DNA from: Magnolia sinica
Taxonomy: Eukaryota; Streptophyta; Magnoliopsida; Magnoliales; Magnoliaceae
Direction: 5' to 3'
NCBI RefSeq assembly: GCF_029962835.1
Contig: NC_080588.1
Coordinates: 49,397,001-49,461,000, forward strand
Length of the DNA: 64,000 bases
In this document: piece after piece, positions 1 to 64,000 of the stretch
How positions within the stretch are numbered: position 1 is the stretch's first letter
Layout: each line of letters begins with the position of its first letter
Position numbers and translations under genes: made by a program
The notes under the pieces: model-generated
What the model was told of the DNA's origin: nothing
Database searches by the model: none
What the model saw: the letters and a program-made list of their open reading frames with translations, nothing else

Positions 1-221
1 AAACTCTAGTGGGCCATAGCAAAGAGAAATGTAAATCAATGGAAGAAACTATTTCATTTTTCCATGGCCCACCACAGTTTTGTATTAGGCTGAAAGTTGG
101 GCTCGCGAGGTTTTAAGGGGTGCTGCATCGCATTGACCGTTCAGATTCTGTGCCCAAGACATGTGTAAAGGTGCGCATGGGTGCTCACGTGAGAAGGTGC
201 GCATGTATTCCTCTCTCTATC
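1..221. repeat. Left arm of an outer inverted repeat
   Basis: This stretch, read as reverse complement, matches about 10470-10690 through shared blocks: the GAGGAATACATG start, GCACCTTCTCA, GCACCCATGCGCA, GGCACAGAATCTGAA and GCCATAGCAAAGAG. The two arms enclose the whole Mutator/MITE block, so they are best read as halves of an older fold-back element that later insertions separated. The window starts inside the arm, so its outer end is not seen. Confidence 0.6.
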
Positions 222-239
222 TTACATATATATATATAT

Positions 240-784
240 GGGAAAATGTACTATGCGCTTGAGCTCACGATTGACTCCCATGAGGTCGAGCTGTGTGGGT
301 CCCACCGTGATGCGTGTCAACCATCAACACCGTGCATTTGATGGGTCCCCTTTAAATTATGGGATATCCCAAAAATCAGCCGTATACAGAACTAAGGTGG
401 GCCATACCATCTAAAAAAATGTACATGCCAAAAACATATAAAAGCACTTGGTAGGGCCCACCTAAAATTTGCATGCATCTTAAACTTGGTCTGAACGCTC
501 ATCCAAGTGGGACACACATAATGGATGGGCTAGATTTGCAAACCACATCTCGATGGGCCCAAAAAATGATTATGAATGTGTTAATGGTGCACGGCCCCTC
601 TCAACTTTTGTATGTGGTGTGGCCCATACAAGTCACGGATTGACTTGATTTTTGAGACCTAGGCCCATTATGGAATGGTGCATTTGACTGATGGGATAGA
701 TGTTTGAAACGCATCACGGTGGGGCCCACACAGCTCGACCTCATGGGTCGTTCCCATCAGCTCGAGCGCATAGTACCTTTTCCC
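240..784 (+). mobile_element. (TA)n-associated MITE, family A, copy 1
   Basis: About 545 bp with inverted ends of roughly 100 bp (GGGAAAATGTACTATGCGC at the left; its complement ends at 784). Both ends abut TA runs (about 222-239 and 785-809). The interior has conserved blocks such as GGGATATCCCAAAAATCAGC. No coding potential. Two further copies in the same orientation lie at 9152-9671 and 9689-10237. Insertion into TA microsatellites resembles Micron-type MITEs of rice; this assignment is inference. Confidence 0.75.
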
Positions 785-809
785 TATATATATATATATA
801 TATATATAT

Positions 810-2427
810 GGAGCACGTCATTACATATGAACCTTCCTATCAACCGTCGAATAAGGTAAACAGTTTGGATGAAGGCGCTCATAGCGCGAGCTTTAAAAAG
901 CGAGTTTCCTTCTCTCGCACGTCTTTTCACCCCCTCTCCGAAGGATGCGGCGAAAGCCTTTTCACATAAAATTCTTTCGCTGGGATGCTAGGTGAGTCCC
1001 ACCAAGATGTTAATGATAAATCCATGCCGTCCATACATTTTTAAAAATAAATTTATGGTATGAACCCAAAACTAAGTTAGATCAAAATCTCAAGTGGGCC
1101 ACACAGTGTTGATTGAACTTTCACCATCAAAAGCTTATTGGGGCTACCAAATTTTTGGATCAAACTGATATTTACTTTTTTTCCATCATTCAGGTTTGCA
1201 TGACCTAATCTACAGGTTGGATGTCAAATAAATATTACGGTGGGCCCTAAAAAATATTTAACGGTGAGAATCATTATCACCGCTGCTTCCTGCGATGTGG
1301 CCCACTTGAGATTTGGATCTGCCTCAGTTTTGGGATAATGCCTTGAAATGATAAGGAAAAATGGATGGACGGGGTAGATTTCTCAAAAAGATTATGGTTG
1401 GCCCCACCTAAATTTTCAACGAACTTTACAAATTGCGAGCGTAATTAGGGGGTAGATTTGATTTCCTGTGAAAGCCTTTCGCAAGACTTGCGCCAGGATG
1501 CTGGGTGGGGCCCACCACCATGTTTTTGGAAAATATACTCTGTTCATCCATTTATAGAACTCATTTTAGGAAAATCGACCAAAAATGAGGTGGATCCAAA
1601 ACTAAAGTGGGCCACACGAGAGGGAAAATTGGAGAAAGAAATACCTACTGTTGAAACCTTCCTGGGCTCTGCCTTGATGTTTATATGCCATCAAAACCGT
1701 TTATAAGGTGATTAACACAGGGATGAATTGAAAATATAGAAAATTTATCCTAAAAAAAAACTTTTATGATCATAAAAATGTTTCAACGGTTCTCACTGAA
1801 ACCCTACTATTTCCTCTCGTGTGGCCCAGTCGAGTCTTGGATCCACCTCATTTTTTGTCAGTTAACCTAAAATTAGCTTGCAAAATGGATAAATGGAATA
1901 TATTTTCCAAAAACATGGTGGTGGGCCCCACCCAGCATCCTTGCCCAAGAACTTCTTCTGCTAAAGGCTTTCACAAGAAATCCGTGTCACCACAGAGGTT
2001 GCCGCCGAATGGATACTGGCATAGGTTGAGCAGCCAGAGACGACTGGAGTGATGTCACCAAGTTTTGTGTGCCCCACATGATGTATGTGTTGTATCCCCA
2101 CCGTCCATACATTTAGAGAGATCATTTTAGGATATGGACCAAAGAATGAGGTAGATCCAAGGCTAGGGTGGACCCCACCATAGAAAACAGTGGTGAGAGT
2201 GACGCCCACTGTTGAAACCTTCAAAAGGTCCACCATCATTTTTATTTGAGATCCAATCTGTTCATGTGTTAACGCAGACATGAAAGAAGGGAAAACACAA
2301 ATATTATCTTGATCGAGAGCTTTTGTAGCCCTTGGAACTTTTTAATGGCGGCGTCACTCTCCCCGCTATTTTTTGTGGTGGGGTCCACTAGATCTTGGGA
2401 TCTGACTCATTCTTTTGATCATGCCCT
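810..2427 (+). repeat. Left long inverted arm of the MULE
   Basis: Reverse complement of 7501-9138 apart from small indels; for example about 22 bp near the outer tip are missing here. It is a mosaic of MITE-like modules: an outer module around 950-1450, a family B MITE (about 1455-1992) and a family C MITE (from about 2051, running past the arm end to about 2505). The short ORFs in it are repeat-derived. Confidence 0.8.
1455..1992. mobile_element. Family B MITE module inside the left arm
   Basis: Inverted ends start GATTTCCTGTGAAAGCC and finish with its diverged complement GGCTTTCACAAGAAATC, each followed inward by the GGGTGGGGCCCACC block. The same module lies in the right arm (about 7936-8475). 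The free-standing copy at 25721-26234 has target duplications, which shows that this is a transposable unit. Confidence 0.65.
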
Positions 2428-2505
2428 AATATGATCTCCCCAAATGGATGGGCGGTGTAGATACAAAACATACATCATGGAGTGGCCCACAGAACTTGGT
2501 GACTT
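2051..2505. mobile_element. Family C MITE module
   Basis: Inverted ends GTCACCAAGTTTTG and CAGAACTTGGTGAC, each with a CCCACATGATGTATGT-like block. Related copies are at 7501-7893 (one end lost), 17163-17630 and, as a half copy, about 18930-19085. Non-coding. Confidence 0.55.
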
Positions 2506-4053
2506 TCAGTTCGTCAGGGAGTCTGTGGACGCGTACCGCGTCCCACCTCTGCCCATCTCTGGAACAGGAGGTAGCTTTGAGTGGCCACGGTAATGTTTTC
2601 TACGGTCTTATCCACACCGTCCATCCATTTTTTTCATCATTTTAAGCTATTAGCTCAAAAATGTGGCAGATCCAAGATAGATGTGGGCTACACAGTGAGG
2701 ATTAAACCCTTACCGTTGAAAAATTCATTGGGGCCAAAGAAGTTTTGGATAGAGCTGATATTTGTGTTTTCTCTTCATCCAGATCTATGTAAATTTATGA
2801 ATAGGTTGGATGGCAAATATAAATCACGGTGGGCCCCAGAAAATTTTCAACGGTGAGAATTATTATCACCACTGCTTCCTATGGTGTGGTCCACTTGAGC
2901 CTTCTATATATATTTTAAAAAAAAATCGTGATGGATATAACACATACATCATGATGGATCCCACTGAACTTGATGACGTCATCATGCTACTCAACCGGTC
3001 AGTAGCTAATCTGCGTCCGATAATTTCTCGCCAAATTCCCACTAATCCTTTTACACTCTCTCTCTCTCTCTCAAGATATAGATGCTTTGAAAAGTATACA
3101 CGGGTTTTCATTTCTCATAAGTGGGCCCATGTTTAGAAATCCATGCACCTCCTGGCTCTTGTTTTAGCTTGGCTCTTTAACTCTTTTGTCTGACTCTTTT
3201 TATCGGTTTTAACCTTACCTACATTAGCCACATTCAAGTGTTTTTTTTTTCTTTTCACAGTATGACATTTTGAATTGAAAAAATATTTATTGATCCTACT
3301 TTAATGACCAGGAATGTTCATCCATTCGAGTGCCTGCACATCAAGCATTGTATTGCCGTGAGCATCATATGACTCTTCAAAATATGTCCTTAACAACTTG
3401 ATCGCTATGACCTGTTGATTTCTCAAACATTACTTGAAACATTTCAAGATTTAAGTGCATAAATCCCACTGTTAAACAACTCTTGTTAACGAGAAGCAAA
3501 CATAGCAACAGCCTAGCACCACATCCATGGGTGCTAGGCCATGGACCCACCAAAACCAATGAACAAACTGTAATCCTCTAATATGTAAACCAATGAAAAG
3601 AAAAACAAAAAATGAAAATGACATCTATAGATACTTGACCTACTCTTTTTTCTTCTTTTTTATCCTGCTCATGTTGGGGACGATTGAACACAACCTCTTC
3701 AATTTTCTTTTCCTACAAATTATAGATATTGCCCAAACATTAGAAAAAAAAATTGATAATATTTGAAGCACACCAATATTTGAGAAAAATGTTATTTCAA
3801 TTACATAAACAAACCTTTTAATAAGTTCTATGGAGAGAACAATGCTGTGCAAATTTATGTTCTACTTTTTTCATTTTATTACAGCCAAGAAAAATAAACG
3901 AAAGAAGTAAACTCATATAGCATCGACCACTCTAAGAAACTTCTCGATCGAAACCTGGATATAAAAAATGTCATCAGATTTATAGAATTTATTTTACAAT
4001 CAAACAGTTTTCTTAATTAAAAAAATTGCAATGCTATAATGTACACATATAAA
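2506..4053. other. No gene seen; MITE-like then AT-rich sequence
   Basis: The part to about 3050 is more GGGCCCACC-type MITE sequence, followed by a short (CT)n run at 3056-3072. From 3120 to 4053 it is AT-rich with no supported coding region. It probably is the 3' flank of the transposase gene within the MULE. Confidence 0.4.
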
Positions 4054-6369
4054 TTAATGAAAAAATAGTATACCTTGTGCTCCATGCTCTATAACAGAAG
4101 TACGTGTATCACATAATGTTAGACAATTTCTTTTGTCATGCTTCTTTCCACGCTTACCACAACCATTGCATCTTCTTTGATCCTTTTTCTTTTTAAAACC
4201 CTTTTCCCTCTCGGATATCATTCTCTTTCCGGTTCCTTTCGTTTTGGCAGGTTTTGGATCATTGATTTTCATTTTTTGCTTTCTAGTTGGCTTCCTTGCT
4301 GGTTTTCTTATAATTTCAGCACATGGTTCCGACTCTATACTTCAAACATCCCTTAAAATGTCATACAACCTTTCCTTAGCCAAGAGATACCCTTGTTTTG
4401 AGGAAGACCCTTCATCGACAAGTAATCGGCAAATCTGAGATAAATTACTATGACATAGTGAGATGGAATCATCACAATCTGGCTTGATTGCTACCTCGTC
4501 GTTGTCGTGAATAGAACCTACTCTTGCATACCGTATCCATCTCTTCAAAATGTAATACTCTGGCAATATAGGTATACGAACACGTCGAAGTACGCATAAT
4601 ATATGTCTACACGGTATACCTTTGAACTGAAATTTGAGACAACTACAATCAGCATGTTTTTTACTCACTTCATATCTAACCACTCGGTCGCAGTCGTTTT
4701 CTTCCAAGCGTGCAACTTTGAATACGTTATAGACATAAATATCATCATTTTCCCTTTCACCTTCTGCAACATAATCCAATCCTTCAAATAATTCATTCTA
4801 AAATTTATAAAATATTCTCCATGTGTATGTCTCGCCCATTACTTTTTCCATTTCACATGGCGTTTTTAACTTTGGCTTACTACTGATCGTTTCATGATCT
4901 GCAGCAAGCTCGTTATGCCTTTGGCGAGCAAGTGCCCTATCAAACCGAACAATGAAATCTATAAATGAATTACGTTTCGAGATATAACTACGAAAGAATG
5001 CATTCATACTTTCACTACGCTGGCTACTTGACATACCCGCAAAAAATACATGCCGTACAAACGCGGGTATCCATTTATGACGGACTGCATATATAGAGTT
5101 CAACCATACATTATCTTCCAAACCATTCTCTGTCATCAATTTTTCCCATGAATCTTCGAAATCTTCAGACGTTTGCGAATTCCATACACAATCGTTGAAT
5201 GGTCGAATAAATTCATCCCTATGTGCGATGGCTCCTAATTTCTCAGGTACCTTCTGCATTATATGCCAAATACAATACCGATGGAATGTATTTGAAAATA
5301 CAATAGAAATGGCCTTCGTCATTGCTGGATCTTGATCTGTTATTATGGCTTTAGGTGACTCTCCTTGCATCGCTTTACGCCACGACTCAAACAACCAAAT
5401 AAAAGATTCAGTGGTTTCATCGTGTATGAAACCACATCCAAGAGTAATAGACTGCCCATGATGATTTACTCCCATAAATGGAGCAAATATCAAACCATAT
5501 CGGTTGGTATTATAAGTAGTGTCAAAGACTATAACATCACCAAAATATTTGTACGACTGACGTGCAATATGATCGGCCCAAAAACAATGTAATAAGCTAT
5601 TTTCTTCGTCAACTTTCACTTCATATTCAAATGTTAGATGCAACTCTTTCATTTCTTCAAAATGTTCGTACAACATCTGAGCATCACGACCCTTGGATTT
5701 CTGTCTCTTATCCCTTTCATAATTTGTCAAGTCTTTTTCAGTGCAACCTATATTTTCGTACCCACCCAACTGTGCTGAAAGAACGGCCATTGTTTGTGTC
5801 ATCTTAATGTTGGATGCTAGGAAGTCATCTTGTAAGCTTCTCTGCGTTTTCGTCACCATACGATGGGAGTTCAATAGATACTTCTTATGAGGTGTGGCCA
5901 GGTCATGACTATGCACCTCAATGAATTTTTTAACTATGTATTTTGAAATGGATTTTTGAAACGCTACAATCATAACGGCAGGACAATTATCTCTTGTTAC
6001 ACCCCTTCTCCTTTTTAGTTGGCCTTTTTTCTTTTGTGCCTTCTAATCTGTATTTCCCTCTCTCGCACATACAAATCTTTTCTAAACTGTCAATCTATTT
6101 TTCTTCAAGTTTAATTCATCTTCCATTTCACTACTGCTATCATCCGTCTTACTTTCGCTAGCATACTTGCAAGAGCATTTCCTAACACTAAAACCAGCAC
6201 ATCTTGCATAGTTATTGTAAAATTCATAGGCCTCTTCCAATGAAGAGAATATAGTTTTCCCTACAATTGGTTTTTTACATTCTTCTACTTCAGGAATCCA
6301 TTCACTTCTAGAAACAGTTCCTTCACATGATTCAGTTGCCTTAATGGGATCCTCTCCATCGGCATTCAT
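4054..6369 (-). pseudogene. FAR1/MURA-type MULE transposase, broken by four in-frame stops
   Basis: A single reading frame of 772 codons runs from ATG 6369 to a stop at 4054 without a frameshift. It is interrupted by TAG at 6084-6082, 6045-6043 and 4800-4798 and by TGA at 4344-4342. Domains in order: FAR1 N-terminal DNA-binding domain (residues about 35-130, with SVRKC and, between the first stops, KRFVCAREG); MULE transposase core with FDTTYNTNRYG (Asp about 283) and IITDQDPAM (about 345); a SWIM zinc finger with CSC and CRH (Cys 575, 577, 587 and His 589); and a C-terminal CNGCGKRGKKHDKRNC zinc knuckle. FAR1-family proteins are MULE transposases or regulators domesticated from them. Sitting between the long arms it is the element's own transposase. 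Stop readthrough is not expected, so it is called dead. Confidence 0.85.
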
Positions 6370-7109
6370 TTGTTAATAGTAGTACGACCTACAAAAAAAA
6401 TTAATGCTTTCTCAGAGGCATTGTCCAAGTCCAATATGAGAAATAGAAAATAGCAAAAGTACTGCACAAAACAATAATTTCATTCTAAGCGGCCTTTGAG
6501 AGTGACTCATCTGAACTAAAAAAGAAATTACATGTTGACATATGTTAGGGGATTCGCGGGAGTAGAGATTTAGGATAACATTAGTCACAATTGTGTCAAT
6601 GTAGTACACATTTTCAAGATCTAGGCCACTCATTAGGTGGGTCCCACTATCAAGAGTTCCTGGACTAGAAAAAAAACCTATCAACTGTACTAGCATGTAC
6701 ATTAAATAGCCTATTAGTCCATTTTTTTTTGTTACAACTAGGGTTTGATTTTGGGTAAGGTGTTATTTATGGTGGACCCATCTAATGAGTGGAACGGATC
6801 TCTTCCTAGACCACCATGACTCCCACATGTGCTGAAAATAACATTTTCAACTCTCTCATATTTAGAATCTTATATCACTTCACTTGTAATTAATTCAATC
6901 TCATTGCCTATGCTAAATAGATTATTATTATAATTATTCATTGATACACGTTGCTTTTTTTGGATATGTTTTTTTAAGGCAATGTTATCAATTTTTTTCC
7001 TTATAAGTTTATCTACTTAAGTTTGGTTTTTTCAATCAAAAGGAGAAGGAAAAACTTTTTTGGTCAATTTCATGATATCTCTTTAAATCTGATTGTTTCT
7101 GATTAAGTT

Positions 7110-7115
7110 TCTTTT

Positions 7116-7198
<83 letters not shown>
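7110..7198. repeat. (AT)n microsatellite
   Basis: About 88 bp of uninterrupted AT dinucleotides inside the MULE. Confidence 0.95.
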
Positions 7199-7201
<3 letters not shown>

Positions 7202-7295
7202 TACACATTGCAGAAATTGGAATATCAAAACTCTAACCGGATTTAGCTTTCCCAAATCTAGGAAGCCCTAACCGATCCAAAACAATAGAGAAGGG

Positions 7296-7297
<2 letters not shown>

Positions 7298-7350
<53 letters not shown>
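7298..7350. repeat. (GA)n microsatellite
   Basis: About 52 bp of GA dinucleotides, followed by shorter GA runs up to 7490. The homology between the two MULE arms stops just beyond, at 7501. Confidence 0.95.
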
Positions 7351-7351
<1 letters not shown>

Positions 7352-7500
7352 AGATTCTGGGAGAACGGAAGAATGGCACAATTAGAAAGCTGTCATGAAT
7401 GTCGAGCCAAGAGAGAGAGAGGTGTATGGTGTTTTTGATAGGGTGGGTTTGAGAGAAGATTTTCTCTTCGGATAGAGAGAGAGAGAGTATGAGAGGGGGG

Positions 7501-9138
7501 CATAATCCAAAGAATGAGTCAGATCCCAAGATCTAGTGGACCCCACCACAGAAAATAGCGGGGAGAGTGATGCCCGCCATTAAAAAGTTCTGAGGGCCAC
7601 AAAAGCTCTCGATCAAGATAATATTTGTGTTTTCCCTTCTTCATGTATGCGTTAACACATGAACAGATTGGATCTCAAATAAAAATGATGGTGGACCTTT
7701 TGAAGGTTTCAACAGTGGCGTCACTCTCACCACTATTTTCTATGGTGGGGTCCACCCCAGCCTTGGATCTACCTCATTCTTTGGACCATATCCTAAAATG
7801 ATCTCTCCAAATGTTTGGAAGGTGCGAATACAACACATACATCATGTGGGGCACACAGAACTTGGTGACGTCACTCCAGTCGTCTCTGGCTACTCAACCT
7901 ACGCCAGTATCCATTCCACGTCAACCTCTGTGGTGATGCCAATTTCTTGCGAAAGCCTTTGGCAGAAGAAGTTCCTGGGCAAGGATGCTGGGTGGGGCCC
8001 ACCACCATGTTTTTGGAAAATATATTCCGTTCATCCATTTTGCAATCTAATTTTAGGATAACCGACAAAAAATGAGGTGGATCCAAGACTCGATTGGGCC
8101 ACACGAGAGGAAACAGTAGGGTTTCAGTGAGAACCGTTGAAACATTTTTATGATCATAAAAGCTTTTTTCCAGGATAAATTTTCTATATTTTCACTTCAT
8201 CCCTGTGTAATCACCTTATAAACAGTTTTGATGGCATATAAACATCAAGGTGGAGCCCAGGAAGGTTTCAATGGTAAGTATTTCTTTCTCCAATTTTTCC
8301 TCTCGTGTGGCCCACTTTAGTTTTGGATCCACCTCGTTTTTGGTCGATTTTCCTAAAATGAGCTCTACAAACGGATGAACGGAGTAAATTTCCCAAAAAC
8401 ATGGTGGTGGGCCCCACCCAGCATCCTTGCGCAGGAACTTCTTGCGAAAGGCTTTCACGGGAAATCAAATCTGCCCCTTAATTACGCTCGCAATTTGCAA
8501 AGTTCGTTGGAAATTTAGGTGGGGCCAACCATGATGTTTTTGAGAAATCTACCCCATCCATCCATTTTTCCTTATCATTTCAGGGCATTATCTCAAAACT
8601 GAGGCAGATCCAAATCTCAAGTGAACCACACCACACGAAGCAGCGGTGATAATGATTCTCACCGTTAAATATTTTTTAGGGCCCACCATGATATTTATTT
8701 GACATCCAACCTGTGGATTAGGTCATGCAAACCTGAATGTTGGAAAAAAAGTAAATATCAGCTTGATCCAAAAATTTGGTAGCCCCAGGAAGTTTTTATT
8801 GGTAAGAGTTCAATCAACACTGTGTGGCTCACTTGAGAATTTGATCTACCTCAATTTTGGGTTTATACCATAAAATTATTTTAAAAAATGTATGGACGGC
8901 GTGGATTTATCATTAACATCTTGGTGGGACCCACCTAGCATCTCAGCGAAAGAATTTTACGTAAAAAGGCTTTCGCCGCATCCTTCGGAGAGGGGGTGAA
9001 GAGACGCGAGAGAGAAGGAAACTCGCTTTTTTAAGCTCGCGCTAAGAGTGCCTTCATCCAGACCATCTACCTTATCCAACGTTTGATAGGAAGGTTCACA
9101 CATAATGACGTGCGAACCGGTGCGTAGCTGAGCGTTCC
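7501..9138 (-). repeat. Right long inverted arm of the MULE
   Basis: Reverse complement of 810-2427. It contains a family C module lacking one end (7501-7893), a family B module (about 7936-8475) and the outer module (about 8480-9000). Its tip keeps about 22 bp that are missing from the left arm. Confidence 0.8.
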
Positions 9139-9151
9139 TATATATATATAT

Positions 9152-9671
9152 GGAAAAGGTTCTATATGGTCGAGCTGTGTGGGCCCCACCATGATGTATG
9201 TCGAACATCAACACCGTGCATTTGATGGGTCCCCTTTAAATTATGGGATATCCCAAAAATCAGCCGAATACGGAACTCTAGTGGGCCATACCATCTAAAA
9301 TCATGGGAAGACATACCTAAAACATATAAAGGCACTTGGCAGGGCCCACCTGAAATTTGGATGCGTTTGAAACTTGGTCTGACCCCTCATCCAAGTGGGA
9401 CACGCATAATGGATGGGCTGGATTTGTGAACCACATCTCGGTGGGCCCAAAAAATGATTATGAATGTTTTAATGGAGGGTAACCCGTTTCAACTTTTGTA
9501 TGTGGTGTGGCCCACACAAATCACGGATTGACTTGATTTTTAAGCCCTAGGCCCACTATGGAATGGTGCATCTCACTGATGGGGTAGATGTTCGACATAC
9601 ATCATGGTGGGGCCCACACAGCTCGACCTCATGGGGAGTTCCCATGAGCTCGACCGTATAGAACCTTTTCC
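9152..9671 (+). mobile_element. (TA)n-associated MITE, family A, copy 2
   Basis: About 520 bp with inverted ends GGAAAAGGTTCTATATGG and the complement ending in CCTTTTCC at 9671. TA runs lie on both sides (9139-9151 and 9672-9688). It has the same orientation and interior blocks as copies 1 and 3. Confidence 0.75.
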
Positions 9672-9688
9672 ATATATATATATATATA

Positions 9689-10234
9689 GGGAAAAGGTAC
9701 AATGCGCTCGAGCTGATTTTAACGTCCCATGAGGTCGAGCTGTGTGGGCCCCACCGTGATGCGTTTTGAACATCAACACTGTGCATTTGATGCGTCCCCT
9801 TTAAATTATGGGATATCCCAAAAATCAGCCGTATACGGAACTCAGGTGGGCCATACCATCTAAAATCATGTGAAGACATGCCTAAAATATATAAAATCAC
9901 TTGGTGGGGCCCACCTGAAATTTGGATGCGTCTGAAACTTGGTCTGAACCCTCAGCCAAGTGGGACACACATAATGGATAGGCTGGATTTGTGAACCACA
10001 TCTCGGTGGGCCCAACAAATGATTATGAATGTTTTAATGGAGGGTAGCCCCTCTCAACTTCTGTATGTGGTGTGGCCCACGTAAGTCACTGATTGACTTG
10101 ATTTTTAAGACCTAGGCCCATGATGGAATGGTGCATCTGACTGATGGGGTAGATGTTCGAAACGCATCATGATGGGGCCCACACAGCTCAACCTCATGGG
10201 ACGTTAAAATCAGCTCGAGCGCATTGTACCTTTT

Positions 10235-10237
<3 letters not shown>
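9689..10237 (+). mobile_element. (TA)n-associated MITE, family A, copy 3
   Basis: About 549 bp with inverted ends GGGAAAAGGTACAATGCGC and its complement ending at 10237. It is separated from copy 2 only by a 17-bp AT run and is followed by a long (TA)n. No coding potential. Confidence 0.8.

Positions 10238-10306
<69 letters not shown>
10238..10306. repeat. (TA)n microsatellite
   Basis: About 68 bp of TA dinucleotides directly at the right end of MITE copy 3. Short ORFs across it encode only Tyr-Ile repeats and are not genes. Confidence 0.95.
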
Positions 10307-10307
<1 letters not shown>

Positions 10308-10443
10308 CCTAAGGAACTTGTGCGAACTTTTTTGATAACTCATCATACATGATGTGACTTTAAAATATGAACGGTCTACGTGAAACAACAACTTATGAAA
10401 TCCTGCGCTTAATTTTTACTTTGATCCAAAACTTTGGTGGGCC

Positions 10444-10445
<2 letters not shown>

Positions 10446-10475
<30 letters not shown>
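10446..10475. repeat. (GA)n microsatellite
   Basis: About 30 bp of GA dinucleotides just before the right arm of the outer inverted repeat. Confidence 0.9.
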
Positions 10476-10477
<2 letters not shown>

Positions 10478-10690
10478 TACATGTGCACCTTCTCATGTTA
10501 GCACCCATGCGCATCTTTGCACATATCTTAGGCACATAATCTGCACGTGTCTTAGGCACAGAATCTGAATGGTCCATGTGATGTGGCACCCCGTGAAACT
10601 CCACGAGCCCTATTTTTAGCTTGATTTAAAACTCTAGTGGGCCATAGCAAAGAGATGCAAGTCAAGGGAGGAAACTGCTTGCCATGGCCA
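10470..10690. repeat. Right arm of the outer inverted repeat
   Basis: Pairs with 1-221. Its far end (10617-10710) is itself a short palindrome built from an AACTCTAGTGGGCCATAG block and its complement. Confidence 0.6.
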
Positions 10691-10710
10691 CTAGAGTTTT
10701 GTATCAGCCT

Positions 10711-11170
10711 GAAAGTTTCTGTGCCTATGACATGTATACAAAGGTGTTCACGCGAGCATTCCACTCTCTCCCTCTATATATATCTCTCCCTCTATATATA
10801 GATGCTCACCTGCGCACCTTCCTAGGTGAGCACCTGTGTGCACCTTTGCATACATGTCATGAGCACAAAATTAGATCAGTCCACATGATGCTGCACCTCA
10901 TGAAACCTTGTAGTCCAAATTTCAGCCTGATCTAAAAATCTGGTAGGCCATGGCAAAAGGAAACAGTTTCATCCTTTGATTTGCTTCTCTCTTTGCCATG
11001 GTCTACTAGGGTTTTGGATCAGGCTGAAACTTGGAACGTGGCTTCATGAGATGCCGCATCATGTGGACCGAACGGATTTTGTGCCTATGACACGTGTGCA
11101 AAGGTGCTCACCTGAAATGGTGCACAAACGGTGCACAGGAGAGCAGGCCACATATATGGATTGGACTTTT
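10711..11170. repeat. Fold-back repeat cluster, no gene
   Basis: Several direct and inverted copies of the same blocks as in the outer arms: AGGTGAGCACC, TGACATGTATGCAAAGGTG and GCCATGGCAAA-type stretches. This looks like two or three tandem or nested fold-back MITEs. I could not fix exact ends. Confidence 0.5.
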
Positions 11171-11589
11171 TAGGTATATGATGAGTCTTGGGTTTATTAG
11201 AGTTTGAGGGTTTATATTGGTTGTGGGTTTATGTATGTATGTGCTCATTGGTGTTCTATCAGGGCTTGGAAAATTTGAATAAAAGTGAAAGATGAAAATT
11301 CAAAGGGGTCGAGCTCTTTCCATCAAGGGATAGTAATGCAAGTATAGATGACCAAAAGAAGCTTGAGATGATGTGGGTCCAAAGACAGCTTCTGGGTCCA
11401 TAGTCCATTTGACGGGTCCACCATGTATTACACATGCGTGTGGTCATGTGAAGGGGTTGATTTAATATTCTTAGGGTTTGATGAATGCTACAGCAATTTG
11501 GGCGATTTCCACTCCCTTTGAGCCACCTCTGTGAATTGTGATGGCCCACTTTTCCAAAACAAGCCACGAGTTTCATCTGGAGCGTAGTA

Positions 11590-12030
11590 GAGAGCTGTGC
11601 ACCATCGAGCTGTGTGGAGCCCACTGAGATGTCTGTGTAAAATTCATTCCATCCATCCATTGAACCGGATCATTTTAGGGCCGTACCACCGGAAAAAAAG
11701 TGGATAAGGGTGCCTACCGTTGAAACCTTTTTGGGCCCACTTAAGTTTCTCATCTCCTTCTTCCAGGTGGGGATTCACCTTGTGAACAGGTTGGATGGCA
11801 TATAAACATTATGGTGGACCCCGGGATGGTTTTGACTGTGACCGTCCCTGTTTCAAGTCTCCTTTGGTGGGGCCCACTTGAGTTTTGGATCTGCCTAATT
11901 TTTAGGGTCAAGTCCTAACATGATCCAGTGAAAGAGGTGGACCCAGAGGATGTCAAATAGGCATCATGGTGGACCCAGAGGCCGTTCTTGTTGCACAGGT
12001 TCCCTAGGGTCCGTCCGTTCTTGATGTAGA
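11590..12030. mobile_element. GGGCCCACC-type MITE, ends uncertain
   Basis: Contains the recurrent blocks of this window: TGGAGCCCACTGAGATG, CATCCATCCATTG, TTGAACCTTTTTGGGC and GTGGGGCCCACTTGAG. The right side repeats them in opposite orientation. Non-coding. Target duplications were not identified. Confidence 0.45.
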
Positions 12031-12059
12031 GCAGGCCGTGGACAATTTCATGGCCAAGA

Positions 12060-12640
12060 TGGACTAGAAAAGGCCCGATCGGAGGCGGAAGTGATCCGGA
12101 CTGTCAGGACCTTAAACAGGCATATCTCACAAACCGGAATTATCCAGGGTTTCATATATGATTTTGAGGTAGGACGAGTTCCTTTAGCCACCCAACTTGC
12201 TACGCCAGGTTGTGCAGGCCAAATTTGCAGGATTACAACACGGTCCGATTTCCGTCTTAATTTGTTTTTAATATTTATAATAAGCTTTAGTTTGATTATA
12301 ACTTTCATGAATAACATGGTTAAGCCAAATAGACATTATTTTTGGCCAAAAACCGTGATGTTTAGTAGGATGACTGTCTATAAATAGTAACTTTACTATT
12401 TATAGTAAATCAAGATTTCTAGGAGTTTTAGTTGTAGTTTAATTCTAAAAATTCTTGACGGATTAGTATCCACATTTAAAGGGTTGTAAACTCGTTTATT
12501 GGAATCATCAATCAATTTCCCAAATTTCTAAAATTTATTTATATTTTCATACTTTCGTCGTGGATTTGAGGTATCTATGCGAAGAAGACGGTGATCAACG
12601 CTTAGCATTCTGCCAGGTTTTAGTAGTTTTCAATAGTCTT
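12060..12640 (+). repeat. Probable LTR remnant
   Basis: The sequence has the look of a plant retrotransposon LTR: AGGCATATCTCACAAACCGG early on, a short self-complementary TAAATAGTAACTTTACTATT stretch, then AAACTCGTTTATTGGAATCA and a purine-rich end near GAAGAAGACGGTGATCAACG. No partner LTR or internal coding region is present in the window. The short ORFs here are not supported. Confidence 0.35.
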
Positions 12641-14246
12641 TCCATAAAATACTGTGAGGCACATCTGAAAAATTCAGTGGTCAGGCAATCCAAGCCATTG
12701 ATTGAACGAGGATTACCAATAGGGGTTCAAAAACTTTCCAACCAGTGGTCAGGAAACAGTTGACAAAAGACATACAGTCTGGTGCTAAAATCATCAACCA
12801 GTGTGATTTTGAGTTGTTGATAACTAGGAATTTGCATCTTGCATCTAATTCCTGATCATTGTTTCTGAAAGTGGTGGCCTGAAACAAAACACAAGTTCAA
12901 TATAGGCCATTAATGAAGGGGGCATCTTGTGGCAAAGCCCGCCCAAGATTCCATTGGTTTTGTGGGTTGAGATTTTTCTTGTAGAATGTAGGCTATTGAT
13001 TGATTTTAGTTGACCTTTTAGGGCAACTGACCGATGGCTAAGATAACTTGAAAAATCTCCAAACCTGCTCAAACAGCTTTTTTACTTTGCCTCATCACAA
13101 TCTTCCCAACAAGCATACATGGTATCAACCAGTCATTTTGATATCACCCTTCTCATCCCTACCAACTGCTACTTCCAAAAGCCCATTGTAATGTTATCCA
13201 TTACAGTTCTTCCAACACCCAGCTGGAGACCATCACCACTGTTTATGCTCAGATGATGTAAAGGCCCATTTGGCTCACCTGAAGAACATTTTTGCCTGAT
13301 TTTCAAGGCAGAAAATTCAAATGGTTTGGGCAGCCTGATGAATTTGGGTCCTGAATTTTAATGCAGTCAGAAATGAGATGTCTTGCGGCGAAAAGTATGA
13401 GAGATCCAGCTTTCTAAGGCCTCAGAAGTGTTCATTTTAGCCTGTTGCAGAACATGTTCTAATCACATAATCTTTTCCGCCATACATGTACAACATGAAC
13501 ATTGATGGTGGGGAACCAAGTCATTTGATAAACAGCTCTTAAAACAAGGAACAATTCAGGTGTGGTGGGGAACTAAGTCATTTGATAAACAGCTCTTAAA
13601 ACAAGGAACAATTCAGGTGCTACAATAGGCGAGCCATAGTTCAGAAAACTCAATGTCCAGCTGGATTGAGTTGACTCAAAGACTCAGATGACTCTCTATT
13701 TCAACTCGATATTCAATAATTAGATTAAAAATATTTATAAGCATTTAACATAGCTTTATATAGCTATAATATAAAAGAAGTTGAAAAAGAGCAATGCTTG
13801 GTAAAGGTCTTGGGTTCAAAACCAATCTTTTTATTTTTCGCTTAAAAAGAAAAGAAAAGAAGGAAAAAAATAAAAAATAAAAAAACTCTTACAAGCCAGT
13901 GACCTGTTTCGAGTCATGTAAGTGGATTTGATGAATCACGTCGAATGGGGAACAAATCATGCTCGTAACTGAGTTTCAAAATGTTGTCAAGTCGAGTTGA
14001 CCAGGATGAGTTTGGAGTTGACTCCCCAAATATAATTACACTACACTGGGAGATGTTTTCCACATAATGTAATGTGTGCCTATTCTCAAATTTAATGTTT
14101 TCCCCAAGCCCAATGCATTGTATGACAACATCTTTGGGACGATCCTTCACAGTATGATTTCATACACCTCAACAACAATAAATTAAGTAATGAACAACAA
14201 CTAGAAACATCTTTCAGGACCAAAACATCAGGTGGTTCTAAAGTGA
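12641..14246. other. Intergenic sequence, no gene seen
   Basis: Mixed-composition sequence downstream of the SEP1-type gene, including its presumed 3' UTR next to 14246. A 57-bp tandem duplication is annotated separately. No ORF has a recognisable family. Confidence 0.4.
13506..13619. repeat. Two-copy 57-bp tandem duplication
   Basis: Units at 13506-13562 and 13563-13619 are identical except for one C/T difference. Confidence 0.95.
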
Positions 14247-17200
14247 TCAATCTTTTGCTGCAGATTGAAATATGAAAACTGCAGTCAGAACTCCCACCAA
14301 TGCTGTAACTGCCAATGCCACAGTTGGCAAGGGTGCTGTAAGCCCAAAGTTCTGCAAAACCTCAAAGGAGAAAAAAAAATGAAACTAAATGTTTCTCCAA
14401 GCATGCTACAGAATCAAATCATTGTTTTGCATGTCTACACATGCATGTAATGGCGTAAGAATTACGATGTAGGCTTGAGACTAAAGAAAGTCTTGTTTAT
14501 TTAGTTCGCACGGTCAAGTGCTACGCATTTATAAATGTATATACTATAGAGAGGTATTAGATAGATAAATGCATATCTATTAAGATCTCTTACAGATCTC
14601 CCACCTCTTTTATACATTTATGTCATTCTCAATGAAATATACAGAAAAATATTCTCAAAATATACTAAAACTAACATGTTAGAGTATAGGATATGCATGT
14701 ACACCATGTACAACTGTACACGCTATAGATAGGTATATAGATGAATACATATATATTTGTTAAGATTTCCTACAGATCTCTACAAATCTCCCACCTCTTC
14801 TATATATTCCAATCATTTTCAATGTAGTCACAATATAGTTTTCACAATGTAGTCTCTTGTGTAAATAACAATCTATCGCGGCCCATTAATGCCCATGTCT
14901 GCTTTGGTACCATGCTAGTTTTAGAGACTACATTTTAGAAAATATTGTTCTATATATTTCATTGAGAATGATAGGAATATATAAAAGATGCTGGAGATCC
15001 ATAGAGATTTGTATGAAATCTTAACAGAACAGACATACGTGTATCTACCAATCTACCTATATACCTATCTAGAGTATGTACAACTGCACATGCTGTACAT
15101 GCATATCCTTAACTCTGACAAAGGAGGTGGCAACAGGTCCAAAAAGTTGTGGCTAGGCAAAGGTGTGATTGCTAGTTAGAAAAAAATATTTTAATGTATA
15201 AGGGTTAATTACTCGGTTGGAAGAACTAAAGAATGAAGTATATTTCCATTAAAAAAAAACTAATTAAAGAGTGAATTATTATACTTCTTGATATGCAAAA
15301 AATGGTTTCCAATGTTAAATAACAATTAGACTATAAATAAGTTCCATAAAACACGTTTGGCATCATATTATGCCTTGTTTGGATGCCCAAAAGTTGGGTT
15401 ACAAGGGGAAGGTCAGGATCCTAGCAAGTTAGAAGAAAAATATTTTCGGGTAGTAAGGTTATTGTTGTTCAGATGACAACAGTAGAGCTGCATGCAATTG
15501 AGATTTCACATTTGGAGGTCAATATCTTAGAACTAATAAAACGATAGGTAGGGTGGCCAACATGTGAGCTATGGCACACACATGTACAATATTGAAGCCA
15601 TTAATGCATGGGTTTCAACGTGAATACAAGCATTTCAAAATCTACATGGTCCACTCATCAGGTGAGTAAAAGGGGGGAAAAAAGTCCCAACAGTCACCGT
15701 TGAGAGATTATGCTGATAGCATACATTGGGAGATTATGCCATTGCATACTGAGTATGTGATAGCATAATTGCATACTTATGGCATATGCGCATAATGTGA
15801 TTGCATATGAAATCGCTGCATTGCATAGAGGCTTGCACCACTTGGAGCTCATACAAACACATGAAAGTCATGATTGTGGAAGTTGGCCTATGGCCATCCG
15901 AACCATGTGTTAAAAATCAGAATTAGCTTCTGGATATTCATACCTCCAAAAGTCCCTTGCCTGTTGCTATTTCGACAGTGATAGCTGATGCAAATCCAAC
16001 CATTGCAAGACGACCCAACCATACATCCAAACTATTGCTCTCCTTTGTACTCTGCTCACATCTTACGGAAAACGATGTTGCTTTACATTCGGATTTCCTT
16101 TGACTAGAAGTTCTCCAAACAACTGATAGAAAATCAACCTTCAGCTATTCATAAACTAAATTTAAGAAATCAGCAAAATTGCATATAGAAGGATACATCT
16201 TGAGAACAACAAACCATGCTATAATTTTGAAAGACAGTTATGAGAAATGACAGCTCATTGATTCAAGTTGGAAGAAATATTTAGGTTTCTGTATTAAGGG
16301 TAGTTGGCTTTTCAGCATGCAACAATTTAGTACACCCAAAGAAAGATGAGAGGATACACACACACAAGTCCAACCAGTCAGACCACAAGTAATGGTCCAC
16401 CCAGTGTATAACTTCCAACCTTTTAAGTGAAAGCGACATCTAACCCTTCCAGTAGATTGGGCTCACCATGAGGATCATCTAGTGCAAAAATCAGCCTCAT
16501 CTAATCCCAGGTGGGTCACACCTAGAAAAAAATAATTCTAGCCATTGATAAATAGCAAAATAGAAGGATCACTACTCACTTAGTGTATGTCGCTGATTTT
16601 TGCATAAGGAAATCCTCATGATGGGGCCAACTTATCGGACGGATTGGATGTTGCAAGTATATGGAAGAAAGTTATCTGCTGGGTGGATTGTAACTTGTGG
16701 CCTAACCGGTTTGACTTAAGACCCCTCTCTCTCAGGCATGTGCAGTGTTCGAAATATCGGTATCGCATGTATCGCACCCTTGAGATATAGATACGTATCG
16801 GTTATCGCATGGGATATATCGTTTGTATCGCATAGTTTATCGCACTTTTTGGGAAACATGGGGAAACATTGGGAAAATGGTTGAATTTTTTAATGAAACT
16901 TTGGGGATTGTTAAAAAACCCCTTAATACACACTTTTAAATCATAACATCTCAAAAAAAATATACACATAATAAGTTTCCTTTGTATAGGGTCCTAAGTT
17001 ATGCGATGTTTAACTGAACTAATGCAACTATATTTAAATTGGATGCATGATATTTATAAATATATCGTGGTCATGTATTAAAACACAACCAATTTATTGA
17101 AAAGACAGAATAACTGAAGAAGTAAAATTTGAGAAATATACTTATGATTGATGGAGACATGAAGTGACATCACCAAGTTCTGAAGGGCCCACCATGATGT

Positions 17201-20200
17201 ATTTGTTGTATCCACACCATCCATCCATTTGAAGATAGCATTTTAGCCCATGAGAAAAAGAATGAGTCAGATCCAAAGCTCGAGTGGACCCCACCACAGA
17301 AAACAGTGGAGAGAGTGACACCCACCATTAAAAATTTCTAGGGGCCACAAAAGTCTTTGATCAAGCTGAAAGTTGTTTTTTCCCTTTTTCCATGTCTGTC
17401 TTAACTTATAAATAGGTTGGATCTTAGATAAACATCACAATGGACCCATGATCAGGGTTTCAACAGTGGGCGTCCCTCTCTCCACTGTTTTCTATGGTGG
17501 GGTCCACTCCAAATTTGGATCTGACCCATTCTTTGTCTCATGCCGTAAAATGATCTGGCCAAAGGGATGGATGGTGTAGATACAACACATACATCATGGT
17601 GGGCCCCACAGAACTTGGTGACATTACTTTAGTAGCCGGTTTGGCTACGCGTCCTGAGAATCCAAGGATGTGGATTTCTTGCGCAGCCATTTGCGGGAAG
17701 TTCTGGCGCTGAAAACTTAAGTGGGGCCCAACGTGATGTTTGTGAGTAATCCACTCCGTCCATCCGTTTTTTGAGATCATTTTAGAACAAAGAGCCAAAA
17801 ATGAACAGGATCCAATTTTCAAATGGGCTGAAAACATAAGGATTGAACATCCACAGTCGAAATATTCGTGTGGCCATAAAAGTTTTGAATCAGGTTAATA
17901 TTTGTGATTTCAATTCATCTCAGCTCCGTGGGCCCCACCATAATGTATTTGTTTCATCCATTCCGTTCAATCCATTTTTATGGATCATTTTAGTGCTTGA
18001 TACAAAAAATTATAGGGATATGATCTCATGTGGACCACACCACAGGAAAACAATAATGATTGGATATCCACCATTAAAATCCTCCTAAGGCCTATTGTAC
18101 TGTTTATTTGACATCCAATCTGTTGATTGGGTCATAAAGACCCAGATGAAGGGAAAAAATAAATATCTGGTTGGATGACAAACAAACATCACTGTGAGCC
18201 TTAAAAAGGTTTCAACGGTAGAAATTAACAGTTCCACTATTTCCTGTGGTATGGTCCACTTGAGTTGTGGATATGGTTCAATTTTGGGCTGAACACCTAA
18301 AATGATCAGTTAAAACGGATGGACGGCGTGGATAAACCACATGCAATCACGGTGGCCCAACAGAGTTTACTTGGTACGAGCGTACCATGTCGCCCGTCAT
18401 TGACGGAAACGGATTGGCTACTCCACCAGCCAATGGCTGATGGTCGGTGCTCTGTGGGCCCCACCATGATGTATGTGTTTCATCCATGCCGTCCATCTAT
18501 TTTTATATATCATTTTATGATATTAAACAAAAAATTAGATATATTCCAATATCAACTGGGCCACATTACAGGTAACAGTGTGTAATGAACGTTGACCATT
18601 AAAAACTTTTTGGGGTCCATAAAAGTATTGGATCTAGCTGATATTTGTTTCTTACCTTCATCTGGGTCTTTATGACCTAATCAATAGATTTGATGTCAAA
18701 TAAACAGTACAGTGGGCCTTAGGAACAATTAAATGATGGATATCCAATCACTATTGTTTTCCTTTGGGATAAAGCCATAAAATGATCTTTAAAAATGTAT
18801 GAACGGAATGGATGAAATACATACATTATTGTGGGGCCCATAGAGCACCAACCATCATCCGCGGGCTAGTGTCAGGGGAGTATCCAATCTGTTTCCGTCA
18901 TTGACGGCCCCAATGCCACATGACCAACTTACGTGGGTCCCACCATGATGTATTTTTTGTATCCACACCGTCTATACATTTGAAGAGATCATTTTATAGC
19001 ATGAGCCAAAAAATGGGTCAGATCCAGAGCTCGAGTGGACCCCACCATAAAAAACAGTGGAAAGAGTGACTCCTTTACGGTGGGCCCTTAAAATTCTTAA
19101 ATTTACGTATCAACCCCTTAAATTAGAAAGGAAACCGGATGGACGGTGTGGATAGACTACATACATTAAAGGTTGGCCCAACTGAGTTTACTGAGTACGA
19201 TAAGAGCGTACTCCGTAACCCACCGCACGATCGAAACCCCTTTTCACCCTATGTCCGCGCCCTTCTTCTTCGTTTTCCCTCTCCTTCACACACGCAGAGA
19301 TTCCGACGATCGCGGCGGCGACGATTCTCGTTCTGGAGGAAGGGGTTCCTCAATCTGGCCCGATTTCTCGCCAGAATCTCCGAGAAATCTCCACAGATAT
19401 ATCATAATGGCCCACCTCCGATCACCAATCTTCGCTGGTACTCTCCGATTGCTCTTTTTTTTTTTTTTTTTCTAATTCAAATTTTTTTTATTCTCCACCT
19501 ATGCGCATGGCGATATCGTGCGATATCTGAATTTTTGCATTTTTGGTATCTTCCGGGCGTTATCGCCTGGGTATCGTCTCGTTGGGGGCCAATAACAATA
19601 ATATCGGCCGATAGTATCGATATTTCGAACACTGGGCACGTGTGCTATATATGTACATACAAGTACAGGGAAGTGGGAAGTATGGGTGACAAAATGACTC
19701 GGACGTGGCTATACATATGTATGTAGATGTGTGTATATATAAGATGGCATGCATTTCCTAGGAAGCAAGTTCCAACATGAGTTTTGCTAATCTTGCAAGA
19801 ATGCACTTCCCAGCCCATCTACATGCCGGCAAACATGCAAGAAAACAATGTGTGAGATCCCTGATGTTCATCAGATGGGTTCCACCTTAGCCAATCTACT
19901 CATCAGGTGGGCCACAATTTTCAAAATAAATGGATAGCTAAGGTATCTTTTTAGCAGCATTTGTTTCATAATCTGTGGACTACCTGATAAATAGACTGGC
20001 TTGAGTTTTGGGCAAAAGCATCTAGATGGAAGGGCCCACCAGATGAACAGCTTGGATGTTCACACACCACCAGTTTGGCAGGTTTTCTGGCATGAACATG
20101 GGCTGGAATGCATAGTTGTGGGATTATCAAACCTCTTTCTTTATCTCCACACTTGAAACTTCAAATCTTAGATTTCATACACATTATACATAAAATCGCA

Positions 20201-20361
20201 ATGGAGCCAGACAATGTTTAGGCCCCGTTTGGTTGCCACTTAAAAATGAGTTCATCTCATTTTAGTTAATGGTAATTATGTATTACAGAACTGTCCTTTA
20301 GAGAATCATCTTTGTCCCGCCTTGAGTTTTGGGCTGACTGCTTGTCATTCTTTGCTGCTGC

Positions 20362-20398
<37 letters not shown>

Positions 20399-23300
20399 TG
20401 TTTTATACTTTCTTTAATTATGACCTAATTACCATTGAAAAAGGTAAATTTGTTTTAAAATTTTGGTAAGGATTAAAATGATATTGATTACCCATAATTT
20501 ATATAAACTACGATATTTAATAAATAGTTACTGTTAGTTAACATGAGATGAACTTATAAAGTGGCAACTGAACAGGACCTTAAATATTACATCTATTTTA
20601 TCAAGCTGAATTGATATGGTAGTCATAGAACAAGTTCAAAATTGTCACCAAAGATCATCCTCTAGCAGTTTAAGCGGAGAAGATATCAGGTAGAGAATCT
20701 CAGTGATTGAAAGTAAAGACAAGGCATGTCACATGTTCGATCTTGCATGCTGATTTCATGTACAAGCACCACGCAGGTAACAAGCAACAGTGTGAGTGCG
20801 ATACACCTAGATACTCTCAAGGTACCATTACCCTGCAATATAATTGTAGAAAAACCAGACGGTGGTGGACGTCATCTAAGATACCATTAACTAATCCTAG
20901 TGATCCAGATTATTTAGAGTATTAGGCAATTCCCTCTATGATACTCTGAGGATTTTCATTCAAATTGTTAGGGTGCGTTTGAATGCACTATCAAATAGAA
21001 CTACAATAATTAACCTAATAATTACTTCTCCTACCCGAGATAATGATAATTCATTTCAAAAGGGGAAGCAGAATTGCAGGAATGGGAATAAATTACCATT
21101 ACAAAGTGAAGAAAATGAAATTACCCTTCAAGTTACTCTAATTTAGTCTAAACTAATGCGAAGTAGTTTTTTTTTTTTTTTTTCCTGATGAGACAGTCTT
21201 AACCATCTAATTATGCTTGTTAACCCTTGACCATAATATTCTTATATTGCCACTTGATAGTAACCAATGTTCGAAGTATCAATATCGCTAATAGTTTTGC
21301 TGGCAGGGGAGGATACGGAAACAATATTGATATCGCTGATAATCGGAAATGTGGCGAAACATGTGAAAAACTATGGAATTATTCAGTGAAACTTCAGGAG
21401 CTGCTAAAGTACACATATTTGCATATTTAGGAATAAAAAATTGCAAAAAAGGAAGAGAGAAGAATACATAATAGGTTTCCATTTTATGAAAGCCTAAAAA
21501 CATGTGCTATAGAAATCAGTCCAACCATCCCATCCATCCCGTCTATCCATCCAACTATCCAACCTTGCCTCCAAACATCAATCAATATTTTAGAATATTG
21601 ACAACACATGACATTTCATCCAAAAATTGTTAACAACTTATGGTTTTGAATATCGGTATTGGGGGGCATATTGGCCCGGCCAAAAAATGATATGATACGG
21701 GGCCATGTATTGATATCAGTCTGCATTGGACCATATCAGCCCGTATAAGTTGATTTTTTTTTTTTTTTTTCAACCAAAGAATTAAGAAAAATATCAGGAA
21801 AAAAAGAAAATAATAAGATATTCAAGAATCTTTTTTTTTTTTGATATGCATATGATGGTGTATCAAACTATTCTTTGGTGAGAATATTGTCTGTTGGTTT
21901 GACTTGTTACAGGTCAACCAAATGGGCCCTAATTGAACACAAATCAAGTATGATTTGGTGAATTAAAACTCATTACATTGAAATACAACAAAAAGAATAT
22001 GAAAATATCAAAAAGAAAGTGAAGCTTTACCATTCTTTCCAATTTTTTCCATAATGTTCCACTTTGCTTCGATTTGTCGAATACCATTCAAATCATTTTT
22101 TTGATCCAAAAATAAGTATAGATCTAGCCTAAAATGAGTTTTTAAGCTACCTCTATAGTTTAAATGAAAAAAAAAAAGAAAAGAAAGAGGAGACGAGTAA
22201 AATTTTGGAAAAAATTCAAAATTGAGCTTTTAAGGGCATATCGGCTCATATTGGTTTGTATCATGGTGTGCCGTAAAGGCCGTTACATAAAAGTAATAGT
22301 GGCAACCGTTACACATTATGGGGTTGTAACGGCTGTAACAGCCGTTATGGAACAAAAATGACCCATAATTACTGTTAATGGCACGTTACGTCCCCTATAA
22401 AGGCCGTAATAGACCCGTAATGGTTTATTACAAGACAGACATAGATTTTTCATACTTTTTAATCAATACTACCGGGGCACATACAGGTTTTTCGAAGGTT
22501 TTTCAATAAATAAAAAAGAGAGACCGTAACGGCTATTACGGGGCCGTAACAGCCATTATTCCCCATATCGTAAAGGTGATGGTGGTGGCCGTTATGGAAC
22601 ACCTTGGCCTGTATTGGCCCTGTATCGGCGCTGATACGCCCTGTATTGGCCGATGCGGATTGATATAGACTCATTTTTTCGTATTGGGCCAATATGGCCC
22701 CGTATCACGTATCGTCTCATTCTAATACGGATACAATACGACCATATCAATCGATACAATACCGATATTCAAATCTATGTGAAAACTGGAAAGAAAACTA
22801 AAGTTTGGTTTTTATAACACTCATGTTGCAATAATGATAATATTGCAATATTATTAATATTATTGTTGACAATTTGAACACTGCATACAACCATGCGCCT
22901 ATAAAAAAATTTTGAAATGATTTTTTTTTTAATAAACAAATTTTTATCATATCGATACATGGTGATATTATTGAAATATTGCCAATACATTGACGATACA
23001 AGCGAAACCTGTAATTTACACAGTTGAGAATATTGGCGATACATTAGCAACATCAATATATTGGCGATACAAGCAACACTTGGAATTTACATAGTCGAAA
23101 ATATTGACGATACTTAGCGATACATTGCCGATACCTGGAATTTCCAATACTATCAGTTTATCGTTATCACTACCAAAGTTATCGGTATCGCCAAGCTAGA
23201 GATACAGATACTATCGGAAATACTCCAAACAATGATAGCAACTGGCTGAATGGTTAGGTTCGTAAATCACTATAATTGTCTTGGGCTATGCTACATCCAA

Positions 23301-24969
23301 AATGGGGCCCATGCTTTGGAAGTTCTGGTCGTCCATATATGAATGCATTGTGTAGCCATTATGAAATGGTGGTGAACTATCCTTTAGCCCTTGTACAATC
23401 CCTCATACAAATATGTTCTATTTTGCTAGAATTCACAAATCACAATTCATCATCATCATCTAAGCCATATCCCAACTAAGTATGGATCGGCTACATGAAT
23501 CCTTTTCTGCCATCAGATTCATGTTGGAAGATAGCATAAGTTTGACACTGGCTGCGAACATGATGCAACCCTTTATCCAGGCTGGGGACCGGCAATGAGA
23601 GCATAGAACTTCCACTGGTGAAATGTAATAAACTATCACATAGATTGATTACAATCAAGTGCTATCTAATAGTCTATTACATAGTTTGACTAAAATCAAC
23701 GAGTTACAAATCACAATTGTGTAGACCAAATAATTTATGTAGTGAGCAAATTTAACAATAAAAGAAAAGAGGATTACAACAAAGCAAATAACTTTCCATA
23801 GAAACACTGCTACTACAATGGAAACATCCGAGCAAAAAAATGGGAATTAGACGATAAAATGATGGTTGGTGGTGAGTTAGGACGCACTACCAAACATGAT
23901 TGCAGTTATTAATCTAATAGAGTGGAAGAAGAATACCGAGTGACCTCAAGCAGGTAAAATTTTCAAAACTCACCTCTCACAGATGGCAGTTTGGCATGTG
24001 TGTTCAAGATCCAAGCTACTCATTAGGTGGATTCCCTTGTCTAGATGCCTTGTCTAAAAAAAGGCCAATCTGATCATCAGATGGACCACATGTGTATATT
24101 AAAATTGAAAATTTGTCACTTTCTCCAAACTTTCAATTCATTCCATAAATGTGAGAGGCGATATTAAAAAATGCATACTCAAGTCCACTTACTGTTCCCC
24201 ACTTCCATGTGGAGTTTTGCTATGATACATTGATGTATCTTGGCACACACAGGGCTACAGCCATTGATCTGGGGTCATGTTTCAAACATCCAAACCGTTT
24301 ACATAATGGGCCACGCTGAATAGGGAGCAACTAAAAAAGAAAATCTGAGATCGGCATATTTCATCCCTTTGTTCACTTAACTTGTTTCCATTGAACATGG
24401 ACTAGTTCATTATCTGTTTTGTGGGTCATTATCGGAAGGGCTGAAATATAGTCCGTTGATCAGCTGTTTGGATCACCAAACATGACCCATCAGATCCAAC
24501 GGATATAGTCCATTGACACATTGTAGGAAACATCTCACATGACTGCCACGAAATTCCAATGACATTACTCGAAAGTCGGACTTGAAAAGCACATAATTGT
24601 AATTTGAGGGCTACTTTGCCATTACGAATTATCACAATTCAATTCAATTGTATTTGTGCATCCAAATAGAGCCTGAAAAGCAGGGAAACTTACCGAGGGG
24701 AGAGCCACGGGCGAAGGAAGAAGAGACGATTCGGGGGGCTTTGGAGGAAAGGATTTGAGGGAGAGATCGAGCGTGTATGATTGATTTGGTGGAATTAACA
24801 TCTGTGTGTAGACAAGATGAAGGTGTGAGATTTCTGGTATTAGAAATTAAAATAAAATCCCAAAAAAAAAGAAAAAAAAGAAAAAAAATCAGTTAGTGGG
24901 AAGAGACAGACGCGTAGATTACCGCCTGCGAGCGAAAGGCATAGAGAAGCTGAGACGTGAGCTGCCTGG

Positions 24970-24974
<5 letters not shown>
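14247..24974 (-). CDS. SEP1: Stress-enhanced protein 1-like (two-helix LHC-like thylakoid protein), 4 exons
   Basis: Join of minus-strand exons 24974-24923, 24801-24694, 16122-15944 and 14351-14247: 444 nt, 147 residues. All introns are GT..AG and the phases agree (1, 1, 0). The N-terminus MAQAAHVSASL followed by a Ser/Arg-rich stretch and FARGSPL fits a chloroplast transit peptide. Residues about 88-106 form the first helix with the LHC-type motif GRLAMVGFASAITVE. TGKGLLENFG follows, then a second helix at about 123-141 (PTVALAVTALVGVLTAVF) and the C-terminus IFQSAAKD. SEP proteins are light-stress-induced thylakoid members of the chlorophyll a/b-binding superfamily. The length is close to the Arabidopsis protein as I remember it. 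The only oddity is the transposon-packed 8.6 kb second intron. No broken codon was seen, so it is probably functional. Confidence 0.9.
14480..14870 (+). repeat. Two tandem short-LTR-like copies
   Basis: A copy starting TGTTAGAGTATAGGATATGC at about 14679 and an older copy before it (about 14480-14678) share the order CTATAGATAGGTAT, TTAAGATTTCCTACAGATC, CTCCCACCTCTT and TTCTCAATGAAATATA. Each is about 190-200 bp. The third copy, in opposite orientation, follows at 14903-15120. Confidence 0.5.
14903..15120 (-). repeat. Short LTR with adjacent primer-binding-like site
   Basis: In the minus direction it begins near 15120 with GTTAAGGATATGCATGTACA and ends near 14920 with AACTAGCA. It is followed directly by TGGTACCAAAGCAG, close to the initiator-Met tRNA primer site TGGTATCAGAGC of plant copia elements. 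An LTR of only about 200 bp suggests a TRIM-like or short-LTR copia element. Confidence 0.5.
17163..17630. mobile_element. Family C MITE
   Basis: Inverted ends AGTGACATCACCAAGTTCTG and CAGAACTTGGTGACATTACT. Inward lie GGGCCCACCATGATGTAT and its complement, then paired CCACCACAGAAAACAGTG and CCACTGTTTTCTATGGTGG blocks. Nested in the hAT-like element. Confidence 0.65.
17660..17920. mobile_element. Left half of a family B MITE
   Basis: Begins GATTTCTTGCGCAGCC and continues with GTGGGGCCCAACGTGATG as in the full copy at 25721-26234. The right half is missing; another GGGCCCCACC-type element follows from about 17925. Confidence 0.45.
18390..18912. mobile_element. GGGCCCC MITE with about 130-bp inverted ends (family D)
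   Basis: The left end runs CGTCATTGACGGAAACGG, TTGGCTACTCC, GGTGCTCTGTGGGCCCCACC. The right end is its diverged complement, finishing CAATCTGTTTCCGTCATTGA. The interior carries paired TATTTGACATCCAATC-like blocks seen in the other families. Nested in the hAT-like element. Confidence 0.6.
19190..19480 (+). other. GC-rich genic-looking stretch in a hAT-like element
   Basis: CG-rich sequence with pyrimidine-rich tracts, much richer in CpG than its surroundings, ending in a (T)n run. ORFs of 100-195 codons cross it but show no recognisable domain. It could be a captured 5' exon or leader, or the decayed start of a transposase gene. Confidence 0.3.
20221..20579. mobile_element. Tourist-like (PIF/Harbinger) MITE
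   Basis: 359 bp with inverted ends GGCCCCGTTTGGTTGCCAC and GTGGCAACTGAACAGGACC, flanked by TTA on both sides (20218-20220 and 20580-20582). It contains AGTTCATCTCAT and ATGAGATGAACTT inner repeats and a (TG)n microsatellite. The 3-bp TTA/TAA duplication is diagnostic for this superfamily. Confidence 0.85.
21645..22785. mobile_element. Inner nested element, ATATCGGTATTG ends
   Basis: Left TTTTGAATATCGGTATTG and right complement CAATACCGATATTCAAA, with repeated GATACGGGGCCAT and GTATTGGCC motifs inside both ends. It is nested within 21265-23234. The target duplication is unclear. Confidence 0.55.
22265..22604. mobile_element. Innermost nested element, GTAACGG repeats
   Basis: About 340 bp with many GCCGTTACGG-type motifs in both orientations; GGTGTGCCGTAAAGG at the left and CCGTTATGGAACACC at the right. 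The flanks TTGGTTTGTAT and TTGGCCTGTAT could be a diverged 9-11 bp duplication, but the host element has similar repeats there, so this is weak. Confidence 0.45.
23444..23620 (-). mobile_element. SINE-like repeat (Au-like), copy 1
   Basis: Shows (ATC)n, then CCATATCCCAACTAAGTATG and GGATCGGCTACATGAATCC, then TTTGACACTGGCTGCGAAC and GATGCAACCC. As I recall, these are hallmark blocks of plant Au-type SINEs, here read in reverse. A second copy lies at 52585-52765. Both are followed by TTGATTACAATCAAGTGCTA. Confidence 0.5.

Positions 24975-24976
<2 letters not shown>

Positions 24977-25003
<27 letters not shown>
24977..25003 (-). repeat. (GA)n run in the SEP1 5' leader
   Basis: On the coding strand about 13 GA units end 2 bases before the SEP1 start codon at 24974. 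Such leader microsatellites are common in plants; length variation here would change the 5' UTR directly next to the start. Confidence 0.85.
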
Positions 25004-25005
<2 letters not shown>

Positions 25006-25106
25006 CAAAGGAGATGTAGAGGGACTACAGCCAAGCTTCTTCCCTCTTTATCCATTCTCCTCCCGCGCTGGCGTGGCGGTTTTACGCACTGGACGGAGAA
25101 TGGATT

Positions 25107-25625
25107 AGGTGTTACCTGGATCACACCGTAGTGGGTGTTTCCCTGACCATGAATCCCACATTGATATATGTTCTTTTATATCTAATCCGTCCATCCATTG
25201 TTTTAACCCATTTTAGAGAATCATAAAAAAAATAAAATAGATCCAACTCTTAATTAGACCACACTACAGGAAATAGTAATGAACGCCAGTTAAAAACTTT
25301 TCGTGGGCCACAAAAAGTTTGGATCAAGTTGATATTTACCTTTTCCATTCATAAATGTCTGTATAAACTTATCAAAAGGTTTGATGAAAAATAAAAAGTA
25401 CAGTGGGCCTTAGGAAGTTTTTAATGGTGGACTTTTGATGGCCATTGTTTCCTGTGGTGTGGTTCACTTGATATTTGGATCTAATTCATATTTGTATCCA
25501 TGGACTAAAATTATCTGAAAAAACTTATGTACAGGCGTGGATATAGAGAAAATACATCAAGGTGGGACCCACGGTCAGGGAAACACTGACCACGGTGTTA
25601 CACGGGTAACACCTGATCCACTCCC
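25107..25625. mobile_element. MITE immediately upstream of SEP1
   Basis: Inverted ends AGGTGTTACCTGGATCAC and its diverged complement near 25615, followed inward by GGTGTTTCCCTGACC and its complement, then AATCCCACATTGATATATG and CATCAAGGTGGGACCCAC. It begins only about 130 bp upstream of the SEP1 start codon, so it marks the upstream limit of the ancestral proximal promoter. Confidence 0.65.
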
Positions 25626-25720
25626 GGATGGGTGACCCTGTGGCCGCACCATAGTTGTAATTGGGTGGAGTTATATTGTGTGTGTGGGGCCTCTCCGCAT
25701 CTTCATACGGCATACTCGGG

Positions 25721-26234
25721 CCGCGGATTTCCTGCAAAAGCCTTTCGCAGGAAGCTGAAACCTGGTTGAGGCCAACGTGATGTTTTTGAAAAATTCATCC
25801 CGTACATTTGTTTTCTGAGCTCATTTTAGGACTTGAAACCAAAAGTGATAAGGATCTAAGACTCAAGTGGGCCGCACTAGAGTAAAAGGTGGGTAAGAAA
25901 ATTCATACCATTGAAAACTTTATAGGCAGAAAGTGATGTTTACAAGACATTAATACCGTTAATAACGTCATCCTTACTTGGATGAATTGAAAACATAAAT
26001 ATTAGCCTGATTCAAAACTTTTATGGCCCACGAATATTTCAATTGTGTAAGTTCAATACTCACATTTTAGGTCTACTTGGGTATTGGATATGGATCATTT
26101 TTCGCCTATCATTCTAAAAATATCTCGAAAAACAGATGGCCGGGGTGGACTTATCAAAACCATCACGTTGGGCTCCACCCAGGTTTCCAGCGTAGGAACT
26201 TCCTGCAAAAGGCTTTCGCAGAAAATCCACATCC
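25721..26234. mobile_element. Family B MITE with 11-bp direct flank repeat
   Basis: About 514 bp. Inverted ends GGATTTCCTGCAAAAGCC and GGCTTTCGCAGAAAATCC. GCATACTCGGG is directly repeated at 25710-25720 and 26235-26245. A 9-11 bp duplication fits the Mutator superfamily. The end sequence matches modules in the arms of the FAR1 MULE at 810-9138, which suggests mobilisation by such an element. Confidence 0.8.
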
Positions 26235-26339
26235 GCATACTCGGGTTCTGAAGTTCCACAAGGGCCTGTGTTACGGTAATCCAGGCCATTCGTCTGTTGA
26301 ACACAGCCCATAACGCGACAAAAAACTACCAAGTGGTTA

Positions 26340-26574
26340 ATCCCACTTAGAACGAGCCAAAGCTAGCTCACCTTGGATCGATCTAGCTCGGCTTGACAAG
26401 GCTTGAACGACGACCTGAGGCGTGCTAAACTTCGCTAAACGCCATATTACCCCGCTCGAGATCGATCATACTGCATCTTGGCTCGGCTCGAATTCGGCTG
26501 GGCTCGAATATATACAGCCGAATGTTTAAAAATAAAAATGTTAAAACTTAAACCCATCCCAATTAGTCCGTCCC

Positions 26575-26624
<50 letters not shown>

Positions 26625-27075
26625 TGTCCGAGCTTGACTCAGCATGTTACCGACTCGTCTAAGCCGCACGGCCTCCACTCAGGCGCTCGCTTGAGATCTC
26701 TCTGTCTCTCTCTCTCTCTCTTTCTCTCTCTCTCAATACTAACAACAAGGTACCTCTATGGCTCTCTCTAATATTTTATATATTATTAATTGAATATTTG
26801 ATTTGGGAGTTGGGTTGGGTGCAGGTTGGGTCAGGTTGCGGGTTGAGTCGGGTACGGATTGGGTGCCGGGTTGGGTCGAGTTGGGAGCAAGCTCGACTCG
26901 ACTCGAGATAAGCTCACCTCGACTTAATCCACTAGCTCACCTCAATCTTGACTCGGAAGGTTTGTCAAATAAGCCAAGCTCCAATGGTGAGCTCGAGAAG
27001 AGCATGGACGAGTCAAGCCAAGCTTGGCCCACCTCAACTCAACTCGGTTCGATGTACAGCCCTAATCCCAGTGAC
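26340..27075. mobile_element. Decayed hAT-like element rich in CTCGACTCG motifs
   Basis: Repeated GCTCGGCTCGA, CTCGACTCGACTCGAG and TTGGGTCGAGTTGG motifs in both orientations. The right end GTACAGCCCTA is typical of plant hAT MITE termini; the left end is degraded. It contains a (C)n(CT)n tract at about 26572-26630. ORFs here are repeat-derived. Compare the intact element at 57669-58390. Confidence 0.45.
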
Positions 27076-27127
27076 AATTGGACACGGATTGCATCCTACC
27101 CCGCCTATCTCCAGCCACGAACAGATG

Positions 27128-27428
27128 GTTCTATGGATAGGCCCACTATGATGTATCTATTTATCTATGTTGTCCATCCCTTTTTTCAAATCATTTTAAG
27201 GTATGAATAGAAAAATGAGACAAATCCAATACTCACGTGGACCACATTAAAGATGACTATTGTATTTAATGCTTGTGCATTTAATGCAATCAAGTTTATT
27301 ATTTGTTGTGGTCCACTTTAGTGTTGGATCCACCTCATTTTTCTACCCATACCTTAAAACGATATGAGAAAAGGAATGGACAACATGGATAAACAGATAC
27401 ATCACGATGGGCTTGCCCACATAACTAC
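27128..27428. mobile_element. Near-perfect palindromic MITE
   Basis: About 300 bp in which almost the whole left half pairs with the right: TAGGCCCACTATGATGTATC against GATACATCACGATGGGC, TGTTGTCCATCCC against GGAATGGACAACA, and GACAAATCCAATACTCACGTGG against CCACTTTAGTGTTGGATCC. RNA from it would form a long hairpin. Confidence 0.65.
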
Positions 27429-27439
27429 CCATTCGTGGC

Positions 27440-28049
27440 TAGAGAAGGGCGGGGTTGGACGCAATCTACATCCGTGCCAATTTTGGTTGTCAATGGACCA
27501 ATTGGCTGGGCTTGGGCTGCAATATCAAGCCCGTTTCAAAATCGAGTCAGTTTTAATAGGATTGTCGATGAGCAAGGCCTTCGGTTGAATAACCCAGATT
27601 TTGAACTGTTTTGGGCCAAGAGGTCAGGCCAGCTCTATTCAAAATTCTAATTTTGTAGGGTATTTATGTAATTTAGGGTTTAGGGTTTAAATGGTATTTC
27701 TGTAATTTTTTCTATACAACAAAATTCTCAAATCAAATCCCATCTCTCCCTCACCTCTCTCCAACCCACTCTTCTCTCTTTCTCCTCCCCACCCTCCCCT
27801 CCCTCTCTCTATGTGCACGAGCAACTAGACATTGTGATGTCTGTTCAACATGTCGACCATCTCTACTCCACTGAACAACCAACTCAAATATTGCCCTATG
27901 ATGTAAGTTCTTGTCACTCTCTCTCTCACACACATACACACCTCTTACCCATCTCTCCAACATCTCCCTGTCTTGATAGTATGTTGTTTGTGGTGGCATG
28001 ACACTGGGCTCGAGTTACGCTCGGTATAAACATTATGAGCAGGCTTTAT
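27440..28049. other. Decayed repeat sequence, no gene
   Basis: Degenerate hAT-like material with pyrimidine-rich tracts and two TTTAGGG units near 27672. The unit seems to continue after the copia insertion, at 33204-33330, where TGTTGACACCTCCAG looks like a terminus. Confidence 0.35.
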
Positions 28050-28610
28050 AGTTGATGTCTCAAATTTATAAACAACAGGGTCTGTTGATGCCAATGATAG
28101 GCCACTTAATGCCATCAAGAAAATGTTGATGTTATTGGAAAAATTTAGAAAATCTATATTTTATCACTAGAATGTTTTGGTGTTTTCTCGATGCCATCGA
28201 CAGATCGTTGATACCATCAAAGTCCCATCAAAGGTGCCATCGAGCGCGTGTAGAATTGATTAAGTGTGGGATTTGTTTCCTATTCCGATTGTGATACGAT
28301 TTTATGCATATATACCAGTTGTAATCAGGATTTAGGTAGCAAGAGAGGTGTTTTAGGTTTTCTAAATTCATTCTTAAGAGTTTCAAGGGCATATCTTGGC
28401 TTGTGAGGGAGATTCGAGGCTTGTTTGAATCGGTAATCTCTATCTCTTATAATTTTATGCTTTTATAGTGCATTACTGTCGCTTTGTGCCATAGTTTTTT
28501 CTCACAAAAACTTTTCCACATAAAATTTGGTTTGTTTGTGTTTGAACTTGGTTGTGCGATTGGAGTACTTTGCTTGATTCATCTCCGTGTGCTTCTGCGA
28601 TTCCCCAACA
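28050..28610 (+). repeat. 5' LTR of the copia element
   Basis: Aligns throughout with 32618-33203. It ends CCCCAACA just before the primer site. GATGCCATC-type short repeats are fewer here than in the 3' LTR. Confidence 0.8.
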
Positions 28611-28612
28611 AG

Positions 28613-28624
28613 TGGTATCAGAGC
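28613..28624 (+). other. Primer-binding site, initiator-Met tRNA
   Basis: TGGTATCAGAGC, two bases after the 5' LTR, is the standard plant copia primer site. Confidence 0.85.
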
Positions 28625-28665
28625 TTAACATTGGGAAGCAGATTGAATCTGAAAGCATAGTATCA

Positions 28666-31600
28666 ATGACTTCTAACCTAAAGTTTGATGTTGAAAAATA
28701 TTTCGAGAAAAAATAATTTTGAACTATCAAAGGTCAAGATGACCAGTCTCCTAGTTCAATAAGGATTGGGTGATGCTTTTCTTAAAAAGTGACCGGAATC
28801 TATAAAAGATGATGAATGAAACAAGGTGGATAAGAAAGCGAGAATTTCTATCCAATTGTGCTCAATAAATAAGGTCCTCTATTGTCATGAGAGGGAAAAC
28901 TACAACAAGTACATAGGTAAAGTTATAGAACATCTATGTGAAGAAATCTATAAAGAATCACTTGTACTTGAAGATTTAATTATTGAATCTGAAGATGGCG
29001 GAGGCGACTGATGTTGAGACACACATTAGTAACTTCAATAAGTTAATTTGTAAATTGCTGAATGTGAAGGAAATGATGAAAGAGGAGGATCAGGCATGCA
29101 TCGTGTTGAATTATCACCCAACTTCATATGAGTCGTTCATGGACTCGTTGTGCACCAGTGGAACTATCATTAATGTTGATACCGTTACCTCTGCCCTTCA
29201 GTTGAAGGCAATGAGAAAGAAAAGCCGTGACGTGAGTGACTTTACACATGCACTGGTTACGAGGGGGCAAAATTCTGAGTGGGACAATGAATCTTCACGA
29301 TCAAGGTCTAAATCTAAGGGCAAGGGCAATGATAAGTTGAAGGGATGAAATTATGTGATGTTCGGGCACATGAAGAATGATTGCACAAATCCTAAGGCAA
29401 GAAAAGAGAATTCAAAAAATTCTTTCAGGGAGGCCAACACTGTGGAATCTAATGAGGAAGTGAACAGTAGTGACGTGCTCATCGCATCAAAATTCAGGTA
29501 TTTCGATGAAGAATGGATTTTAGATACGGGAGCTTCATACCACATGATCCCTTATTGGAGTTGGTTCACCAGTTACAGTGAGTGCAATCGTGACTATGTC
29601 TTTATGGGCAATGATAATACTTGTAAAGTAGTTGGTGTTGGATTGATGCGTATTAAGATGTTTGAAGGCATAAAGTGTATCTTGAACGAGGTGATACACA
29701 TTTCTGATTTGAGGAAGAGTATGATATCTCTTGGAGCATCGAGGTGCTTGGGTGCAGATTCACGGGGTTTAATCGTGTCTTTAAAGTTTTAAAGGGGGCA
29801 CTCATAGTCATCAAGGCACAAATGAACAAAAATCTTTACGGGTTGATTGGGGCACTTCATCAGGTGGAGTTGCAGTATCTGTAGTTGATTCCACGTTTGC
29901 ACGTATGTGGCATGTATATATGGGCCACTTGAGCGAGCGGGGTATGAATGTACTTTCTGATTGTTGTTTAATTTTAGTCTTTAAAAGTATTGATTTTAAT
30001 ATATGCGGCATTATATATATGGTAAACATACAAGGTTATCTTTTAAGTATGGTAAACATGTTTATAACGGTGTTCTTGATTAAGTGCATTTTGATGTATG
30101 GGGGCCGTCACTCGTGGTTTTTGGTGGAGGATTGTAATGGTTTGTTACCTTCATTAATGACTATTCTAGGAAAGTGTGGGTTTATTTTATGAAAAATAAA
30201 TTCGATATTTTCATTAACTTCAAGCAATGGAAGGCGATGGTGGAAAAATAGATAGGGCGAAAGGTGAAGATATTAAGGACAAATAACAGTGGAGAATTCA
30301 CTTATTGGGAGTTCAATTGGTATTGCAAAGATGAATGGATTGTGAGACACAATATAGTTCACCTCATACCAGAGCAAAACGGTGTGGCTAAGCGAATGAA
30401 ACAGATTCTCTTGGAGAGGCCCTGATGCATGATCAGTAATGCTGGGTTGGGTAAGTAATTATCGACTGAGATTGTTAACATGGTTTGTTACTTAGTGAAT
30501 TGGTCCCCTTCTATGGCCATTAAATGTAATATTCTAGAGGAAGTGTGGAGTGGTCAATATGTAGACTACTCGGGACTGCAAGTATCTGGTTGCGATGCTT
30601 ATTCTCATGTACCATCAGTTGAGAGAGATAAGCTGAATTAAAGAGCTAAGAAATATATCTTTGTCGGCTATGGTGGTGGTATGAAGGGGTGCAGGTTGTA
30701 TGATTGGGTCACATGGAAAATCATCCTTAATCATGACGTCAAATTTGATGAAAGAACCTTGTTTCGTATGGATGAGCATAATAAACTGAAAAAGTTAGTT
30801 GTGGACATTCAGTTAAACAGAGATGAGACACATGCGGATATAGGTACGTAGGCAGAGGTATATGAGTAGGTAGCGCAACCAACTATGAGAAGGAATCCAC
30901 CGTGGGATCACATGTTACCAACGAGATACATGGATGACTCAAATGTTACATTTGCACTCATTGCAGATGAGAGGAATCCATCTACTCTTCAGGAGGCTTT
31001 TGATGGGCTGGATGTTGAAAAGTGAAAAGTCGTGATGGATGATAAGATGGACTCCTTATACAAGAACGAGACGTGGGAGCTGGTGGAGCTTCCTGTCGGC
31101 CATAAAGCGATCAGATGCAAGTGGATATTTAAGAAGAAACATGATAGGTACAAGGTAAGGTTGGTAGCGAAGGGATACACTTAGAGAGAAGGTGTCGACT
31201 TCACTGAGATCTTCGCACTTGTGGTGAAGTATCTATCAAATTCATGTTTGTGCTAGTTGCCCAATATGATATGTAGTTAGAGCAAATGGATGTGAAGACT
31301 GCCTTCCTGCATGGAAAAGTAGAAGAGTAGATCTACATAAAGCAACTGAAAAGTTATGAAATATAAGGGGAATAAAACAATGTTTACAGGTTAAAGATGT
31401 CATTGTATGCTTGAAACAATCGCCTAATAAGTGGTATAAAAAGTTTGATTCTTTTATAGTGAGTCAGAGTTTTACCAGGAGTGAATATGATCATTGTGTC
31501 TATTATAAGACACTGAGTGATGGAAAATTTATTATCATGGTTTTGTACGTTGATAACATGCTTATCTCCAGTTATAGCATGTCTGAGATCGAGTTACTAA

Positions 31601-32540
31601 AGACTCAGTTATCAGGGATGTTCGAGATGAAAGATCTAGGGGCTCCAAAGAGGGTTCTCGGCATTGATATACACAAAGACAGGAAGAGGAGTACGTTATG
31701 GTTATCTTAGGCGGAATACTTTGATAAGGTATTAATGAAGCATGGGATAACAAGGTAAAGCTGGTCATCGTTCCCCACGCGGCTCACTTTAAGCTATCTT
31801 CAAAACAATATCCTAAAGTAAATGAAGAAAAGTAGGATATGTATTGTTTGCCTTATTCAAGTGCGGTTAGTAGCTTGATATGCCATGGTCTGTACTACAC
31901 CAGATATTTCACATACAATGGGTGTTGTTAGCAAATACATATCTAACCCCGGTAAGCAACACTGGGAAGCAGTGAAATGGGTACTTTGATACATTCAAGC
32001 TACGCAGGACTGCGTCTTATCTTTTGAGAAATTAGGGGCCAAGTTAGTATGCTATATGGATTTTAATACGTCGGCAGTGTGAACAATAGAAGGTTGACCT
32101 TCGGTTACTTGTTTGTATTAGCAGGTAGAGTGATAAGTTGGATGTTGAAGCTTCAATCTGTGATGACTCTTTCTACAACCGAAGCTGAGTACATGGTAAT
32201 GACACAAGCGTTCAAGAAAAGTGTTTAGTTAAGAGGGATGATAAATCAGTTGGGGCTTTAATAGGAGGTCGTGCCAGTTAATTATGACAATGAAAGCGTG
32301 ATCAATTTTGTTAAAAATTCTGTTTATCACTCACATACTAAACATATTGATATGCGTCACTATTTTATCCAATATGTACTTGAGGAATGAGGTGTGACTC
32401 TAGAGAAAATTCACATGAGCGTAAATTTGCCTGACATATTCATTAAGGTGGTTTCCATAAAGAAGTTCAAGTTATGTGCAACTTCTCCTGGCTTGGCAAA
32501 GGCGTAAAAGGAAGACGGAGTGTACATGAGAAGCGATGGT
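28666..32540 (+). pseudogene. Copia gag-pol polyprotein remnant
   Basis: Pieces in order: gag from 28666 with a recognisable block at 28983-29348 and a zinc knuckle that kept only its second half (FGHMKNDC); protease DTGAS at 29523-29537; GAG-pre-integrase block near 29905 (MGHLSERGM); integrase core 30100-30560; reverse transcriptase from about 31030 (WELVELPVGHKAIRCKW) to YVDNML at about 31545-31562, where the second Asp of the catalytic YVDD is Asn; and RNase H remnants to about 32400. The order PR-INT-RT-RH defines copia. At least a dozen stop codons and a frameshift near 31400 make it non-functional. Confidence 0.85.
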
Positions 32541-32617
32541 GGAGCTATGATGCAAGACAGAATTAGAGATAAGGAAAATGAGCTATGAAGAATGAAGATT
32601 GAAGACATGGTGGAGAT

Positions 32618-33203
32618 TGTTGATGATGTCTTAAATCTGTAAACAACAATGCCATCGAGCAGATGTCGATGCCATCAACAGACCACTCAATGCAATCAAG
32701 CAGATGTCGATGCCATCGAAAAAATATGAAAAATCCATGTTTTTATTGATGGAATGTTTTGGTATTTTCTCAATGTCATTGATGGTGTTCAATGCCATCA
32801 ACAGATCGTTGATGTCATCGAAGTCCCATTGAGCGCGTGCATAGAATTGCGTAAGTGCGAGATTTTTTTCCTATTTCGATTATGATATAATTTTATGCTA
32901 CATATATATTGGTGTAATCGGGATTTGGGTAGTAAGAGATGTGTTCTAAGTTTTCTAAATTCGTTCCTAAGGGTTTTAAGGGCATAGCTTGGCTTGTGAG
33001 GGAGATTCGAGTCTTGTTCGAATCAGTAATCTCTATCTCTTGTAATTTTCTACTTTCATAGTGTATTACTGTCACTTGATGCTGTGGTTTTTTCCCACAA
33101 AGGCTTTTTCACATAAAATCCGATTTGTTTATGTTTGAACTTGGTTGTGCAATTGGAGTATTTTGTTTGATTCATCTTTGTGTGCTTCCACGGTTCCCAA
33201 ATA
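32618..33203 (+). repeat. 3' LTR of the copia element
   Basis: Starts TGTTGATG directly after the purine-rich GGTGGAGAT. The first 130 bp carry a small tandem array of GCAGATGTCGATGCCATC units (near 32657 and 32697), expanded relative to the 5' LTR. Confidence 0.8.
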
Positions 33204-33993
33204 GACTCGGGTTGGACTATTTTAGCTCATAACGGGACCAGGTTGGGTTTAAGCTAATGTTGGTAAATGTGTGTCGGGCATGGATAGAGCTTGGAACGGC
33301 CTGTTGACACCTCCAGCGACAATGCCAGTACCCTTTTAGTGGCCCAACACCAACTTCCTGCCCAAGCGGTTTACAGCCCAAGTGCGTATTGCGGAGCAGT
33401 CACGCCGATTAGCATCCATATACGATCCTGGCGGGCACACATGCCAAAAAGATGGTGATGCATCACAAGTGGTGTCGTTGCCATGCCATCTGTTCTTAAC
33501 CGTCAATTTGCTAACCACCAATTGGATGGAGAGCTGATTTGGTCTGGCCGGAAGTGTCCATTGAGGACACCGATTGGTAAGAATTTCTTTCTCCTCTTTC
33601 TTCTCTTGTGGCCCACTTGAGTTTTGAATCCGCCTATTTTTATCGCATGTGTTAAAATGAGCTCTCAAAATGGATGGACGAGTAGGTTTCACAAACATCA
33701 CTGTCGCCCCACCTAAATTCCCAAGCGCAGTAACTCCATGTGAAAGCCTTCTATAGGAAATCTGTGTAACGTGGGCCCACTTATGACCGAGAGAAATTCA
33801 CTCAGTCCATTCGATTTTCGGGATCTTTCTAGGACAGGGGACAAAAATGAAGAGAATCCAAGACTTAAGTGAGCCATGTGAGGAGAAAATGTGAGACTTG
33901 ATTGACCATCATTGGAGCATTCATATGCATAAGGGAGTTTCGCATCAAGCCGTGATTTTTGTGCTTGTTCATCTAAGTGGGAATGACCTTATG
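33204..33993. other. MITE fragments, no gene
   Basis: Up to about 33330 is the right remnant of the unit entered by the copia element. From 33560 to 33760 lies the right half of a family B MITE (CATGTGAAAGCCTTC end). From about 33760 begins the left half of another GGGCCCAC-type MITE, which resumes at 55737 after the gypsy insertion. The 121-codon ORF here is repeat-derived. Confidence 0.5.
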
Positions 33994-33998
33994 AACCG

Positions 33999-34892
33999 TG
34001 TTGATGACTAAATCTGGGAGACTCTTCGCTCCGACTCACTAACTCCAATATGTTTCAACGTTTTGAACCTGCACACTTGGAACAAGCAAAGGAGACCCTG
34101 GTTAAGCCAGGGGACCCTCCGATGCCTAAGTCAGGTTAAGGGAATCTGGGCTAAGTTGGGAAGTAGAGGGAGAGTGTAAGATGTTGCGTACCTGTAGTAA
34201 TGGGGTTTTCATTGTATTTGTACCTGATCATCAGACGGACTGGGTCCGTTAATCTCGGCATGATCTGCTCAATCAGTGGGATTTTCGGATCGTGGGGATA
34301 TTGCCCGCAATCCAGGGATCGTATAACATATCTTGTGTATCTGTGGGCGAGGTAATCGGTCATGCTTGCTTAAGGTAGTTTTTTATTTTAGCGCATGAAG
34401 CGTCTGCATTCCTCCCTGGCCTCAGCTCGGGACTTTTGGTCGAAGAGGCCCTGACTAATGTGGACACGAGCCTTTACTGTTGATTTGTTAAATGTGGATT
34501 GTGTCATGAGTCTGAGCCGAGCACCAGTCTGGACGTAATGTGGACTTGGCTTTATTCATCTATCGAGCATTTTAGAGGTCTTCCCTCCGAGCTCTGTGGC
34601 GGGTTGGCGGATTTGTCCGATCGAGTTGAATTTTTCTGCAATTAATGCAAGTGGTTGACTTATTCATTTTTGGTCGGGACTGCCTGTAGCTTTTGACTTG
34701 AGCTTCACATTGTTTATCTTGGATCACTCCGAACTGACTACTATCCTCGAATGAGGAGTGCGACTGGGACTAAACTGAGAATTCTTCCTTTCCTTCAGCA
34801 GCATTGTCCATTTAGATTACTTATTATGCATCCGATCGGATTAGTATGCTATGGCTCCTAGGATTTGAAGGGGTTCGGATCTTCCCATAACA
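33999..34892 (-). repeat. 3' LTR of the gypsy element
   Basis: 894 bp. On the minus strand it runs TGTTATGGGAAG...TCATCAACA. The partner LTR without its insertion is about 895 bp. Many transitions separate the two. Confidence 0.85.
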
Positions 34893-34906
34893 GAAGCCCC
34901 TACTCT
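34893..34906 (-). other. Polypurine tract of the gypsy element
   Basis: GAGTAGGGGCTTC on the minus strand lies directly upstream of the 3' LTR. Confidence 0.6.
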
Positions 34907-35315
34907 TCGAGTTCAGATACGGGCTCAGAGAGTAAACATCTACGGAAGATCAAGGGTTTCCGCTGTCGCACCTTTCACACATGCGTTTATCATTATAACT
35001 CTTGTGTTGAAGAAGTGGGTCCTCGGGTCTTTCCATCCATGGGTTAGTCTCCAGCTGACGCGTGGTGATGGTTAAGATTTCGAATAATTGCTTGGCCTAT
35101 GGCTGACTGACATGTAGGCCCTGGGAGCGTCCCAACAACGCTTCCCCTACTCGGGCGCCACTTCTGCTTAATGGAGCCTGTCACTCAATGTCAGACCATT
35201 CAGTCTCGTAGAGCCCAAGCCAATAGTCAGCAGCCACGTATGCTCTGGAGTCGGCTCGTGATGATTCGGCTGCAGCCATCAATGCCTTGCCATCAATGCA
35301 GAGATTCTTCCTTGG

Positions 35316-35323
35316 CTATATAA
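35316..35323 (+). promoter_or_regulatory. TATA-like box for the antisense gene
   Basis: CTATATAA lies upstream of the plus-strand reading frames that start around 35370-35577. This is inference from motif and position only. Confidence 0.4.
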
Positions 35324-35369
35324 TCTTCAGCGTTTCGGAAACGGTTCTCATCTCCACATTTCGAATTCT

Positions 35370-37905
35370 TATGGCTGTTGATCCCCTAAGGATGCGATTT
35401 CTGGCAGAAGCGATTATGACCGATCAGGGATTTCTTGACGGAAGCGATTTCTGGCGATTGTCCGGTGAGCACTTCCTTCTTTTAGCATCACTTCTTTTTC
35501 ATCTGCTTCTACGAGATGTCGTCTGATATGGATGCGGTCCGAGAAGATTACAACGACTTCGAGCTAGCGAGCTCGGATGATGGGAGTTGGGCATCTGAAG
35601 GCCCTTTGGAAATGGTGCCCCTGTTCCCTCCCCCCTGAAGAAACAAGGAGGCGGGCGCTCGGACTCGTCGGGTCGGCAAGAAGAAAGCCACCCGATGTGA
35701 GTGGGGTTGAAATGCCAGCGAGTGAACAGGCATTGGAGGTCGTCCCAGGAGGCTCCGTATTGACGGAGTCTCAGATGGGATGGATCCGCTCGGATTTTGA
35801 GATTCTAAACTCCGTTCAGATATGGGTGCCCGAACCCCTTGAAACCGCTGGCGCACCTGCTGAAGGGAAAGTCACCATTTTTCTCTGCTCCTTGCAGTAC
35901 AGGCTTCGACTTCCTCTGTACCCCTTCGTCTGGGCCTTGACAGCCTATTTGGGGCTAGCTTCTAGCCAATTCACCCCCAACGCTTGGAGGGTTTTAATCT
36001 CTTCCTTCATCATCTGGCATCAAGTCAGAAATCTTGAGCTGACACCAGAGGAGTTAATAAGTTTGTACCTGGTCAAGCATGATAGTCAGGAGCCATGGTA
36101 TTACTTCGCGACCCAAGGCAACAAGGGGTCGGGTCTGGTCTTGAACCTTCCATCCTCCAACGAGGACTGAAAGAATAAATGGTTCTAGGCTTCAAGCGAA
36201 TGGGAGGCGCCGACGGTGGAGCTCAGAAGCTTGATGTCTCGGGTTCCCACCTGATTCACTTCACTAGGTCGGATCGCACATATGTTCTTCTTCATATCTT
36301 TTCTTCCTTCTTTGTAGTTGAATTAAAGTTTCTTCTTATTTCTGTAGACTTTTCGAGGGGCTCGTCTCTCCTCACCTCTGACCAGAGGAATCGGGTCGCT
36401 AAGGCCTGGGCGCATTTAGGAGACCTGCGCTCCTGGTCAGATCTGATCACGGCCGCCAATCTTCATTGGTCTGGGCTTTGCAAGTCCGAGCCACTCCCCA
36501 CTTCTTTCAGTAAGTTTATTTTTAACCCCTTACCTCTGGAAGGTTTAGATCTCTCAACTTGGTTACCGATTCGTCTTACATGTGCAGGTATGGCCGAGGC
36601 AGCTGGGTCGCAGAGGAGGAAGGCTGCCCCAACTGTCGATGAGAAGTTGAGGGCCGAGCCCCGAATGAAAATGACTGTTCGAAGGAAGCAGGTGGCTCCC
36701 CGCGGTGAGGGCCCTTCGGCCCCAATTTCTGTCGCTACAGCACCGGTTGTAGTTTTAATTTCTATTGCTGCAGCTCTGGTTGTAGCACCTATTGCTGCTG
36801 CTAATGCTCTGGCTCCAATCCTCCCTCCTGCCACCGTTCCTCCCACAATCGAGGCCCCTCCTGCATCCCAGAGCCTTGCATTGACGTCCCTTCCTCATCT
36901 GAGCGGGAGGAGGCCGTTTGGATGGCTGACACTATGCTCTCCCCTCCCGAGGCCGGGAATGATCTTAGGGCCGAGGGTCAGGCCTCGGCAGGCAGTATGA
37001 CGGGGGCTGAGGAAGCAATAGGGTTGGCCCAGGTGGGGATGAGTGGCGGAAGATTTGAGCCGGGCTACCACATGTCTTGCCTGATGCAATGGGCTAGCAA
37101 ACATGCCTCGGAGGAGGAGATCGCCGACCTTTTCGAGAAGGCAGATGTATCTTTTATCAATGACCTGACCTCCGTCTTCTATCGGGTAACTCTTTTAATT
37201 TTTCCTTGCCTTCAATTTTTACTGCATCCAGATGCTCATCCTTTTGTTTTTGCGCAGTCCGTTCCGAGGCTCCTCCTGCCTTAGGAGAGATTGAAGGAAG
37301 CCGTTAAGAAGAATGCTGAGGTGGAGGCCCTTAGGAGCGAGGCCGGCCTCCTGCGAGATGAGGCTACCTTCCTCCGTTTGGAGCATGCGGAACTCTGCCT
37401 GCGAGTTATTGACGGGAAGGCCCGAGAACTCCGGTTACAGGGGGTCGTCAGTGATCTTGAGGCTCGATGCGCTACTGCTGCAGCTGAGCTGACTCGGGCC
37501 AGGGCCCATGCGGACTCACTCGCCAAGGAGAACGTTCGGCTGGGGGAAGTATTGGAGCGGACCAGGGCCAAAGCCTCAGAAGAACTGCACAGGGCGATTT
37601 TCCAGGTGAGGGATGTCCAGCAGGCCGAAGATGAAGCATCCCTGGCCTCGACCGTGGCCACCGCAGTAGAGGCTTTCAAGTCTTCGAAGGAGAGGGCTGC
37701 CGAAGCCACTAAGTTTTATAACTGTGGCTTCGACGCTTGTATTGAGGCAGTCCAGGACTTGTACTCAGACCTCAACCTTGAGCCTTTGTTGCCTGAAGAC
37801 GCAGAGAGAAGCATACTGAAGATGTCTGCTCGGATTAGGCCCCTAGCTCCCAAGCTCCTCCTCCTCCGACTGCATAATTTTCAACATTTCTTTTCTATTT
37901 TCTGA
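35370..37905 (+). pseudogene. Antisense multi-exon ORF inside the gypsy element (transposase-28-like)
   Basis: Plus-strand frames at 35577-36170, 36179-37000, 36922-37284 and 37291-37905 run opposite to gag-pol. The first encodes RLRLPLYPFVWALTAYLG, FTPNAWRVLIS and WYYFATQGN, resembling the 'putative gypsy-type transposon' (transposase 28) domain. The last encodes a long Ala/Glu/Leu-rich coiled coil (about residues 1-150). Likely introns: about 36510-36591 (GTAAGT...GTGCAG) and about 37183-37258 (GTAACT...GCGCAG). Stops interrupt the presumed frame (TGA at 36168-36170, TAG at 37282-37284). Antisense genes in this position are known in Tat-lineage elements such as maize Grande. Probably dead. 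Confidence 0.7.
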
Positions 37906-38526
37906 ACTTAGTTTTTTTTGGTTAGCGAATGGTTTGATGGATAATATTTTTTTTTGACCTCTGGAGAGGGCACATGAATGATGATGATTTAAATGTTAAT
38001 CCATACTTGATTCTTGGATGTTGATTGTTGAGCGAGTTTGTCGACAAGTCGATTTTCTTTGGGGCACTGCTGAGCCGACCCCTTAACGGGTCAGCTCATT
38101 GAAGTGTCGTTTTGTAAAACTTTGAATCTTCGTAGTATTGTCATTGTTATGTCTGGACCCCTAGGGGATCGACTCATCTTACGATTGGCGGGTCACTTTC
38201 CATGTATCCCTTAGTTAGGCGACGAACCGACCCCTCTAGTGGGAAGTCGGGTTATCCTTTAGCTTTTCCCCTGACTAAGAGGGGATGCCTTGTAGAGTTT
38301 TCGTGGGATAATGCTCTGACCCCTTCTTTAAGGGATCAGCTCGTTTAGTCCGCCCTTGCTTATGAGAGGCAATTTTGCCTTAGTAGATAATCCGTTAGTG
38401 TAAAAAGGAAGAGGCGAATTCTATTACGTGCCTTAAAGGCTGGTTAACTGGAGGCATTTATTGAGATCCTTAAAGGCCGATCGCTCGGAGGCATACACTT
38501 ATTGGAGGCCTTAAAAGGCCATTACA
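37906..38526. other. Gypsy non-coding spacer
   Basis: Lies between the end of integrase and the end of the antisense ORF. No coding potential. Short direct repeats around ACCCCTNAAGGGATCAGCTC occur at 38080-38350. Confidence 0.5.
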
Positions 38527-39460
38527 TCATGGATAGTAGACTTTTAGGTGCTTGACATTCCAGGGGTGGGGGAATTGGCGGCCCTCGAGATCTTCTAAAT
38601 GGTTAGAGCCTGGTTTGGTCAATCGGACCACGCGATAAGGCCCTTCCCAATTAGGCCCGAATGCCCCAGCCCCCGGCTCGGCGGTTTTCTGAAAGACTCG
38701 GCGAAGGACTAAGTCTCCTGGATGGAACCGCCTGGTTTTAACCTTAGTGTTGTAAAATCGCACCACCTGTTGATGTCGAGCGGCAGCTCGGAGTCTGGAG
38801 ACTTCTCTGGCTTCTTCAAGTAGATCTAGGTTAGCCGCCATCTGCTCGGTGTTCTGATTCTCTTGATAATTGCTGACCCGAGCCGTAGGGAGGCCGATTT
38901 CAACTGGCACCATTGCCTCTGAGCCGTAGGATAGTGAAAATAGGGTTTCCCCAGTAGACGACTGAGTTATGGTCCTATAGGCCCAAAGGATGAATGGGAG
39001 CTCTTCGGCCCAGTTGCCTTTTGCTTTTTCCAACTTTGCCTTGAGATGATGTTTGATAACCTTGTTAATAGCTTCTACCTGTCTGTTAGATTGTGGGTGC
39101 CGAGGTGAGGAATATGCGTTGGTGATGCCAAGCCCCCGACACATGCCTTGAAACTTGTTGTTGTCGAACTGCTTGCCGTTATCAAACACGATGGTGTATG
39201 AAATCCCGAACCGATAGATGATATTTTTTCAGACAAAGTTGATCACCTTCTACTCCGTGATCTTCGCAACGGATTTGGCTTCGGCCCATTTGGTGAAGTA
39301 GTCGACAATGACGATAGCGAACTCGACCTGCCCCCTTCCTGTGGGCAGGGGACTGATGATATCGATCCCCCACTGAGCGAATGACCACGGACCGCTCATG
39401 AGATTCAATTCTTCTGCAGGTTGCCTCGGCACAACCACATATCATTGACACTAATCGCAC
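38527..39460 (-). pseudogene. Gypsy integrase
   Basis: The N-terminal part of the core is in 39438-39250 (DIISPLPTGRGQ, then VDYFTKWAEAK). A frameshift follows, and 39189-38527 carries the rest of the core (FDNGKQFDN, SSPRHPQSNRQVEAIN) and the C-terminal domain with GPYRVVRL. It ends at a natural stop. The core GNGxQF motif is DNGKQF here. Confidence 0.85.
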
Positions 39461-40041
39461 CTTTGAACATAGTTCTTTGAATCCTCCTTAATGGTCGGCC
39501 AAAAATATCCTTGTCGGAGTATCTTCAGGGCCAGGGCTTGACTGCCAGAATGGTTTCCGTATATTCCTTCATGAATCTTTCTAATCACATAATCTGCCTC
39601 ATCGAGTTAGAGGCACTTGAGGTAAGGCTGCGAATGCCCTTTCTTATACAATATCCCATCCAGAACTACGTACCGCATTGTTCTGACTCTCAAGCGCCTT
39701 GCTTCCATCTTATCCGAAGGAACCTCACCGGATGTGAGGTAACTATAAATTGGGTCCATCTCATTTACCGGATTGACCGTTTTCTTCTTCGTCTGGTCGA
39801 TGCTCGGATGTTCTATGAACTCCATGGGAATGATTCGCAGGATCTTTCCTTCTATGGTCGAGGCTAACTTTGCTAGTGCGTCGGCTCATAAATTTTCTGC
39901 TCTGGGGATTTGATGGATAGTATAGCTCCAAAATCTTTCAATCAACTTTCTAACCTCGTCTAGGTAAGCAATCATTCTTGCTTCCTTGGCTTCATACTTG
40001 GTGGAGATGTGGTTCACTACCAGCTGGGAATCACATCGGAC
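39461..40041 (-). pseudogene. Gypsy RNase H to integrase linker
   Basis: Minus-strand remnants, including the 72-codon piece at 39825-39607 with ILYKKGHSQPYLKCL, which is the usual block before the integrase zinc finger. Several stops. Confidence 0.6.
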
Positions 40042-40395
40042 CTAAATAGACTGGACCCCCAGGCTCGCAGCCAGTCTGAGTCTAGCGAGCAGAGCCTCGT
40101 ATTCTGCGTCATTGTTAGAGGCTTTAAAACCGAGTCGGATTGCATACTGGATGGGCGTGGAGTCAGGCGCGACCAGGATAATTTCTTCCTCAGCGCGTTT
40201 GGTATTGGATGACCCATCTACGTAGAGAATCCATCCTGGGTTCAGATTCTGCCTTTTGATTGCTTGGGGGAATAGGCGAGGGAGCCATTTCGACTTCAAC
40301 ACTGATCCCTCCTTCACTTGGAGTGGTGAATTCTGTGATGAAGTCGGCCACGGCTTGGCCTTTGATTGCTGTCCTCGGTTGGAACTGAATGTCAA
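40042..40395 (-). pseudogene. Gypsy additional RNase H domain
   Basis: WILYVDGSSN carries the first catalytic Asp, and AIRLGFKASNNDAEYEALLA carries the next acidic pair. This second RNase H is typical of the Tat lineage. The frame is truncated by stops on both sides; 40396-41029 (minus) holds the connecting RT/RNase H region with many stops. Confidence 0.75.
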
Positions 40396-41029
40396 ACTCT
40401 CCGAGTTTAATGGCCTACTTGGTTAATCGACCCGACACTTCGGGCCTCTGGAGGATCTGCTTAAGGGGAGAGTCGGTCAAGATGATAATGGAATGAGCTT
40501 GGGAGTACGGACGTAATCTCCTAGCCGAGACGATAAGACTGAGTGCGAGCTTCTCCATAGGCCGGTATCTTGTCTCGGTGGGCACCATGGCTTTACTTAC
40601 ATAGTATATGGGATGCTACTTACCCCCTACTTCTCTGATCAGGGTTGAGCTGACAGTTGAGGCTGAGACCGTGAGGTATAAGAATACGGGTTCACCCTCT
40701 TTGAGTATAAACAGTAGGAGTGGTGAGCCTAAATACTGTTTCAGTTATTGGAAGGCCTATTCGCAGTCCGACGTCCATTCTGCCTTCTTGTGTCCCTTCA
40801 ACTGTTGGAAGAAGGGAAGGCATTTGTCCGTAGCTCTGGATATAAACCGTCCGAGCACTGCTACTCATCCAGTGAGGCATTATATCTCCTTGATAATCCG
40901 AGGCAAACTCATGTCTAGGAGCGCTTTGATCTTGTCGGGGTTTACTTCTATGCTCCTCTGGCTAACCTGAAACCCGAGGAATTTACCGGAGCTAACTCTG
41001 AAGATGGACTTCGCAGGATTTAGTTTCAT

Positions 41030-41375
41030 TTAGTACTCTCGGAGGATGGAAAAAGTTTCTCTGAGATCTGCCAAGTGATCGGACGCCTTGATGCTCTTCA
41101 CAAGCATGTCGTCGACATATACTTCCATGGTGTATCCATTAATCTGTTTAACAAACATCTGATTTACTAACTTTTGATATATAGCCCCAGCATTTTTCAG
41201 GCCAAATGGCATAACCCGGTAATAGTAGAGCCCCTTATTCGTGACAAAGGTAGTCTTTTGCCTGTCTGGGGGATGCATCACGATCTGATTATACCCGGAA
41301 TAAGCGTTCAGGAAGGAGAGTAATTCGTGCCCTGCGGTACTATCTACCAGCTGATAATCCGAGGCAATGAGAAGC
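41030..41375 (-). pseudogene. Gypsy reverse transcriptase, C-terminal half
   Basis: Contains YRVMPFGLKNAGAIYQ and the catalytic EVYVDDMLVKS. It is separated from its N-terminal half (43083-42602) by the solo LTR at 41381-42596. Leaving out the LTR and one TATCC copy brings the two halves back into one frame. Confidence 0.85.
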
Positions 41376-41380
41376 TATCC

Positions 41381-42596
41381 TGATGCAGGACAAGGAAAAT
41401 TAAATATAATATGCAAGATTTCAGGCTTAGATCCTGCCAATTCAGAAACAATCACACAAATTCCACGTCCCACATGAAAATCCAAACATTTAATTAAAAA
41501 GGGGAATCTATGCGAGTCCAAGCCGACACAGGCCAGGACTGGACCAATAAAAATTATAAACCAAACGATGTCAAAGGGAAATAAAATCAACTACTCATGC
41601 ATAAAAATCAGTCCCTAATCCAAGGGATTCCTTAATTTCAATTCAAGGAACCCTAAGGTGATAAAAAGGGGCAAATCAGTTAGGGATCATGTAATCTAGG
41701 ATTAGGATTCATAAAAAACGGCTATGAGAGGATAAAAGAGGATAAAAACCTGAGCTAAAAGATGATCCCGCGTGTGGACAGCAACAATGGCCCAGACGGA
41801 CATGCATGTGATCCTGGCCACACGTGTGTGGGGCCCACTATTTAGAAAAAGACCACCTTAGCCCTGGTCGGCCAGGGATGGACTCCAAAATCTCCAAATC
41901 TCAGCTTGATTTGATGTACGGTTTGTGCGTGGTGCTCCGCCGAAGTTTTCGCTCCCCTGTGGGCCGAAATCTGGAAACCTGCTTTAATGAAGAAATCTGA
42001 TGCAACAAAAGGACAAATTCGAAGTACGGATGGTGGGGAAAGATAGAAAAAAAGATGATGGAAGATGGGGGTAAATTGGGATCGATGTGGCTTCGCATCA
42101 CGGTAATTAGCCCTTCGAAAAGGGAGGGCTTCGCACCCACTTTTGAATTCCTTCACAACTCACGAAGAGAGCAGAAAATAAAGCAGAAATTTTTTATTAA
42201 CTTCAATGAATGAAAAGAACTACAAGGGGTGCCTATTTATAGAGAGAACCCTATACTCAAAAACTCACACCATGTGCAACACCTATTACTTGGTGATGAA
42301 GTAAACTAAAATAAAAACCAAACAAGGAAATCTAAAGCGTTCACAATGTTCTAAATAATAACAATAAGCAAAATCTAAAATATAAAACCAATCCGACTAG
42401 TGGGCCACGATCATGAGATCCCATGGTGGGTTTTCTTGACTATCGGGCTACTTTTCTGAACCAAAACTTGACTTCTAAGTAGGAGGCCCTCCTTGGATAT
42501 CGTCATCGATCCAGATTGATGGTGGGGTCCTCCTTCTACGTACGTACGTGCATAGGGGGCGGCGTGAGTGCGCGTGTGCACGTGATGTCCCCATCA
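41381..42596 (-). mobile_element. Solo LTR, 1216 bp, inserted in the gypsy RT
   Basis: On the minus strand it begins TGATGGGGACATCACG and ends CTTGTCCTGCATCA. TATCC flanks it on both sides (41376-41380 and 42597-42601). No internal domain or second LTR is present, which is the product expected from LTR-LTR recombination of a different retrotransposon. Confidence 0.9.
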
Positions 42597-42601
42597 TATC
42601 C

Positions 42602-43083
42602 TTTGGACACGCCTTGTTTAGATCTGAGTAGTTTACGCAAACTCGCCATTTTCTGTTGGCTTTCTTGACTAGGACTATGTTCGCCATCTAATCAGGATAG
42701 TGCATGTCTTCTATGAAGTCGGCATCGAGCAGAATGGAGACTTCGTCGGCCATGGCTTCGTATCGCTTGGCATCGAACGGTCTCCTCTTCTATTTAACGG
42801 GTTTATAATCCAGGTCCATATTCAGCCTGTGGACCATAACATCCGGAGAGATCCCGAACATGTCCCCATGCGACCATGCGAAGATGTCTCTATGCTGTTG
42901 CAAGAAGACCAGCATTTCAGACCGTTGTTCTAGGTTCAACGATGTTCCTAGTTGAACCGTCTTACTCGGGTTTGCCTCGTCGAGTGGTACCTTCTCCAAA
43001 TCTTCCACGGATGAGCCTTCCGCAGGTCCTCTGGGATCCAGAATATTAATGGTGAGTACTTGCTTCACAGACCCCTTCTTCAC
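42602..43083 (-). pseudogene. Gypsy reverse transcriptase, N-terminal half
   Basis: Contains RDIFAWSHGDMFGI, VMVHRLNMD, KPVK then a stop, KRRPFDAKR, HYPD then a stop, and MANIVLVKKANRKWRVCVNY with SDLNKACPKD. The two stops, TAG in both cases where family members have Gln and Trp, lie in one otherwise open frame. Confidence 0.85.
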
Positions 43084-43733
43084 TGCTATAACATAGCATC
43101 TTCGAGCTTCGCGCTGGTCGCCTCAGAGGTATCCTGTTCCGCCCTTGGCGGGGAACTTCATTATCAAATAATAGGTGGACATGATTGCTCTCATTGCATT
43201 GAGAGAAGGCCTGCCCAAAATGACGTTGTGCACTGATGGTACATTGACAGCAAGGAAGTCTACCATGAGAGTGACTTAATGTTGTCCTTATCTCGCAGTC
43301 ACGGGGAGGGGGATGGCTCACTTGGAGATTATCCTTTCTCCGGTAAAGCCATGTAGAGGGGTCTTCACGGGTTGAGATGTGACCTAGGAATCTCCATTCT
43401 TTCAAAGGCATCGAAGTAGATTACGTCGACCGAACTTTCGGTATCGACTAAGTTGTGGTACACTTTGTGGTTTGCTATGGTCATAGTAACCACCAGGGTG
43501 TCATCGTGCGGGTGTTGGATTCCGCGCGCATCATCTTCCGTGAAAGTCAGACTATACGGGCTGACTTAGAATTCTATGCTAGGCTGTTCGGTCAAGTGGA
43601 TATAATGCTCCGGATCGAACTTTCGAGAGTGGACTTTTCGAGCCCGGTTTGAATCTCCTCCACTGTATGAGCCCCCAAAGATGGTGCGGATTACGGCTGG
43701 CTCTTCCGTAATGTTATTTGGCTGTTATCGCTC
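43084..43733 (-). pseudogene. Gypsy protease region with altered active site
   Basis: The reading passes VYHNLVDTESSVDVIY at about 43470-43425, where family members have DTGSS. The Gly of the aspartic-protease DTG motif is Glu (GGA/GGG to GAA, a G-to-A change). Several stops and a frameshift occur downstream. Confidence 0.7.
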
Positions 43734-44684
43734 TCACTCTTCTTTCCAAGCGGTTCTTTCTCTCTTGGCGTATTGGCGCAGATGTCCTTTACGAATAATG
43801 ATCTCGATCTCATCCTTGAGGTCCACGCAGTCGGCTATGTTATGGCCATGATTTCGATGAAAACGGCAATACTTGCGTTTGTCTCGATGCTCTGGATCGA
43901 TCTTCATACAAACAGACCAGTTCAGAAGCTTTTCTCCTCGGATGTCTAGTAAAATCTGCTCGGTGGACGTGTTAAGGGGGGTGTAGGAATGGAATTTTTT
44001 CTCAGGTTTTCTGCTCGGACGACAATCGCGGGGGGCGCGGTCATCTGGTCCCTTGCTGGTTGGCTGAGATTCTTCATTCCTAGGCCTCTTCCCCTTGCCA
44101 GTTGGATTTGTCACTTGAACATTTTTACGGGCATTGAAGAATTCCTCGGCGTTAGTATACTTTTGAGCTCTGGCAATGAGGTCAACTAACATTTTTGGCG
44201 GATTCTTTCCAATAAAGAAGGTGAACCTTCCCTTCTTTAAACCACCGAACACAGCGGAGAGTGCCATCTTGTCATCGTAGTCCTCCACTTACAACGCTTT
44301 TTCATTGAAGCAAGCAATGTAGTCCTTTAACGACTCCTTAGGCTCTTGTTTGATGGTGAATAGGTGAGTATTCGGCTTCCGGCTCTTCTTACAGCTTATG
44401 AACTGGGTAAGGAATAACCGGCTAAGTTTTGCGAAAGAACTAATGGAATTGGGCTTGAGTTGACGGTACCAACTCCGAGCGGATCTGGTGAGTGTGATCG
44501 AGAACCCCCTACACATCATCCCGTCTGTTGCTGTCTGGATTTGCATCCATGAACGATAAGCTTCTATGTGCTCGGATGGATCACCAGACCCAGAATATTG
44601 GATGATGGGAGGTATCCGGAACCTTTGTGGCATCACCTCATTCATGATTAGCAAAGTGAAGGGAGGCTCGGTCTCTTCCATCAT
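43734..44684 (-). pseudogene. Gypsy gag
   Basis: One frame from 44684 to 43734 with a single internal TAA at 44291-44289. It includes RFRIPPIIQYSGSGDPSEHI, SWYRQLKPNSISSF and, later, FIGKNPPKMLVDLIARAQKY, which are typical plant gypsy gag blocks. The C-terminal CRFHRNHGHN is the usual Tat gag end. Upstream, 45283-44685 is a degenerate N-terminal extension starting with an ATG at 45283. Confidence 0.85.
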
Positions 44685-45323
44685 TGCTTGAATGATGACG
44701 GGAACTGACGACGGCTGCTGCTTCTTCTCCAGTATCAGAATCTTGTTGTTGAGCTCCGTGAACTGTATTTCCCAAGGATCTTTGTTCTCAGCAATTATCT
44801 CCTAGGTGTTTTCTATCCGGGAGTCCTCCTTCCCCTCCTCCGTTCCAACTTGTGGCAGAGATCCGTAGGTGCCAGGGCTAAGGTGACCGAGGCATTTGTC
44901 AGAGCTCAAGTAGCTGTGTTCTGAGCCGAGACTCGGATTTGGGTCGGGAGAGGATTTTGAACCGAAACTGGTGCCCGAGGGCGTTGAGGCCCCTCGGGCC
45001 TCATACTCCCCGGAGTAGAGTGAGCTTCCATGACTAGACTAATCGGCTCAGGAACAGGGTTTTCCTTAGTAGGATATGTTTGTGGCTCTTGTCATTGCTT
45101 CATCTGGTTAATCTCATCCCGCAGGGTCTATATCTCGTTCTGCCTGGCTTGATACTTACTCGCCCGATTGCGAGAATGTTGGGAAGGCCCTGGGGCTGAT
45201 TCAGCGTGAAGTAGTGAAGAGGAACGAGTCTGTTCATTTTGCTCTGGTTCCACACTTACTACTTTCTTCTTTCCTCTCGCCATTATTCTTAAGAAAAAGA
45301 ACCTGACCTTTCATACCAGATTT

Positions 45324-45340
45324 CCACAGACGGCGCCAAA
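45324..45340 (-). other. Primer-binding site of the gypsy element
   Basis: TTGGCGCCGTCTGTGG on the minus strand, directly after the 5' LTR end at 45344. Confidence 0.8.
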
Positions 45341-45463
45341 AAATGTTGATGACTAAATTTGGGAGACTCTCCACTCTGACTCACTAACTTCGATCCGTTT
45401 CAACGTCTTGAACCTGCACACTTGGAACAAGCAAAGGAGACCCTGCACTACCAGAAAAATGGG

Positions 45464-45935
45464 CAAAGGCTACGGATAAAAACCGTAGCTAAAGGCCTAT
45501 AGCTACGGTTAAAGTCCGTAGCACGACCGTAGCCATTGGTGCCATAGCCATAGGTCAAAAATCTATGGCTACGGATGAAATCCGTAGCCATATAGTCAAT
45601 GGATATGGATTAAATCCGTAGCCATTGCTTCTGTAGTGCAAATGTATTTACATCTACGGATTATATCTGTAGCTAAAAGTAGAGCGAGAACCATAGCAAT
45701 AGGCTTAAATAAGCAACTGCTATGGTTTTCAGATAAACGGCTACGGTGAATAGCCGTAGCGATAAAACGATAGGTACGGATTAAATCCGTAGTAATTTTT
45801 CCGTAGCTCTCAATTATATACAGGTACGGATTATATATGTAGCTAAAAGCATAATGAGGACCGTAGCAAGTGGCTGAAATTAGCATGAGCTACGGTTTTC
45901 AGCTAAATGGCTACAGTTAATATCCGTAGCTAATT
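45464..45935. repeat. CACTA left subterminal repeats
   Basis: About fifteen copies of GCTACGG/CCGTAGC in alternating orientation, often as the palindrome CTACGGATTAAATCCGTAG. Such arrays are transposase-binding sites in CACTA elements. Confidence 0.8.
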
Positions 45936-46020
45936 CCTATTAAATAAAAAAATTAAATAATAATGACAGCTTTTACCATGGTAGTACACCCTGATAACTC
46001 ATATAAGCTAAAATAGATAA

Positions 46021-46150
46021 ATACTTCATGGCTAAATCATTCATTCATTCAATCAAACAAAATCATTCATTCATTCATTCAATCAAATAAAATCATTCAT
46101 TCATTCAATCAAACACAATTATTCATTCGTTCAATCATATACAATCATTC
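46021..46150. repeat. CATT-rich minisatellite
   Basis: ATCATTCATTCATTCAATCAAA-like units of about 26-30 bp, repeated about four times. Confidence 0.7.
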
Positions 46151-46194
46151 ATTTCCATTCACAAAAGTACAATGCCAACATAATAGTTATATGT

Positions 46195-46354
46195 CTATTT
46201 AAAGTTCTCATTAGCAGCAAGATCCAATGCCTTCTCGCAGCCAAATAGCTTCTCAACAATCATAAGCGAAAACTCCATGGATGTGCCTCTACTGGTTATC
46301 AATTTGCCATTAACTAACACCCTATTCTTTGCTTCACTTTGATCCGAAAGCTTA
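46195..46354 (-). pseudogene. Captured DJ-1/PfpI-family C-terminal exon
   Basis: A minus-strand exon with an acceptor (TTGTACAG) ends in a stop. It encodes RVLVNGKLITSRG, then MEFSLMIVEKLFG and CEKALDL. This is the conserved C-terminal block of plant DJ-1 proteins (usually TSRGPGT-MEFA-IVEKFYG). The Pro-Gly pair after TSRG is missing, so the glycine-rich turn is altered. Only the last exon is present. Confidence 0.75.
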
Positions 46355-46484
46355 CTGTACAAGGATGAAAATCAATTTCATCATACAAAATGTAAGAAAT
46401 TACATGTTATGACATTATACGTAAGAGGCTGAAAATGTGTTTGCGTGTGTTTTGAAGATTGAGCTGAAAATGCAATGGACATAC

Positions 46485-46566
46485 TTGGAATATGGCCATC
46501 CCAAGACCTGCATTTAACAAGATCTTGATAGAATTTTCCATGATCTGAGGCTTCCTGTAGATGATC
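46485..46566 (-). pseudogene. Captured exon resembling a PIN auxin efflux carrier
   Basis: 82-nt exon with acceptor TATATTTAG and donor GTATGT. The relevant frame reads PQIMENSIKIL then AGLGMAIF, matching the PIN block MP-IM--SI-ILSDAGLGMAMF. A second frame is also open, and the exon is short, so confidence is moderate. Confidence 0.5.
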
Positions 46567-46659
46567 CTAAATATAGCAAATGGTAGTGCAAATATGCCAA
46601 TGGACTTTGTGTATCAGGTGTTATCGAAGTTGACAAAACTGCAAGAAGTGAATTATAGT

Positions 46660-47380
46660 TATCTAAATAGCTGAAAAAGATTTAAAGAACCACTGGGTAC
46701 CCAATGGGCAGCGGAACCTGATTGGATCTGGGTCTGGGTCCTCAAGAATGAGACTCGGGCACGGAAGTGACTAAGACCCAGTAAGATGTTAACCAGCTAA
46801 GTCAGAACCAGTACTATAGGACCCAACCTGAACCCGACCTGTTGATAGCCCTTGCTTCTTTTCACTTAAATCCTTTTCTTTTCTTTTGGATGGTGCCAAG
46901 AAGTAAGCACAAGCATCCACAAACCCTCCATGAACCATAGAACACACCAAATTTGATTGTAGGATATAAAAAAATCTCTGACCGTTTCTTGTGGTGTGGT
47001 CCACCTGAATTTATATCTGCTTCGGTTTTGGGACCATGGCCTGAAATAACCTGTAAAACAGATTAACGGTGTGGATATAAAGTACATACATTAAGGTGGG
47101 CCCCTACGGTCAGGTTCTCACCAACATTGCTGGATCAGGGTCGCAACCAAGTCTCTCTCAATTTTACCACACTTGATTTCCAACATGTTACCCACCGATC
47201 TGGATCGCCCTTGGCTAAATGGGTCAACCCGTTTAGTAATAGACCCAAAAGTCACGAGCTTGGCCTCTTTTTAATCACCTTTTATTTCAGGCCCAACCCA
47301 ACCCATGGACATCATAAACCACCTGATTATCAGGCTTGGGTTGGGACTGATAATCATCCTTCGTCTGTTGCATTATAAAT
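46660..47380. repeat. MITE-like fragments inside the CACTA element
   Basis: TGGGTACCCAATGGGC and CCCAACCTGAACCCGACC near 46690-46840, then a GGGCCC-type MITE half at 46970-47120 ending in GTCAGGTTCTCACC. No gene. Confidence 0.4.
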
Positions 47381-49740
47381 GGTTTTTATCATAGAATTCA
47401 TAATTGCTTTTAAACTATGTATGTACTATACTATGTATCTGAGTATTCACAACCACAATCAAATTGTTTAGAGATATTCGTGTACCTGTTTTCATCTAAA
47501 AGAAGAGTCACTATGATATCTCAGTATGATAATCTAAAAATTTCCAAACATGAGTAAGCACATGAGTGCACATATAATTTTGTACATTATGTTCACACAA
47601 TTCAATCAAACATAAGGCCACATGTGTGATCGAGGACCTGTATTAAATTTACAGGTACAATTAAGAAGTGTGGGTGTATTAAAGTCGTACTTGACTCAAG
47701 CTAACTAGTTGTAATAAATGATCAAGCGATTTGCGAATAGATAAGAGTGAGTCCTTTAGGATGGATTCTTTTTGCCTTACGGCTTCAAAACTTTTCTTTC
47801 ATCATTAATTGCAATTAATATTTCTCAAAGAAATAATGGTAGATGAATATATAAAAAGAATGCTAAAATAATGTCAAGTTTATTAATATTGAACGAATGC
47901 CAAGAAGTGTTGCAGCAGAAATTTAAAGCCAGTGTTCGGATGAGGCAACTAAGTAATTTACTTTTTTTTAAGAGCTAGATGACTTTTTGGTTGTTACTAA
48001 TGACTTCTATCTTGCCTTCCTATCTATTCATTATCCATATGACAGATGCTGTAATGGCCTCGTTACAGGTGCCCAGATGCCAAATCCATGTGCTTGTTAT
48101 TTATTTCACCTAGTAAATACTTTAAGAAAAATAATAATAATCAAAACTATGACAGTTAGAATTCTATTTGCAAATGGTCACCTAGACAAGCAAACTGATG
48201 TCACTAGCTCATGAGAGCATACCTTGCTTGGTGTAGTACAATGCAGACCAACACACTATGCATAAATGTTAAAGAGAATAAAATTAATGCCCTTTCCATA
48301 CAATTAAGCTGAGGAATATGAAAGAAATCATATTGTAGTTGAATCTGTTTAGCAGTTCAAATTAAGCAGCAGAAAATCAAAGAGCTCAATTCAAAACATA
48401 CATCAAAAGAAAGTTAAAGGACAACTTTCCAATTATAGTTAATAGATATTACTCAGAAGTAGAATTTACCTGTTAAGTTTGTATCCCTTGGAACATCCAC
48501 CAACAATGCAGGTCCTACTAAAAAAAAATCAACAATTAGAATGTTTATAGTGAAATTAGACAAAAGCCAATATATGATTGGGCATAAAGCATTTGTAGGT
48601 GGCTTTTCCAGTCCACTATCAAATCTCATGGCTCTACACCAAAAATATTATCTTAAACCACAGTATACGTGCTTCGATGAGGACTCAGGATCAGCCATGT
48701 GAAAACCTTATATTCCCTGATGAGGTTCTACCCCACAGAAATGCTCTTTAACGGAACTTTATCTCACTCATTTGAACACCTATTGATTCTACCAATAGAT
48801 TGCAGAATCATTCGAGCCTTTCAATTCACAATGATATCTTGTGCTGAGTTTGGGTGCACAAGGGAATTGGATTGCCAAATTCAGTCTAATGAAAAGCAAC
48901 TAACAAACTAATAATGTTTCCAAGTATCATAATGAGGAAGCAGCCTACAAATTACAGTTACATACCTTTTCAGTCTAACTAGAAAGTAACTTAATTACAA
49001 TACGGAGCCTGGACAGAGGTTGCAGCTGCAGCTACAGGTGCAGGCACACATTCCAGAACGACTGCCGTCTCCAAAACCTGCAGGACCCAACAATCAGCAA
49101 GACACGGGGAAAAAAAAACTTGGGAGGAAGAAGGCAATCTTGAGGGTATTGGTGACATTTCGTCCCTAAGGCCGGAACCCGCCAAGGATGCTGATCTCCT
49201 GCGACGTGAGTCCTGCATGCCCCATGACTGTTAGATCATGACTGTCCATTCTCTACAATCATGTGGAAGGATCTGAAAGCATAAAAGAAGAATTGGATAC
49301 GAGAAGAAGTGAATTTAAATTCCTACATAAAACAAAAGAGTAAAATTCAAGAAATTTGTACACTATATACCCCAATTGCAGACACGTGTCTTGCACTTTG
49401 CAATCTCAAAGGGATTTGTATCAGTTTTCAGTCTGAAACTCACACTATATACCTCTTGTCACCCTACCCTGCATGACCACAAAACAAAAGGCAGCAAAGG
49501 GACAAAAAAGGAATGGAAGTGAGGCTACTAAGGATGGCTGTTAATGATGTGAGTTTCTACAACTGTTTCTGTTCTTACTTGGCAAACACACAGGAATTCT
49601 TAAATGGATGGTGGATGCATAGCTTATACAAATGACAACTGTTTGGTTGCTACAGTACACAAAAATAAATCCAATCTATGCAAATGATATGTTTTAGATA
49701 AACAAAGACACCAAGACTCCAATTTTAACTTCTGTGCAGA
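47381..49740. other. CACTA interior with no assigned gene
   Basis: AT-rich. A 48-nt segment at 48470-48517 has both splice consensus sites (minus) and open frames but is too short to identify. A minus-strand segment at 49218-48991 with a Ser/Ala-rich 75-codon frame could be a further captured exon. Neither has a recognised family. Confidence 0.35.
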
Positions 49741-49744
49741 AAAC

Positions 49745-49870
49745 CTCTGCATCGTCACCCCATATGAACTTCATCCTGCCCATGGCATAAGGTGGGTATG
49801 CCACCATGTCCCCTTTTCTAACTTCGAATCCATCTGGTAAGGTATCGTCTGCTAGGCAGTATTTCCCATT
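49745..49870 (-). pseudogene. Captured CYP704-like cytochrome P450 exon
   Basis: A 126-nt, 42-codon, phase-0 exon with acceptor TTTCTAG and donor after GATGCAGAG. It encodes DDTLPDGFEVRKGDMVAY, then YAMGRMKFIWGDDAE, the stretch between the ExxR and PERW motifs in CYP704/CYP86-clan omega-hydroxylases. No heme-binding exon is present, so no active enzyme can result. Confidence 0.8.
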
Positions 49871-50224
49871 CTAGAAACATTACAAAATCAATACAAATGC
49901 CATCAGCAATTTATTGAAGAATTTTTATATGTGATTAGATGTAGTGATTGAACTCTGCCATGTCTACTCGCGATTGCCCACATGCAAATGTAAAATGTGT
50001 TTGTTTGATCTGGGCCGTTCCTTAGGTTGCATGCAACTCTCAGACTACAAAAAATCTAAGTATTGAAATAAACCATTGTAAATAAATGCCATTTGATGAT
50101 GTGTTCGAGCATGTACCCATCCCGTTCCCCAAAAAGTATTGCCGTAGACATCAAAAAGAAGACTAATTCTTAGGTCACAGCAAAGCAGTACACAACACAA
50201 ACTTTGAAAACTAAGGGAACATAC

Positions 50225-50298
50225 TTCATCTAAAAACTGATCCTTTAAGGATCCTCTAGCTTTCTTAATGATTTGGATGGCCTCTAAGTTTGTACTTC
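50225..50298 (-). pseudogene. Captured CCT-beta (TCP-1 chaperonin) exon
   Basis: A 74-nt exon with acceptor TTGGCAAG and donor GTATGT encodes STNLEAIQIIKKARGSLKDQ then FLDE. This matches the CCT2 block whose usual form is IQIIKK-GGSLKDSFLDEGF. The second residue of the usual GG is kept and the first is Arg. Confidence 0.75.
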
Positions 50299-50624
50299 CT
50301 TGCCAAGAAAAGAGATGATTTAGAATAAAGCTGAAATTGAATTGTCACAACTAAAACAAAATAATTCAGTTTATCATGGTATACTATGACATGGAATTGC
50401 AAAAAATTATTCTAAATAAACAAATACAGAAAGATCATAATCTTTCAAGGCCCAACATTTTTAAAAAAAAAAAGAAGAAAAAAAAAAGAAAAAAAAGAGG
50501 ATATTATTGGATTACTTTCTCCAAATCCTCTAGCAAATATGTATCAGTAGATTGTCTCCTTGCAATCAAATGATTTCAGAAATTTAACAAAAAACAGATC
50601 AGTAGAGCACACTGACCTGGTCTT

Positions 50625-50680
50625 CAAAAACTGACCATGGACTTCCTGATCTTGACTGTCCAGCAGGTATCTGCAGAGGT
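50625..50680 (-). pseudogene. Possible captured exon of unknown gene
   Basis: Acceptor CCTCTGCAG, an open 48-nt segment encoding PAGQSRSGSPWSVFEDQ, and donor GTCAGT. It may belong with the NAC piece or to another gene; I cannot identify it. Confidence 0.35.
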
Positions 50681-51371
50681 GGAAGGAAAAAGGTACTAAA
50701 ATTCTACAAACATTTGACTTTGCTATAAGCAATCTTTAGAGGTAACATGCACTAAAATTCTGCAACCATTTGACTTTGCTGTAATGCAATCTTTTGAGCT
50801 AATAAACACTCTTTAATGTTTGTGGTATCTTATTAAAAAACCATGTTGAACATTAGATTTCATATTTATTCTATTTACATGGGTTTCGATTTCACAAAAC
50901 CATTAAAATGACCAAACAGAATTTTCAAAAACAGAGTGCCAACATCAATGAAAATACAGCTTCTAACAGGAACTTCATTTCCATCAATGAAAATATTCCA
51001 TAAGTTCTCAAGACATAAAAAAGCATAGCTAAACCAACATGGAAGTCAAAAGATGAAAGGTTGTGCTTGAGAGAGATCCATGAGCCATGATATTAGAATG
51101 GTTAAAAAGAAAAAAATTGAAATGATGAAACAAAAATTCCAATTCACTAGCCCATAAGTGGCAGCCCAGATATGTTGAATCAAGCACTACTGTGTAATTA
51201 CAGTGAAACAAGCACTACTGTTGAATCAAGCACTACTGTGTAACTACTGGGAAATGAGAAGCTTAGACCTTTGAAGGAAATTGCTAACGAGTACAACCTG
51301 GTATAAATGCACCGAGTAATGCTATAGCCAAATATTATTCTGCCAAAAGAGCCACAAGACTAGCTCGTTAC

Positions 51372-51741
51372 CTCAACAGTATGACTTCCATGGGAAGCTG
51401 AAGCCTCAATGTCCTTGTCAAACAATTTCGACAGCAGCTCATTGATATTAAAATACTCAAGCAAAGAAGGATCCTCCTCGCCAACAACAGGAGACAGTTG
51501 TGTGGTTCCAACAATGAATCACACCCTATCCCAGCCTCAGTTGCGCAGTTTGTCATGACCATATTTTGGCCATCTGCTGAACCAGGTGAAGGAGAACTAG
51601 AGCCAGCAAGAGGAAGAGATAACGAAGAATTGTTTCCCGCATCATCATCCCAATCTTCTTCTCTAAATGGTGCTCCATGCTGTTCACCATTTTTCGGGCC
51701 CGGTCCACTCTTTTTTAAAACTTTGCAGAGCACAAATGCAT
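51372..51741 (-). pseudogene. Captured NAC transcription factor exon
   Basis: An exon with acceptor TTTTGCAAG (51742) and donor GTAACG (51371). It starts [20 protein letters not shown], the end of a NAC domain, then [12 protein letters not shown] and a Ser/Pro-rich region. About two thirds through (near 51510) the frame shifts by one base; the other frame then reads [20 protein letters not shown] to the donor. The DNA-binding N-terminal exons are absent. Confidence 0.8.
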
Positions 51742-52584
51742 CTTGCAAAAAGAAAAGAGAAAAATACACCCAACTCAGTTTGGGAACAAACAAAATTGGT
51801 CATGTTGGGGTTTCTTGTACACATGTTTAAAATGGGTTGTGGTTCTATATAGTACAAGAAGTTTCCTCTATAGCACAAATGGACAGTGGTTAACATTCAA
51901 CTAACAAATATGGTTACAAAAAGGAGCATTTAAATGCATATACAAAGCTTCTTTTTGATGTTTGAGATCAACCACAAACAACCTACATTAATACATATGT
52001 GCATGCACATACATACTCGCTACACAATACACATACATAGTAATGTCCATCCATAACTACATTCATATGCACTACACAAACATACATATAAATGCATACA
52101 TAAAATCAAAAGTGTCGCTTTACGGGTTCATGAGACATCCATGTATGTGTGTTTCAGCAATTTACATATTTGACAACAACCTGACAAAATCTGAACCACT
52201 ACAAATGTACAATAGTTTCAAGCCTTCATTTTGATCGAAATCACTCATTCATTGAAATTTTACCTGTCAGAAGCTAAAAGTAAACCAAGGAAAATTAACA
52301 AAATTTGTAGGCAGACATGAACTCTGACCATCTTTTTTGAAAAAAACAAAGTGAGTTGTGCTCATAAATAAACTTTATGGTCTATATATTCCTTTGTGGG
52401 AAAAAAAAAATCCTCATCATCATTCCCAACTGCAAACCTAACAACAATGGATTCCTTAACCTGGGTTTCAGTGGGGATATCAAGTTATATATTCTTCTCA
52501 ATTTCAATCCTGGTTTTCTTTTTATATATTTAGACTGGAGTATTAAACAGGACTGGAGTTTTTGTATTTAGACTGGAGTATAAG

Positions 52585-52765
52585 CAGGACTTGTTGTTAA
52601 TGTTGTTGTTGTTGTTATTCTTATTATAATATTTTGTTTGGCATGTCATATTGTTAGGATTCATGATCGAAGTAATGGCATAAGCTTGATGGCGGCTGCC
52701 AACCAGATGCAACCCCTCTCCTTTATCTAGGCTTGGGATCAGCAATGAGAGCACTGATCCCACAT
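52585..52765 (-). mobile_element. SINE-like repeat (Au-like), copy 2
   Basis: A (TTG)n run, then TTGATGGCGGCTGCCAACC, GATGCAACCCC and TAGGCTTGGGATCAGCAATG. It shares its right part with 23525-23650. Inserted in the CACTA element. Confidence 0.5.
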
Positions 52766-52830
52766 GAGCAGTGTAATAGACTATTACATAAGTTGATTAC
52801 AATCAAGTGCTATTTAATAGTCTGTTAAAG

Positions 52831-53400
52831 TAAAAGGTTCTACATGTCTTGGAAAACTGCTAGTAGCCATAAAGCCCTTTTCATACCTAAAATGCAATTT
52901 ATCAACAACTTTTTTTTTTTTGGCAAATGTGGGCCAGATCACTACTTTTTCCACAAGTTTTGATTAATTCCAATATGTAAGTACTAAAGCATCCTAAGCA
53001 CTTTAAGAACAATTTATCACCAAACTAATGAAAATTACACAATTTATAAATAAAGATCAAAGAGCACTTCTAACAGGTCCCTAATAATCTAATCAAAGAC
53101 TTTCTTCATGGTCGTAACAGATGAAACGAACTGTCCTCTTTAAGAGCAAGTCCCCTGAAACTCTTTTTATAGCAAAGAAACCTGCAGATCCTCACTTGAA
53201 TGGAGGACATCTACATTTAAGAAAGCATCAAATAAATGAAAACTGCTTGCAAGAATCTAACAAAAGCATGACCTCTAGGACTCCCAAAGGCAAAGGACTA
53301 AGAGAAGAAGGAAAGACATGTACCCACGGTGGACAAATGCCTTGTGGAACTATGGACGAACTTGATAGACCAAATACCATGTAGATATAACAACATGTTG
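52831..53400. other. CACTA interior, no supported gene
   Basis: An 87-codon plus-strand ORF (53121-53384) is hydrophilic and has no recognisable family. The rest is AT-rich. Confidence 0.35.
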
Positions 53401-53939
53401 ATAGCCACTGACATCACTTTCTGAAGTAATGGCACTGCTCGAGCTCGGGTCTCCATCTTCACTCACCAAATCCAACATCTGCTCAGATCCATCACCATCT
53501 CTGATCTACCTGTGTTACAAATTCGGCATCAACTCAGACCTATCATCTCCGCTCATTGAAACCCACCACCGTCCCCTCATTGAAAACTGAAAACCCATCT
53601 CTCCTTAGCTGTAACCGCTGAAAACCTTTGTTCTCATCCAACCTTCGACCATAGATGTCGCCCATTGCAATCCGATCAGGCCAAATCCACCCTCATTGTA
53701 GTCCCTTCAAATCCATCAGGTCAGGCCATCACCCAAATCTGACAGCCCCCAAAATCCTTTCCGCATCCGCCATTAGAACCCCCTTGAACCTCTGCCACTG
53801 CCTCTTCTCTGTTGGAATCATCACATGCAAACCCGGAGAGCGAGGGAATGAGAAAGGAAGGGGGAGACGTGGGAATGAGAAAGGGGTTTTGACGGGTGTG
53901 AGATTGAGATTGAGAAAGATAGAGAAGAGCGGTGCGGGA

Positions 53940-53996
<57 letters not shown>

Positions 53997-54040
53997 CGGG
54001 GGAATAGGGTTGAGTGGAGGGAAATGAACATTTCGTGAGA
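53401..54040 (-). other. Leader-like region at the CACTA right side
   Basis: GC-richer and pyrimidine-rich on the minus strand, with (C)n and (CT)n tracts at 53942-53998 and an open frame starting at about 53830. Its position, just inside the right subterminal repeats and upstream of all captured fragments, fits a promoter and first exon for a minus-strand chimeric transcript. This is inference. ORFs through the (CT)n tract are low-complexity. Confidence 0.35.
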
Positions 54041-54049
54041 GGGAGAAAA

Positions 54050-54930
54050 GAAAAAGGCTACGCGGTTTTCCGCATTTTTACCTGTTACGGCCCTACTATG
54101 GTTTTTAACCGTAGCTAAAATCCAATATGACCATAGCCATTGTGCAATCCGTAACAGCCCCTCCACGATTCACATTTCACGGGATCTGGATGGACGACCT
54201 TGTCAAGGGCTTTGTGGGGCCCATCTTGATGCAATCGATATATCCACTCTGTCCATTAATTTTGTAATTTTTTTATAGGGAATGAACCCAACATCTAGGC
54301 AAATCAAAGGTCAAATTGAACCACACCATCGATCAATGGATTAATCTCCACTCTTTCCTACCATGTGGTCCAGTTGAGCTTTCGATCTACTTCCTTTTTT
54401 GGGTTCTTGCCCTAAAATACTCTTAACAAACGGATAGACGTATTAGATGGAGAACACACATTTTAATGGGCCTTGTAGAGTCCCTTATGGGGTATCCAAG
54501 GTTGTACGCAGGTCTGACAGAGTTAGCCTTTAGCTACGGTTTGGACAGTATTAGCTACAGTTTTTGGGTTGCTTGGAATGAGTTGAAAAATGGGAGAGAA
54601 AGGGTTGTAAAGAGAGAGATGTGATAGAGTGATGGATGGGAGAGAGAGGGATGGGTGTGTAAGGGCCTTTTTGACTTTTGTGGTAGATTTTGTAAGAAAG
54701 GTATGGGTGGTGTAAGAAACTTTTGACTTTAGAGTTGCTTGGGGATGGGTGAGAGGTGATGGTGTACTTGATATGTACTTGACATGATGGGATTGATTGA
54801 TTGATGTGATAAGTCGTAGAAATTCTCTCAGAATTCGCACGCGCGGCGTTTTAAGCCATAGCAAATGAGCTACAGTTTATAGGCATAGCTAAAAACCAGA
54901 ATAGTCCGTAGCCTTTCATTGTTTTTTTGG
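54050..54930. repeat. CACTA right subterminal repeats
   Basis: Diverged AACCGTAGCTAAAA, AGCTACGGTTTGG and AGCCATAGCAAATG units on both sides of the MITE. They are less regular than the left side. Confidence 0.6.
54205..54500. mobile_element. MITE inside the CACTA right subterminal region
   Basis: GTGGGGCCCATCTTGATGCA at the left and TTTTAATGGGCCTTGTAGAG at the right, with paired CCACACCATCG and CCATGTGGTCCAGTTGAG blocks. It splits the CCGTAGC-type repeats. Confidence 0.45.
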
Positions 54931-55731
54931 TAGTGTTGGCTAAGCCGGGGGACCCTTTGATGCCTAAGTCAGGTCAAGGGAATCTGGGTCTAAGTTGGGA
55001 AGTAGAGGGAGAGTGCAAGATGTTGCGTACCTGTAGCAATGGGGTCTTCATTGTATTTATACCTGATCATCAGACGGACTGGGTCCGTTAATCTTGGCAC
55101 GATCCGCTCAATCAGTGGGATTTTCGGATCGTGGGGATATTGCCCGCAATCTAGGGATCGTGTAGCATATCGTGCATATCTGTCGGCGAGGTAATCGGTC
55201 ATGCCTGCTCAAGGTAGTTTATTATTTTAGCGCATGAAGCGTCAGCATTCCTCCCTGGCCTCGGCTCGGGACTTTTGGTCGAATAGGCCCTGACTAATGT
55301 GGACACGGGCCTTTACTGTTGGTTTGTTAAACGTGGATTGTGTCATGAGTTTGAGTTGACCACCAGTTTGGATGGAATGTGGACTTGGCTTTATTCATCT
55401 GTCGAGCATTCTAGAGGTCTTCCCTTCGAGCTCCGCGGCGGGTTGGCAAATTTGTCTGGTCGAGATAAATTTTCCTGCAACTAATGTAAGTGGTTAATTT
55501 ATTCGTTTTTGGTCGGGACTGCCTGTAGCTTTTGACTTGAGCTTCACATTGTCTATCTTGGATCACTTCGAACTGACTACTATCCTCGGATGAGGAATGC
55601 GACTGGGACCAAACCGAGAATTCCTCCTTTTCTTCAGCAGCGTTGTCCATTCAGACTACTTATTATGCATCCGATTGGATTAGTATGCTGTGGCTCCTAG
55701 GATTTGAAGGGGTTTGGATCTTCCCATAATA

Positions 55732-55960
55732 AACCGTTTGGATGGAAGATAAAAATCAAGATTGAACGTAGGAAGATTTCAATAGTAGGCATTTCTTTCC
55801 CATTTTTCTCTCTTGTGTAGCTCACTTAAAATTTGGATCCACTTCATTTTTGGTCCCCTATATTCAATTGAGCTATACAAAAGTATAGATGGGGTGAATT
55901 TCTCAAAAACATTGCAACAGGCCCACGTAGCTTCTGAGTGCAAATTCACATCCTCTGCGA
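55732..55960. mobile_element. Right half of the MITE split by the gypsy element
   Basis: Continues the MITE broken at 33998. GAATTTCTCAAAAACATTGC and GGCCCACGTAGC form the inverted partner of ACGTGGGCCCAC and GAGAAATTCACTC near 33775-33810. Confidence 0.6.
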
Positions 55961-57035
55961 GGGGAACGGAAAGAGTGGTGATAGAACACATCACCCTTAA
56001 AAACTTCCTAAGCCCACTGTAATGTTTACATCATGATTATTTTCCATCCAACCTGTTGACAAGGTCTAAACTTAGATGAAGTGAAAAAACAAATATCATC
56101 TTGATCCAAACTTTTGTAGCCTATAAAAAGTTTTTAATGACCAATAACCATTGTTTCTTATGATACGGTTCATTGAAGATTTGGATCTATTTCATTTTTT
56201 GTCTCATATTATAAAATGATTTGTCAAAACTGATGGATGGATATAAAATAGGTGCATCAAGGTGGGCCCCATTGTAAGGGCTGGACTGTCTTGAATGAGG
56301 CTAGGGCACATCTAATGCACTTTCAATGCCCCTTTTATAAAGAAATATCATCCTTGAAAGATGAAAAGATTTTGATTGTGAAGATTATTCAAGAAAATTT
56401 TGCCCAATCAAAAGGATGGCTGTACATGAGATTATATGATGATGACGAATCCTGTAATATGGCAAGCTATAAATCTTCCATGTACCATCTTGAATCTCCT
56501 TTCCTTAACAAAGGAAAGATGATCAACAACAATTATAAAAGACACAAGTTCATGAACACATTCTTTTGAGCTTATTATCTTTAGAAGAAATATGACTCAT
56601 CCTCAGGCCATCCCCCAAACCATTTAGCCTGTTACGCGTACCTGTCTGGTTGGGCGCTCATCCCTGCTGAGTGCCGGATGTGTTGCGTGCTCTCTCATTG
56701 TTCGCCAGATGTGTTTGCGCGCCCTCTTATGGTATGGTCTACTGAAGATTTGGATCTATTTCATTTTTTGTCTCATATTATAAAACGATTTATCAAAACG
56801 ATGGATGAGTATAAAATAGATGCATCAAGGTGAGCCACATGGTAAGGGTCTTGGATGAGGCTGGGGCGCATCTAATCCGCTTTGGTCTGCGAGTGAGGTG
56901 GATTGCCTCATGAGTTACTCGGCACCCTAATCTCTGCTGGGCCCACTGCCATGTATGTGTCTTATCTACACCATCTATCGGCTTTTCAAGCTTATTTCAG
57001 GGCATGAGCCTAGAATTGGAGGAAGCGGATTGTGT
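55961..57035. repeat. MITE sequence with a roughly 150-bp direct duplication
   Basis: 56165-56320 and 56730-56885 share GAAGATTTGGATCTATTTCA, TTTTTTGTCTCATATTATAA, CATCAAGGTG and GGGCGCATCTAAT-like blocks in the same order and orientation. The 105-codon ORF between them (56252-56569) has no recognised family. Confidence 0.5.
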
Positions 57036-57039
57036 GCTA

Positions 57040-57515
57040 ATTCAGCATGACTCACTGAGTATACTGTGGGGGCTGCCGTCATGTATGTGTTTCTTATCCA
57101 CAAGTTCATCCGTTTCTCCCGCTCATATTTGGGTATGAGTCCAAAATTGAAGCAAATCCAAAATTCAAGTGGACCACATCACAGAAAATAGTGGGAATTG
57201 AGCAACTAATGTTGAAAATTTCTTAGGGGTCATAGGATCAAGCTGATATTTATGTTTTCCCTTTACCCATGTCTGTTTGATCTTATGAACAGATTAGATG
57301 ATAAATAAACATCACTGTAGGCACTAGGAAGGTTTCAATGGTAGACACCATTATCTCCACTGTTTCCTGTGGTGTATTCTACTTGATCTTTGGATATCCT
57401 TCAATTTTGGTCTCATGCCTAAAATGAGATGGATGATGTGGATAAGACACATACATCACAGTGGGCCCCAAAATCTACTCCATAGGCTATAGCGTGCTGA
57501 GTTACTTAGTACGCC
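57040..57515. mobile_element. GGGCCCC-type MITE
   Basis: Inverted ends around ACTGAGTATACTGTGGGG and its diverged complement near 57510, with GTCATGTATGTGTTTCTTAT and GACACATACATCACAGTGG. Internal paired blocks as in family C. Confidence 0.5.
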
Positions 57516-57539
57516 ATCTACGTCCAACACCGACTTTGG

Positions 57540-58740
57540 TCAGACGTGACCTTGAGGCTCACTTTGATGTATGTTTGTATATCCACTCCGTTAATCTATT
57601 TTTCCAGTTTATTTTAAGGCATGATACCAAAAATAAATTAAATACAAATTTTATGTGGACAACTCCACTAGAGGTGTACACGAGTCGAGTTAGCTCGTTA
57701 GCTCGCTCGGATTGACTCGGAAAAGCTTGACTCGACTTGGATCGAAATTGTGTTCGAGCCGAGTCGAGCCAGTTTTAATAAGCTCGAAACATTTCAAGTC
57801 GAGTCCGAGCTAGACCTAGTTCGACTCGACTCGACTCGGTTTGGATCGGATCGACTCATATCGATTGTTGAGTTGAGTATTTATATGATTTTTTTTAAAA
57901 AAAAACCCTTAGTCCCTTACCCGTTCACACAACCCTAACTCTAGCAGCCAGCGCCCAAATTGTCTTGAGTTGACTCTCTCCCGTTCGCCCAACCTTAACC
58001 CGTTCGCCCAAATCCTCTCGGTCGTCCGTTCACCTAAATCCAAACCAAACTTCTCACCATTCTCTAGCTCCCAGCGATTACTCTCCTTCCAGTGTCTATC
58101 CGGACGACCGACAACTGAAAGTGAGTCTCCTCTCCTCTCTCTCCATTTTTCCAGCGTTTGTCCGGCGAGCACTATTCATCTGATTAGCGGTCCCCACCCG
58201 ACCACTGGCCGGGTGCCTCTGGTATAGTCGGACGGTTGCTATGGCCCAATCAAACAGTCAAAACGTCTCGAAAACTCGGTTCAAACCAGATTGAACTATT
58301 GACCGAGCCGAGCTGCTGACCCAAGCTCGAAGGCTGAGCCGAGCTCGAGCTGGGCAAAGCTCAGCTCGGATCGACTCGTGTACACCTCTAAACACCACAG
58401 GAAAAGTAGTGATTGAATGCCTACCATTAAAAATTTCCTAAGTGCTCACCATAATGTTTATTTGCCAACCAACCTGTAGATGAGATTACATAGATCTAGA
58501 TGAATGGGAAAAACAAATATCATCTTGATCCAAAACTTTTTTTTTTAAGCTCCCTGGAAGTTTTTAATGGTAATCATTCAATCACCACTGTTTGTTGTGG
58601 TGTGATCCATCTGAGATTTGGATTTACTTCATTTTTGCACATTTGTCCTAAAATGATCTGAAAAAAAATAGATAGATGGCGTGGATATACAAACATGCAT
58701 CAAGGTGGGTCCCATGGTCACGGCATCACGGAACTGGGTT
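57540..58740. mobile_element. MITE hosting a hAT insertion
   Basis: Left GATGTATGTTTGTATATCCA at about 57566 and right complement TGGATATACAAACATGCATC at about 58682-58701. The middle is interrupted by the hAT element 57669-58390; without it the MITE would be about 480 bp. Confidence 0.6.
57669..58390. mobile_element. hAT non-autonomous element, 722 bp
   Basis: Inverted ends TAGAGGTGTACACGAGTCGA and CGACTCGTGTACACCTCTA. The flanking 8-mers are AACTCCAC (57661-57668) and AACACCAC (58391-58398). The ends are packed with GAGCTCG and GACTCGA units in both orientations. No transposase. The pyrimidine-rich middle (57910-58150) gives spurious ORFs. Confidence 0.85.
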
Positions 58741-58779
58741 TTACCTAGGCCTGATCCAACGATTGCATGGTTCGAAATA

Positions 58780-61165
58780 AAACCGTTACATGAAGTTGTA
58801 TGATGAGTGTTTCGTCCAGGCGTCAACATATCAAGTACTATACAACATCTAACACATCAAAATGGTCGGCCAGGGCATGAAGAACACTTGATTCAAGGGC
58901 CAGGTTAGAATACACTGTAGAGAAGAATGATATTTGCTGATTTCTTCCAAATCATGTGTCTACCATACCTGATGTGTGGATCATCCTGATTTTCATGATA
59001 GACGACATCCATGCCAAGGCCAACATCTTGAACGGTTTGGATGTCATACTCACATGACACATGGGCAATTATGCACTAGTTGAGCAATAACCAATTGAAT
59101 GTGTGCAAGACAACTTCAATGGAAACTTTCATTAGAGTAACATTCCTCAAACAAACAAGTCATCTAGAGGCCCATTAGATTAATGGACTAGATTAGGAGA
59201 GCTTTGGCACCATGAGTGTGAGATGCATTGTTGACCTAAAATGGCTTACGGCACACCACTAGATGAGGGAGTCAAAAAGTTTAAACTAGTGTAGAAATGG
59301 CTTAGCGCACCCCACGGGTTGTAACGGGCCTAACTTGTCAATCCGATCTTCAGTTTCGCCATAGAATAATGTTGGAAAGGTTTCAATGAGTTCTACAAGG
59401 AAGCAATGCTACTGGGAAGTTATCCTTGACCAATTTTGTAGATAAAGGTCATTTACTAGGTCAAATTTGCATCCAAAGTTAGAAGTTTTACCTTGAGTTA
59501 GCTGTCGTCATTTCTTTACATGTTTTAGGGTTGTTAGCATAATTGCTTGCATAAGTATTATTTATTTTTGAAATTTAATTGATATATTAGGATTAATATG
59601 ATTTCTACTATTTTTATTATTATTATTATTATTATTTTTTTTTTGAAAATTGTTTGGTTAGGTTAGGTTAGAGTTTTGTATGTGTGATGTGTGCAAATCA
59701 GTCCAATCCAATTGAACATGTTATGTAGATTCGCGCGAACCAGTGTATTTAAGTTCTAATTGTGATTATAGCTTGCCAGATTGAAATGAAGGTTTTCTCT
59801 TAAAGACAAGGGTTTCTCTCAAATACGAATGGTTTCTCTCTATGGACAAGGGTTTGCGAGGTGAGAGGGTTTCTAAACGCTTGTAAAGGCTTGGAAATGA
59901 TTTTTTGCAAGGGGTTGTGCATTACAAGAGGAGATTGAGTGCTTCTGTAATCGAAGAAGTTGAGTGTGTAAATTCTAAGGTATTTGGTTATAGTTGATTT
60001 TTATTACTTTGTACTTGAGTTTTTTTTCCTCGCAAGGATTTTTCATGTCAAATATCTTATGTTCTATAGTTACTTGTTTTATTATTTGATTATTCTGCTT
60101 TATTTAATTCTTCTATCTTCGTTGAATGTGCTTACATAAAGTGCATAGGTTAGTGACGGTATTAAATCTGAATTTCTAATACATAGGTTTGATATAGTTT
60201 AATAGAAACTCCTCCCCAATTCGCTGCTGCTGTGGTTCTTGAGTCTCGAGGAGCAATCCAGTGTCAATCACGTCACACCATCACTCTTTTGCTGCAATCT
60301 GATGATACAAGTAGGGCTGCATCGCATACCCTCGTATATTGGTTCAGATCTTATCCAGTGTCCATCATGACTATAGATCAAAGGGGTTGCTTAGTTCCTT
60401 CCACTTTTATAGTAGCTTTGGTGGATTGTTGTAAAGAGATTGTCCCTCTTTAGTTTTATAAAGATTCACCAACCTAAATTGTGTAGATTCATTGGATCCT
60501 GCAAGCTTCCATTGACGGACCAAATTATAAACATTACCTTCATCAGGAAAAGATAACAATTCCAATTGATGCCTATGAAAGATGATATCATAGATAGCAC
60601 CTGGACTGAGGAAAGATTAATTAAATAGAAAGAGCATTCATATGGCAGTTAGCGACAGTTAAACAAGAGAATTCCAGGTGGACTATGAATATAGTTTCGT
60701 GAGAACCTGGACTTCAACAAAGTAAGATTCTCCAAAAATAGCTATTATTATATAATAGAAATTCTGGATGGAGGAATCTAAGTCGAGTTAGAACGCGGGC
60801 CAGCCAAACAGAGCACATGAACCCGGAATCTAAGCCATTGGTCAGGGCCCAAAAGTCAACTCCATCAAAGTAGGTCACATGTTGATGTCGATCATGCGTA
60901 TATATCATTTGTTGGCATTTTTTTATATTCTCCCTTTAGTTTTTGACAATCTGAATTCCCACAAGAAACACACTGAATTCAACAACCGTACACATTCACT
61001 GTCCACGTGTGGCTCGTTGGATCAGAAGAAATGGAATCATTATCGATAACTTTTGTATCATATTGGAAACTAGTGAGCGGAAATTGAAAGAAGTCAATGG
61101 GCTCATTCTTCTCTATTTTGCTGGTGACCAAGCTATTTGATTTTTCAATCATTTTCCTTAATTGA
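58780..61165. other. No gene seen; possible old LTR
   Basis: 58780-59500 shows nothing recognisable. Between about 59500 and 60140 the sequence has the texture of a copia LTR end (GTGCTTCTGTAATCGAAGAAG, then CTTGAGTTTTTTTTCCTCGC), with an (ATT)n run at 59610-59640; no partner is in the window. A 73-codon plus ORF at 60232-60453 has no recognised family. Confidence 0.35.
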
Positions 61166-61169
61166 TAAT

Positions 61170-62107
61170 GTCAAAGAGGGAGTCGGTGAGGATTCAAATA
61201 GGCTCTTTCAGAATTAGCAAAAATCTAAGGAAAATATTCTCCTAACCAGCCTACAAAGAAATACTAAGGAGCTAAGACTGAAAGAGGCTCAGAAGATGAA
61301 TTTTTAGAATCAGAAACAATGCTTCTAAAAGCACGATATAGTGAGCAAAGGACTGGAGGAGCTAATGAATATTTTCGACCTTCTGCCATTGCACCTACAA
61401 CCATAAAAAGAGATGGCTTAATGATTTCCAATTGTGTTGAATTTGGAAATATCACTAAGTTGAGCCAATAAGCCAAGAAAGCAGTCAATTCACAAGAAGA
61501 ACTATATTCAGTAGTATGCTGGATATTCTCACAAGCAATCTTGAGGTCTTGATGATTTTGACCTGTAAAGCTGTCAAAGTAATGATGTAATTATTAGACA
61601 GGTTATATGAAAATAAATATATGATGAAGATTTTGAAGAAGAAAAGGAATTATACGACAAGTTTTGAGAGAAACAAGCCAGCCAGTCAAGGGAATTAATT
61701 TCGTTAGGTTGTGAGAAATTAACCATTTCTCTAAACAGTTTAAGAGAAGTTTCTGAAACTTCAGACATGTCGCGGCCTGAAGAAGTAAGAATGAATTCTT
61801 CATTTGAGGGCATATATTCGTCGAAGATATTACCCATGATAGGAAGGCTCGCTATGCGAAAGAGGTCCCACAAGGTGATGCTGATCTCACCCAAACCAAG
61901 ATGGAATGAATTGGTAATTGGAGACCAGTGATTAAGAAAACCATAGAAAATAGTTGCATCCCCGAAAAAATGTTTTGATGTAGCTATGATTGCATCAAAA
62001 AGACCGATCTACTTCAGTATGACAGTATGTTTTTGAATAATAGCACGAGCCCAAGTACTATAAATAGCTTGAGATGATAAAAGACCTTTTGTCAGGAATT
62101 TGTCCAT
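61170..62107 (-). pseudogene. Plant mobile domain (PMD) gene remnant
   Basis: Exon 1 runs in one frame from ATG 62107: LTKGLLSSQAIYSTW, IGLFDAIIATSKHFFGDAT, FYGFLNHWSP, GEISITLWDLFRIASLPIMG, FDEYMPSNEE. After an intron with acceptor CTTTACAG (about 61562), exon 2 reads ELTAFLAYWLNLVIFPNS, SLFMVVGAMAEGRKYSLAP and, after a stop, VGWLGEYF. This is the PMD fold found in MAIN-like proteins and in transposons. In-frame stops occur at 62011-62009, 61266-61264 and about 61222. Sequence at 62349-62108 may hold a further 5' piece. Whether it is a host gene or transposon cargo is open. Confidence 0.7.
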
Positions 62108-62577
62108 TCTTCAGGGTAAGTTTTCGTTGAAGAAGCACTGTCGGGCAATCTCGAAGAAATGAGTGGGAAATAACTGATGAGACTATAACAAGGGCACAAA
62201 AATTGCATTTTACAGACCATGCCGACTATCTGATGAGATTTGTCTTCTTCTAAACATCCTTCTAAAATGCTTGGCTCTATCTTAATCCAATTATTTACAA
62301 AAACAAGACCATTTCGTTGATCAGAGGGTTTGTTACGTAAAATTGGCATGTGACGCCGTAAATTGTAGGAATGATGATTGTTTCATTTGCAGAGGGGTTA
62401 TGAATCTCCAAGGACTTTTCATTGATCTCTATCTAATGCCAAGTATGTTGGAAAGTTTGTTTAGACTTTGAAGACGAAGACTTCGAGTGCTTCATATCTG
62501 TGAAATAAAGATGACCGAATCAGATATTAGACTAAGTACAGAAGAGTTGCGTGGGCAACAAGTTTGGCAGCCAGACG

Positions 62578-62905
62578 AATGGTTGTGGTCATAACGAACA
62601 ATGGGTTGTGGTTGTCATCCACAATGGGTCGTGATTGACAACCATGACCCAATGTGGATGATGACCACAACCTTATGTGGATGACGACCACGACCGAAAG
62701 GAAAGGTCGTGGTTATTATGAACAATGGGTCATGGTTGTCATCCACATTGGATCGTGGTTGGGAAGCACCACCTATTGTACATGACAAACATGACCCAGA
62801 CGAAGGGTCGTGGTTCACATGCACAATGGATCGTGGTTGTCATTCATATTAGATCATAGTTGTCAGCCACGAGGCCCATGGCCCAATCTGGATGAAAACA
62901 TGATC
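62578..62905. repeat. GGTCGTGGTT motif array, part 1
   Basis: GGGTCGTGGTTGTCATCCAC and ATGACCACAACC-like units alternate in orientation about every 20-40 bp. Non-coding. Confidence 0.8.
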
Positions 62906-63094
62906 CATCGCTCAAAAAGGCTTCCGTCTAAGTCATATTCTCTGAAATAATAGGTAACTTCTTCAAAGTGCTCTGACACCATGCAATTATTGATCCAAGG
63001 ACAAGGGCATTTTCATCTGAAACAATTTATAACATTTGTCAGAAGGCCACTCTCGGAATAATTGGGAGGTAAGACCATGCATTAAGGCCAATAC
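62906..63094. other. Spacer between array parts
   Basis: About 190 bp of non-repetitive sequence without a gene. Confidence 0.5.
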
Positions 63095-64000
63095 GGAGGG
63101 TCGTGGTTATGAAGAACAATGGGTCGTGGTTCACATGGACAATGGGTTGTGGTTCTTTTGTCGTAGTTATGATGAACAATGGTTTGTGGTTGTCATCCAC
63201 GTTGGATCATGGTTGTGAACCACGACCCAGTGTGCATGGCAACCATGACCCGGACCAAGGGTCATGGTTCACATTCATAATGGATCGTGGTTGTCAACCA
63301 CGCATGCGAACCACGACCCTTTGTTTGGGTCGTGGTTTTACAACGTGAAAGGTTGTGGTTGTCAACTACGAAGGGTTGTGGTTGTCACTGTCAATGAATC
63401 GTGATCCAGTGTGCATGACAACCACCACCCGGATGAAGGATCATGGTTGACATGCATAATGTGTCATGGTTCAGATGAACAATGGATTGGGGTTGTCATA
63501 CAAAGTGGATCGTGGTTGTGAACCACGACACCCACTGTGTTGTGGATGTGAAAAATACAATCCTTATAACATGACAACCACGATCCATATAACATAATAA
63601 CCACGACCCATGTAACATGAAAATCATGACCCATATAGCATGAAAACCATGACACATAACAACTGCCAACCACGACCCATGTAGCATGTAACCATGACTC
63701 ATAAAACATGACAATCATGACGCATCAGTGTGGGCCCAACGAGTTGCGCTTTTTTCACGGCCCTAAAAAGAACGATCCTTATAACATGACAACCACAACC
63801 CAATTGGCATGTGAACCACAACCCTTGGTTTGGGTCGTGGTTTGACGATGTGAAGGGTTGTGGTCGTCACATACGAAGGGTCGTGGCTATCACGTACGAA
63901 GGGTCGTGGTTGTCATTGTCAATGGTTGATGTTTGATTTATTGGAGGGTGGAAGGTTTCAAAACGTGAAGTCATGGTCTTAAACTATCAATGTGGAGGTT
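63095..64000. repeat. GGTCGTGGTT motif array, part 2, to the window edge
   Basis: Dozens of GGTCGTGGTT and AACCACGACC units in mixed orientation, spaced by variable ATGAACAATGG and CATCCACATTGG-type linkers. Near 63540-63720 the phase is ACCCATNTAACATGAAAACC. All ORFs here are translations of the repeat. The array continues beyond the window. Confidence 0.8.

Follow-up and report, generated by a model that had tools for sequence, protein, structure and literature searches.

How a transposon with CACTA ends came to hold exons of several unrelated host genes, all in one orientation, was the question raised by a locus of Magnolia sinica, analysed here in a stretch of 64,000 nucleotides (the window). 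The element (45446-54935) is a non-autonomous CACTA inserted within one LTR of an LTR retrotransposon (Table 1). Its terminal inverted repeats begin CACTA, as is characteristic of the superfamily, and agree at 13 of 14 bases, so that the CACTA ends proposed in the preliminary description are borne out. Subterminal short repeats, also a superfamily feature, are strong on the left and few on the right: GCTACGG/CCGTAGC occurs 14 times in the first 500 bp, once in the middle 8.5 kb and twice in the last 500 bp. The partner LTR provided the empty site, relative to which the window element site has three additional bases beyond the element. The 3-bp target-site duplication expected of the superfamily is thus present, as had been described, but it is not exact, now reading CTG and TTG with one mismatch. 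Pfam searches of six frames found no transposase in the window element, in agreement with the earlier reading and with a feature of Pack-CACTA elements.

Table 1. Features of the element and of its insertion site (positions in the window).
Feature	Position	Strand	Remarks
Partner LTR, empty site	33999..34892	-	AACCG directly before, at 33994-33998
Split LTR, first part	45344..45445	-	
Target-site duplication, left copy CTG	45443..45445	.	three bases doubled relative to partner LTR
Left terminal inverted repeat	45446..45459	+	CACTACCAGAAAAA
Subterminal repeats, left, GGCTACGG-type	45468..45931	both strands	
DJ-1 last-exon fragment	46195..46354	-	begins within parental exon; 6-bp deletion common to family
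PIN (Mem_trans) exon, truncated	46485..46566	-	
Exon-like stretch bounded by AG and GT	48470..48517	-	by eye; no donor assigned
Ketopantoate hydroxymethyltransferase fragment	49011..49252	-	portions of two exons, with an in-frame stop and an internal deletion
P450 fragment	49730..50016	-	partial exon 49730-49870 and upstream intron
CCT-beta exon fragment	50225..50298	-	plus some upstream intron
Junction of P450+CCT-type and NAC-type elements	50604..50605	.	
Exon-like stretch bounded by AG and GT	50617..50670	-	block common to L009, L010 and L028; no donor assigned
NAC-like fragment	51300..52827	-	intron, one exon 51372-51741, upstream intron
Right terminal inverted repeat	54922..54935	-	
Target-site duplication, right copy TTG	54936..54938	.	
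Split LTR, second part	54939..55731	-	then AACCG at 55732-55736

Between these ends the window copy holds fragments from six or more host genes without relation to one another, every one on the minus strand. Five had been proposed (at least four, probably five), and all of them, NAC-like, CCT-beta, P450, PIN and DJ-1, were found on the minus strand in the order given, with relatives in the same genome; the sixth, ketopantoate hydroxymethyltransferase (Pfam E 0.0043, plus genomic relatives), had been missed. The P450 label was obtained from donor-gene exons that match P450 structures in the PDB (E 4.6e-9 and 5.5e-5), and the DJ-1 and PIN labels from Pfam matches of genomic relatives. With whole window frames as queries, PDB matches were weak for CCT-beta (E 0.13) and DJ-1 (E 0.83) and a third frame returned nothing, so the identities rest mainly on genomic relatives. 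The NAC-like exon gave no Pfam match and nothing meaningful in the PDB (best E 9.5); we label it NAC from its sequence pattern.

In the same genome likely donors were located for the NAC-like, CCT, P450 and DJ-1 fragments. No two of them share a chromosome except a pair separated by 33 Mb, and donors lying elsewhere are a further Pack-CACTA feature. The likely NAC-like parent is L038 (C2:19.40 Mb), and the likely CCT donor is L054, with an intact-looking exon (C2:52.65 Mb). For P450 the likely donor is L049 (C6:17.86 Mb; 91% over 292 columns), and for DJ-1 the likely parent is L052 (C3:121543860, at C3:121.54 Mb). The ketopantoate fragment was compared with eight loci, giving 74-82% in matches of 85 to 259 columns, and 93% in a match of only 55 columns; the locus at C13:44.73 Mb, by eye the cleanest-looking gene, is a candidate for its donor. 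No PIN donor was identified among the PIN-type genes found in the genome.

Introns were carried along with the P450, NAC and CCT pieces, and capture therefore took place at the DNA level, as the preliminary description had held. Several captured pieces are intron-exon-intron or intron-exon blocks. The accompanying statement that splice sites are kept holds in part, as for the NAC donor, conserved in the 12 sequences aligned. In the window copy the acceptors of NAC and CCT have changed from CAG to CAA (for NAC, CAG in the parent and in 10 of 10 other copies read), the PIN donor, present in several other copies, is lost, the P450 fragment stops inside its exon, and what had looked like a DJ-1 acceptor falls within the exon of the parent. 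The window NAC-like exon also has a 4-bp deletion. A Sey1 piece in copy L017 keeps its AG/GT borders.

The search for further copies uncovered a high-copy family; family copies elsewhere are another feature of Pack-CACTA elements. The DJ-1 fragment gave 343 first-look candidates in the genome, of which the best 40 were scored and all 40 matched (E <= 1.7e-61); every copy studied was reached via this exon. The 6-bp DJ-1 deletion relative to the parent is shared by all 21 aligned copies. Element ends are of the type CACTACCARAAAA...AAAGGCTACGG, and the right-end pattern occurs at 69 places in the genome against 0 for a reversed control. Both ends were found in 6 of 20 fetched copies, with an exact 3-bp duplication in three (L010, L022, L025), one mismatch in two (L017, L023) and none clear in one (L027); in the other 14 the right end was not found. 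The left end of the family carries the DJ-1 last-exon fragment, behind which PIN exons stand in several copies; unlike the window copy, several copies have the PIN exon with its donor and a second PIN exon. Copy interiors vary, with exon-plus-intron pieces of many host genes, and blocks recur among copies in varying combinations. Of the 19 matches to NAC, one is the window and one the likely parent; among the others 13 are near-full and 4 are partial. P450 has 6 other full-length copies, with CCT no more than 0.5 kb away in 5. NAC and P450+CCT form separate subfamilies, and NAC places coincide with P450 or CCT places at the window only, where the alignment to L050 stops at 50604 and that to L010 starts at 50605. 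The window copy is a mosaic, in which DJ-1 and PIN are common to the family and a P450+CCT lineage was joined to a NAC lineage; the full set was not captured by the window copy itself. The preliminary description had named fragments that fall outside the element in other copies as evidence against its reading. In L010 the NAC fragment lies between the copy's own ends (duplication ACA/ACA), which disposes of this for NAC; for the P450+CCT copies the ends were not seen. Its assignment to a Pack-type CACTA with pieces of several unrelated genes, taken up as DNA, is supported, likely donors being known for four of them.

Transposase remnants of the family lie on the minus strand, Transpos_assoc being complete in L023 and DUF4216 occurring in set B. 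Of 1669 candidate Transposase_21 sites 150 were scored, and 147 of these were typed. All 147 lay more than 30 kb away from each of the 40 DJ-1 places. Of the 69 right ends 67 were typed, and a single one has such a site near it, at a distance of 13 kb and beyond the element side. No Transposase_21 among those typed could be tied to the family's ends, and no autonomous partner was identified among them.

Substitutions were compared with neutral expectation for two exons. DJ-1 (21 copies) gave 33 synonymous, 72 non-synonymous and 0 stop changes (expected 34.1, 67.2 and 3.6); NAC gave 21, 46 and 2 (expected 17.9, 49.0 and 2.1), and the NAC subfamily consensus contains a stop. By these counts the two exons tested look like neutral passengers. 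That the DJ-1 exon shows no stop at all where 3.6 would be expected is a weak hint of something beyond pure neutrality.

Strand polarity was counted from Pfam matches in the window and 13 further copies, which placed 19 host gene families on the minus strand. One plus-strand match, DUF3915 (3.3e-4, 2 of 18 members), was left out as low complexity by judgement alone; including it gives 19 to 1. Transposase domains were excluded from the count. Minus-strand rows for Rce1-like (0.0066), DNA_topoisoIV (0.0028) and MC7 (0.0099) were dropped as weak, and plus-strand rows for Atrophin-1 (0.0039, 0.0092), HTH_ParB (0.0092), Zn_SUZ12 (0.051) and Arm_APC_u3 (0.4) were also dropped. Coatomer_b_Cpla was merged into coatomer, HMG_box_2 into HMG_box and CNOT1_HEAT into Not1, and EF-hand models were counted as one; pyruvate kinase (4.8e-5) was included although below Pfam's own cut-off. 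Matches in set B and L015 could be outside an element because right ends are missing in 14 of 20 fetched copies, and Ribosomal_S3Ae (2.8e-53) could be a flanking gene rather than cargo. Stop rates are similar on the two strands, and open runs of at least 100 aa number 14 on minus against 7 on plus in set A, and 12 against 14 in set B.

We consider it probable (about 0.85) that the element is a non-autonomous Pack-CACTA, one copy of a high-copy mosaic family, in which the NAC and DJ-1 fragments look like neutral passengers. Copies would be moved by a CACTA transposase supplied in trans, and pieces would be gained stepwise by aberrant excision or repair copying. The element's own gene presumably started at the right end and was read leftwards across the element on the minus strand, where the transposase remnants sit. 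Pieces with antisense transcription would not be kept, perhaps through antisense RNA against donor genes, and a chain of sense-oriented exons would result. A more specific proposal is that the family takes up host exons in a single orientation only, the sense one with respect to the element's gene, and closes with the shared DJ-1 last exon; the elements would be transcribed from the right end in the manner of long intron-rich genes, with antisense pieces purged or barred. It is held tentatively, at somewhat under even odds; the cause of the polarity is what we infer here. The polarity may instead arise at the capture step, if family members insert into genes in a preferred orientation relative to transcription and segments between two same-orientation insertions enter one way. 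The intron-exon(-intron) blocks are expected if trapping insertions sit in introns, and same-orientation local insertions are reported, in the passages drawn on, for related Pack-TYPE elements (PMC8903248), but no family copy flanks an intact donor in the short stretches read (3.4 kb at L038, 2.8 kb at L049), and we regard this origin as less likely than not.

The exon chain could also be a selected, working chimeric gene with a right-end promoter, spliced captured exons and a DJ-1 3' end. The recognised window exons do lie on one strand, several keep AG/GT borders (Sey1 in L017, the NAC donor in 12 sequences) and the DJ-1 exon is without stops in 21 copies. Against this, DJ-1 and NAC substitutions agree with neutral expectation, the NAC subfamily consensus has its stop and the window NAC its 4-bp deletion, and the NAC and CCT acceptors are altered; such a gene is improbable. 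One capture of a genomic block in which the genes were already adjacent would likewise explain a single strand throughout, and parents lying side by side in the same order had been named as a finding that would count against the preliminary reading. The four likely donors are not adjacent, and their positions on C2 (19.40 and 52.65 Mb), C3 and C6 rule such a block out; the candidate ketopantoate donor on C13 and the subsets of fragments in other copies speak against it too, and it retains almost no probability. Capture from messenger RNA (retrocopies) would account for the exon-sized matches, but it is ruled out for P450, NAC and CCT by the introns that travel with them, and is about as negligible overall.

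Comparison with known systems draws on parts of the papers cited. Tgm-Express1, a soybean CACTA of 5.7 kb, carries five unrelated host gene fragments with introns retained (Zabala and Vodkin 2007, PMC1947982), and in this it is like the window element. Chimeric transcripts were shown for it, with one chimeric reading frame in which FPK-derived sequence stands in minus frames (PMC1947982); the present elements differ in that they make up a high-copy family whose members have a DJ-1 core in common. Pack-CACTAs of Arabidopsis and maize have CACTA ends, a target-site duplication and coding DNA from several loci, as the present family has, with most distinct loci in maize; in the passages of that source on orientation, strand and antisense no strand test of captured exons was found (PMC8903248). 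CACTA elements of wheat chromosome 3B are a comparable case, with 140 capture events, exon shuffling between genes and captured DNA exchanged between families, but most captured genes tested there are reported to be under purifying selection (PMC4290129), whereas the two exons tested here look neutral. Maize Helitrons gained several unrelated gene fragments stepwise, as seen by comparing related copies (PMC3288121); they resemble the present family in stepwise multi-gene cargo and differ in being without CACTA ends. Multi-gene Pack-CACTAs were thus already known from Tgm-Express1, and the surprise here is the one-strand polarity. Helitron cargo has a same-strand bias as well.

Transposons that carry pieces of genes have been proposed as a source of new genes. 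To our knowledge, whether the direction of capture is random, and for what reason, is an open question. In a high-copy mosaic family with identifiable donors and cargo on one strand, the step of capture can be told apart from later selection, by comparison of young with old copies and of sense with antisense pieces. If the proposed polarity is true, the family would present many exon combinations in one genome under a measurable directional filter.

The genome searched comprises 1.84 Gb in 127 contigs, in which C1-C19 resemble 19 chromosomes, presumably a number that fits Magnoliaceae. CACTA ends, as proposed in the preliminary description, were recovered at 45446 and 54935: 13 of the terminal 14 bases match between the start and the reverse complement of the end, and the motif GCTACGG/CCGTAGC crowds towards the left, with 14 occurrences in the first 500 bp, one in the middle and two in the last 500. 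The flanks are two parts of one LTR. The partner LTR reads GACCCTG followed by GTTAAGCC, and the window reads GACCCTG, the element, TTG and then GCTAAGCC; three bases were thus gained upon insertion. The 3-bp duplication reported earlier therefore stands as three extra bases but not as an exact repeat, the copies being CTG and TTG, with one substitution. The LTRs of the host retrotransposon are 8.4% diverged (K2P 0.091 over 892 aligned bases), and the CACTA element is younger than the retrotransposon in which it sits.

Features of the window, in window positions
Feature	Position	Strand	Remarks
Pack-CACTA element	45446-54935		
LTR retrotransposon hosting the element	33999-55731 (33994-55736 with duplications)	-	own 5-bp duplication AACCG
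Partner LTR	33999-34892		
Large inverted arrangement	138-10547		arms e.g. 813-1486 and 8440-9113 (674 nt, 92% complementary); TA and GA simple repeats inside
Degenerate repeats	62581-63946		around GGTCGTGGTT
Degenerate repeats	63526-63832		partly spaced at 23 bp

The element is a Pack-CACTA mosaic. Other copies were looked for, and 20 (L009-L028) were fetched through the DJ-1 exon, so retrieved all carrying the DJ-1 block. Alignment begins within the first four bases of the element in 19 of them (exception L021), some left ends being degenerate. Their interiors differ, with blocks of at least 500 bp in common at 76-96%. The P450 copy L050 matches window 49452-50604 and then stops; the window match of L010 starts at 50605, and those of L009 and L028 at 50599. 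CCT lies within 0.5 kb at five of the six other P450 places and NAC-like sequence at none of the six; neither P450 nor CCT was found at any of 13 NAC-like places. These block boundaries and separate places indicate that the window copy joins two lineages, with little or no common sequence at the join, as judged by eye.

Searches of the same genome found relatives of the NAC-like, CCT, P450, PIN and DJ-1 fragments and, for all of these but PIN, a likely donor locus (L038, L054, L049 and L052, respectively). All 19 matches of the NAC-like fragment (the exon at 51372-51741, a putative NAC exon) were scored: besides the window and L038, 13 cover the whole or nearly whole query, 10 of which were read (L039-L048), and four are partial only. 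At L038 (C2:19395347) the exon occupies 374 bp in unbroken frame, more open exon-like stretches follow, and the block structure typical of transposon copies is lacking; no NAM domain was found in the 3.4 kb read there. All 11 P450 matches were scored. The captured piece, a partial exon plus intron, is 91% alike to L049 (C6:17860604); the gene there has exons matching P450 structures, and two relatives (79-80% alike) adjoin it within 60 kb. P450 relatives of the captured fragment (79-92%) at C6:17801474-17860799 apparently form a tandem cluster within 60 kb. All 15 CCT-beta matches were scored; the CCT-like places read were L054 (C2:52648796), where the exon is intact and bordered by AG and GT, and L055 on C4, a third on C9 being left unread. 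DJ-1 gave 26 profile hits, and L052 (C3:121543860) was the best match among three last exons read (L051-L053). A second DJ-1 exon in copy L013 (L013:2924-3121, first part of the domain) suggests that the original capture may exceed the window fragment. The PIN exon of the window is truncated; in several other copies its counterpart runs to a donor site, and at least three copies (C9:37.22, C1:118.32 and C9:45.39 Mb) have another PIN exon no more than 0.3 kb from that of DJ-1. The window also holds a ketopantoate hydroxymethyltransferase fragment (Pfam E 0.0043), with eight profile hits at six genome places, the cleanest locus by eye being C13:44.73 Mb.

Substitution counts are rough, since a difference that several copies inherited entered more than once: 105 differences from the majority sequence in 21 DJ-1 copies comprised 33 synonymous, 72 non-synonymous and 0 stops (34.1, 67.2 and 3.6 expected without selection), and 11 NAC-like copies gave 21, 46 and 2 (17.9, 49.0 and 2.1 expected). 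C to T or G to A changes made up 66 of the 105, a pattern as in methylated repeats. The NAC-like subfamily consensus contains one stop.

Strand polarity was scanned in six copies whose two ends were both located (set A: L010, L017, L022, L023, L025, L027; 49.3 kb), six measured from the left end (set B: L012, L014, L016, L019, L020, L024; 8.2 kb each), L015 and the window; seven of the 20 fetched copies (L009, L011, L013, L018, L021, L026, L028) were left out. All frames of set A were translated, stops being written as X, and Pfam matches with E up to 0.01 were taken. Its minus strand matched GDI, Not1, coatomer beta (two models), gamma-tubulin complex, Arf, Sey1, HMG box (two models), pyruvate kinase, Rce1-like and Transpos_assoc, and its plus strand Atrophin-1 only (0.0092). 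The minus strand of set B matched GDI, CNOT1_HEAT, Ribosomal_S3Ae, EPSP synthase, ELMO, DUF4216 and two weak models, and its plus strand DUF3915 (3.3e-4), Atrophin-1 and HTH_ParB. EF-hand, AUX/IAA and Mem_trans lie on the minus strand of L015; plus-strand matches were none better than 0.05 there and none better than 0.4 in the window. The tally counted a host family a single time, at E no higher than 0.001, with 14 Pfam families (GDI, Not1/CNOT1, coatomer, gamma-tubulin complex, Arf, Sey1, HMG, pyruvate kinase, S3Ae, EPSP synthase, ELMO, EF-hand, AUX/IAA, PIN) and the NAC-like, CCT, P450, ketopantoate enzyme and DJ-1 pieces of the window, identified through relatives. Minus led plus by 19 to 0 with DUF3915 set aside by judgement as low complexity (two-sided sign test, 3.8e-6), and by 14 to 0 (1.2e-4) within elements with both ends found, including L027, whose duplication is not clear. 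Several fragments were placed within their own elements: L017 holds HMG, coatomer and Sey1, the last cleanly bordered by AG and GT; L022 holds Not1, L025 gamma-tubulin complex, L023 pyruvate kinase and Transpos_assoc, and L027 GDI. The two strands have similar stop rates, 0.0586 vs 0.0606 for set A and 0.0620 vs 0.0599 for set B. Stretches open for at least 100 aa number 14 on minus vs 7 on plus in set A and 12 vs 14 in set B.

Maize Helitron cargo has a same-strand bias. For CACTA cargo, a partial literature search on the orientation of captured pieces found no description of a bias strictly to one strand. That a single CACTA element can hold pieces of several unrelated genes is known: Tgm-Express1 resembles the window element in this (PMC1947982), and such elements are described as frequent among maize Pack-CACTA (PMC8903248). 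Captured fragments are reported from Chenopodium CACTA (PMC8978399), and exchange of captured DNA between families from wheat CACTA (PMC4290129).

Transposase remnants lie on the minus strand, like the cargo, which makes right-to-left transcription of the element plausible, in which case the captured pieces would be read in the sense direction. One-strand cargo would follow from selection against antisense RNA to housekeeping genes, and also from an orientation preference at insertion; the data fit either. A genome-wide search gave 1669 Transposase_21 candidates, many with long open frames among the 150 scored, and this abundance points to plentiful sources of CACTA transposase. The element would be moved by transposase supplied in trans, its cargo may have been captured stepwise during aberrant excision or repair, and the direction of the captured pieces would have been filtered.
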